Of a DNA stretch of 64,000 nucleotides, positions 1 to 64,000 are shown piece after piece; position 1 is the stretch's first letter; each line of letters begins with the position of its first letter. This DNA comes from Apostichopus japonicus. Lineage: Eukaryota; Echinodermata; Holothuroidea; Aspidochirotida; Stichopodidae. The translations under genes were made by a program, and so were the position numbers. The stretch is taken from assembly GCF_037975245.1 (NCBI RefSeq), contig NC_092574.1, positions 8,432,213 through 8,496,212 of the forward strand. The letters are read 5' to 3'. The notes below the pieces were generated by a model. The model was not told where the DNA came from. It was given only the letters and a program-made list of their open reading frames with translations, and searched no databases.

Positions 1-3000
1 AAGAAAACAAACAAGCCAACAAAAACAACACAAAATATAAAAAGGGCAGAGAAGCAGCCAGGCCCCGCCAGTAGCAGTTTCAATAACCAGCTGTGTGATG
101 AACCAGATAAACCCAAGTAGTGGTTTCAGCACACAGGACACAAGCCTCAAGTATAAACTGCCGCACAGCTTACTACGATTAAGTGCCAGAACAACATCAC
201 TTGATAAATAAGCTAGAATTAGCACAAAATGGTCACCTCAGACACAAACATTTGTAAAAAAAAATTATTAATCTTATTGAAGTATTATTTTTCCACTTTG
301 TTTTTCTTGTTCTTTAACTTTGATGTTTTAGATTTACTGTCATATTCCTCATCCTGGTCCCAGAATGCTTTGAAAGGTCAAATGAAGAAAAAATATAAAC
401 TTGTTGAAATTTGGTACAAAACAGAGAAGATAAGGACTTAAAGGTATGCTGTATTGGTCTCAAATATGCTAGATATTCAAATTAGGTGACCTTTGGTCAA
501 AATGTTGAACCATTTTCATTACAACCTTCGAGGAAGTTTTCCTCAGTGGGACATTCGGTCATCTTGTGTGTTCCTTAAAAGTGTCTGAGAACAATTTGGA
601 GAGTACAGACCTAGTCCACGAAAGTACTTTTTGAAAACTTCTAGCAATTATAGTGTGCTATAATTTGGGGCCTATGCTGACTACCTTTAAAGGTTATAGG
701 TATCACCAATATGCTAGAAAAGTCAAATAATGGTCAGTGAGGCTCAGATGTCAATTTGACTGCCAGTCCACTTTATTGCCATGCACTCTCGGAGCACTTG
801 TGCTCAACTGATAAATTTAGGAAGAAACGCTGCAGAAAAAATTACTGTATATCAATTATGAAAATGTACAACAGTAAATATTTTCGAGTTTCAGTTTCCA
901 GAAGAAAACTGGAGAAAGAACTGGAAAATCATATAACCAGGTTGCAACTGAAATATTTCAATGTAGAATTCTAACTGTCCTGCTTAACATCTTTCACCAG
1001 GTTTAAACTTGTTCTTTGAGGCATACTTAACAGATAAGGACATCTCAACTATTTTATCTAAAGCAAACAATTCTTGAAGGAGCTCTTCTGCATTCGATCA
1101 AACCAATTTTCAACAACTTATCTAGCAAGTATTTATCAAGCGAGATTGTAGAATGTGCTACTGACACCCTGGTAGACTTAAAAATATTTGGTCACCCAAG
1201 ACAATTCTTAGCATATATACTACTGTAAGTGAGAATTTTTAAAAGTTTGACTATTTGAAAATAAACTCTAGACAAGTCCCGCAAATGAACTCCATAGCTT
1301 TGATGTGATTTTAATAGTATATAATTTATGAATGTCACATATCTTAAATCTATATAAAGATGAAAGTGTCCCACAAATCCATAATTTCAAGATCTCTAGA
1401 AGGTGACTTATTTGATCACAAACTCCCACTACCATCCCCAGTCCACCTTGCCTTCCCCCTCCCCCTTGACACAAGGTTATTTGTCTAAATCTTTTCGGCT
1501 AATTCCTCAGGTTCCGATGGTTAAAGCGCACTTCGGCAGAAGACAACCAGGAGTCTCACAATTAAAGTAAATTATAAAACTCTTAAATATAAGTAACTCT
1601 AAAAATGTCTTTAGTGGTAAACTTCTCAATGTCCGAGAATATACCTTGTATCGTCTTAACCTCAAGGGAAGTGATTTTAAAACACTTTTGGTAAAAATCT
1701 TAGGCTAAAATCTTAAATTATTTAACAAATTTTAAACTTCCACAAGAGTTTTATGGAGTTTTCCTAATTTTCTATAATATTTTGCAGCTTTTTCATTAAA
1801 GGAAAACTGGTTAAGCAAGTGATTGTCTGTGCATGTTAGAAGTACTATTTCTACATGCCCATTCAATGCACTGCACCCTTATACAAAATAACAGAAAAAA
1901 AAGAGATAAAAAAAAACTGTAACCAAGTTACACTCCATTTGTGTCTTCTAAAAACTACAAATTTGAAAGCAAACATTGTCTTTTTTTTATTTGTGACTGA
2001 TATTTTCCACAGTATTTCATACATTGTTTAATTTCTTCACGTAAATAAGCAATAAAGAATGGTTGGTTTTCATGTTTTTGGCTAGGGTTTACCTAAGTTG
2101 GTTTCTTTGCAACCACATCCTTACCTTCTGGTGTAACTAAAAAAAATATATTAAAAAAAACTGGGAGAAAAAAAAATCAAGGGTGGCAGTGAAGGAAGTT
2201 CTCCCAGCAGAAAAAACAAATAACAAAAACCTCAGAACAGACCAACAGTTTCACTGCTTGGGGCCATTCTTTACTAGACATAAACTACACTTTTCTTTTC
2301 TCCCCGTGGATGAAAAATCGATGGAAATGAAAAGCCATGCATTAAGCAGACTTCGGTTGGAATGACTTTCTCGAAAAGCAGACAGAGCATTCAAGAGTGT
2401 GATGTAGTTTATACCGAGTTACGTTCAAAACATATAGAGACAGTTCAACAATGAGTTACATTGGAATCTTTCCATGTCTACTACAACAACAACAACAACA
2501 ACAAAAGGGGAGAAGAAATAATGACATTCTGTAAAGTTTCATTTTATCGAAAGGTCTATGACCTCTGCAAACTGCAATGTCTGCAGTACAAATATTTGAA
2601 AACAAACTTCTTTTTGTTTTACTTTACTGGAGGGGAGAGTGGGGGGGGGGAGTGTGGAAAGGGATCCATTCCACTAATGGTATTTCAGTTTTATTTATTT
2701 ATTTTTTTATGTAGGAAAATTTTTGTGTTTTTGTTGCATTACTATTGATTTTTTGTAGACTTTAACTGAATGATGTGCACAAATTTATCTCTTTTTTTTT
2801 ATTCATTCCATTCCAAACTTAATTGGCAGACAGATGATTTCAAAGAATAAGGACAGCATTAGAAAGTGGTGGCGCTATTTTAGTATAACCTGTAATCTCA
2901 ACTAGCAGCGAGATGACAAGTAGAGGGGGTAGTCAAAGAAATATCAAATATTTCTCTGACAAAAAGCTTAACCATTTCCCTCGACTGATGATGGCAGAAT

Positions 3001-4088
3001 AAAGGGGGGGGGAGGGGGAGGGGAGGCATGCACATATTACTGTAAAAAAGTACAATACAGCTTAGGAATGTAAAAGCTGTGACTGCGCTCACCCAGTTAG
3101 CTTTGTGATAAATGCAGAGTCCGTAGTTACAATTTTGAAGGCTGACTATAACAGGGTCTGTAATTAATAGTAAAGAGATAAGCCAGTGGCTGTAGTTGAT
3201 TGCTTAAATAAATTGCTAGAAATTTTATGCTTCAAAGATATGAATTTTGCCAATATTTGCATCTAGCAACAGCACAAGAAAAGATGTCATCACAGCATTG
3301 CAGCAGAAAAAATTGTTTTGGTTTTCTCTGTAACATTGAACTTAGTGTGCGGGGGGGGGGTGTCAGTCATATAAGTCTAATAGTAATCACAATTCAGGAT
3401 TTTTCATGTAACGATGTCGAGTTGGGTCAGTTGTACAGTGTGTGGTAGGCTTTAAGGGGAGATTTGCCAAATATAGCATCATAGGAATAGTTGTTAAGTA
3501 ATAATTCATCAAGAATAAAGTTTTATGGTGTGTTACTGAAAAGAGGTCATCGTTGTGTTCCGAAAACTGTAGTTACTAATTAGGTATCAGAAAGGTGCAG
3601 GGGCTCTGGTTACACTTGCAGGATCTAAGTACATTGTGTGCAGTTACTGTTCAGGGTCTTATAGATTCTGGGGCTTTACTGGGTTACTGTTTGGGGATAG
3701 CTAGGGGCAGGGTTTTGTGCTAACCACTCAGGGATCTGAAAAAGTACAAGGTCTGTGGTTACTGTTCAGGGTCTTTATTGGGTTAGGGGTCTAAGAGATG
3801 CAGAATCTGTGGTGCACATTTTATTTTTGATCTGATATGTGCTTACCTTTTCGGTTCTGACAGGTGTATGGGTCTGCGGTAACTTCTAGGGATCTGATAG
3901 GTGCATGGTCTACCAGACACTGGGGGATCTTAGAGGTGCATGCATGGTGCTGGAAAGAACAAATACTTACTATGTAGTTACATCACTATACCAAGTATGA
4001 ACTAAATCAGACATATAGTTGAAGATACACTGAGTTTTAGAAATTTATGTTAAGCCCCACCCACTCGTTAAAATGCATGGCATGGGAA
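1..4088. other. Non-genic stretch, no supported gene
   Basis: I see no exon with family similarity here on either strand; open frames are short and lack coding character. The stretch is AT-rich with simple-sequence tracts: a (CAA)n run near 2483-2505, G runs near 2641, 3002-3025 and 3350, and a degenerate repetition of a word like 'ctgtggttactgttcaggg' between about 3580 and 3930. It is downstream of the NDFIP gene, so some of it could be distal 3' flank, but this is not shown. From about 3965 it merges into a repeat also found near 53 kb. Confidence 0.5.
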
Positions 4089-4425
4089 CCAAACACCGGC
4101 CAGTTGGGACAGTTTTCAAATACTCACATCTCTCTAAACTGTCCTCCCATATCATGCTTCAAAGCATTCATACTGACAGTATAAACAGTTCCCAACCTTC
4201 ATCTGATTCTAATGTCTCCCTAAACTGGCCACCCATATTATGCTTCAAAGCACTCGTATTCCTAACCTTTATCTGAAAGAAACATGATATTCAAACTGCT
4301 CATACTGACGATACAAGTGCTTTGAAGCTTGGGACATGTATAGAAAAAAAATTGTCCTAACTGGGTCCCAAAAACAATAGGGCACATCTACAAAAGGTTA
4401 CATTTGGATGAAATTCTCAAAATAG
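3965..4425 (+). repeat. Dispersed repeat copy interrupted by a small DNA transposon
   Basis: Words such as 'agttacatcac', 'ccaagtatgaactaaat' and 'taagccccacccactc' are shared, in the same order, with the repeated block at about 52.6-53.64 kb. The copy continues with 'gggaacc' before 4089 and resumes after 4367 with 'agggcacatcta', as in the uninterrupted copy near 53.28 kb. The interruption is the element at 4097-4367. Confidence 0.7.
4097..4367. mobile_element. Non-autonomous hAT-like element (MITE), nested
   Basis: About 271 bp bounded by inverted termini: the left end reads CCAGTTGGGACA and the right end, reversed and complemented, reads CCAGTTAGGACA. Flanking 8-mers are ccaaacac (4089-4096) and ccaaaaac (4368-4375), a target duplication with one mismatch. 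The uninterrupted host repeat near 53.28 kb has a single ccaaaaac at the same place, which confirms the boundaries. No transposase is encoded. The 8-bp duplication suggests mobilisation by a hAT-type transposase. A second copy lies at 10572-10773. Confidence 0.75.
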
Positions 4426-7400
4426 AGAACCTCGACAGCTAGGTAAACATTCCAAATTTACCAGGTTTCGAGGATAATTCAGCAAGAAGATTATCTTAGG
4501 AGAGTAAAGCTTTTGAAGAATATGTACCCCTCCTGATATCACACACCACCTACTGTGACCAACTCCAGGGAAGAATCGAAGGGTTTAGTCAGTCAAAATA
4601 GGTTACATTCAATCAACCGTATCTTGAGTTCGGGATAAGATACTGAGATGGGGTTTTTCGACTAACTGTATGGAATGTACATAGCTGTATGACATTATCT
4701 ATGAAAATATCCCTTTAAAGAAATGCTATTAGTTTGCTTTTTCCAAAAGTAAAACACGAAAGAGAACGAAAAACAAGGAATTCTGTTAGAGATGACTGTG
4801 TAATGAGGTTACAAACATGCACTGATGCTAACACAACATAATACAGACAAACAAATAAAGAAAGAGAAAAATAAAAATAATTGTTGTAGAATTTTAAAAT
4901 ACCACCGATATATGGCTGACAATGGCTGCTAAAAATACTGCGAGAAAAGAAAACTACATAGACTTAAAATTGAAAGGTTCACAAATATTGGTCTACATAT
5001 GACAGTGAATTTAGTGAAGTTCAAACTCACCTAGAAGTTACAGGTAGTGTGGTAATTGAGAAACACCTCACTGCACCCAATCCCACCCCCTCATGCCCAA
5101 ATGAAACAATATCAATATAGTCAAAGGTAATAGGAAACATTCACCTTTTTCTCCCCAAGACTATCTGTGCAACTTCCAATTATCCTACATGTACATGTGG
5201 TGTCCTGTATCCACCCTCCCCCTTTCCATCCCATCCATCCCTCTTTCACCCCTCTATTTGTCTGCACCCCTTTTAACACTTGTTCAGAAGAATTTGAGAA
5301 ACTTCATGGTTATCACGGTTAAATACCATTACAACCACAAACAAACTTGTGCTCTCACTATCAAAAGATAAAACTGAACATATCAATCTGTTGTATATGT
5401 ACCAAAACATAACAATATATTTATCAGGAACAACCAGTTATCTGTGATGCTGCCCGCAAGTTACAATATTTCTAACTTTCAGAAATAAAGATAACTCATC
5501 AATTTTGTCAAGGATATGAAACTTGGCTATAACAGAAGTGTTAGTGTTCGTATTCTCTCTCCTGCCCATTTCTGATCAAGTGAATTAGGACATTTTGGAA
5601 ATGGCCATGTGTTTAAACTAACTGAAATCATAAAAATGATTTTCCTCTGATCTTCTTTTAAGGGTTCAACAGAATCCTGCCACCAGCAAATGTTAACTCA
5701 CTAAACTGGTATCAAAGAGCTCTTCATGCAGGATTTTTAATTTTCCTACAAATTGTCTTTTGTTCAAACACTCGCTACATATATTTCATCAAGTTTTGTG
5801 ACATGACTGTTAGTTTTATGCAGTTTTGTTACATCACGGCTATTTGAATGAGAATCGATTTAGTTTATACATGATAACATGCCTCAGGATTACAACAGAA
5901 ATCATACTTTAAAATATATATTTTTTCCCTTAAAAACAAAATAGATAATAAAACAGCACCAAAAATGGTCTCATACTTTTCATCAATTTTTTCAAAACAT
6001 CTTACATTTATTGGCATTCTGTGACATTTCTTACATATTGTTTTGTTTTAGCTATCAGCTTAATTAAATTATTCCGAGTAAATGGATTGTCAATCACACA
6101 AACATCAGAAGGAACACCCTGCACACATTCCTTGTCGACTCGAGTATTCAACTTCTAGTCTCCTTGATATTTAACCCTATGTTAAAGTTCTGTAATCGAC
6201 ATTATACTCAACAGTCAACATTGTATTTGTATTAATACACCGTATAAGCCACTCTGTATACATCTCTGTACTCAACACTGCATTCAACTCTACAATCAAC
6301 ATAGAATTCTCAGGTCTCAACACTGTGCTTGACTCTATACAATCAACTGTACGCAACTTTTTTAATATCAACTCTCTGTACATTCCACTCTCGATTCAAA
6401 CTCTACATTCAAAACGGAATTCACCCCTATACTCAACTCCCTGTACTCAACACTGCACTAAACTGTGTACTCAAATCAAAACTACATTCAAAATCTACAC
6501 TCCAACTCCATGTTTAATTTATTACTCCTGTTCTCCGTAAGTAAACGTTTTCCACCAAATGTCATGTCGTTGATAATTCTACAGGATTCTACAAGTACAC
6601 CATCCACCCATATTCACATGACATTATTAACGTTAACCGGCTCTGCATGAGAACGACGTCCATACTTTCAGAGAAGCCACGGAGGTGTTTGTTCCTTCCC
6701 AAATGATGACTATGATTGACCTCCAATTCTCCTCTGATGCACCTCTTGGAAACCTTTCCATGATCACTTAGGTTGTATCCTATCAGCGTTAACTCTGATG
6801 ATACTATGAACTGACCATTTACACCAGACAGAAGTCTAACACAGAAGTCTTAAAATCAAAATGAAGCTTAAATTATATCACTGGGGAAGATCAGCAAGGC
6901 ACCAATGTATATTTTGGCAAGTAAAGTATGCACCCCTTCCCCCCCCCCCCAAAAAAAAGGGAAAAAGAAAGATTCATTCACAAAGTACCCCATAATTCTT
7001 AGCACTCTCTCTAAAACATTTTTCTTTTACTAAATAGAAGCTTTTACATGATTGACAGAAACTTAAATACGATTTCAAAGATTCTAGTCTATAAACGGCA
7101 GAGAGAAAAAAAATGAAAAGACTGTACTCCAGTAATCAAGACCAAGTAACTGTACGAAGGATACCAACAACAGCTCATGACAAAACGGTCCACCGTTGAA
7201 GATCCTGCAGGGATCGAAGCGAGGATCAGGGCCCATTAACGTTAAGTACTATTTACTGACACAAGTTCTGTGCAGTAGGGAAGCAGTTTTTGAAACGGTA
7301 TAAACGGTCACACACGACAGTGATTTTATGCCCAATATTAAAGCGGCTATGCGAGTTTAGTGGCACTTCACACGTATTTTGTTTAGGGTACATGCAAACG

Positions 7401-9019
7401 ACTTATTCATCCAGGACACGACCTGAACAATAGATCAATATATATATATTTTTGACTTTTTCACGATTGAGAAGGCAAAGAGCGATCGGATACCCACTGG
7501 GGTGTTTAACTTTGTAGTGAACGTGAATGCCCTCATGCTACCAGACTTTGTAGCGTGAACGCTCTCATACTAGGAGATCAACTAGAGTCGTGATCTTGCG
7601 TTCCGGGTGGATCCCGACCGTGGGCGAGCAAGATTGCAGCGTGAAACACTCGGGAGATCAGGCGACCGGAGATTTCCGGGTACTTCCACATAAAGACAGA
7701 TCAGTGCAAGTCTAAAAGGTGAGCGCAATGTAGTACAATGACCAGCTACTAGATTTGATGTTGATTCAACAACTGTTCTCAAACGTGGACGCTTCAGGTC
7801 AGATTTATTACCTTATTACCCAAAAGAAAACAAGATCTCGATTCTCCTTGCGCTCTCAAAATGTAAACAAGCCCCCCAAAATATAACAGAACCATATCCT
7901 TGTCACTGAAATGCCTTCGTTTCAACTTCAACCATTTCTTCTCCATCTTACAGTACACCTTTCACTATCTGATGTAAGCCCCTCCCTCCTCTGCTTCTCA
8001 TGGCTCACAGATTCTCAAACGTAAGAGAATCGATTTTACCTTTACAAGAAGCTTAAACACATATACCTTTTATGCCTTTTGCTGACCGATTTGCACACAT
8101 TCATCCAATACATGTAACGATACACAGATTAAGTAAAACAGTACAGACATTTCGTTTCCCAGGCAATTACATGAATCATAATAACACCTATTTTTAAACA
8201 GTATAGAATTTTTGGCCTTTCCTTATCAAGACAGAGTTCCATTACAAGATGACAAATGTGAATTAGTTAGTTACATTGCTCCAGCATTCAGTTTGTGGTC
8301 AAAATCATTACTACAAGAAAGTACATAAAAAGCATTAACCCCCCCCCCCCGGCCCCCAAACTCCCCCTCAAATTTACAACTGTACCTTTTTTTTGTCATG
8401 TACATTAGACACTTCATATTTGTGCATGGACATTTAGTAAGTAAAAGAACATTCGTTTATACTTAAAATTACAGTTGCGTCCATTCTGAATATATGTTTT
8501 AATAAATATTTCCCACATCCAGGCGATCAAACCAGCCTGCTAAAATAATAAATGTTTTAAAAGCTATTTACAAAGGAATAGATTTAACTCACAGATTTTT
8601 TTTTTTTTTGGTTTCTAAATGGAGAAAATATTCTACAGCCGGGTTTTGCACACAGTTATTAGTAATAGTAGATTTTGTAAAGGAAAAAATGCAGAGACTG
8701 ATATTATGAGAACATGTATTGAACGGCCAATCCCTCAGTAAACAGCATGAATTAGGCAACACGGTTTGCAAAACAACAAACATCAAGTTTGTAAGTTTTT
8801 CTCAAAAGAGAAAATTTAATATGTGCAGAGTTAATTTGAGTTGTTTACAAAACAGATGAATTAGTCAAAACTGTCAAAATTCTAGCGAAAAAAAAAGAAC
8901 AATAATAAAACATAACAAATCTGCCATAATCAACTTTATGAATTCACACATTTTGTCATGTGTTTTATATACCGTAAGCTGTGTGGGTGTGTGAAAGCTC
9001 CATTGACTCCACATACATT
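4426..9019. other. Non-genic stretch, possibly including NDFIP 3' UTR
   Basis: No supported coding exon. The part just below 9020 follows the NDFIP stop codon in transcription direction, so some of it should be 3' untranslated sequence. A minus-strand AATAAA (plus-strand tttatt) occurs at 7804-7809, but the true poly(A) site cannot be chosen by eye. Positions 6150-6530 carry a degenerate CTCAAC-type minisatellite. C runs lie near 6940 and 8340. Confidence 0.4.
6150..6530. repeat. Degenerate minisatellite of 'actcaacactg'-like units
   Basis: Words like 'tactcaactct', 'caacactgca' and 'ctctacactcaac' recur irregularly over about 380 bp. The units are too diverged to give a fixed period. The open frames over it on both strands are by-products of the repeat. 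Confidence 0.5.
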
Positions 9020-12000
9020 CTACTCTGGGCGCCAGTACACAAATCGGATGTTACCATTCCGTCCACTGTAGAAATAGGCCTTTGCTTTCATGTACAGAAA
9101 GATTCCTCGGAAAAATATTAGGATTCCTGCGAACGACGATAAAACGTGGAACGTTTATGTTTTCTATACGGCCGTTGGAATGGGGATTAAATTGGTTTAG
9201 GAACTTGGAAATACATGACTAGCAAATTAGAATACTAGACCTGAGTGTGTGTAAAATGTGATGTATTCATGACAGGCCCCAGCCAAACGTTTGAAGACCA
9301 AAGTTACTTGCTTTGGAGGGGAGGGTGGGTGGGGGGGGGAGATACAGGGGTGTACACTGACAGCTTACCAAACTAGGAGACCCATTTATGTCGCACAGCT
9401 GAAGCATGGGTAATGTTACAGTTTGTTATGACTTCCGTGCTGGACGACACTGACGATTAAAATATATGGTAAATAACACTGACAACTGAGTTATTGACCC
9501 TCACTTCGGTGTATGATTGCATCATCTCTCTCTGGACGTCATCTCATTCCATTTCTTATATGATATCATTCATATTAGAAAGTGTATCTATATGTAAATC
9601 AACTTAATTTTCAAAGAAAATGCACTCTGTAGTTTTTTTTTTTATGTGGTTAAAAACAACTGAACCAGTTGGGCGGTATGCTATGTTGATCAAGAAACCA
9701 TCACGACGTGAAACCAGCTGGTACCATGTTAAATGAAAATAAAGGGAACTGAAACAAGATACGTACCACAAAATATGAGGGCAGCTAGCAGACACACGGC
9801 ACTCTGCATATATGGTGTACAGCAATCAGAATACTGGAACACGACAAAGACGAAGAATTCATGAATATTCATTAAAATTGTTACTCTTTGAAGAACAACA
9901 TTCTGTATTTGGAATGTATTTATGATAACAATGAGGTTTTTCCGAGATCTTTAAGCAGCTGCTTTGCTTAAAGCGGATGTCACCCACCTAACGAGTCTGT
10001 TACCTGGATTCACATTCTAGCATGGTTACCTGTACTTGTACTTGTTGTCAAGGATTTGTAGTTGGATTCGGTACTCAAAGGAATTTTGGAAATTAAGTAT
10101 AAAGAGTCCAGTACAAGATTAAGTACTGGGGCTTTTAGCCTTAATGCTCATATCCGTATTAACGATTCATGCTGTTGTATTGGTACGACAAGTCTACAAA
10201 CTTAGCAAACCTACTGAGCATTGCTCAACAAAAGATTATAATTGATCCCAAATGGGACACCATGTCTTGATCCTCTACAAGATTGCTATTATCTATTTCC
10301 AAACTTCCTGGTACAATTTGTTGCACTAAGGTAAAGCACTATTGTTTCAAGGTCACCCATTTTTTTTCCTGTTATGGTTGAGTACTACCAACAAACTGTA
10401 ATGAGCATAACCCAACAGGTAACTCTTAAAGTCTACAGACACTTATGAACAGCATTGTCCTAATCAATGTAATAGGCATTCGAAACCATGAAAATAGCTT
10501 GCACAATTCCCATCAAAATATTTTTTCAATTCTAGTTTCATTGAAAATTAACATTAGCCCATTGATGATGTCAGCCAGTTGGGACATTTTCCTAATGCTA
10601 ATACCTCTAAACTGTACTCCAATATCATGCTCTCAAAGCACTTGTATTGTCAGTACAAACAGTTCCTAACCTTGATCTGTTAGAAACATTATTCATACTG
10701 CTCGTACTGACAATACGACTACACTGAAGCGGGGCATAACACTACAGTATAGAAAAAATTGTCCCAACTGAGTGATGATGTAAAGGGAATGACTGCCTAA
10801 TTTTCTGTGATGTTATTCCTGTTTTTACAACCTTCATTTCAAGGACACTGAACACAGCTTTGTGGCCTATGGCTACTTTTTAAAATATTTTGTCTTCTTT
10901 GCAAAGAGGAACATCACATTATTCAATTATATATGTGGGCTTGTAATTATGGCTTAAACCTTAATTAGGGCTATGAAAAGGATTTTGATGAGCACAACAC
11001 TCCACATCATAGCTTGCAAATATTTCATGAGTTTGCCAGATTTATCAAACCTTTCAAATGTGTATATCTTGGAAACGAAAAGAGCTTTTCGATAAACTTT
11101 CAACAGATTTTGAATGAGGTTATCACACACAACAAATGTACTAAATATGGGACAAAATTGGCTAAGTGTCTATAGTCCTTTATGGCTGTCATGGTTCATT
11201 GTTCTCACAGGAAGACAATACGGATTTCTCAACTCATAGTTCAATATCTTGTGTGTAAAAGTAAGAGTGCCTGACGTTTCGATCCTAGCAGGATCTTCTT
11301 CATGCAGCCTATGAAGAAGATCCTGCTAGGATGGAAATGTCAGGCCCTCTTACCTGTACACATTCCCTTACACAGGCTCTTAAGTGGATAAGCAGTTTGC
11401 TAACAGTTTCGTTTTATTTTGACATCAATATCTCAACAACAATAACAACAAAATCACCTGCAAATCCTTATTTTTCAAAGAATTGAAAGGCTATGATGTT
11501 TTCAATGTGTGTTAATACATCCAACCTAGGTGGACCATTGACCATTTATCCATAGAGCACTGTACAGATTATACGTTTTGTCACACCTTTTCCTACACTT
11601 TGAGTCTGATATCAGTGCATGTTCCTTGCTCTGTCGTCGTTCTTCTTGTTGGAACTGAAGCAATATTAAATGATGCAATTAGAGATGTGGCTTACCATGG
11701 CGATTAAAGACCACTTGACCATGGATGCTCCAAACCCAGCGAGGGCGCCATACCTTCCTGCTACAGTGATACTCAGGCAGTATGCAAAAAGGAATCCAAT
11801 CCAATTAAAAATGAATGCAACTGATAATAAAGAGAAAAGAAAGAAGATTGTGTCAGCAACAACTCCTGGAAAGGCAAACTTATATATCATCCACTTATAT
11901 TAGTTTCAAGTAACCATCTCATAGGGAAGATACATTGGCAGTATACATACAGACTTTCAACTTTTGTAACTCTATGGCATAGAATTCAGGCACTTTCCCA

Positions 12001-15000
12001 AAAAGGTTCATTCATTCATTAGTACCATCTTGGGTGACCAATTTATCACATCAGAAACGTGTTGACTACCTGAATGCTGTGTGTAGCATCTCACTAGGTT
12101 ATTTGTGGCTACCATATGGTGACTGCAATTTGCAGACTCAGGGAAGAGGGGTGGAGGAGTGTGCTCAAGCCAATATCTGGGGATGCGATGGGCTTTTGGC
12201 TTCAACTGAAAAAACAGGGGGTGTAATTCCAGGTATCATGCAAGGTAATGTGTATTCTGAATAGCACCTATCCTCTCCTCTCCCCCATCACCAGGAAACA
12301 AATGGTTCACAGAAAACTGGGTTCGACAGAGAATAGGACTTGTACTTCTAAATCCACTGGTCAGAATCCCATTCTAGCCAACTAAGGTGTTTTTTTTCCT
12401 TTTATAAACTTTAGAATATTGATTGAGAACTTATAGTTATGAACCCTTGATTGCAAACATGGTTGGAAAAGCTTGCAAATTTATTCTGAGATTATCACCA
12501 GTGATGGAACAATGATGCCCCTGATGAAGGTTACAGATGGAATAGGGATTAAGGTGTTCCAGATTACTCGGCAACCAAGAGGGATTTAAGGAAGGGTCTG
12601 TGCAAGATTAGTTATCCTAGTGTTCAGCAATTACTAATGATACATAGTTCTACTACATGAAGAAGTTCAGATGTGTGACTTACTGATTAAATGATATAAA
12701 ACTACCGTACGGTAAAGTTCCAACGTGTTACTTACTGATGAATGCGAGGATAAAGACGATATCGCCTCCCAGTCTGTTTTCATCATTTCGGAATTCACTT
12801 TCCTGGTTGATAGAGAGAAAGATGTTTGAGATATTCAATAATGAAGAGACTGCTAAGGCTAAGGCAGTCCCCAAATGAAGTGAAATTTAGAGGCAATGTA
12901 CCAACTGGAAGCCTGAAGGTTGTGGTACTAAGCCCGGCCCCTCGCAGCCTAACTAAGGTTGGAATCTCCCCTACAAGGTATCAAAAATACTTCACAGATC
13001 AAGTCTCAAGCTATTCATTTCAGTTGTTAATATGCAAATTTGTGTGTGCTATAACACTAGAGTCCTTACCTCTAAAGATTTTGCAATGCTCGTTTGGGAA
13101 ATTTGGGATACAGATATATAGGCCTATTAGAATGAAACAGGTCATGGTTGCGTAGCTTTCTTATCACTAAAATGACGCTAAAATGCTGGAATGTCCCAAG
13201 AGGACCTTTGGCCCCTTTACCCCTTGACCAGGGGCTTTCCCCTTGAATCCCACTGGGGGTAACATCTCAGACTCCCCTGACGACTTTGGCAAGATCGCTG
13301 GCGCGAACACTGATGCATACCATCAAAGGGTACCATTAAACATATCACAGAGTAAACATATCAAAGGGTGTACATATTCCCCCAAACTCACTGGTTAGGG
13401 GAATGACAAGGTTATGATAGGAACAAAGTCACTCAAGTGGTACAGCGATCATAGGTGCACACCTGTGTGTAAACACTTTATAAACTGTTTCAATTGCAGC
13501 CACAAATATGAAAAGGCTGACAGGTGAGGGTGTTGGACACCTCAACCCAATGCAAAGAAGGACATTCATATTAACTTACATTCAAAAGGCCAACTCTTAT
13601 GAGTTTCTCCTCTAGGGATGCCTGTAGCTGCTCCTGATAATCTGGAGGATAGGGGGGCAGGTCTGAATCTGTTTGATATGGAGGAGGGGCTTCATCTGGA
13701 AATTTATCGTTTTCTGTCGGGGTTGGGGGGCGATCGTCATGTGATGACTGCTCATTTGTCTCTGAATAGGGAATAGAAGAAACAGGATAAAGAAAATATA
13801 TTAAGTGTTGATGGTTGAAAAGAGTACATTTACCAAAATAATATTCTTTGACATTCATAATATATGTAACTAATATTATTCATATTTCATCAGTTTTGTT
13901 GCTTGTGTTCATTTCACCAATGTGCAGATCATTCTACATACAATACTTGTAAAGTAAGATACAAACCAGCATTGTTACAAAATTTGTCTTAAACTTGTTT
14001 TCTTCAAACAAGCATTCCAGATTTAGGAACAAAATGTTAAGATGGTATGTTACACAGTGCACCACTGAAAGTTCCCAAAAAATGTCACATCCTCATATGA
14101 CTTTAGCTACCCATTTTCTTTAAAAATATCATATAAAATGGAATATGTTGCAATGCCACTCCAAAACAAAATTTAGATTGGGCTCCAAGGGTTGCTTTAA
14201 CTTCTGAATTTTTATTTGTGCACTGTTCTTTGAGCACATTCAAAAATCAATTAGGAGCATGTACCACTATAGTTGAAATTTAAATATTAATGCTATCATA
14301 CCCTTTAACTCAGACCACTAGCACACCAATGGCACTTAAATGCAAAGTGCAGTGCCCCTTTTAACAATTATGCGAAGGCCTACCATTCCACTAATTGCTA
14401 ACTGTGTTCTTCTACTACCACAAATAATTTTTAAATCTAACCTTTTTACTTACCGTGTTGTGATGAAGACGAATTTGTGATGGGGGCCATGGATCTCTCA
14501 TCTGGTACAACAAGGGCAAGTCTGACCTGCTGTATTGCAGCTTCAACATCTTGTTCCTCATGGAGCTGTATATTTTAAGAGGCAAAAAATGGTCCAAATT
14601 TGCAAATTATTTCCAGCACTAAACTAATGATTCTTGGTGTCTCCCTTAGTCCAAAGACACTCCAGCACACAATTGCAAGTTACAATTCATCAAACAGCAA
14701 TAAAATAACTTCATTATAGCAATGAAAGCTTGGTTTATCAAGTACTAAGTAGGTACCTACCTTGTAGTTGTAATACTAAGTAAAACACATATTCTTCCAC
14801 ACATTAACTGTGTAATCAAAGGAACCAACCTTAGAAAATAACAATGTTACACTCACAAAAGTATTCGTCTAAATTGTTTCACACTAAACTTGGTAATATT
14901 GGTATCACTCACAGTACATGGACAAAAAACTCTTGGCTAAAGCCTAAGGTGGGCACTAATTTAGTAAATGTTGATCGCCTGGGCAAGGCCTACTTATCAT

Positions 15001-15251
15001 GTATACAGCTACAACACACTTGGCATAGGGCCTTACTTACAGTTACAACTTACAACAACATTAAAGTAGAAGTCACACAAGTAACAAAAGTTAGGCCATT
15101 ATTATTAAAAGTACACTGAAGTACAGGCCTAGCTTAACGTAAGTGACGACTAGGTTATGTTAGGCCGTTGGCGTAGCCTAGCTTAGTTCGGCTAAACCAG
15201 TACAAAACTGCATATATTTCTTACTTGTGTGTAAGGTGGAGGGCTTGCCAT
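9020..15251 (-). CDS. NDFIP1: NEDD4 family-interacting protein (NDFIP1/2-like), 228 aa
   Basis: Coding exons in transcript order: 15251-15225, 14565-14454, 13761-13580, 12802-12736, 11820-11696, 9833-9767, 9126-9020 (687 nt with stop). All introns are GT/AG and phases agree. The family comprises Golgi/endosome membrane adaptors whose PY motifs bind the WW domains of Nedd4-type HECT ubiquitin ligases. The N-terminal cytosolic part carries PPPY at residues 4-7 and 72-75, LPPY at 81-84 and PPDY at 85-88. Three hydrophobic segments follow (about 122-146, 153-171, 182-200), with family signatures FNWIGF at 134-139 and AGRYGA at 150-155. Human NDFIP1 is 221 aa, so the length is normal. The ATG at 15251 opens MASPPPYTQ directly before a consensus donor. 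Whether it is the co-orthologue of NDFIP1 and NDFIP2 or of one only cannot be told here. Confidence 0.95.
10572..10773. mobile_element. Second copy of the CAGTTGGGACA-ended hAT-like MITE, in an NDFIP intron
   Basis: About 202 bp with inverted ends CAGTTGGGACA (left) and the same 11-mer on the complement at the right (tgtcccaactg). The 8-mer gatgatgt flanks it exactly on both sides (10564-10571 and 10774-10781). The interior shares words with the 4.1-kb copy, for example 'atatcatgct', 'caaagca' and 'actgctc'. It lies in the intron between NDFIP exons 5 and 6 and encodes nothing. Confidence 0.75.
11261..11353. repeat. Near-perfect 43-bp inverted repeat (hairpin) in an NDFIP intron
   Basis: Arms 11261-11303 and 11311-11353 are complementary with 3 mismatches out of 43, separated by a 7-nt spacer. 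Each arm contains 'gatcctgctagg' or its complement. A single-arm relative lies at 31431-31470 in a WDR17 intron, so this is a dispersed element or its fused ends rather than a gene-specific structure. Confidence 0.8.
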
Positions 15252-15700
15252 TTTGATGGAAAAATCAACCTCCTCTTTTGAAAAAATTCTGTACTAGTTA
15301 ACAATTCAACAAAGAATGTTCCGTTCTTTTCTCAGCGGTATTTGCAATATGTTCAGTCACACGTCCTCACTTGCTTGTAGATTCTTGGTAAGCAGTTGTA
15401 GTGTGTTCGGCAGACGGTATCCGTAATGATAATTTATACGCAATCTATCCTATACATAAACAATATTGTACTTCATCATATAATTAAAATACCACATATG
15501 TAAGTTGCTGTGCACTAACTGTGCATGCAATATTCCGCGAGTGAATACAAGTACAGATAACGTATAGCAAGATTATCCTTTTCTGCGCTGTGATCTAAAA
15601 CTGATGGGGGCTCGTATACATCAATACATTTATAGTTCAACAAAAAGGCGATACGTACCATAAAATTTATTAAATATATAATAATTTTCTATTCTTAAAG
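15252..15700 (-). promoter_or_regulatory. Probable NDFIP 5' UTR and promoter region
   Basis: This is the sequence immediately upstream of the NDFIP start codon. No TATA box or experimentally known start site can be assigned. Plus-strand 15120-15200, inside the first intron, is rich in 'taggc'/'gcctag' words that also cluster near the UQCRQ and SPATA4 starts. Assignment rests on position only. Confidence 0.3.
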
Positions 15701-16492
15701 TAATGTCTGATTTCTGTTCTTGACATTGCATTTTATTTGTCTATGTTTGACCTAACAGCAACACAGAAAATCTAGAAGATGATTTCTCTGTAGATACAGT
15801 GCACAAAACCCGGAAGCAGATTTAAGCGTTTACTGTTACGTCACTGCATGAAGAATGGTTTGGCAATAACAATTCTATATTGTTTCAAAAGTTTTGCGTG
15901 TAGAGAATGTTAAAGGGGTAGCAGAACGGCCCGGGGAGTCATGAATAAATGGACGTAAAGTTGAACATTAACTTTGATAGATTGTGGTTCCTTCCTCCAT
16001 GTCGCACGTACATCATTCGTTTGGGTGAACATTTATTCTCAAGCCCTCCAAATAGTTCACATTTTGAGCACCATTTGTGACGTGCGATATTTCATGGTAA
16101 ATTTAGTAGCGATTTATTGTGGCTGTCAAAGTCTCGTCAGATGGTGTACGTTGGTATTAGTTTGGCAAGAATACAAATTGGAACATCGTAAAAAGCAGGA
16201 GTCTACTTACATAACTTACGCCACCAATTGCAATTACATTTCATGCTAGAGCTGTTTTAGAATGTACTTTTTGAATTTTTCTGATGCATAAAATTGAAGG
16301 GGGGGGGGCACCAAAGGGTGCGGGATTTCCGGGGAAGCAATTTCAGACAGTAAGTATTCTCTTCTAACGATTTTTACTCACAAAACACAGCGGAAAGAGG
16401 AATTGCTCTCAAACTTCCAGAATAAATTTCCTTTTTTCTACCCTAAGTAGCCCTCATCCACTTCCCAGACCCCTAAGCTCATAGGGTATGAC
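15701..16492. other. Intergenic stretch between NDFIP and UQCRQ, nothing recognised
   Basis: No supported exon on either strand. A run of nine G residues lies near 16297. It ends at the 8-bp target duplication of the hAT-type element at 16493. Confidence 0.4.
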
Positions 16493-17096
16493 CAGTGGCG
16501 TAACGATGAGCCTGGGGGCCCCGGCTCCTGGCCCAAAGGGGCCCCTATCAGGAGGTCCAAGCAAGGGCGTCCGCAGAATTGTTCACAAGGGGAGGGGGGG
16601 TGGGAGTCAGTAGGTCATGTAGGTGTAACACACTTATTGATACTATCTATGCGGAGCACCACCACGGATTGGCGTGGAGCGTTCTTGCCAAAAAATAATA
16701 CTCCTAGATCGTCGGAAAAAGACACTTTCCGGGCATTTCAAGTTGCATTTACACATCTGTTATTTTGAGATCTGTCTTAGGAATTTGACCGTATGCAGTG
16801 ATCATAACTAGAGAAGTGCTGGTTGGATGAAATCATTGGAATGTCAACTTCGTTTTAACTTTTTTTCAAAATGTTTACTTAATGCTAAATTACATCAAGA
16901 GAAAATGACAGAACAATACTATCAACATAGCTATAAAAAATCTTGTTGTATGAGTGAAAAACAACAGTCTTGCATGAGGTTTTCTTTCCCAGTAAAGCAG
17001 GCCCTCCCTATCCAAAGAGGTACCCTTTTTCTGTGCCCCCTTTTGGTTGGGGCCCCCGGCTCAGCACGGTCTGAGCCCATAGGAGTTACCCTACTG
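16493..17096. mobile_element. Non-autonomous hAT-type DNA transposon, 604 bp
   Basis: The left end starts CAGTGGCGTAAC and the right end on the complement starts CAGTAGGGTAAC. Both then run into a 'gggggcccc' block. The perfect 8-bp duplication ggtatgac flanks it at 16485-16492 and 17097-17104. Ends of the CAGTGGCGTA type and 8-bp duplications are typical of hAT elements. The interior has no intact transposase; the open frame at 16827-17150 shows no motif that I recognise. Confidence 0.85.
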
Positions 17097-17104
17097 GGTA
17101 TGAC

Positions 17105-18712
17105 CCTCAACTTTCTTTCCAGATCTAAGGAATGTTTTTTCCAGATCTAAGGACCGTTGTTAGAGTAGACAATGGAATGCTTTAATAAAAGCTGAAAGTG
17201 GAGGATGCACATGAGCGGCCACCATTAATGCGTGCAATACTGAGTGATAATACTTTGGAGAAGGCGTAAACAAATCGTCAACATTGGAAATTGTCCCAAA
17301 TTTTATCTCCACTATCATTCAAAACCCTCCTCAGGAATGAAATTATCTTTTGGGACCCCCTAAGCCAGCACAGAGGCCTCAAAACTGACAACCAAAAAAG
17401 GCGCTGTTTACAGTTTAATACAGGTGTACATGTGTATGCACATTGTCTGCACAGTAAATTCTAATTGGAGGACTCATTCAAAAGCTTTGGATCCATGTAT
17501 AACTTGCTATTACTTGTTATAACAAAAGTATGAGGAAATGGCAAATAAGAAAAAAAGAGCTTTATTATTATTATATTTTTAAAGAAAAAATTCCAGTAGA
17601 TCACCTTTTCCTTTGTATCCCATGCCAGGGACCCTGTGGCAGAGCACAATGTTAAGCCTACCTGTGACCTTCCTGGCTTTTGAAGATATAGATATGTCAA
17701 CTGCCACAACTTCTATATTTCATTTCTAGGTGATTGAGCAACTATCATTTTGATTCTACCAGTTGGCAGACTGTCAGGGATTGGTATTATGTACTGTCAC
17801 ATGTTGCAAGAATACCCATTCACACACTTCTGTAAAGGCATTTCTAAAGGTCTCAGCTAACCCCACTGTATCCAGGCTTCCCAAACCAAAGTACTGTTAG
17901 TACATACAGTCAAAGTCCAACTTGAACTATTACAAGAGGACCTTTGCACAGGCCTGACCTTGGTGTGGAAGAAATATTTTCTGGGTGGGAGGAGGGGGGG
18001 GGGGGTTGTGGGAGGTGATATGGGTAAAAACCGATTGATGGAGATATCATTGCCAAGGGAGGTTCAGAGGCAAACACTGCAAACCTCCAATGCTATTTAG
18101 CCAATAAAGATATCATTGCATTATACCATGCTTTCTCAATGTTAATACATATAAGAACTCTGCGTACAAGCATTTACCAATTTTGTAACCCTTGCCCATT
18201 GGCAGCTTGATTCTTTTCTCTCTTGTTATACAAAATTGAACGATTCTTGCTGATACCATTTTAATCTAACATAGACCCGGAAAGAAAAAGACAAAGAAAA
18301 ATCAGCTATTATTAAACTCTCTCTTTATTCCAAACATAACTGATCACAATATACATCTCGACTGAAGGACTATTTAAAGTCTGCATCAACTGACCAGCTC
18401 TGTCACTCTCCCAGGAAACGATCTCTATTTATTCCTCATTTCAGATGAAACACCAAAATCAACCTTAATAACCATAGAGCAGATTTCTCCTCCTCCATAT
18501 CCTACTACTTTGTACAGTTACTTCAGTTGGCATCCTCGTAGCTGCACAAAGAGGTAGATTAAATAACTTTCTAGCTGGCAACAGGGTCTCTTCCTCCTAT
18601 TGTAGATTGATCAATGAGTTTCAGTTGTGATGCAATGACATTAAATAAAACTTCTTCATCATCTTCCTGTGACTGTTCCCAAAGTGGAACCCTCTCGATT
18701 CATTCAGAACAG
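17105..18712. other. Intergenic stretch downstream of UQCRQ, nothing recognised
   Basis: It contains the likely UQCRQ 3' UTR next to 18712. A poly(G) tract lies at about 17990-18005. No coding exon is supported. Confidence 0.35.
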
Positions 18713-19465
18713 TTATTCATTGTCAAACTGGCCGGGTTGCTTCCTATTCAACCTCTTATTTTCCTTGTTTCCCCACGAATAGACAAGATAAGCCAAGATA
18801 AAAGCTTTAGGGGAAAGAGAGAGAGTAGAGAAAAGAACAATTGAGATGAATAACTGGCCCAAGAACAAGAAGAAACTATGGTTTTTATGTGTTACAACAG
18901 AATAGTTTGTGTAAGTGTGTGGGGGAGGGAGGGGGGGGTCACCACTCAACCTCACACAAAAAGCAGTTGTTAGCAAAATTTTCTTATCCCTACCCTCCCC
19001 CCAGTAGAGTGAGGGGAGAAACTCACGGACTATAAATAAACAATGGACTACAAAAGACATACATAAAATGTGAAACCTAAAGGCTATGGCACGTGAATGC
19101 GTGTTGATCGTAGCAGTCACTAGTCGGTAATGATTTTAAGTTATTTTCGGCGAACAGAACTGAAAATGTATGATTGAAACTAGAAAAGGACTCTTTCATC
19201 AATGTTTTAATTGTTCCTTTCAATTGATCAATTATCAGTTTCATTTCATTGTCTGATTGTAGTTAAATAGTTTAGAGCAAGTTGTATGGAATGGTACAGA
19301 TGAATACTTACGTGGTGTCACTATGAAGACTTTGGCTCTAAACCTGCGCCAGAGGTTAGGAGCGCCATTTCTAAAGTATCCAGCAAATGCCTTTTGCTCA
19401 AAAGGTGACAGGGAATATGTGATAATATTACTGTATCGTCCAATATTGCCAAAATGCTTCCCCAT
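18713..19465 (-). CDS. UQCRQ: Cytochrome b-c1 complex subunit 8 (UQCRQ), 81 aa
   Basis: Coding exons 19465-19312 and 18804-18713, joined in phase 1 at a GTAAGT donor and a pyrimidine-rich acceptor. The product is the small single-span subunit of mitochondrial respiratory complex III (QP-C), which lies close to cytochrome b. The N-terminus MGKHFGNIG and the segment YSLSPFEQKAF match the family, followed by a basic stretch (RRFRAKV). Exon 2 supplies the membrane span and C-tail (FILAYLVYSWGN...). Human UQCRQ is 82 aa. An acceptor just upstream (exon begins at 19471, 6 nt before the ATG) shows that there is at least one 5' untranslated exon further right. Confidence 0.96.
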
Positions 19466-19777
19466 GATGAACTGAAAAATGTACAAACAAAACATCAAAT
19501 TTTAGTTCCATATTTGAGTTATCATAGGTTTACTTAGGTTAATGATCCATTATAAATTCAGTGATTTCTTTACTCCTCAAACCTTAACAAGTAGACACCT
19601 ATTTTTTTATAACTGCCACCTTTCTCTTATTTATAAATTTAAACACCAATTCAGAGTCTCAGACACAATAACATAGACTCCCAGTCATACTAGCCCTAAA
19701 TGCTGCATAATACAACATAAAAAATAAAAAAACAGGAATTTGGCCTAAAGCTAGACTAGCAAAATCAAATTCGGTAC

Positions 19778-20256
19778 AATTATAGAATACAGGGCCATTC
19801 ATTAACTCTTCCCAGCATCCGGATGCGCGGTGTGTCTGTACATGTCCGTACACGTATGACAACCTCTAAAATTCCATCACGTATTTCATTTTGACTCCGC
19901 ATCCGCGCATCCACCCCGGGAGTACTAGGAATGGAATTAAATAATTTTCGAAAAGTTTCAACATATACCATCACGTATTTCCAATACTGAAAGTCCCGTA
20001 TGTACGAAGATATTCCACATCAATAGTGTGTCGTTCTTAAAAGGCATCCGTACATGTGTGACGCCCTCTAAAATTCCACCACAGAAGTACTAGGAAAGAA
20101 CTTAGGAAATTTTTGACTTCGCATCCACGTATCCACTCAAAAAGAAAGAACTGGGACTTTGACATTTTTTGCTCACATACGTACTGGGGTGAGACTGAGC
20201 ATCCGCGCATCCGGATGCTCAGATAGAATCATCGAGTGGCCCTGTATTCTATAATT
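19778..20256. mobile_element. Inverted-repeat element (MITE) in the UQCRQ 5' intron or upstream region
   Basis: The left end reads AATTATAGAATACAGGGCCA and the right end, on the complement, starts with the same 20 bases. A second inverted block with 'gcatccggatgcgcgg' sits about 35 bp inside each end. The interior repeats words such as 'ctctaaaattcca' and 'gcatccgcgcatcc'. No open frame is conserved. A target duplication is not clear, so the exact outer border and superfamily are uncertain. Confidence 0.7.
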
Positions 20257-20595
20257 ACTCCTCAAATTCCAACCAACCATAAAATTATATGAGAATGAAA
20301 TTTTTGGTGGAGTTCATGTACGGTTTATCAAATTGATATCGATTCAGTAGTGTAGGTCGAACGTACTGTTATTAAGCGTTAGGCTACTTTAGACACTTTT
20401 AAGTGTGGCGTATTGTAGGCTAACATTAGGCCTCATTGGTGTAGGCTAAGTCGCTTCGGAATTTTCGCCGATGTCTTTCATACTACGATTAAACCAGCTT
20501 TAAAATGACACATAAATTCGAGAAAAAAAATAACTACAGTACCTCATCATATAAATGACTAACCGCCAGAGTGACAAGAACGGTCTAAAACTTAC

Positions 20596-20690
20596 CAGTT
20601 TTCAGGAATCAGCAGAGTTGTAACTTACGCAATCAACGATGGACCGTCACTAACTTGGTGTACAATTTCTAACATCATAACCTTGGCTAG
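20596..20690 (-). other. Candidate UQCRQ 5' untranslated exon
   Basis: The UQCRQ coding exon has an acceptor 6 nt before its ATG, so an upstream exon is required. Two good minus-strand donors lie here: CTG|GTAAGT ending at 20596 and TGC|GTAAGT ending at 20629. Either could end the first exon. The right-hand limit is not determined. Confidence 0.35.
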
Positions 20691-22058
20691 ACATTACTGT
20701 GTTGAACTAGCAAATGAACCAGGCCTATGGAGCGCCAAAAGGTACAAAACTCATCGTTTGCTGCATGAAAATCCACCACCACAGTCGTATATGAAACAGT
20801 TACATTCATGAGCAGCATCAAACTCAATAGCATGGTCAAACTGAAATCCAGCACGGAAGAAGAGGGTGGTATAAGGAGTGACACCATTTCTGATAGGTTC
20901 TGAATTCATGGAGAAATGTCATAGTCAAGAACAAAGTAAAGATGCGTGCATGTAATGATTGTGTATCTATTTCGGTTTTCAAGATATTCAATGAAGAGTT
21001 GTTGCTCCAAATTACTAGTGTATGGAGAGCATATATCAGAGCACTATATTTAAATACTGGCGGTTCAGGGGTTAAAATCCCTCATAAGCTACAGCCTTTA
21101 TAGACATTGCTTGTTCCCCCGAAGCGCAAATATACCTATGAGAGAGAAAGAGAAATTCCATGTGAAACCACAGGTCCATGGGGTAAAGTCAATGAACTTA
21201 CACAGCCTGTGTAAGTTTCTCTCGTAGCGAGTTAAACACAGACATACATGTTAGAAAGAGGTATTTACAGTTCTCTTGAATCTTTTTCAAGTCCTGGTGA
21301 GACCTGGGGTCTAACGTTCCCTGCACCGTTTAGATATTCTTCTTCTCGACATTTCTAACAGGAGTGTATTGCTGTAGGCTGTATCAATCCGTTATCCTGA
21401 TATTATCAAAATCTTGGATATTTAGGCGTAAGGGAGAAACAGAGGAGAGCGAGAACGATTTTGTTTCTCTTCAATCCCTTTTTTATTACTCTTACGTCAT
21501 GGGTGTAAGACCACGAACTGAAGTCAGTCGTCGATAATACCCAGGCGCGTCGATAAAGCGCTGGGTCGGGTTCCGGTTCATCAATTGACCCGGGCCCAGA
21601 CACGTGTCCACAGACCCCCCCCCCTCTATTTATGTCATGCATTATGATTGCACATTGGAGTAAACTGAATAGTTTATCCAGCCTCTGATAATTTAATATT
21701 GTATAGCGCCCTCGTAGCAACATCCTTGACAACAACAACACAATTACAAAAGCTGACTGCAAAAACAATCTGATCATTTGGCCTAAGCTGTGTGTTGTTC
21801 ATCGTTGAACCATATGTACTTCCCTTTGCAGTATTAATCTCGTAGGCTACTTGATCAAAACAGCAACGAGAGACTCACACTCACAGGTCCAAAGATCACT
21901 CAGTTCATAATTTGTGGTGTTCGTCTGGCTTAATTGTTTTCAATGTTAACGAGCCCATCCAAGTCTTCTCTTGTCTCAAGTGTTGTACCACATATCAACT
22001 AAATAAAACCTAAAAACAAGAACATTCTTTAAATACAAAAATTAGATTACCGAATGAA
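20691..22058. other. Intergenic stretch between UQCRQ and SPATA4
   Basis: It should contain the start regions of both divergently oriented genes. No further coding exon is supported. A C run lies near 21616. 'aggcctag'-type words occur here, near 20.4 kb and at 22.1-22.4 kb. Confidence 0.35.
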
Positions 22059-25000
22059 ATGACGTCCCTAACACGAGATGTGCACAAATGGTTGCAAAGT
22101 TTGGACCTCACATTTCCAGTGAGGAACGTGCGAAGGTAAGACACATTAGCTTAGGCTACTGTAGCCTATTTCCTGAGAATTTTCAAGGTAGATCTCGCTT
22201 ACTATTAATTGGTTTGTAGTCCGAAATATCCTGTTACTAGGCTTTATTACTATAAGTAATACTAGCCTAAACTAGCCTAAGTTTGTTGAACTGACTCCTG
22301 AGTGAGAGCACAAGTTATTGCCATACCTAGGCCTAATGTATCATAGGCTGTAGCCTAACTTTATTTTAGCCTTGGGCTAAGAAAGGCATCTGTAGGCCTA
22401 ATTAAATAGCCAAAGTATTGCAATCTTCATGGTAATATGAAGTGATCACTATGTTTTAAAAAAATATTGTTTTCGTAATCTTGTTCAATCTTTTTTCCCT
22501 TCCAGAGATTTCTCCAATGGTTACCTTGTTGCAGAAATATTTTCCTGGTACTTTCCTCAAGACATCCAGATGCACTCCTATAATAACTGTAATGGATTAC
22601 AAGGGAAACTGGGCAATTGGTGCCAGCTACAAACAGTGAGTCCTTACAGTTACAAACCTACACTTTCAACTTAACTTCTTCACTGTCATCTTATGCAAAT
22701 AAATTGGATAGATAAATTGGGACATTCACTGCCAAAGTTGTATGTGGCTAGTATGAGACATGCTTCAATGAAATATTTATAAGCATCGCTGTAAACTTTC
22801 TCTTGTTTTCTTCTCACAGTTCTTTAAGAGAAGGAGTATCGACATTCCACAGGAACTAATTGAGGGCACTCTCCATTGTAGGCCAGATGCAGCAGAATTG
22901 TTGGCTCAATTCCTTTACTCAAAACTTACAAATAAGAAGTGAGTATGGTGCTAATGTGTTCTTTACTTGTATGTACTACATTCAAATCTGACACTGTATA
23001 TTTATCTGCAAGACTTTGTTACACTATCACGATTAGGTGAGAATATAGGGTGTTGTTGAGCAAAGACTGATGTTTTTGATATTGCTTCTTCCTTTATCAC
23101 ACAGTTAAGGTTGTACTTGTTCTTAGTTGGCATCAGTACATGGTTTTATCAAACGTTTAGTGGACAAGTACTACATGTTTGCCACGATTAATTTCGATAG
23201 ACTGAATATGTGTGTTGGATATCTCACCACACAACAAACGTGTGTAACATTTTGCATTAGATTTCTTGAATGTATATTGCATGGTATATAGCAGGGCTTA
23301 GAAATTACCACTTGTAGCTCATAGGCGATGTGACTATATATGGTTTCAAGATACTAACAAAGACAGTAAAATATTCAGCAATTTTTCATTTTGTGTGTAG
23401 CAAGACACAGCAACATAAAAAGTACAGGTGTATCCTATTCAATCTTAAACCAGTAGCTGAGAGGGGTGTAGGGTGGGAGGGGAGGGTGTCAGCCAGAGGG
23501 GGTTCTTTGTTCTTGGATTTAGTTATATAAATTTCATAACTCAGCTTTATCTCATTATTTGGCAGAATTAAAAGATTAGCTTTGAACAGGGATATAGACT
23601 TTACAGACCATCACTACCAACTCACCTTGCCGATGCATGCCAGGAATACAGCGACCATGGCAGTCAAGACAAACCTCAAGATAACAGAGCTTGAGACCGA
23701 ACCAAACATTATTACATGTCAGCAGAAAGTAAGTTGTTAGTATTGTAGAGTCCACTACATGTATGCACTTTTGTCAATCTTAAAAGATTTCAATTCGACT
23801 GGAAATCCAAATTTGAAGCATTCATGGTGACACTCCAAATGATTACTAAGTACAATCTAGTTGTCTTGATAGATAGTAAGCATGACTTTGAAATTGTCAT
23901 GATCTGTAAACTAGTCACATTATCATGATACGTAACCTATAGTTGCATTGTCATCAAAGGTAACTTACAGTGACATTGTCATGATAGGTTTCCTACAGTG
24001 GCGTTACAATGGTGGGTAACGTACAGTGGCATTGCCATGGTAGGTAACATGGTAGGTAATGTACAGTGGCAATACCATGGTAGTACAGTGGCATTACCAT
24101 GGTAGGTAAGTTACAGTGACATTGTCATGATAGGTATCCTACAGTGGCATTACCATGGTAGGTAACGTACAGTGGCATCACCATGGTAGGTAACGTACAG
24201 TGGCATTACCATGGTATCTAATGTACAGTAGCATTACCGCGGTAGGTAACCATCAGTGGCATTATCTTGATCATTTACCTACAGTGGTGTTGTCATAATA
24301 TCTTGACATGCTCCCTTTGGTGGAAAACGCATGTTGTTTAGCGTGCATTTTCACTCAGAGACAATGATAGCAATTTTCCCTTTTTCAAAAGGCGCAAGAC
24401 ATCATCTATAAACGTACCCAACACAGACAGGAAGAGAGGATAGAGGATCCTGATCGGTTTGATATCCGTCCATCTATCGGTCAGAGGTGTGTCAGGAAAC
24501 CGGGACAACACCAGAGTACGGTGTTGATCGATCAGAATTCCGAGGTTGCATCTGTTAGCAGAGCCGAGAACCCTTCACCTCATCGTAAGTTCACTTGATT
24601 ATCTTCTTCCGTCTTTTTCTGTTTTGATCAAAAACTCATTAAGCACCTATGCTGTTGTAGCCCTGGTGGTCTGTAAATGAATGGCCGGCTAATCTATTCA
24701 ATTTATTTGTGGGCCAAAGAGTGTGAAGGTGGACTGGGGAGTCCACTACCTTATCTTTTGAAGGACTTCAGTAATATCGAAACAACAGCAATAGTTGCTG
24801 ACAAATAGACTGCGATAAAATGAGAACAAAAACTAACAAGATGAAAGTTGCAAGAATAATGTATTTCTGAGAGAGGCTCACATTAGCTCCCTGGCAACCT
24901 GTCCTCAACAATTTTTGTGTTAATTTGGTTTAATTCTTTTAGTTTACTATTTTAAACAAATTTCTCATACTGCAGTGCATATGAGCTTCATATCTCAAGT

Positions 25001-25443
25001 TTCAATTCAAATTATGAAGAAAATAAGAAGACAGGTTTTGAACAATCCTCCGAGTTCCTATTTATATGTGTTTGTTTAGTAACTCTGGAAAGTTTATGGG
25101 GTGACAAAATTGAAAGATAGAGAGAAAAACAATGTGAGAAACAGTAAGGGGTGTGTCACTGTCTGGTGAAATTTGGGCATATTGTAACCCTGGCTGTAAG
25201 CCAAACTTTTGGGGCATTGTGAATGTGAAACCATTACGCTGTTATAACTTGACGGTAAAATGTGAAATCATTTCTGTTTTTTTTTTAACAGGTCAGGAAA
25301 GTCCTTTGGTGGCCAGCAGCAGCGGTAGCATGCCATACCGTGAAATCGTTGTCAATCAGTTGGACCACACGGTACAACAAATCATCAGACCGTCAGGAAC
25401 CCTTTCACCTAACAATGTCCTTCCCCCCATCAGTGGAATGTAA
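22059..25443 (+). CDS. SPATA4: Spermatogenesis-associated protein 4 (SPATA4), CH-domain protein, 277 aa
   Basis: Exons 22059-22135, 22506-22635, 22820-22938, 23566-23728, 24392-24584 and 25292-25443 (834 nt with stop); all junctions are GT/AG with agreeing phases. The N-terminal third (residues 5 to about 105) is a CH-like domain of the SPEF1/SPATA4 type: [24 protein letters not shown] and LGNWCQLQ align with human SPATA4, as does the [14 protein letters not shown] segment. The C-terminal part is hydrophilic and ends with a conserved-looking YREIVVNQ stretch. Human SPATA4 is about 305 aa; the missing length is at the N-terminus. The role in the family is tied to testis and ciliated cells, probably microtubule-associated; no molecular activity is visible. 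It converges with WDR17. Confidence 0.95.
23930..24290. repeat. 28-bp minisatellite in SPATA4 intron 4
   Basis: About a dozen imperfect copies of a 28-bp unit built on 'acagtggcattaccatgg' followed by 'taggtaacgt'. Spacing of 28 bp is measured between the copies starting at 24141 and 24169. It lies between SPATA4 exons 4 and 5. Confidence 0.85.
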
Positions 25444-28400
25444 CTACCGTCGGAATTCAGAGACAAATCCATACATGCACAAAACGATAACAGAGTCATA
25501 AAAACAATACTAGAGAGTAGACCTACCAACCGTGTTTATCTTGAGGTTGATATTAGAGAGCCGACAGGAAGCTGTGGCAACGATAACGAGATGTTGCGCA
25601 GTGATACAACAGAGCTATTAAAACTACAGGGTGCTGTTGTAATCAGGGAAAGCTGTCGCATTTTACTGGGAGGGGACCAGTAATCAGGGAATACTCTCCA
25701 CAGTTTAAATTATCTATGTCAAGGAATCGATCACAAGCAATATAAAGCTGTCACGTCATTTTGTCCTCGTTTCTTTTTACCAAATGTACAGTATACAGAA
25801 ATAGATTTGCATTTCATATTCATAATTTTGTTCCAACTCGTCTTTTTTTGTCGTGCGGAGTTCTCCAAAAAAAGTCAGTGAAGAAAACCACCTTAACATG
25901 AAATGAGACTTTATACAGTCTATGAAAGGTGGTTGATACTTGTATTTAATTAATAGCAACACTGAAAAACAGATGTTCTGAATCAAAGTTGAAAGTTTTA
26001 ATTCATTTGCTAATATTTGATCTGTAGGTGACAAATATGTACAGGGGGGGAGGTGGGAGGGGGGGTGGGTCTTACTTTGATCAATTGCGATCAGATTCAG
26101 GGTAATAACAGACTTAACCTTTTGAAAGAAAAATTTGCCGATACCACCAGTTGCGTTTATTGGTCACATGCGAAAGGTTGGTCCATTATTCATCCTCTTT
26201 CAAATTAGTTTATGAGCAAAAACAGTGGCAACAATAAAAGAAGACACGAGGAAAGGGTATTCCTGGTTAGTGTTTATATCTAATTTATTGGAGTTAAATG
26301 AAAAAGAAAAAACTCAAATTATTGCACAGAAATTATCAAGGTCTTTTATGGATTATTTTACATGACAACTCAAAAAAGAGTAGAAAAGGGCTAAATAATC
26401 CATAAATATATAACAGAGTGCATGTAACCTCCCCTATCATAATAACGGAGAAGACTAAAGCCAGTGAACCAACAGCTATTCCTGTCACGCACCGATAAAG
26501 AAAACGCCTCTTGCAAGCAAACTAATTACAAAAAGAGCTTGTAAAGTGATAATGAGGTAACATTAAATATAAAGCTTATGAAACAAAGCACGCTACTTCA
26601 TCTATTTAAGTTTCTTACATGTTTCTTATAAGTTTAGTCACATTTATTTGGATGACCGGATTGTGAAATAATCAATGATGTCATACAAGGATGACATCAA
26701 CAATTTGCTTTGATTTTTTGTTTGTTTTAAGTTGTAAGAAAGTAATTCACCTGTGTGACAACACCTTATTTTCTGTTGGTAAGGTATGATTATGTCAAAA
26801 CATCGCAACAGTGATTTCAATGGGACTCTCTCCAGCCAAACCCAGAAATAAACAGAGGGTGCTCTCACCTATCTAATTCCCTGAAACTTGACCAAGCTTC
26901 AGTCTCTGACTGCAGATCATACCGGTTCATGGTTTGATCGTTAGTAATATAAAAAAAAATCATTTTCTAATTCCTTTGGAAACATAATTTCAATAAAGTT
27001 TCAAAAGGCAGACATATTGTTTTAAGCACCTTGTGTTTTCTAAAACACTTTTTTCTTTCTTGGCTTGACCAAAACTTGCCAGTTGAGTGGAACCTTGAAC
27101 TAGCCAATCACCCAGAGTATTGTATGGGCCAGTCCATCAGGCGTGTTTGCATGCTAGATCACACGCTTTCACACTCGTTTTTTAGTTCAACTCAAGAGAT
27201 CTGTCGACAGTATAGATCACCCCTTTTAATTATGAACAGCGCCATCTGTGGACATGCTGGAGTACAATCCTCAGCAGTAGAACAATGAAATAAACAAAGA
27301 TAGTTCAACGTGTTGTTTTTTTTCTCCCAGGTATGCACGAAACAAAGTTATTGCAAAAAGTACATAATTGAATAAACTTGACTATTTAGGGGGCAGGGAG
27401 AATATATTTCATATAGAGAAACATTTTCTTTACAATTTTAGGTTGACAGGGTGGGACAGACATATATTTGGGGCCAAGACATCCCTCCCAATGAGACCAC
27501 CCCCCCCCCTGGCTAAGCCACTGAAGAAATCCATGCAGTTACTAGGCAATACAGAAATTATTGTGTTCAACACATTTAACATAATGCTTTACTTTCCGTA
27601 GGCAAATTTATTTTTATTTAATGTAAATTTAACCTTTATGACTAAAAATATTTCTACTGGCAGTATAAAAAGTTCCCTTCATTTAAAGCCATCATTGAAT
27701 TTCATAAAATGATTTTTTATAATTCCAAACTCTACTAAACATATTTAACCATGTCAAAATTTTTCCACTCTCCATCGAAAAAAGATATCTGCTTAGGAAC
27801 GCTATCAGCATAATCTCAATATTTCAGTAGAACATACAATATTAATTTTTTTATAACATTTACAAAAATCATAGTTTAGCTTTACACTTACAGTAGAGTT
27901 TGTAAACCAATTTTAAAGCTACTGTTAAGAAAAAAATGTATAAAAAAAAAAAATGAAATCATGAAAATAAAATATCACAGGAAACAATACAAAGAGATGA
28001 ATATCATGTTATTTGTTTACAAGGTCGGTTTCTTAACAAACTATCAAGGTATTTGTTTACAAGGTCGGTTTCTTAACAAATTATCAAGGTATTTGTTTAC
28101 AAGGTCGATTTCTTAACAAACTGTCAAGATGAAAATGGAGGTTTAAGAACAAGAAATGTTTGCCTTTTCAATATTAAACAAGAGTCATCGCTATCAACAA
28201 GTTTATGGTAGTTTTTTTTGTGATACCTTGCATTTAGTTTCCCATGAGGGGGGGGGGGGAGAACTGATAGCTCCCTTTCTTCTACAATCCCCCCCCCAAA
28301 AAAAAAAAAAAATGCAGCGAGCCATCGAATTACAAAATGAAGTACGTCTGATATTTGTTTGAGAATTTGATTACAATACCAGCTATGTGACGGGTATGTT

Positions 28401-28696
28401 ATAACTGTATGTTACATATAACAATATATTTAACCCCTGTAAAAAATTATTTTTCTCTTCGACAGAGATGTCTAGATGTAACGATAGGTGACACTACAAG
28501 AAATGCTTACGTTCCTAGCCGAATCCGCTACGGAGTAAAATCAGATAGCATATCTATATATATATATATCTATATCTCTCTATTAAAGCAACTGTACATT
28601 ATGTTTGAGTGACTACTGATTAATACTGAAAGGAACAAATTGCTGGTAAAAACTATACTTGAAAGAAGGAAACAAATGTAATAAAAACCTACGGGG
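25444..28696. other. 3' UTRs and gap between convergent SPATA4 and WDR17
   Basis: The two stop codons are 3.25 kb apart and face each other. A plus-strand AATAAA for SPATA4 occurs at 26233-26238; minus-strand AATAAA candidates for WDR17 occur near 27607 and 26643. The real poly(A) sites are not known and the 3' UTRs may approach or overlap. A G-rich run at 26044-26070 and C/A runs near 28290 are present. No coding exon is supported. Confidence 0.45.
28003..28130. repeat. 40-bp tandem repeat, three copies
   Basis: The unit containing 'tttgtttacaaggtcg' then 'tttcttaacaaa' occurs three times at 40-bp spacing (for example at 28021 and 28061). It lies beyond the WDR17 stop, in its likely 3' UTR or flank. 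Confidence 0.85.
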
Positions 28697-31600
28697 TTAA
28701 AATGGATTGATAAGGACACCTGTGGCCAACGGTGAAAACAGATTGACTTTAGCCCACATCAGTGCGTCGTTGTACGAGACCACCGAGCTGGCATCCTCCA
28801 AGAAATACGCTGGGCCCTGAAATATGACAGAAAATACATCGGAGTGTCTTTATTTAGATCAGGGGTTCCCTAGATGGGGTGCATGAACATTAGAATAAGA
28901 GAACCTAGTAATCTGGATATAGAAATGTCTCTACTTCTCCAGCGATAGTTTTTCGTTTAAGTTTTGCTCCTAAAAAAGGCAGAGAATCTCTCTGATTCTC
29001 CTGAGAGATTGTCCATGAAAATCTGATACCTGAGATCAAGGAAGGGAATCCTTTTAGAGTTAGACTATGTATTTCAGTCACTTTGGTTGATGTTAAATTT
29101 TTATTAAAATTTGAATTATGATTTCCTACAAAGTTAAAATCGGTAGAGAAATACAACCGGGTTTTTAAGAGCCGAGTCCCGAACCAGACGGTGATGAAGA
29201 CAAAATATAAAGGTGTCTACCTGAATCCGTTTCTTTGAGAATAGCGACTGGTGAATATCCGAATGACAGGGTAAGTGAGATCCCGTAGCTACGTCTACTC
29301 CAGGTTCTAGGTCGCAGGTTTCTGTCCCAACTCGTTGTAATATACTCTCGTACAGAGCTACTTGGCGCAACGTCGGAGGATCAATTGGCACATTCTCTGG
29401 AGATCTAGGTGTGTTCACAGTGAATCAAACATAACAAGTATTAATGTTGGGGGATGTATGGAGACATTTTCTGGAGATCTAGGTGTGTTCACGGTGAATC
29501 AAACATAACAAGATGTTAATGTTGGGGGGATGTATGGAGACATTGTCTGGAGATCTAGGTGCATTCACGGTGAATCAAGCATATCAAGTATTAATGTTGG
29601 AGGATGTGTGGACTCATTCTCTGGAGATTTATGTGTGTTCATGGTGAATCAATCATAACAATTATTAATGTTGAAGGATGTGTGGAGACATTGTCTGGAG
29701 ATCTAGGTGCGTTCACAGTGAATCAAATATATCAAGTATTAACATGAAGGATCTTTGGACTCATTCTCTGGATATATACGTGCGTTCACAGTGAATCAAA
29801 TATATCAAGTATTAACATGGAGGATCTTTTGACTCATTCTCTGGAGATTTACGTGCGTTCACAGTGAATCAAACATAACAAGTGTTAATGTTGGGGGATG
29901 TATGGAGACATTGTCTGGAGATTTCTATGTGTTCACAGTGAATCAAACACATCAAGTATTAATCTAGATGTGTTCACTGTTCACAGTTTATCAAACACAT
30001 CAAGTACTAACATGGAGGATTTTTGGACTCATTCTCTGGAGACCTAGGTGTGTTCACAGTGAATCAAACATTACAAGTATTAATGTTGGGGGATGTATGG
30101 AGACATTTTCTGGAGATCTAGGTGTGTTCACGGTGAATCAAACATAACAAGATGTTAATGTTGGGGGGATGTATGGAGACATTGTCTGGAGATCTAGGTG
30201 CATTCACGGTGAATCAAGCATATCAAGTATTAATGTTGGAGGATGTGTGGACTCATTCTCTGGAGATTTATGTGTGTTCATGGTGAATCAATCATAACAA
30301 TTATTAATGTTGAAGGATGTGTGGAGACATTGTCTGGAGATCTAGGTGCGTTCACAGTGAATCAAATATATCAAGTATTAACATGAAGGATCTTTGGACT
30401 CATTCTCTGGATATATACGTGCGTTCACAGTGAATCAAATATATCAAGTATTAACATGGAGGATCTTTTGACTCATTCTCTGGAGATTTACGTGCGTTCA
30501 CAGTGAATCAAACATAACAAGTGTTAATGTTGGGGGATGTATGGAGACATTGTCTGGAGATTTCTATGTGTTCACAGTGAATCAAACACATCAAGTATTA
30601 ATCTAGATGTGTTCACTGTTCACAGTTTATCAAACACATCAAGTACTAACATGGAGGATTTTTGGACTCATTCTCTGGAGACCTAGGTGTGTTCACAGTG
30701 AATCAAACATTACAAGTATTAATGTTGCTCATTAATGTTGCTCATGCTCTGGAGATCTACATGTGTTCATAGTGAATCAAACATTATACCGTGTAGAATC
30801 TATGGACACATATTCCCATACTCATTTCTATTATTCATACTCACTCCTCATTCTTGTTCATTTCATGTTGCGTTACAGCCAACCAGGCATCCAGTTCCAG
30901 CTCTATTTCAGTTGGAGTAAGAGGGAGATCCATCTCCTCGTTAGTGCATAGATGTCTGCATTTGTTAGTGAAATAATAGATAATTCAAAACTTCCTCTCC
31001 ACAACATCAGAGAGAAAACAAATGTCCCCTCCCACCGGCCCCAAACTGTCAGGCCAGTAGAGATTACTCCGTACCAAGCCTACTTGCATTAGTTTGAAGC
31101 GTCTTCTTGAAATGTAATCTGGTCGGTTGGTTGAAAGTTGCAGACATCACCAACAAATGAAGTATCATATAAGTTTGTAATTTCTCGGAATTAGAGATTT
31201 ACTTTACAAAACTACATGCTGATAGGAAATATCGGCAAACGCAAACAAACAAATCTTAAAACCTTTAAAATCACCAGGATGTTGCACATTACTGACGATA
31301 CCTAACTTCAAAGGCGAGAAAAGCACTGTTAACAGACTGCTGATCTACTGCAAAGAGCCTGTGCTTGTAAATATATAACAGGTTTGAGGGGCCTAACATT
31401 TCACTCCAACTAGTATCATCTACGATAGCCTCTGAAGAAGATTCTGCTGGGATGGCAACGTCAGTGTCTCTGACTACTTCTCTATGCATGACGTAACTTT
31501 TAATATGTCTTTCGATCGGTTAATGGATGGATACAATGGAAACACTAGCTGACACATTGTGTACAGAGCTAATGCTAACCTGTACAGTGCTGGCGTACAA

Positions 31601-34600
31601 CTTTGTGTAGTACTCACTTTGCTAAATTGTACAGTGCAGGCACGACGGTAGCGTAATATATCTTTCAATTGGTTAATGGAGGGATACAATGGAAACACTA
31701 GCTGACACATTGTGTACAGAGCTCATGCTGACCTGTACGGTGCAGGTATAATTTTCTGTGGATTACTCACTTTGCTAAATTGTACAGTGCAGGCACGACG
31801 GTAGCGTAACCTCGTCTGATAGCTAACAGAGCTCCGATGTAGGCACTCAGGGCAATAAGCTCTCTTCTTGATCTGAAGAAAGAAACAAAAAAAACCACAA
31901 AAATGAGGAACTGGTGAAGGCAAAGTTCAAGCTTTTCAGAACAGCCCAATAAATATTTACTGATCGTAAAGCAGTCATACAGGGACTTATATTACATACT
32001 GATATTACACCGATTCCTGGTCTGATGATTGTTAACTAACTTACCATATGTTCTACTGGCCGGAAAATTGCCGGTTCCTTTTTTTTTTTCTCGAGGCAAA
32101 TAGCCTGAATGTTGAGGCCTGATTTATAACAATCTATCTATCTGATAACTCTGTGTGAACTGATTGGAAGTACGAAGTAGGGAAGAAAAAAAACTTACTT
32201 TGAGCAAGACTGCTGCATTAATTTGTCTGTTCTAATACAGCTCATGAGTTTTACAAGTGATAAGAGCTCATCTAACTTCCAGTTACCATCCTCAAGTTTG
32301 GCTATAAAGAAAAATCAGAAAAGTAAAATATCAAATGTTGTTGAGAAAAGGTTGTTCCATTTCAAAATTGATCCACTCTTTCCCAATATTGAGATCTGCA
32401 GACTGTGCAATGTGCATCCTCAATATTAAACCATTACTTCTCACATAAAATATATTAACACTTAAACTAATCAAGTAACCTAACCCCTGATCGCTTGACG
32501 ACGACCTAACCAACTTGTCAGCCCCAATAGTCATACGCAAAATAGTCTCTAGGCTAAGTTACAATTGCTATGAAGGTGCTTACTGTAAAGCTGTATGCCT
32601 CCAATGTGATTGTTGAATTGTCAAATCTAAGAATTTACTGGTGGTTGATGTTGATTGCAGAGCAAAATTGTTCCAGAAAGTTTACAGGGGGGATCACATC
32701 CTTGTAGCATTTTGTATCACAAAAGATATGATTTTTTTAAATCTTGTGATAGTTTTGTTAATGCATCTGGCAATAGCGAAATGGGATGTCATCAGGGCAC
32801 TTCAGCTGAACATATCTTAAGTCAAGGGCAGGATATTGAGATGGGGTTTTTACCTAGCAGCGTCGAATATGTTTTCTTTTCACTCTTAGTTTCACATTGT
32901 TTGTCACCAGAAAATCCTTTTAAATCTGCTCGTTTGACACTTGATAAATTTGCCCTGTATTGAAGAAATTATGCTATGAACACTACCAGTTGCTATTGAA
33001 ATGCAAAATACTACACCCTGCCTGCCATGTAACTACAAATGTCGAAAAAAGTCATCCAAAGATTGACTGATAACGTTTTTTACCTTAAATTTAACAAAAC
33101 CCAGAAGCAGATGATAGATAAGATTTTCAAAAGTACAAATAAATTCTAAAACAGATAAAAAATATTAAGAAAATTACAAAACAAATTCTCCTGGATGTTT
33201 TACTGAATATTTCTAAAAAACTTACAGATGATAAGCGGTAACCCAACCTGCAAGGCCACTTCTGGTGTAGATGAGAGCAGAAAGTATTGTACAGATTCTT
33301 CAATATTTACTCCCTGAAGGCTTTCAGCTCTGACTAAGCATTCTTCTACAGTTGGGAGACCAGCCTAGAAGAGAACATACACCAAAATATAAAGAATACT
33401 ACAGATCTAGCTATTGCTTTCACCCAGTCTCTGGACATCCATTGAGCACAAAATGTGCCAAATATTGCACAAAATGTAAATAGATCTGTCGGTTCAGCTG
33501 AAAAAAGCAAAATAAAAACTTTAAAGTTGCAACAGATCAAAAGAGAGTAGTTTGATAAAGTTGCGTGAGAAGGCTTTGATACAAGATTGTAAACCTTTAA
33601 CTTTGAATAACACTTCTTTTTTTTCACTTACCTTTTTGTGCATATGATTTATTTCAGCCACGCTGCCTGAACAGCGGGCACAGGTCTGTATGAGATACTC
33701 TTTGCTATCTGGTAAAGTCTGTAAGAGTTCCACCGATAAATCCCTATAAATAAAAAAAATTAAAAAATAGGGAAGAAAGAACGGAAAGAATGAAGTCAAA
33801 GTTCACCAAAATGTTATGAAACACAGTTACTACAGCATGGATGGCTTCATCACATGCATTCTAAAAATAATTCTCCATCAATACGTGACCAGAAATTCAT
33901 CAAACTTGAAGGCCATCAGTATTGCCCTCAAAATATGCTAGAAAGTCTTCTATTGGTCATGTGGTGTTCAAACGTCGACAGGAATTCTGCCGCCAGCCTC
34001 ACTGAAAGTACATGTTTCCACATCGTGACTTTCGTTTGGTATAGAACAGTCAATTCTCAACGTACGGGACTACTTACTTGCAGGGTCTCGACTGCCCTGA
34101 GGGCGCTCTGGAAAACTTTTAACAAGCCTTACAACCAGGCTAAAACATGTGGCCTATAATGACGACCATTAAATATACTTGCTCTCCTATAAGGGTTTTT
34201 TTTGTGGAGGGTTTTTCTTGGCTATACAAAGTAAAATCCTTAATCCCTGGCAGAGTTTGTGGCTGAATCTTTTTAAGTTTTGATTATCGTTGAGTAAAAG
34301 CAGTGGAATTTGTCAAGTTTTGTTGTCGGTTATGTTTGTTTGTTTGTTTGGATATGGACTTCTCATTAATTGTTACTTTAATGCGTTTATTCATAAATTA
34401 AAAGAACAAATCCTCGTCGGATTATACACTCAATCTCCTGTTTTTGAGGTGTGGTTTTCGAGCAATTCACAGATCATATCCGAAGAGAACTAACAAGAGT
34501 GGATGGTTTTGATCAAGAGCAAACATTACTTCAGACCCTCCCAACAGACAAAATCAGTTAAGACTGTGAAACAGACGAATGTACATATGGACAGAGTGAT

Positions 34601-37600
34601 ACACAGAAAATAGCATAAGGCTGATACAGATTCAATGCTATGAAACCACAAATGCTTGAAGACAGCACAGCAATTTTATACTACCTAAAAACTACAAAAC
34701 TCCGTACCATATCACCTCCATAAATATATAATTTATATATAAAATTAAATAAATATTTGTTACATAAGAATGCACCACTCAAAAAAAGGCAATTATATAA
34801 TCTTTCTCGTCTTGGGGATACAATTCCTGAATCTGTACTGGGTAAAAGTCTTTGTGAATGTCTCACACATATCACAATGACGTGCGATTTATGAAAGCAA
34901 GAAGTTGATAAGCAATAAAAAAAAAATGATCATAAATAACCAAAAAAAAAAACAAGAAAGAAGATGAGAAGAATAAAATCGGTATGCCACCTGCTGCGTT
35001 CACCGCAAAGAATAAACCAAAAGGAAAAACTTACCATTTTCCCAACTTCTCACATCTTCTGGCTAAAAATTCTGTTGCCATGGTGATCAAATTTTGTACC
35101 TGTTGGGGATCTATTGATTGGCCGATGCATATCGCCAACTCTAACTCATTTCCCCGGATCAGTTTTGATAATGCTTTCTATAAATAAAAAGAAAAAAGAG
35201 CCCTTTTTTGTTAATGTTATAAAGCACTCTGTGACAAAAAGATTTTGTTAAAACATTTGTCAGTGAAGCAAACACTATATCTTTTTCTTTATGTTATGCA
35301 AAGCTGGGATAAAAGATTACCATAAAATGTTTTCTCTTCTTTTGTTAAGGCTTTTAAAATTATTATTGATCATCAAGCTGTTTGCCACCCAGACGATGAT
35401 GCTTTTTAATCGATTGGCTGCCCACTAGGAAACCGACTTGGCATATAAATAAATCTTTTAATTTGTTTTCTCGATAAAGTGGCTTTACAGTAGAGGAAAA
35501 AAAGTCCAGGGAATGTAATAAACAGAGATTACAAAACAATGGGTGTATATTCTTGGATTACCTGGGCTCTTTGTTTATTCAGAGAAAATTTGTGTCTGAA
35601 CTGAAGCATTTTTTTTTTTGTGGCACTACAACATTATTCAGTTTGTTTCTGTAAAGAAACAGATTCATATATGCCATATATGCTATTTCATATATTTGTA
35701 CGATATTCATGGTTTTGGAAAAGAAGCCAATCAATTGAATTAACAAATATGATACCGTCCTCGATATATTGTATTTTTGCAATAAAACATCACCCAAGTT
35801 AGAAGTGATGATATCTTCCTCAATATTATTCCTTACTTCCACAATCCTGCCTGTCTTATTTTTTAGTCCGATAGTTCAACATTATCAAAAATAATAACTT
35901 TCAGAGCTATACTGTGATGAAAGATACAAACTATTATCCTGTGTTGATTGAATATCAATTTCTTTCCCTATTTTAAAAAAAAATGTCAGATATCTTACTT
36001 TGACTTCCCCGACAGAGAGATGGCAACAAGCGGCCAAAACAGGAGATCCATCTAGAAAGAAGCGATCTGCTAACTTCTGACTGGCGTAGTGTAACAATCT
36101 ATCACCAAATACAAAGAAAAAATAAAAATAATTACTATTATGATAACTGATGCATGTGTGGCATATAATACACAATCAAAGCTATAAAACTTGTTCCGTG
36201 TCCAGAAAGGAGTTGGGCCTTACAAAATTAGCCACATACAGTTTAGTTGGTTTTGAGCTATTTACTTCTATTGAAATCCCCTCCCCCCCCCCAAAAAAAA
36301 AATTTAGTAATAAAATTATTGGCATAAGGTTTTTCTTTTCATATCCTATTGGATCTCCTAAAATCATGAGATGCTTTAAATACTCACTTGACATGTTCTT
36401 GTTTTGGAAGACCCAGCCCGTTTTGATTCCCTTTAGGTATTTCGATTCCACGGACTGATTTAGCCAGGCCCTCCATCGATAAGTTGCCTTCGCAGGCCGT
36501 TTGAGAGACGAGCATTGCATCTTCGTGGTGACCGTGGTCGATAAAATACTTGACCACTTCTTTCAAGTTACCCACTGCCTGGTGGTGAGGCACACAGTCA
36601 TCTAATCCTTGAGATCCAAGGAAATCTGCATATCTGGGAGAAAAGAAAATAAGAGTAATAATATGGTTTGTCCAAAAAAATAAAAAAAATAAAATGAGAA
36701 CTAGAGGGCAACACTTGAGGTACTTACATAATGTCATAAAGAAGCAGCAAAGATGGTAGGGAAGGGGAAAATAAACCAATACAAAGATCATTCCTACCAC
36801 CATTCTCCCATACCATCCTACCACCATCCTTTACCATACTATCCTAACACCATCCTCCCATACCATCCTAACACCATCCTCCCATACTATCCTACCAACA
36901 TCCCTACCACCATCCTCCCATACCATCCTACCACCATCCTCCCATACCATCCTACCACCATCCTCCCATACCATCCTACCACCATCCTTTACCATACCAT
37001 CCTAACACCATCCTCCGATACCATCCTAACACCATCCTCCCATACTATCCTACCAACATCCTACCACCATCCTCCCATACCATCCTACCACCATCCTCCC
37101 ATACCATCCTACCACCATCCTCCCATACCATCCTACCACCATCCTTTACCATACCATCCTAACACCATCCTCCGATACCATCCTAACACCATCCTCCCAT
37201 ACCATCCTCCCATACCATCATCCTATACCATCCTACCACCATCCTCCCATACCATCCTACCACCATCCTCCCATACCATACTATCCTACCACACCAACCT
37301 CCCATACCATCATCCCATACCATCCTACCACCATCCTCCCATACCATCCTCCCTTACCATCTTACTGTAATGAGAAGTTCAAGCATTGAAAAAGATTTAT
37401 TCACAGACAGAATGCTCTCACAATTTGTGAAACTGTCAACGCAGGTTACAAAATGGTATATACTCTCACATTTGACTTAACAATATCTGAAAAACAAGGA
37501 ACGAATGGTTCTGGTCATAGAAGTGTACAGCTACTCTCAACATCTTGATAAATTCCAGGATACAATGAGAGTATCCCTAGATATTAAAGAAAGACTTGAT

Positions 37601-40600
37601 GAAGACTCAAATAAAACAGTGTCAAAAGCCACAAAAGGAGTAAAATTATTGCTCAGTACAGTTTTGAAAGTTCCTAATCATGAGTTTCGTATTAATCATT
37701 GTTCTCCTGTCAGTTTTGTGAAGCCTGGAAACTGTTTCTCAAGGGTTCACTCAAATGAACTCGCCTTCAGGCTGTATCGTTGAGAGGTACCTTACCTTAC
37801 ACTTAGCTGTTTCCAGTATTTTACAGAGACGGCCGGTGCCACAGACAGGGCCTTCTCCCACTGTCAAGAGAGCAAATATTAGTGATTACATAAAACACAA
37901 ACAATTCTTTTCCTGGGTGTACATCTAAACCGACAACCATTACTAAACAGCCCTGGTTGCTTTTTATATCCTTAAAAGTTTTATAAACACATTCCAATTC
38001 TGACCAGATTTACTCATGTGGTATGTGCTCTTTAACTGCTACCGAGCATTTTTAACTTGCCTTGACTAGCTATCGGTAAACAGCACAACATTATGCATGC
38101 AAGCATAAAACTAGATGCATATATTTTGTAAGTTTTGTAAGTTCTCCTCCCTCCCCCCCCCCCCATGAACAGCAATCACAGCACATGTTAGTTTTTTTTT
38201 TCTGTTGACAACAATCACTTTTTAAACAATGACCTTATATTTTGGTTGAAGATGTTGAAATTTAATAATCATTTAATGAATGCAATTGAAACAATGCATG
38301 TCTATTCTGGGGGAAAAGCAGCCAAATGAAAGCTCAAAATTATTTTGATTATGATAATAATTTTTAAAAACTTGTAAATAATATCTAACTGAGCGAGCAC
38401 TGTTATGTTATGGGTTTCTGCTACCTCCTCCTCCCCCCTCCTCCCCACCACCAATCATCTTCTGCCTCTTGTCCATCCCTTCATCTATCAACCTCCTATT
38501 TTTTTCGACTGATGGCAACCATTGTACTGGCTGGCATCTGTACTATTCAACACACATCTGCATTTTCCACACACTATAATGAATCTGTGTGAATAGAGAG
38601 AGCCTTTGACTTCTATAACATACTAACCTCATCCAAGTCAACCATAATCTCACAGTATCTCTGAATATTGCCCAGTTTAATGTGAAGATTGGCTGCTTCT
38701 CTTAATCTGTCCTCTCTACTCCTCGCTCCTATCTTATGTACCTTGGCCATTTCAAGTTGTTGAGCTGTAGACTGGAAGGGGGGGGGTGTGGAAATAAAAA
38801 AGGGGGGAAAACAAGAAGAGAAAATCATATTAAAGACAGTCATCATATTAGGAAGACAGTGGAAAAAACTGATGGGTATTTAGAACATGACTGTTTGGAT
38901 TTAAATACTCTCACAACATTCAATGTTTTCTTATATACAAAGATTTCCACATTCACAGCTCAATGTTTTACCAGGTAAACAGATTTAACATGAAGGGAGT
39001 GAACCAAGTTGACAGGTGATGTAAATGGAAAGTTTAAAGGATTTTAACTTCAGGCATATATATGTTGACCCTCAAACACACATGTTCAGTCCAAGTTGGA
39101 TTTCTATTACTGTAAATGACCCTTTAAATAAATGAGAATTCATCAATTAAAGACTATTAAGACTAAAACACAGACCATTAATTAGGTGAGTTCCTCAGAT
39201 ACAACACTACAAAACTGCATTAGGGCAAAAATAAGACTTTCATGGCCTCAATGACATATTTACAATACAATACAACTTTGTCATGGACAAATTGTGTTGA
39301 ATGTCAGTCATCTAGTGCTGCTCTGTTGTTTATAAACAGTTAAAGGAAAAATTTTAATTTTTTTTTTTTTTTGGGGGGGAGTGGGTTTAGTGATTAGAAT
39401 TTATAAAAAAAATATGGATTAATCATTAAGCCCTCACTGACATCCTCATCAAGTCTGAAGCCTTAAAGGAGCATTGAAGAGTTTTTATCACATTCTAACG
39501 GTAAATATCTTGAAAGCCCCAGTAACTACAGAAACATTACTGGCACTCCAATTGTACTATATATCTTGGACAATAACATATTGAGATTAAAAATTCGGCC
39601 TAAAATTCACCTTCTTAAAGGTTATCAAAAGTCTCTAGCCATTATAAACAGCTAGCAGGAACTAATTGCGAAGGGTCAGGTTTAACGAGATGATAGTCAA
39701 GGACAAAATAAAAATCTGTGATAGAAGCTGCAATTCCCTGACTGAGTGCTACGAGTATGGTTAACATTCTATATTTAGCATCTCATGCAACACAAATTCA
39801 ATGAGAGGTAGAGCCATCTCTTGAGGTAAAGGTAGAGGTAGAGCCATCTCTCTTGTCTATACTTACTGCTTTGTACCTGCAGATGTGTTTCATATGCATG
39901 ATACCTTTACTGTAGTCTTCGGACAGCTGCGAGTCATCCAATCCGTTGATGACGGATACTAGCTCCCAAAGATTTCTCAAACCTGATGGAGGCTGTGAAA
40001 TGACGGGGGTATAATTAAAAGGTGAAGTGAAAGATAGATTTGCATACATGTTAATGTTTTGTGGCTTGGCAGTTCAAACAAATACAACAAGTTACTTGCA
40101 TATTTAGCAGGAAGCCAACAGAAAAAAACTGTAAAATTCTAGGCTTCTCAACAACCAGAAGAAAAATACCAAAGTAGAATAACTAATAGGAAATAAAATT
40201 TTAGAAGAATTTACAAATGTTTTACACTCTCATTTGTTTGTTCATTAAAAGCAAACAAACTGTATTCAAGGAAATGTCTCGGATTGATGCAACTGGTATA
40301 CTTGATGAACGTAGAGGTTATTCATATCGCAAGCGTTCGGCAGATTGAATCATCCGAGGGGAATGTAAGAAAAAATTTTGGAGAAAACTCACCGAGAAGA
40401 GCTCGGAGAACCATTTGAGCAGCTGCTGTTTGTCAATATTGCCACGGAAACAATCTATCCTCTGCTTGAGGTCCCTGGATATTCGGCCAGACATGACGTG
40501 AGCGGTAGTAACAGCCAGTGCATGATCTGCGGATAGCAACAAGAAAGAATTTAGAGAAAGGTTTGCATATGCCTGCCAGAAAATAATAATAATATTAATA

Positions 40601-43600
40601 ATATAAGATTTGTAAAGCGCTTTTATCCAGTTAAAAAAAAACTGCTCAGAAGCGCTGCAGGAGCAAAGTACCCAAAATGGACACAACAGTTATTAAACAA
40701 ATGGATACGCATTCATGAATGAGAACGTCTTGAGTTCTTTCTGGAAAGTTGACACATGCTGGATTGTTTTCAGATGTAAGGGGAGACTGTTCCAGCGCTG
40801 TGGAGCTGATCTAGCAAAGCAACATTCCCCATAGGTGGAAGTGCGAACAGTAGGAACAGATAGCATATGTTGTACGCTTGAACGAAGCACCCTGCTAGGT
40901 CTGTATAATGGTATGGTACTGACGGTAATTCTCATCATTGATTGTAGACTGCAGGATATTTCAACCACCTGTGTTGTCCTACTTTCATATACATCTTGGA
41001 CAATATTTCAATCTTTAAAAAGTTTCACTTGTTTTAACTCTTAAAGCTAAACATATCCAACCACCACAAACAAATACTGTATCAACTCCAAAAAAACTGT
41101 TATTACACACATTTCACAATTTTATAGTTTCAGTGGTTTAATTGTAATTTCTGGTTACTTTTCGTACCGAGTTGTAAATTTTCCTCGAAGAAGAATAATT
41201 GAACTTAAAATTAAATAAATTCAATGTTTCGTACCGAGTTGTAAATTTTCCTCGAAGAAGAATAATTGAACTTAAAATTAAATAAATTCAATCTTGAATA
41301 TTTTCACTTGTTTTTAACTCTCAAAGATTAACATATCCAGACAAGCATATCTAACCACCACAAACAAATATCAACTCCAGAAACTGTGTTATAACACACA
41401 TTCACAATTTAACAGTTTCAGTGGTTTCATTGTAATTTCTGGTTACTTTTTGTACCGAGTTGTAAATTTCCCTAAAAGAAGAAGAATATTTTGAACTTGC
41501 AATTAAAAATAAGGTTTAACATATTCTCTGTCAAATGTGCTCGTAGTGTAAGCATATATACATTTGTAATTGACCTGAGGCACAAACCTGATTTTGTCTT
41601 CAATACAACATTCCTTGAATTACAACAATGAGCTTAATCCTCACCCGTCGGTGCAATGACCTCGTGCATAGGTTTGCCCGCTATTATCCTGATCTGAATG
41701 GTGGAGAATAACGTCGACAGAGACCAGATACGAACAGTTGAATCTCTTGAACAAGACGCCACCACGAAGGGTCTTTGGGGATGGGTGGTGAGTCCGTACA
41801 CATCTGCTCCGTGATCTAGAATCTTATCAATGCAGGCCCCGTCCCTATCCCGGGGAAAAAACAGAAAACAAGTTTTCAGTTTCGTTACTCTTCAACATGT
41901 TTTACAGGTTAACATGTCTGTTAAGTATATTGTCGTAAATATGTAACCATTTTCAAACATTTCATAAAAACTCCTTTGATTTCATCTTCAGGCAAAACAT
42001 AATATGTAACTTATGACACCCGACGCCTGATCAGGGTTTAAATGACAGAAATAGCGCTGATAAAACATGCATGATTAATTATTCCGCTTTTTGTCCCCTG
42101 CTGTATTAAAAGCAAACAAAATTTATTTAACTTTGACACTTTTATCAGCAGAAAGTTGATCCCATCCCTGTTCATTTGATTATTTTGTTAAATAGATAGG
42201 TAGATGTTTGAGGCAGCTGGTAAAAGTGAAAAAACATCTAAGATTTTCAAAATTTATAATACAGAGCATGTGAAATGAAATGACATTTATCAAATTCCCA
42301 GCTGTATATTTTATTGAGTAGTTGAGATACAAAATGTGAAAATATTGTACTCATTTGAATGAAATTTGTTCTTGTTATTAGTGCATGATACAATAAACTT
42401 CTTACATGATGCGAAGGATAACACCAACAATTAATTTGATTACCTTTAAAAGTGATATAACTTTTATATAACCTTGGAAATCAATTCTACATGCTTTGGC
42501 GACCAGTTCCAAATGTGTGATGGTACAGTATGTTATTTCATGTTGCCAAGGTGAGGCCGTGTGACATGATACACAATAGACAATGGGTTCAAATGTAGAG
42601 ATATGATAACTGAATTAATGAAAAGCATGGAAGAACTTAAAAGATGGTCTGATGCGTTATCCATGTTTGACATCACAAGTTGTTGTACAATTGTAACTTA
42701 TCAAATTAAAATATTCAATTCCCAAAATAGTATGTCTCAGTGATACAAAATGTAATTAAAACTAAAGTTGGTCTACTGTGTGACACATTTTAATTCTTGT
42801 GCTGATTTATATGATTTAAATTGCAAAAAAAGTGAGAAGGCAAGGCATATAGCTGTTGAAGATAAACAAACATGAAATCTACCAAATAGATGGAAAAAAA
42901 AATGCAAAATGGTACATTTCAGGGATGCCAAGAGCAATTAGGACTTAAGTTGGACTAATGTTTGATGCATTTACTTGCTCTGTATTGTATATATTTTAAA
43001 TTGCAAACTTTGTTAAACCTTCAGATGAGAAAGCATATGAGAACGGGATGCTTTTGACAAAGAGACAGCTTTCAAATGAATCAGAAAAATAGTTTATGAC
43101 TTGACCTTTCAAATGAATCAGAAAAATAGTTTATGACTTGACCGTCAATGTTTTGGTCTTGTTAGATGTCAAACAGCTGTGTACTGACTGACCACTACTG
43201 ACCCAATTCTAAACTACTATTACCATATTAATAAGCCTTTAGTTTACCTGACATCCCAAACTCTGATGGTATAGTCCCACGACCCCGACATCAGTAAATA
43301 GGGGATCTCTGGGTTCCAGAGAAGACCCCGGACATGCCCCGTATGACCAACCAAAATATTAACGCAGCTGTCCTGGGTGTAGTCCCATATCCTTATTGTT
43401 CTGCAATAAAGTATAAAAAAAATGAATATAAACTCAAAGTTCAGTCTAGCAGTGGTCAAAGGTATAGCTGTGGTCAAAGAGTACGGCTGTGGTCAGAGGG
43501 TACAGCCGTGGTCAGAGGGTACCGCCGTGGTCAGAGGGTACGGCTGTGGTCAGAGGGTAAGGCTGTGGTCAAAGGGTAAGGTTGCGGTCAGAGGGTATGG

Positions 43601-45754
43601 CTGTGGTCAGAGGGTACGGCTGTGGTCAGAGGGTACAGCTGTGGTCAGATAGTATGGCTGTCGTCAGAGGGTACGGCTGTGGTCAAAGGGTACAGCTGTG
43701 GTCAATGGGTACGGCTGTGGTCAGAGGGTATAGCTGTGGTCAGAGGGTATTGCTGTGGTCAAAGGGTATGGCTGTTGTCCAAGGGTACAGATGAATTATA
43801 ATTATTTGTAAATATAAAATACTGAATGTGCCATGATCCTCCCTTCACTAACAACCACTGGAAAAAGAGAAACCTTTCAACCTCAGATCTCAAGCCTGCC
43901 GCACACTGCCTGACTGATCAGAGCACAAGACGATTGTTTGCTGGTAACGATTCGGAGCTTATTTAGGTCACATTGCAACTTCATTAGCCCAGTGATTGGT
44001 CACATTTGTTAAGACTGTCCAGTTTTTATTCCTAAACTACCGCACGCCTCCGACTGCCGAAAACACTACACGTTCAGTTTTACCCCACTGGAGCCGACGC
44101 GCCTTAGAATTGGCAATAATTTGATTGGTGGTAGTCTTAAGCACTTGCACACTGTTCGACTATCCATGATTTTTCTGTTTCGCAAAGGTTAAACTAAGGT
44201 GGACGTTCCCTTGGCATATTCACAGTTTAATATGGACCTTAAAAGTAAAAGGATACTATTTAATTACTATAGTACAATTTACATTACCACTCACCCATCG
44301 TCCGAACCGCTACACAGAATCCCATCTCGGAGGGGTGACCATTTCACATGGAATACTTTCGCAGCGTGGCCTTTGAACGTTTTCAGTGGATGTTCACTTG
44401 ATGTGGCGATATAATAAACTCGGACTATACCATCTTCACAGCCAGTAGCGAGCATATCCCTTAAGAAGAGCAGAGAAGAAGGAAAAAAAAACACCTGAAT
44501 GATCAAATGTTTACATGTAAATGTGTCGATAAAGCACATTTTGCTTCAATACTCTGTTACATCTCATGTAGATGATCACCAGTTCCCTAGATGAAAACAT
44601 CTTTCTGAAAAATAACAGATCTGCCCTAAGCTTGTCTACTTGATGCATCCTAGCCCCCCCACCCTCTTCTTCCCTTAACCCTTCTACATGCCTTATCCCT
44701 TCCTCCTTCCCCTTTCTTCATCCAAACAAAATGGATATAAAAACAATAGATATATTATAACCTTACTCTTTTTTTTTTGGTTGCACCTAGATATTTCCAA
44801 GTGGTTATTGAAATAAAATTAACTGAACTTTGCATCATCAAATACTCATTATAATCAAACAACCCCCTCCCTTCCCCTCCCTTCCCCCTCTCACAAAGAC
44901 TGTAGAGACAGTCTTTTAGGTTTTAAGTCAGGTTAAGAAGTCCTTCCAGGTTTGTCTTAATAAAACCTACTTGTTGTTTGGGCTCCAGTCGCATCCGAAG
45001 ACGGACCCAGGGTGTCTATACTTCTGAAGGATCTTGCCGTCGACTTCGCGGACGATACTGCGGCAGAATGGAGAATGGAGAAAAGAGATATCGGGCAAGT
45101 TAGTTTGCCATTGTTTAATTTATCGTTAGAGAATGTTTACGAATGTGGATCATCTTCATCCATTTCACATACTCTGATAGAGGACAAAGTAGGTAAATAC
45201 TTTTGGTCAGTTTGTTCAGGTGAAAACTGACTGCAATGATAGAAATGAATACACTAGAGCAAATGCGCACTTAAATAACACCTCAAGGTTAGCACTGTTG
45301 TGCTTGATATTCTTTGAAGGGGTTTGTAACGCAACATTCATGTTTCTTGATATCAGATTGTCTAAGAGAGAAGGATAGGTTAGGGACAGGGGGTAAGGGA
45401 GCTATAGGGGGAGAGGTGAGGGAGCCAACAGGATCAGGAAAAAGAAGGGTTGAAGGAGGGGGAATGGATGGGGAGGGGTAGTTGAAAATGCTACTCACTA
45501 CCAGTTAAACATTTTTCGCTCTTTATTCTAGCCGATTGATTCCATTTTCAATGTAAACCCACACACACCACAGGTCAGGCCAAATACAAATATTATGTTT
45601 CTAGAACACACCAGCGTCCTTTTTAGGTCCTGCTGCCTTTCTTTCTTCCTTCCTTTTTTTCCTGTATATTTTGCAACTGGTTGAAATATGCCACTTCAAA
45701 TGTGACCGGTAATGCTATGAACACTGTTCGACCGAATCAATCCGAATACTCAAC

Positions 45755-45802
<48 letters not shown>

Positions 45803-48800
45803 TACACATATATATATATATACATATATACACATATATATATATATATATACATATATACACATATATATATATGATCAGTAACTCATGCATGAAATAT
45901 ATAATGGCAACACAAAATCTCGGTATTTCACAAATTCTAGTTACACTGTAGATGAAACTAACAAACATATATGAACATGAACACAATGAACGTATATGAA
46001 CATAGATGAACATGTATGAAGAGAAAATACAGCACAAAAAAACAACATAAAAACCTTGACGAGACATCACAGAATGTGTGAGTTTATTATCAAGCTTCAC
46101 TAATCAATCAAGGACATCCCACATATTGATCCCGATGTATTCACGTTATAACATCAAACAGTTACAGGGACAGATAACTTACCAGAAACTATCTGCAGCA
46201 CATGAGGCAATCCTCCTCGAGTCCTTCTGATTCCAAGCAACTGAGAAAATACTCGCTTTTGAATGCTGCATTGATAAGACAAGAGCATCAATGACGCAGT
46301 ATCTCAATACTGGAAGTTTTAATTTTGATTCCTAATTTCAAATCTTTGCTCTGTCTCTACAATTATCAATCATGGTACAACAAATATATAACTTGCATTT
46401 TTGCTACTTTGCCACGAATAGTCTCTGCAGGTTACACTTTATCCTGCTAGTCTTGCCTTTAGCGCTCATTGCCTGTTAGTCGAAAGAACGACGTTGCAAG
46501 GTTTAGTAATGTCATAGAATATTTAAGAACTTGTTTTTTATGTGGTATCCTTCATCTTGGGTCAGTCTCTGTTGGACTTTTTGGTCATATAGTTTGACGT
46601 CAATGACAACGGCCAAATAAGAAGAGGCGAACAACTCGACCAGATTCTTGATGCCTGCCTTGAGAGCTAGGCCTATTGACCTACTGTATGATACTGTAGA
46701 CTGCAGTGGTGACTACCATCAAAACTGTGTCCACTTCTAGATATCAAAACAACCCACGTTTTTCCATCTCAAGTTTTCTGACATGAAGATTTCATGGATT
46801 TATGACTTGGAAAAATAATGTAAAAGAAGATTACAAGTTTTTATATGCAAGTGATGGGTGGCCTCTTCCTCCCCTAATAGCCACCTCAGTTCCTCTCCAT
46901 TTTGTTATTTTATTTTAATTCTTTGTACATTTGATGTCAAACATTACAGGTTCAAAAGAAAGCTAAACATACTTCTTATAACCTTATACATCTTATATCC
47001 TTATAAATAAAACATAACCTTATACAATTTGTATAGTCTTATAAAAGTTGTGATGCTATGGCCGGCTCCTCTTTTATACGTACCCATCAACAAACTTACC
47101 CTGGTCCTTCCTAGGAAGAGCTGTCTAAACACCAGTACAATGCTAATGTGGCTATCACTGAAAGCCTAATAGACCTAGGGGGCCTAGGCTAGGCCTATAT
47201 ATATATTGTTTTAAATGCACTAGGCCTACAGTAAGTAGCCTTCAGAAATACAAGAATGTGTATACGTAATTATACAAAATACATGAAGGGCAATCAAACA
47301 AACTTATCATGGCCCTTGCTCTGAAAAGCTACCTGAACACCAGTACTATCCTTAAATGGAGGTTACAAAAACGAAGGCCTGATATAAAATGCACTTATAT
47401 GTAATTAGCATGCAATACACTACACCTGGCGTACCTAACTACAAATACAAAAATTGGTCGCGAGGGTAGCCATTTTCGTATATCTAACATGTAGCTGCCA
47501 TGAGTCATAGCCAATCTGCTACAAAACAGACTTGGGGGCGGAGCTTAATCATCAAAAACGGACCTTTTTACTAAAAGTAGGGGCGGCAGCTCAGTGTTGT
47601 TTTAAGAAAGAAAAATCATTTAAACATCAAATAAAGCAAATAAAAGCCATAAAATGTCATATACAGCTGGTAAAATTCTTATTAATACCTACCTGTAAAC
47701 AACTAATGAAAGTTTAAAATGTTAATAAAATATATAATACATAGGACCCTATCTTAGACGATACCACTGTTGACAGACAATTCTATTCTATTCTCTTTCA
47801 TAAAACATAAGTTTTGGAGCGTGTGCAAAAATGGGTTGTTTAAACTGGATTTCAGACCAAATTGGCCCGATTTGGACATAAATCGGTGAAGAAGTCATAG
47901 AATGAGATAAAATTCTCGAATAAAAAATGGTAACTTTTGTTGGCCTATATGATATATGCTTGCTCTGAAAATTCCAGAGAAAAAGAACTTTATATGAAGA
48001 CGCTGAAAAATTTTTAAGAGAGGAGAGAGTCCCACTTACTGTTACAATATCTCTATACATGTAATGTATTGAGATAATAAAAAAAATAATGACTATTCGA
48101 TGAAGGTCATATTCATCACTGGAAATTCTAATTTTGTTTATCTACTATATTGTGACTTCCTTCTATGTAATCTTCAAAATGGCCAAAGTTTGTTATTAAA
48201 GGGGGGGGGTTGGATGGTTGGTGGGGGGGGTTGTTCAGGGGAGAGGGTAAAGAAGAATTATAAGCTGCAGAATATTCATTAATGTCACACAATCTGTCCA
48301 AGCTAACATTGAAATAATAAGTCCATACAGAACTAACAGGCTGGTCACTACCCACACAGGCTGATCAACACCTACACAGTAAGTTTAGAATTGATATGCT
48401 TTAGAGGAAATTTTGCATTTCTTTGCCTTTATGGACAGGCATGAGTTTAAACCTTAATTTATGGAGCCAGACCAGTCTGATATCACCCAGGGTCATTTAT
48501 GAAGCATGCAGTATTTGGCCATGTGGGGTAACTTTGTTGGTTACTTTCCATAATAGTATTAACCTCCTGTAACAACAGAAAGCCTTTATGTTTTCGGTAG
48601 AAGTAAATGCTTTAGGAGTTACTTACTGATCCATTTTAATAGTCTCCATGTAGCACTCAGTAACAAACCTACCTAGCTCTAAAAATTAATGGGATGGAAA
48701 TCCTCACTTTCTTAAAACCATTTTTATGAAGATAAATAAATAAAGAAAAATACACAGCAAGATATAAAAAAACATATATAAAAAAATAAAACGATGATAT

Positions 48801-51800
48801 TTAAAAAAGATTTTACCTCAGTAAACCTCTTAATTGTCTTGCCTTTATTCAAATCCCAGATGAAGACACCATTTCGGGAAGTTCCTGCAGCAATGCAATT
48901 TAAGTCAGCTTCCAAAATAAGAATAAAAGAAAAGAAACAAAAGAAAAGGTTTAAACAAATCGATGCTGGTGGCATAATATTTCAAAATCGAAAATTGCTT
49001 CTAGCTATTTATTTAAAAATATAAAAACCAGAAAAAAAAGAAGAGGTATAAGATTTCCCCATTCATTTTAATGTTTGCCCCTGCTTTCAATATGATCAAT
49101 TCAATGGAAAAGAAGACAAAAAAGACTACAAGAGCTATACAATCGAGAAAATGTACTTAAATTTGAAACAGAACTTTTCTGTAGAAGCTAAAAACCGTTG
49201 CAGATTTTGGAAAACAGCGGTTGTGCAAGGTCAACGGACAGATAATCAACTTATCTGAGGGATCTATGTGTAACTTATTCACTTTGAATCCAGAAAATGA
49301 TAATTAATCCCTCAAAATGTAAATCCCCCAAAATTGGTAAACCACACATGAATTATGTATTTTCGGCGGTTCCAAAGTTTCATTACTGGCAGAGCCTGAA
49401 ATTTGTTTGTGTTTTGTATAACATTGCACACAATCAAACAATGATCTCATGTTGCAGGAGATTCATATCATCGATATAAATATTATTTCTTTTCTTTTAT
49501 ATAAGAAGTGTTTATAACAATGACGGAATTTATGACAGGGGTATTATTGATCAAAGCAGATTCTGTCAATGTATTTTCTGAAGCCTTTGCTAGAAAAGTG
49601 AATTTGTCATCCAAACTGATTTTAGTGAGAAATATAAAAAAAATATAGAAATAAAATAAAAAGAGCTTGAACTAGTCTATTTATTACATTCTGCCCATCT
49701 CATTAATGCAATCTAGAGGTATAATGTTGCAGTGCTTGTAGATTGGACAAGTCAATAACCATCCATGAAAAACTCTTTTGAAAAATGTCTTTTTGCTCAG
49801 AGACCTTGTTTAGACCAGGTGCCATCTCGGCTAGGTCACCTGCACAGGCTAAATGCGTCATGTAATAATTTTTGTTTGAAAGGAACAAAGAAATCTGTGA
49901 AGAGAATGGGAATCGATCCAGTGACCCCTGGGTTACAAGCCCAGCGATCCCTGTAGAACTATTTTTTGCTGCAGGGCTCCTGTCCAGTTTTCCATTAGTC
50001 ATCGACTTACATAATTATATGTAATTATATATAAAATTAAATCTATTCCCTGCCACTTTTTGGATTGTCTCAAAGGAAACTGGGGGGGGGGGGAAATTCC
50101 TGGTTGCACGGTATGCAAGGTACTGTGGCTTATGACTGGTGCCCCCAGCAAAGAAATGGCTATATAGGGATTGATGCTAACTAAAGGCTGGATAGCTCCA
50201 GTTGGTAGAGCGCTGCTGGGCTTGTAATCCAGAGGTCACTGTTTCCAATCCCACTTCTAGCCATAAATTTTGTTGCTCTTATCCATTGTCTATAATGTCC
50301 CAGTCTGTTTTCCATTATCCATTTACTTTACATAAATGTTAATAATTTTAGCAGCTCCCAAAGGGGTTTGAAGGGTTTGCATTATAATCACTTTTAATTC
50401 TTTGTAAATGTATTAGTAGGCCTTAACAACATTCACAACTTAGATATTTATATTACAGGGGCTTGTCAAGTGTATGCTTCTAGACCCTTTAGAGGAGTCT
50501 GACAGACAGACAGACAGACAGACAGACAAATGGACAGGATTTAAGTATTACATAGATAAGTGGTAAGAGTATCAGAGAGAGAGAGCAAAAGAAACACAGG
50601 GGATAGACATATGTAAAGAACATCTTAAAAATATTAAACCACTTTAATATTTTCTTGTTATCAAATCAAAGCGGTTCAACCTAGTCAGCTGTATAAGATA
50701 TGCATATCTGCAGGGTAACATAACGAAGTACAGCTAAATGGGAAAGGACTTGTCACTGAATACCTACTCTGTAAAGAACAAGTTACGACGTAATTTGTCA
50801 TATTCAAAAAAGAGTAAAAGTTCATCTGATCAATTTGAAGCTTACATCTAATTACTTAGCTACATTCCTTTTCACGTTCCAAATGTTTTGTTCGTCTCAT
50901 CCCATTCTTCTTTTGAGATGACCATTTTGAATTCCTCCGTCAATCGCTTGATAAAATTTTCCTTCAATGTCCCTCAAGTCATTAGCGAGTAATATCAACC
51001 TTTTTTTCCACTTTTGGTTGAGTTAAAAGGACAAACACAAGATAATCTTGTACAAAAGAAATCTTAGATCAAAGAATTCAAATTATGAGCAATTTTTTAT
51101 TATTTGGCTGTTTTTTACCTGGAGCCCAGGAAAGTGAATAGATGATGCCTTCGTTTCCCGGAGATGAATTTACGGCAGTGAGGGAATTCACGTCCCACAC
51201 TTTCATTGTCCCGTCAAACGAAGCTGTCGCCAAAAGGTCAGGGTTGTCAGGTTTAAACTTACAATCAAAGATAGTTTCTATGTGACCCTGTAAGCAGAAT
51301 GGAAATCAACAAATATTTATGACAAATAGTAAATCTTTAAGGTTCTTGTGTTTGAAACTTGCAAGCCAAATTCGTTAATTGGAACATTAAAGAGTTAAGC
51401 AAAAACAAGCACTGCGTCAAATTGTGAAAGTAATTTATGTTCAAGATTTGTTTCCGATTTGTATCCCTAAAAATATCTGCAATTTCTTTTTTTTTCCCAA
51501 AAATGTTTTGGCGACCCTAAAAAGGATTGCAATCTCCACTTTGAATAGCATGGGTGCTAGAGGAATTGGCTGGTCTACAGTGGTTAGTGCTCAGTCATAA
51601 ATAAAGCCAATCCATTTTTTTTATCTTTATCAAAGGTGGCATCCAATTAACATTTCTACTAAATAGAGATACAGTAATTTTTTAAATTTTTTAATACAGT
51701 AAAGATTGCTCAACCTTCCACATTTCAACTTTCATTTCATTTCAAGCTATTTATATTTTTATCCAGTGAGCCATGCCAACTGATGATAGCAAAACCTTGA

Positions 51801-54800
51801 ATGGTTATTCTCCACGTTGAAATCTTGATCCAAACCGACATACGGGACAGTGATTTCAAAATGATAAAACCATTTTGGCACGAGCATATATCAGACCGAA
51901 TCAAATACTATCATATCTGAAAAATCCAGGCTGAATCAATTAGGTAAACTAGGAAACTTGGTCCTTGCGTTTATTTGCGACCACCACCACTACCGACACT
52001 AATACCGACGACAGGAGAAGAAAATAACAACCTGGAAGGCATTTCTTTACCAATTCTCTAAGGAAGTCCCATTTCCTCTTGCGTAGATCGTACAAGCCGA
52101 CGCCTCCATCTTGGAATGTGCAGACGGCATGACCCGGGGGAAGAGCGTAAGATTGATATTGTTTGCTGCCTCCGGTGTTCGGTGAGCTCTGACTTTGACT
52201 CGACGACCCACGAAGGAGAGACTTTGAGCTGTCGTTGTCGTTGACGTCCGGGTCAGCATTTAAAACGCAAAGCGCGTGGAAGCCCATCTTTTTCAGCTTA
52301 AAACTAAGGATAGGAGACGATTTGGAGACGCTCCATAGACGAAGGATACCGACGTGAGCATCTGGTGAAGAACATTGGTAAAATTACACAAAAGTTGAAG
52401 AGTGAAAAGTAGAATTGTGAACAGGGTTAAAGAAGGATAATGAAAGACAAACGGGAAAACGAAAACGTTCAGTGGTTCCGATGCCCAAAGAATATTCATA
52501 GTGTGGTAAGCGATACATGTCGATATTCATGAACTTGTACACACGGCACCAAAATGAAGAGTGATTATGCATTGACAAATGGGACAACGTATAAAGGGAA
52601 GTTACCACAGATCAGTTATCGTGGTCTGACAAAGTCCATTTAGTGACATCATATTAAAACAATTATATGCATGAATATTAATGAGGTCAAATTTTATGAT
52701 CTCATTGGCATGTACTGTATCTATATATACTGTACTTTCATTGTAGTATCCAAGGACATATATGTATAAAGCTAATTAGACATACAATTTCAGAGATGTT
52801 CGATTCAAAATTTTATGTTCACTGATTAATATTCATGATATGCACACAAAACTTATGATGTTGATTGTATGAATGTAGTGTGACAAACCTAATATGTCAT
52901 GAATGGAAATCATGGAACATTTGGTTCTTTTCTTGTGTTTAAAAACCATTTCTTACAATTAGATGATGACTAAAACATAGAAATGTCATGGAAAGTTTGA
53001 GTATTTTGTACCAGCATCACCATAACAGCAAGAACCAAATTTTACATTAAGTCCTGCCCATTCATTAATATTCATATGGCATGGGAACCAAAACCAATCT
53101 ACTCATCACAGGGCATCTACTTAAATGAGGTAAAAATTATTGTTGAAATGAACATGTCTATATGTAGTTGCATCACCATACCAAGTGTAAACTAAATAGG
53201 ACATACAGTTGTAGAGATAGAGACATTTTAAGAATTTTATGGTAAGCCCTGCTCACTCATTAATATTTATAAGGTGGGAACCAAAAACAACAGGGCACAT
53301 CTACTCATTGTAGGTCATCTACCTACCAAGTATGACATTGATTCAACTTGTGATTGTTGAGATATGGTGTTTACAAGCTATTTTATGAAGATTCCAATTA
53401 AGCCCAGCCACTAATGAATATTAATGAGGTAAATTTGTTGTTGCAAAGATTATGTACTCTATGTAGTTACATCACCATACCCAATATGAACTAAATCGGA
53501 CATTTACGGTTGAAGAGATATCGACCCTTTTCAGAATTTACATTAAGCCCCGCCCACTCATTAATATGCAAGACAGCCCTACCAAAAAACATTTACTGAC
53601 CCTGACCAACATATATATATACTAAGTATGACATCAATCACATATTTCCTTCTTGGGATATTTGTTTCCATTCTCACCTCCAGTTACAAACATGCCAGGT
53701 GCACTGGGGACCCAGGCAAGGGTACAGATAGAGGTGGCCACACTCGGTGTCACAAAGGTCATCAGAACTGTCCTAGACTCACTGTCGATTAGCCTCGCAC
53801 CATACTTTTCGTTTGCTGTCAGTAAGTATTCGGTGGATAGAGGATCCCACTCCAACGCCACGATAGGGTCATCTTCCTCCGTTTCCAAGGTCATAGGTTG
53901 AAGCACATGTTTAAAGCTCTTTGCACCTGACAAAGTCAAATATTTCATCACATACGTAAAAATTTATCAAGGTAATGAAGAATTACTGTTCAATTTATTC
54001 AACGTTACACCCTACAGGCAATCTATACTTGGATTATTCAATGATTCATCTACTTAACGCAACCATACTTGGAATATTGAATGTTATACACCTAAAGGCA
54101 TCCTTACTTGAACTATTCAATATTTCACCTAAAGGGTTTCATACTTGGACTGTTTACTATTACACTAAAGGTATCAATACTTGGACCCATTCAACATTAT
54201 ACCAAAAGGCATCCTTAAATGGATTATTCAATATTATACCACAAGGCATCCTTACTTGGATTATTCAATGTTATACCACAAGGCATCCTTATTTGGGTTA
54301 TTCATATTTCACCTTTAGAATGGCTTCCATACTTGGACTATTATTGTTAAACCTGTATTAAGGTTCAATCTGTACATACCTGGACTAAAGAAAGACAAAC
54401 TGCCATCTTCATGTCCAAAGACCATTTTACCCAACTTTCTGTGGTGCCACCTGAACAGAGTCACGTTCGATATAAAGCTTTGAGCTTCTTTGTGAGGGAT
54501 GGCTGGGTTGTGACCTTCACATTTCCAGAGATACAGTGGACCTTTCCCACTGATGTACGCCACGGCGTCGTTGTCATGCGTGCACCACCCTATACAGGTC
54601 GGCGAGGTCACCTTGGTCCCTTCCAGCTTTGCGATGCACTGCTGCTCGGTGACGTTCCAGACCAGTATTCTGCAGTCAGTTCCGGTGCTAGCAAACAGGT
54701 CCGGGTTTGTGGGGTGCCAGGAGATAGCCGTGATGGACTTTTTATGCTCGGACATAATGGAGTGGAGCTTGAATTCCTTGTAATTCTTGTCCATCTGTGA

Positions 54801-56619
54801 GAGAACAGATAAAGACATTTATTTACCTTTGTTATAAACTTAGGTCAAACAATCTCACAAGCATATCATACTAATTAGATTACTGTGTATACATTCAGGG
54901 CAAAACATCAAAGTGCTATATAGTGAAATCGTGAACAGCCAACAACTGACTAAGTTCTTTATTTGGCCAGGCTTTACGGTTGGCACTTTGCCATTGTTTT
55001 TATTAGTATTTTTTTATTATTAATTCTATTTTTCTTAATTTTTTTTTCTTAATTTTTTTTGTTCTCTGAGGATTGAGATGGGGCAGAAGGGTGGGAACTA
55101 ACAGATCAAAATTGAAATCTTAGACAAATGATTTTAACTACAGTACTCTGAGCTTATCTTAGAACCATTTCATTTGAGTAAAAAAAAATTGATAAATGAA
55201 ATGATTATGAATTTGACTATTAAAATGTGAAAATTGATAAATCTTCTTAAATCATCCAATTGATGGAATTATTAGTTACAACCCTGTACTACAATAAACC
55301 ATAATGCCTAGTGAATGACAGAAGAATGACGCACAATTACTTCCTATGATATAGGGCTTGAATTCATAAAGTGGCAGATGTCAGTCTTGTAGTTAGTTTA
55401 GTTAAGCTGCCAGTGTATACTATTATCCCTGCCATGGTAAAGATGTAATGTCAAATATTCATACTCTTTCTTCTCAAACTGCTATTCAATATATATATAT
55501 ATGTTTACTCTTTTCTTCCGAAACACTCGACCGTCAAATGTCAGCAATCACGTCACGAGACTGACTTGTCGTCTGACCAAATCTTATTACTGAGTCATGC
55601 CCCCGAAGAAGTCTCTCATTAAACACCAGCCCAGCACACACACATGAGGAATTACAGAAATTAGATTCCAAAGGAGACCTATTTCCATACATCAATGTTA
55701 AATAGAGCAGAAAGCAAGAAAACAGTGTGAGCTCCTTCTCACATGCGTTCTGTTTCTGTTTCTGAATGAGAGCAAACGGTTACAGTACATTGATGGAACA
55801 ATGTTCTACAGAGCAACGATTGAGACTCTGACGAAAGTAACACGAAGAGAGCCAAAAAAAAAGAGAGAAGGGAAATAAGATAAGACAAGAACTTCAGATA
55901 TGACTGTACATAGCAATATGTACTGTGCAGTATCTGAGGTACAGTGGGAGTTTTAGTCGGCTGAATTATTGAGAAGGTGGTCGGGTCTTCGATATAGTTC
56001 TGTACACAGAAGAGATAACCTGCAAAAGAGGACGAAACGGTTTCTACCACCTACGGCAACCCTCCCCACCCCACCTCACGCTCCTTTATAAAAATAAAAA
56101 TCCTGAACATTGAGAAGGTGGCCAGGTTTTCAATATAGTTCTGTACATAGAAGAGATAACCTGCAAAAGAGAACTACTGCATGAAACGGCTTCTACCACT
56201 TACGTCAACCCTCCCCACCCCACGCTCCTTTATAAAAATAAAAATCCTGGTTGTCGGGTCTTCAATATAGTTCTGTACACAGAAGAGATAACCTGCAAAA
56301 GAGAGCTGCCGCATGAAAGGGTTTCTACCACCTACGGCAACCCACCCCATCCCACCCCCCTTTATATAAAAAGATAACCTGCAAAAGATAACTACCGCAT
56401 GAAATGATTTCTACCACTTAGGGCAAGCCACCCCACCCCAGCCCACCTCACCCTCCTTTATATAAAAACAATCCTGAAATGTTAATGGCCACTCACCTGG
56501 TATATATAAATGGCTAACGTCGCACAGTAAGCGAATCTGTTGCCGTTGGCTGCGCAAACATCTCGGTTCCATGGCTGGCAGCCGGCCGCTAGAAGACCAA
56601 CCTGCTTCATAGAGGTCAT
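28697..56619 (-). CDS. WDR17: WD repeat-containing protein 17 (WDR17), 1291 aa, 25 coding exons
   Basis: Coding exons in transcript order: 56619-56497, 54794-54380, 53926-53678, 52361-52051, 51287-51119, 48908-48817, 46265-46183, 45057-44971, 44459-44295, 43400-43248, 41844-41645, 40526-40393, 39992-39867, 38771-38628, 37860-37796, 36633-36388, 36098-35999, 35177-35035, 33743-33632, 33364-33226, 32301-32199, 31872-31771, 30955-30845, 29404-29221, 28816-28697. They total 3876 nt and stay in frame at every junction. The protein starts [18 protein letters not shown] and ends with [12 protein letters not shown], matching both ends of the shorter human WDR17 isoform (about 1298 aa by recall). The N-terminal half is WD40 repeats; the C-terminal half is a conserved helical region. 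The human gene is reported in retina and testis; its molecular role is poorly known. An in-frame ATG 9 nt upstream (56628) is an alternative start. Confidence 0.97.
29369..30725. repeat. Satellite of about 75-bp units derived from the WDR17 exon 24 boundary, in a 639-bp higher-order block
   Basis: About 17 units, each with 'tctggagatctaggtg', 'ttcacagtgaatcaaa' and 'ttaatgttgggggatg'-like parts, spaced 74-77 bp. The first unit (from 29369) is the exon 24 5' end itself with its splice acceptor. A block of about 8 units is repeated with period 639 bp (29462 against 30101), with almost no differences that I can see. The array fills most of the intron between exons 23 and 24. Confidence 0.9.
31431..31470. 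repeat. Single-arm relative of the 11.3-kb hairpin repeat
   Basis: The sequence 'tgaagaagattctgctggga' followed by 'tggcaacgtcag' matches one arm of the inverted repeat at 11261-11353 with a few changes. It lies in the WDR17 intron between exons 22 and 23. A minus-strand open frame over it (31289-31489) is therefore not an exon. Confidence 0.6.
31493..31809. repeat. 153-bp tandem duplication including the 3' part of WDR17 exon 22
   Basis: The last 39 bp of exon 22 with its GTGAGT donor (31771-31809) recur at 31618-31656, 153 bp away, followed by the same intron words ('gttaatgga', 'gatacaatggaaacactagc', 'tgacacattgtgtacagagc'). The extra copy has lost the exon's own acceptor and 5' part. 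Confidence 0.9.
36791..37362. repeat. 24-bp minisatellite in WDR17 intron 15
   Basis: About 24 imperfect copies of a unit built from 'ctcccataccatcctaccac' plus 'catc', with 24-bp spacing measured at 36915 and 36939. A larger repetition of blocks is also visible. It makes a long open frame rich in Pro, Tyr, His and Ser on the plus strand that is not a gene. Confidence 0.9.
40575..40975 (-). mobile_element. 5'-truncated non-LTR retrotransposon: end of reverse transcriptase ORF and 3' tail
   Basis: The minus-strand frame ending at 40693 contains [10 protein letters not shown]-like sequence (here [20 protein letters not shown]) and ends in a helix like [10 protein letters not shown], the usual last residues of LINE-type reverse transcriptase proteins. 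After the stop the minus strand carries 'aagcgctttacaaa' and then an (ATT)n tail at about 40575-40600, typical of CR1/L2-like elements. Only the last 90 or so codons remain. It sits in the WDR17 intron between exons 11 and 12, about 50 bp from the exon 12 acceptor. Confidence 0.8.
41000..41515. repeat. Local duplications in WDR17 intron 11
   Basis: A segment of about 65 bp with 'ttcgtaccgagttgtaaatt' occurs twice in direct tandem (41161-41227 and 41228-41292), almost identical. A longer diverged copy of the preceding 160 bp, with 'accaccacaaacaaata' and 'gtttcagtggttt', follows at about 41330-41510. Confidence 0.85.
43071..43143. repeat. 37-bp direct tandem duplication
   Basis: Two identical copies of a unit containing 'aaatgaatcagaaaaatagt' and 'ttatgacttgacc' lie head to tail in the WDR17 intron between exons 10 and 11. 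Confidence 0.85.
43451..43790. repeat. 19-bp minisatellite in WDR17 intron 9
   Basis: About 17 copies of the 19-bp unit 'cggctgtggtcagagggta' with point changes; the 19-bp spacing is measured at 43511 and 43530. Because 19 is not a multiple of 3, all three frames read through it, giving several Gly/Gln/Arg-rich open frames that are not genes. The array begins about 50 bp upstream of the exon 10 acceptor. Confidence 0.92.
45758..45876. repeat. (TA)n microsatellite with TACACATA interruptions
   Basis: About 120 bp of TA dinucleotides interrupted at regular places by 'tacatatatacacata'. It lies in the WDR17 intron between exons 7 and 8. The Tyr/Ile open frames over it are artefacts. Confidence 0.95.
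49905..49961 (-). repeat. tRNA-Thr-like SINE fragment (anticodon arm and B box)
   Basis: The minus strand reads CTGGG-CTTGTAA-CCCAG, a perfect 5-bp anticodon stem with a 7-nt loop and TGT anticodon. It is followed by a variable loop and GGATCGATTCC, close to a pol III B box. The 5' half of a tRNA is missing. It is related to the copy at 50186-50263. Confidence 0.55.
50186..50263 (+). repeat. tRNA-Thr(TGT)-like sequence, probably the head of a SINE
   Basis: The 7-bp acceptor stem GGCTGGA/TCTAGCC pairs with one wobble. The D stem GCTC/GAGC and an A-box-like TAGCTCCAGTTGG are present. The anticodon stem CTGGG/TCCAG encloses CTTGTAA with anticodon TGT. Three extra bases sit between the D and anticodon arms and the T stem does not pair, so this is not a working tRNA gene. 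It lies in the WDR17 intron between exons 5 and 6. Confidence 0.6.
50499..50528. repeat. (GACA)n microsatellite
   Basis: About seven tandem copies of 'gaca' within the WDR17 intron between exons 5 and 6. Confidence 0.95.
52630..53640. repeat. Repeated block of about 150-230-bp units in WDR17 intron 3
   Basis: Four diverged copies of 'taagccccgcccactcatta' occur near 53048, 53242, 53398 and 53550, with shared upstream words 'agttgcatcaccatacc', 'gaactaaatcggaca' and 'gttgaagagatat'. A further copy lies near 4.0-4.4 kb, so the family is dispersed as well as locally repeated. Words like 'attaatattcatga' extend it to about 52.63 kb. Confidence 0.75.
55971..56480. repeat. Four imperfect units of about 115-140 bp next to WDR17 exon 1
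   Basis: Units start with 'gagaaggtgg' or 'gtcgggtcttc' (55971, 56112, 56253) and contain 'agaagagataacctgcaaaa', 'tctaccac' and a run of C-rich 'ccctccccacccc' followed by 'tttataaaaa'. The fourth unit is shortened. The array ends about 15 bp from the exon 1 donor at 56497. Confidence 0.85.
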
Positions 56620-57341
56620 GTTGCACATCCAAAAATCCTTTCCGCAATCTTCACAGTAAATTGGGCATTTTAGAAGGAATTCTCAATTCTCAACACATGT
56701 CCGTGATAGTTATTCAATACCTGTAAAATTTCCCAAAAATATAAAGTTAAATTAAAAAATAAAATAAAGAAGAAAGATCTTTAGAGAAAGAAAATTACAT
56801 TTATTTTAGAAGAGTAAAATTGACCCCGTCCTATGTTAATCATTGACCAATCTATATTTCACCTGAGTCTTTGAGAAACATTGCATCTGGGTTTTAAGGG
56901 TATATTTTTTTAAGTACAGTCTGAAAGCTTGTAAAATATGTTATACAGAGCAAGACACACGTTGATCCCAAAGTCTCCAACTGTAATCGATGACGTTGAT
57001 TGTTCTAATTTATCTGCTTCGATAATTTCAATTTATCTGCCTGCGGTAAGCTGAGATGAGATACAGTATCTGTCCACATCAGCAAAATTGACATTTCAAC
57101 TTTAAAAAGTTACATTTATACTAAATAATTTAAACCAAAAAAGGAAAATTAACCTGTACACTATGATTCTCACCATATCTTCATTTTTTTTTATGGTTAA
57201 TTTTTAATGTTTATAGTTTCTAATATTTTTTTATACTATTACTAGGCCTGTAAAGTCATCATAAAATATATGGTTATTCCTTGGTAACCTTGGCAACCCT
57301 TCCCATTCATTTCACACTACATGTATTCAAATTTGACGACA

Positions 57342-58065
57342 CCAACAGCATCAACAACAAATTACAAAATTTTGGTCATGTTCTCAAACTAAGACTTGCC
57401 AAATAGACTTGGGACAGTAGCAGGAGGAAGATATTTCAAGAGAAATTTGACTTTACAGGAATATTAATTTGAGATTGTAATTGGTAAAATCCTATACAGT
57501 AAGATATCCTCTGCCTCCACTTCTCATAGATTAAAATGCCCTTTTTTTTTTAAAAAGAAACTGAATCTGAATTTCTATATTTGATCCAAGCAAACATCTC
57601 AAAGGCAAAGTTTACTTTTTGAACTTGGGCAGAATCATGTTATGTCTCTTATAAATATTATTATAATTAAGTTTCCTACGAAAGCAGCGGGTAAGGAATT
57701 TGAGGAGAAATTCTGCTTTCTCATATAAGGTATGTCGTAAATCTATAAAGTTGAAATCTAAAACTGAAAATTATGAACAGTTTGAAGACAGCAAATTAAC
57801 CTCGGCCTGGATTCACACAAGATATGAAAATCAACAACAACATCAACAACAAGTTACAGTACAAACTTTGGTCTTGTTCTCAAACTAAGACATGCCAAAT
57901 AGACTTGGGACAGTAGTAAACAGGAGGAAGATATTTCAAGAGAAATTTGGCTTTACAGGAATATTAATTGGGGATTGTTATCGGTAACATCCTGTAAAGT
58001 TAGTTATCTCCTGCCTCCACTTCTCATAGATTAAACTTCCCTTTTTTTTTAAAGAAATTTGCGGT
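57342..58065. repeat. Direct repeat of about 225 bp, two copies 490 bp apart
   Basis: Copies at about 57342-57570 and 57835-58065 share 'ttctcaaactaagac', 'ccaaatagacttgggacagt', 'gaagatatttcaagagaaat' and 'tctcatagattaaa'. Both begin beside a 'caacaacaa' run and end in a T run. Divergence is roughly a tenth of positions. Confidence 0.85.
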
Positions 58066-59683
58066 GCCAACAGGAGGAAAATGCTCATTTGAAAATCAAC
58101 TTATAGTGCTAGTACATAAAAGTTAGTTTACAAAGATTTGGGAATTTTGGCCACTGTTGACTTCCGATGACCTTTAACACCAATAACTCATTAAGGGCCT
58201 ACATCAGCATATATAGTTACTGTAAAGTATGAAACATCGGTGAGTGCATAGTCACAATGATTGAATTGATTAGCTCGCTCATGAACTAGCTGATGGATAT
58301 CTACATTTTAACCCCCCCCCCCCCGCTCCGAGGTTGCTAGAATATCATGTTAACAAGCAAAGAAGTCACGTACACACACAAACACATGCTGTCATATATA
58401 CAATAAGACTTTACACTAATAAAGAAATACTGTAAGCATGTATCATTTTGGTAATTTTACATTTCTTTTTCTTAAATTACAGTTTTGGTTTTCAGTAATT
58501 GATAGTATAATTCAGTTGCCAAGTTTCAGAAATAAGAATACATAACAACACAACTTTACGTATAAACAGAGCTTCCTAAATCCCCATAATTACTGGTTTG
58601 GGTATTATTGAGAGATGAAACTAAGCCCCCTTGAACCAAGATATAAAGCACTATCCCATCGACCTAAACCTAAGCAATAGGTACATCCCACCTTGGAGAA
58701 ACCACCAACTTCATCCTCACTTTCTAATCTAGTTTTTTAACTACACACATTATCGCAGACTTTACAGCCAAGATCATCCACTTCAATTTGACCTTGGTGA
58801 TCATCTCTGTAAAGGTGTCCAATTACGGACTTCTTTCGGTTTGTAAAATAGTGTGCTTCAATGTTGAGGGGACAGGTAAGTGATAGTATTCCAAATCTAC
58901 ACAGTGTGTGGGCAACTTATTGTGGGGAAGATAATTTCTCTTGATGGCAGTGTTTATATCAATCAAAGAGTTTGACATTAACTATTAAAAATGTCTCATG
59001 CAATCGATAATTTAGAACTTTCCATTCACATTTGAAAACAGCTGACAAGCTGGGTTAATAAAAAAACAAAGCCAGTCTTTATCTGATAAGGTTTAGTGTG
59101 AAATTAAATCCAGTGACAAGTTGACAACCGATGGAAATGTAGTATAGGGAAGATAAAGTTTCACCCTTCAGCCGGGTAGAATTAATAAATACTGAGAAGT
59201 GGCACTGTACAGTAAGTGTCTTACGGTATACCTAAATTTACAAGCGAAGCTTCTGGAGATTCGGAAATAACGAGAAATAAGTTTTGTGACATGGACAATA
59301 TTAATGTATTCTCTTTGTCTGTAAAGGATTAGACTCAAATTTTTTAACACTCTTCTCTGAATCTAAACAAACATTGAATCAAAGAGAAATCTGATGACAT
59401 TTGGGCATTCGGAGCGCTCCAGATCGAGAGCTACTTGATGACTCTGAAGTCTGAAGTGGCCTTTACGAGTAGTTAATCTCAATCGATGAGCGACAGCGAG
59501 CGAAATCGACGTCGACAACTTTATAGACTTGTTGAATCTTTGCAGGTCGATTCCTGGAATAGGAAGTGCTGTAAACATGATAATCATTTAGGAAATGAAC
59601 TGGGATCGAATTTTAAAAGTGATGGTTTTTCTGAGATTTAACGGATTTACCGTTTCGTAGATTTTTCCAAATGTCAGCCGTTA

Positions 59684-59880
59684 GTTGATATCAGAATTTG
59701 AACTACTGTACTGTATGTTCCCACTCAACTCTATATTTTTAGTTGATATCAGAATTTGAACTACTGTACTGTATGTTCCCACTCAACTCTATATTTTCAG
59801 TTGATATCAGAATTTGAACTTTTTTCCCACTCAACTCCAATATTTTTAATTGATATCAGAATTGGATCTAAGTTGACACC
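59684..59880. repeat. 58-bp tandem repeat, two full copies and one or two partial copies
   Basis: The unit 'gttgatatcagaatttgaac' plus 'tactgtactgtatgttccca' and 'ctcaactctatattttta' is repeated at 59684 and 59742; shorter copies follow from 59800. Confidence 0.9.
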
Positions 59881-61498
59881 CAAGTTGTTACAGAGAGCTC
59901 AAAGACTTGTTACTTTCAATCGGTGAAATGCGTCATCTTCTTAAACTACATTTTCTATACTTACTTTTTACAAAGTGAACTTATTTTGAACTCTATTAAA
60001 GGCTAGTACAACGCTCTTAGCCGACATCTTCTATACATAGGTGTTCCGTTCATGTCTACAATAGTTAACCAAGATTTGCCAGATAGTAATTGCAGGTAAT
60101 TAGGGACATGCATCTGTAAATAGGAAGTAACGAGGAGTGAAATAGACTGGCAATTACATATTCAAAAAATCTGTGCACTAGAGAGAGTCAAACCACAGCA
60201 AGAAAAAACCTGGCCAATGCAAATTCACTCAAGTTCAATAAGGATACTAATATATTAGCCCGCTGAAGAACTGCGCTACTATCAAAAGACTCTCGAAGTC
60301 CGCAATAACGCTCTAGAGATGGGTAAGACCAACTTAGATATGAAGATAGAAATATGTCTATTTTTAGTTTTATTCTCATTATATCCTCATTTATAATAAT
60401 AATAAAGTGTGTCAGACACTCACAAACTACTGTACACAAAACCCAAGCTGCGAAGTTTGTGTTCACGAACAAACTTGTACGTGCAGACAATCAAGGGTGG
60501 TGTAATGACAGGGAGGGCAGTAGTCGAGAATTGACTCCACACGGGACAAGGACAGTGCTAGAGGTACACCAACAGAGTGTAACTTGTGATGAGACAGTTA
60601 AGTCAGGAAGGCAAGTAAAATTCTAACTACTTTGGAATGCATTGTTTGTTTATTTTCTTTAATCCAATTTTCGAAAATATTAATATGTTCACAAAAATAC
60701 CATATTTATAAGAGCATATTGTACACCCTGTACTACCATTTACAGTACTGCATGTATGAACCAGCCGATTCACATGCTATTATACAATACTAATGTACTG
60801 TAATATAACAAAAACAATATCATTCTATGATATATACTATGTGAAACAGGTAATACCATATATGCAACAATATTATTGTGGATGTTTTATATAGCATTAT
60901 TATGATACAATATTGTTGTATGACACTATATGAGTCAGGTGTAAGAACAGTACACACTGTACGGTGGAGACAATAATACACTAACACTAACGGCTGTTTG
61001 AGGGTTGACAGGGAAAATACTCAATGCCCAACTGAATACAAATTAAGAGATGCTCCAAGGTGAAACAGAGCTGTTTAACTGAATATTTTATTTTTGAAAG
61101 ACATTGAGAAATACCATGCTACCTTCAATCTGGTACAAATTTAATTGCCAATAAATTCAATCTTGGAGGCATCTCACATGGTAATCACACAACTTGCATT
61201 CTTGATCAGCTTAGATATATACCATACTAAGCCCTGGGAATACAAACATGATTAAACTTGGCATAAAAAGCTAAAGAGCCCAAACAGATACATTGCATTA
61301 GATCCAGGGGATACCATAATTAATGCACTCCATTTAAATCACATCTAATCATCAGGTTTGACGTATTACTTCATCGATCAACAGGCAACAAGGGGATGAG
61401 TATTTGATAATCACTGGTACAGTGCCCAAGGGGAAATCTCACAGTCAAATTGTTTTCTACGAATTGGTCAAATGTCGTATACAAAGATGTAGGATGGT

Positions 61499-61615
61499 AT
61501 AGGAGTAGGGAGAGAGGGATGGAGGAGATGGGGAGGGTAAGAGGGATGGGGATGGTGAGGGGATGGGGAGGGGGAGGGGAGAGGGATGGGAGGGGGTTGG
61601 AAGAGGGTTGGTTGG
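61499..61615. repeat. Purine-rich GGGGA/GGGAT tract
   Basis: The plus strand is almost only G and A with a few T over about 115 bp, made of 'gggatggggagg'-like units. It produces Pro/Ser-rich open frames on the minus strand, including the 149-aa frame at 61371-61820, which I do not regard as a gene. Runs of G of this spacing could form a quadruplex. Confidence 0.8.
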
Positions 61616-64000
61616 AGGGCTGCATGGCAAAAGTACAATATTCGCATGTACACACAATCTCCATTTTGTGAACAATAGCATGGAATTGGCATGACATGTC
61701 AGCTATGTTTACTGGACATCTATGAGGTTTTCTGATCCTGTCACTAAAGTTCAAAAGGGTTTCGTCCGACCAGGTGTGACAGTTATATCCTTTTGCCCTT
61801 TTTTTATAGTACACAAACAAGACTAGTGTTTGACAGGTACAGTATTTGGCCTAATTGATTCATGCTTCACCGACCGCTGAGCTCTTTGACGTGATTTTAA
61901 CTTTACAGCTAAATGCCTGTACTGTAGTTATTCATTCGTAGCGTTGTTGCGATATTTGCAATACGGAGGATACATTACAATTCTTGTCCTCCACACAAAC
62001 GATATCTTGATACATCCTACGACAATTAGCCACATCTACTTACAGTTGAGAATAGTCCACTCACTCGCTGTATGAGTGGTCCTTAGTATACGCACAATGT
62101 AAAATATCCACGATGTACTTGCTGTGTGGCTATGGCTAAAATGCCACTGGATTTTCCCCGCTAGCCCGTAGAAAAAAAAGTGGCCACTGGTAATTTTCTG
62201 CCAGTAAACATTTAAAGAACTTAAATACACACAAAAAGGTCACTCAAGGAATCGGCAAGATTTCCGTACCTGACGTAAGCCTTGTAATTAATACAGTACT
62301 TATTACCACTAAATATTATTGAGCTGCTCTCAAAACCCTGTATTATGTGGATGTATATATACGTAACATTTATATACATGTGTATGTATATCTGTATATT
62401 CATACATTTATATGTATACATATACTACGGATATCTTGATCTTGAAACAACACCAGTAGTTACAATTAAGTTAAGTAATTACTACATATAAACATGGTTA
62501 TTCAGAATGATTAAATGTTTCACCAGACAAGCCTGTACATTTTGGCAGTAAATCGCTTAATTAACTACGAGCGAGTTTTCTTGATCGATCAGTTGCATTG
62601 AAATGCTTTCGCCAATCTTATCAATCAGTCGCAGAATTATATGGTGATGCGCCTTCTTCAGAATCTCTGACTTTCATCGATAAAAATCAATCCTCGAATA
62701 AAGAATGGAGGAGGAGAAGAAGATTTATAGATGACATTACATAGCAGTAAACTACAAGGTTGTAAGGTCTACATGTCTATAAATATATACAATGACATGT
62801 ATGGCAATGATCCAGTAAACTAAATATATTATACATTATTATCAACAGAAAGTGCCAAAAAATAAACATGCACGAATATCAATTTTTCGTTCATAATTTT
62901 CTAGACGATGATATCGTTGCAGTACAATACGTGTGTTGTTTATACTGTAGCCTTGTAGAATGTACGTACTGATCACAATTTACCTCGTTGTAATTGGAAA
63001 GCGTCTTCGTGCTTCCAGATGTAAACAAAGACCGTAGATGACAGAGTAAACGTTTTTATCGTGCAGTAGCGGTGAAAATGACAAAGAAACGTGCGGAAAA
63101 CCTCCAGGTCTGCGTGAGTGACTACAATGCAAATACTTGGGTACTTAGTGAAATCACAAAAGAGAAAAAAAAATGGTTCGAAAATCCTTGACGATATCAT
63201 GTGGAAAATGAAGTTTAACAGAATTCTATCTCAGAAAAAAAGACATTTGATATTGACCGAGATGAATTTATTAAAAAAAATTTGGGAAAATCATTAGAAT
63301 CACCATTCAAAAGTTTGATTTTCAAATCATATTTAAAAGCGAGTTGCAAATTTGGATGGTCTCGAAATTGCTCTTGGCAAGCGATTCATATCGAAATGAG
63401 GAAAAGCTTTGAAATGTGTGCATCAAAACAAATGCATAAATCACCGGCTCATTAACCTACTGTTGGCAGTAAAATATAGCTTGATCGATGGCAATATCTG
63501 TAACACACAGAACGTTGGGTAGAATTGTTGACCAAATGCAAACAGCTTCAGCAAATACGCTCTGTTTTATTATTCAGACTACTACGGTATTAAATTTACC
63601 TTCAAAGTGGATGCTTAATTGTGAGAAATTATTCATATTCATAGCAAACAAGAAAGAACCAGAAAGCCAAAAGGCTTAGTGATTCCTTGCCCATAGAAAA
63701 TATTTTTTGTAGCTAGTACTATGGTTTCAAATTGACTAAGTTTTTCATAGTGTGGTTACTGTGTCCACACTTAGGTCTAGAATGTGTAAGATCTATGGGC
63801 ATTGACCAACATTTTTGTGAACTATGACACACAGTATATGAGTCATCAAAGTTTTACCTCTAAGATATCATGAACAAGGCTTGCACAGTTTGACTTTATT
63901 TCCACCATTTTCAATAAGGTCTTTACTAATAATTTAATAATGAAAGATCAAACAGATTGATGTCATGGTAACATGGTCATAAATCAGCTTCTTGTGTAAA

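Follow-up and report, generated by a model that had tools for sequence, protein, structure and literature searches.

A minisatellite in intron 23 of a WDR17-like gene of Apostichopus japonicus that probably grew from the edge of exon 24

The host gene and its splice sites

The window analysed here is a stretch of 64,000 nucleotides of the Apostichopus japonicus genome (contig NC_092574.1), and its minus strand carries at 28697..56619 a WDR17-like gene with 25 predicted coding exons encoding a WD40 protein of 1291 residues, as delineated from tblastn exon order, splice sites, the open reading frame and Pfam. The exon order along 56.6-28.7 kb is that of the tblastn query from which the gene takes its name, an unverified human WDR17 sequence. 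The predicted gene is full-length; splice sites with consistent phase join all 25 exons into the 1291-residue protein, in which Pfam finds WD40 and beta-propeller matches. A search for orthologs in collections of genome contigs and viral contigs returned none, and a PDB search gave a single chance-level match (E 0.87). The ratio of observed to expected CpG is 0.41 in the introns of the gene compared with 0.72 in its exons.

Our main concern is the interval between exons 23 and 24. Splice sites and reading frame place exon 23 at 30845..30955 on the minus strand, with its donor GTGAGT starting at 30844, and exon 24 at 29221..29404 on the same strand, entered in phase 2 through the acceptor CCTAG|A with 29404 as the first exon base, exactly where the initial annotation had put it. 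Between them lies intron 23 (30844-29405, minus strand), which measures 1440 bp. Elsewhere in the window, minus-strand open reading frames at 11669-13879 presumably belong to an Ndfip-type membrane protein, to judge by PPxY-like motifs followed by hydrophobic segments.

An array of boundary-spanning units in intron 23

About 96% of the length of intron 23 is a tandem array with a period of about 74 bp. It consists of 20 repeats if the exon-edge unit is counted, spaced at 73-76 bp with two exceptions at 48 bp, and its last unit is the boundary of exon 24 itself. This unit, which the unit alignment defines as U00 (29369..29441, minus strand), comprises 36 bp of the real exon edge (29369-29404) and the acceptor with the end of the intron (29405-29441, 37 bp). 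Upstream of it in the direction of transcription the same alignment places 19 further units, U01-U19, at 29442..30786. The distal end of the array lies at about 30784-30786, so that the extent first given for it, 29369..30725, fell short on that side.

The exon half is kept over its full length in 16 of the 19 upstream units, some of them with a gap or insert of one base; U08 and U17 are truncated to 48 bp, and the exon half of the most distal unit, U19, is scrambled. The exon edge had been described as recognisable in every unit, which thus applies to these 16 and not to the two truncated units or the scrambled one, and the unit quoted as an example of it, ggaggatgtg...cattctctggagattt, is indeed present as U03 (29592-29665).

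Superimposed on the basic period is a higher-order duplication with a period of 639 bp (29434..30727, minus strand), in which 29434-30088 and 30073-30727 are identical over 655 bp with 0 mismatches. Units U10-U18 repeat the block U01-U09 as nine perfect copies. Because this block recurs, only ten of the upstream units are distinct, and the recent doubling means that unit counts are not independent. The perfection of the 639-bp repeat could reflect an assembly error. Among the distinct full-length units, of which there are eight (U01-U07 and U09), the mean pairwise difference is about 18%, at a similar level in both halves of the unit.

The remaining 58 bp at the 5' end of intron 23 (30787..30844, minus strand) are not repetitive and score at chance level against the unit. 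We weighed a 21st unit at this place and discarded it, since scores as high are reached by 1617 of 3000 random stretches; the segment is probably a remnant of the intron as it stood before amplification.

The likeness of the exon to the array is above chance. The 37-mer at 29369-29405, which covers 36 bases of the exon and one of the intron, scores 23 against the array, whereas 3000 random 37-mers drawn from the window outside 28701-31000 have a mean of 8.9 and a maximum of 18, none of them reaching 23, and the remaining four 37-mers of exon 24 score 8. The array is also local. A search of the whole genome (671.6 Mb in 35 contigs) with the array as query, in which the best candidates were scored and very common words skipped, returned this locus only, together with a second short piece at the distal end of the array, and elsewhere in the window the best match has an E of 0.29. 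A dispersed satellite DNA with many loci was therefore discarded, with one locus standing among the best-scored candidates genome-wide when very common words are skipped. The initial annotation had named two findings that would speak against a link with the exon, a similarity no better than chance and the same satellite elsewhere in the genome; the score of 23 against a control maximum of 18 and the single locus among the best-scored candidates (very common words skipped) run counter to both.

A second exon edge and other repeats of the region

Self-comparison reveals a second boundary duplication in the same gene at 31501..31809 on the minus strand, where a segment made of the donor with the final 39 bp of exon 22 and 114 bp of intron recurs as a single copy 153 bp downstream. 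The true donor of exon 22 lies at 31770, and an intact copy of it at 31617, within intron 22, forms a decoy donor; read-through to this decoy would meet a stop immediately. The exon part of the duplication contains 0 mismatches in 39 positions, the intron part 17 in 114, distributed in patches. Gene conversion is one possibility for the unchanged state of the exon part in an intronic copy. As a duplication on the donor side, this case points to the same process acting twice in one gene. A self-BLAST of the window, at E below 1e-4, detected exon copies for 2 of the 25 exons only, namely exons 22 and 24.

Exon edges do not emerge as preferred targets of repeats in this gene, since 2 of 15 hand-picked tandem-repeat clusters cover an edge where 3.7 would be expected at random (P of 2 or fewer 0.195). 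Across 344 kb around and including the window (with 5000 N), the open reading frames that cross the edges of 53 tandem arrays, 103 distinct frames judged by eye in what is a weak screen, contained no further clear exon edge besides the two of WDR17.

The region holds further minisatellites. Intron 2 (54379-53927) is mostly a 37-bp minisatellite of about 9 copies at 53996-54342, for which the self-BLAST of the window shows no exon match, and a 19-bp minisatellite of about 18 copies at 43452-43788 stops, on the upstream side, some 50 bp short of the acceptor of exon 10, which it excludes. About 126-172 kb to the right of the window start there are several separate arrays with periods of 26-51 bp and similar flanking open reading frame sequence, as if dispersed elements carried minisatellites.

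Decoy acceptors and the choice of the true site

Each unit has a position that corresponds to the true acceptor, and many have retained the splice signal. An AG stands at the aligned position in 9 of the 19 upstream units (eight CCTAG and one TGTAG), a CATAG shifted by two bases in 2 of the 19, and a TCTAG of ambiguous alignment in the two truncated units, which brings the units with TAG at or near the acceptor place to 13 of 19 and leaves 6 of 19 in which it is lost. As possible junction ends the 13 TAG sites lie at 30756, 30682, 30602, 30563, 30341, 30193, 30117, 30043, 29963, 29924, 29702, 29554 and 29478. In addition, all 17 full-length upstream units carry a CCAG eight bases further on. 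The assertion that several units keep an intact acceptor is borne out by these counts. The reading frame would not stay open from any such site; 58 AG sites precede the true acceptor in the intron, and from each of them a stop is met after at most 25 codons, before the end of exon 24.

The true exon 24 acceptor is weak. On a matrix built from the other 23 acceptors of the gene, itself weak in that 16% of 1223 non-site AGs in other introns equal the score of the true site, it scores 2.2, compared with a median of 6.3 and a range of 0.8-13.9 for the other 23. It has pyrimidines at 9 of 16 positions, where the other acceptors have 8 to 15. Scored with the same weak matrix, the eight CCTAG decoys reach 0.7-2.6, close to the 2.2 of the true site; intron 23 has 59 AG sites, counting the true one, which ten of them outscore. 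Motifs of the form yTnAy occur 17 and 21 bases upstream in all six sites examined, the true acceptor and five decoys. The row of decoy acceptors that had been proposed upstream of the true one is hence present, with eight CCTAG members scoring near it on this weak matrix.

As to the outcome, the predicted decoys are probably mostly ignored, or else their products are destroyed. Our guess is that the last site would be chosen by its distance to the next donor together with exonic enhancers.

Origin and direction of the amplification

We interpret the array as an exon-edge minisatellite that arose by tandem amplification of the exon 24 edge in place, a reading to which we assign a probability of roughly 0.78. 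A segment of about 73 bp, in which the 3' end of intron 23 is joined to the opening 36 bp of exon 24, would have been tandemly duplicated in place, its intron part bringing along branch-point-like motifs, a weak pyrimidine tract and the AG. Unequal exchange may then have expanded it to about ten units, and one recent duplication of 639 bp would have nearly doubled their number. The upstream copies now lie within intron 23 and would be removed along with it, while selection on the protein would hold the exon half of the real copy and the intron half of U00 would still exchange with the array. The array is flanked by 58 bp of non-repeat intron on one side and by the interior of exon 24 on the other, an exon that is part of an otherwise full-length gene with continuous phase.

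The direction of the process is addressed by the states of individual sites. The eight units U01-U07 and U09 were grouped by eye into two classes, alpha and beta, one holding five units and the other three. The first CpG of the exon (exon bases 30-31) is CA in 7 of the 8 units and CC in the remaining one, and the second (exon bases 33-34) is CA in the class of five and TG in the class of three, which would represent two separate decays of one CpG. Since the units appear to have decayed twice and the introns of the gene are poor in CpG, the state of the exon is favoured as ancestral. At sites that differ between the two classes the exon agrees now with one and now with the other, as would be expected of an ancestor. 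CpG polarity and these shared states together favour, rather than prove, a direction from exon to array.

Other observations count against this direction. Divergence of the exon half from the units exceeds what a simple 'frozen exon' would lead one to expect, and by our own count, in which the numbers are small, 7 of 9 changes on the branches of the exon and class alpha fall at third codon positions, a lean that on the array side is not readily explained by neutral intronic copies. As a test of direction, codon-position bias was dropped because the numbers are too small. Of the unit alignment and unit tree that had been proposed as a check, the alignment places the exon edge as U00, and the tree sets U00 and U19 outermost, apart from the rest, at a low bootstrap of 36. 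The earlier description of a satellite born from an exon edge is the best reading, and as far as direction is concerned it leans on CpG polarity and shared states.

The process might also have run the other way, with a minisatellite growing in intron 23 until its edge replaced an old acceptor and its terminal unit became the first 12 codons of exon 24. Such a history would suit a true acceptor that is weak beside most others and resembles the array consensus, and it would suit edge units, U00 and U19, that form the outermost branches, albeit at low support. It would also require a unit that by luck offered an AG, 12 codons without a stop and the right phase; CpG polarity speaks for the opposite course, the class-beta units have a shifted frame compared with the exon, and the human WDR17 query codes at the corresponding place, a weak point in that the stretch is short and the sequence unverified. 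On balance we regard this reversal as unlikely. A likeness due to accident, or an array produced by the assembly, is less probable by far and has very little to recommend it; the perfect 639-bp repeat would fit an artefact, whereas 0 of 3000 random 37-mers reach the score of the exon edge and assembly error would not produce a mean difference of about 18% among eight distinct full-length units.

A further question is whether the array is kept for a function, its decoys diverting some transcripts to early stops and thereby tuning WDR17 output. TAG at or near its place in 13 of 19 units, CCAG eight bases on in the 17 full-length upstream units, stops within 25 codons from all 58 upstream AG sites and CCTAG decoys that score like the true site are all compatible with such a role. 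Set against them are the loss of TAG in 6 of 19 units, as neutral copies would show, the dependence of the unit counts through the recent doubling, and the regular splicing reported for comparable arrays in amphioxus (PMC3087553; PMC3902484). We consider a regulatory role improbable.

The two halves of the true unit

Compared with a consensus of the eight distinct units that is partly arbitrary at polymorphic sites, U00 differs at 9 of 36 positions in its exon half and at 1 of 37 in its intron half (Fisher p 0.0066). Only four exon states are private, and one of these lies immediately past the 36 bp. Our reading of this contrast is that exchange with the array may extend to the true site's intron half and be selected against in the exon half, although a difference in rate or chance is a possible explanation as well. 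The real acceptor bears the array consensus, and it would do so because the intron half of U00 exchanges with the array.

Taken one step further, the true exon 24 acceptor may be in the course of being rewritten by its own satellite, a suggestion that we put forward tentatively and hold to be somewhat less probable than its negation. The array consensus would be carried by exchange within the array into the 37 bp at the end of the intron, the branch-point-like region and the AG included, and would halt where the exon begins, any longer exchange being removed by selection on the protein. If this were true, molecular drive and not point mutation would be the means by which a splice site evolves, with selection fixing the edge of the array to the base.

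Relation to known exon-edge minisatellites

The view that few satellites of this origin have been described does not stand, since a named class exists in amphioxus and human CBS offers further examples. The amphioxus 'mirages' are minisatellite-like tandem duplications of an intron-exon boundary, found in Adh3 and in the globins BflGb6 and BflGb9 (PMC3087553), with troponin C and PGBD5 as further members (PMC3902484). They occur on both sides of introns, on the acceptor side in BflGb6 and on the donor side, with 157 bp, in BflGb9 (PMC3087553). AG and GT signals are kept in many but not all repeats, and the regular splicing of the genes seems undisturbed (PMC3087553; PMC3902484). The repeats of PGBD5 are imperfect (PMC3902484), and the clusters are said to evolve in concert while their boundaries escape homogenisation (PMC3087553). 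Length instability, between haplotypes or in the soma, is a further trait of the class.

The intron 23 array likewise has a unit that spans an exon-intron boundary, and likewise keeps its splice signal in part, with an aligned AG in 9 of 19 units, a signal at or near the place in 13 of 19 and an intact donor in the copy of exon 22. Its anatomy is the one by which mirages are defined, and it would work like one. Against the 20 units of about 74 bp here, units of 150-160 bp number 6 in one BflGb6 haplotype and 3 in the other, and the unit length compares with the 10-72 bp given for Adh3. The perfect higher-order duplication of 639 bp and the WDR17 host set the present case apart from the mirages. 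As to concerted evolution within the cluster and exclusion of its ends, the array has the perfect 639-bp duplication, U00 and U19 are outermost in the tree at a bootstrap of 36, and the intron half of U00 looks as if it were not excluded.

Two variants of human CBS are closely related in structure (PMC2630376). One is a 68-bp duplication of an intron-exon junction that creates a pair of competing splice sites (called 'donor' in the paper); it is single and polymorphic in people, whereas intron 23 contains an array. The other, the 31-bp VNTR c.1444_1467+7(16_21), is a minisatellite of 16-21 units across an exon-intron boundary, and its composition of 24 bp of exon and 7 bp of intron is read from its name; it sits on the donor side and has a shorter unit, in contrast to the acceptor side and the unit of about 74 bp in intron 23. 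In human segmental duplications, internal tandem repeats across exon-intron boundaries alter intron structure (PMC2812944); these lie in recently duplicated primate genes, have units averaging 30 bp repeated 4 times, and in some instances reportedly give rise to new introns.

Exon-edge minisatellites are natural experiments in which the spliceosome chooses one acceptor among nearly equal ones, and they bear on the growth and birth of introns. This locus contributes a series of decoys whose flanks are matched, a further case from the donor side within one gene, and a true unit whose intron half contrasts with its exon half. The kind itself is already known from the amphioxus mirages and human CBS; the intron 23 array is a further and rather long case of it, for which no new category is needed.
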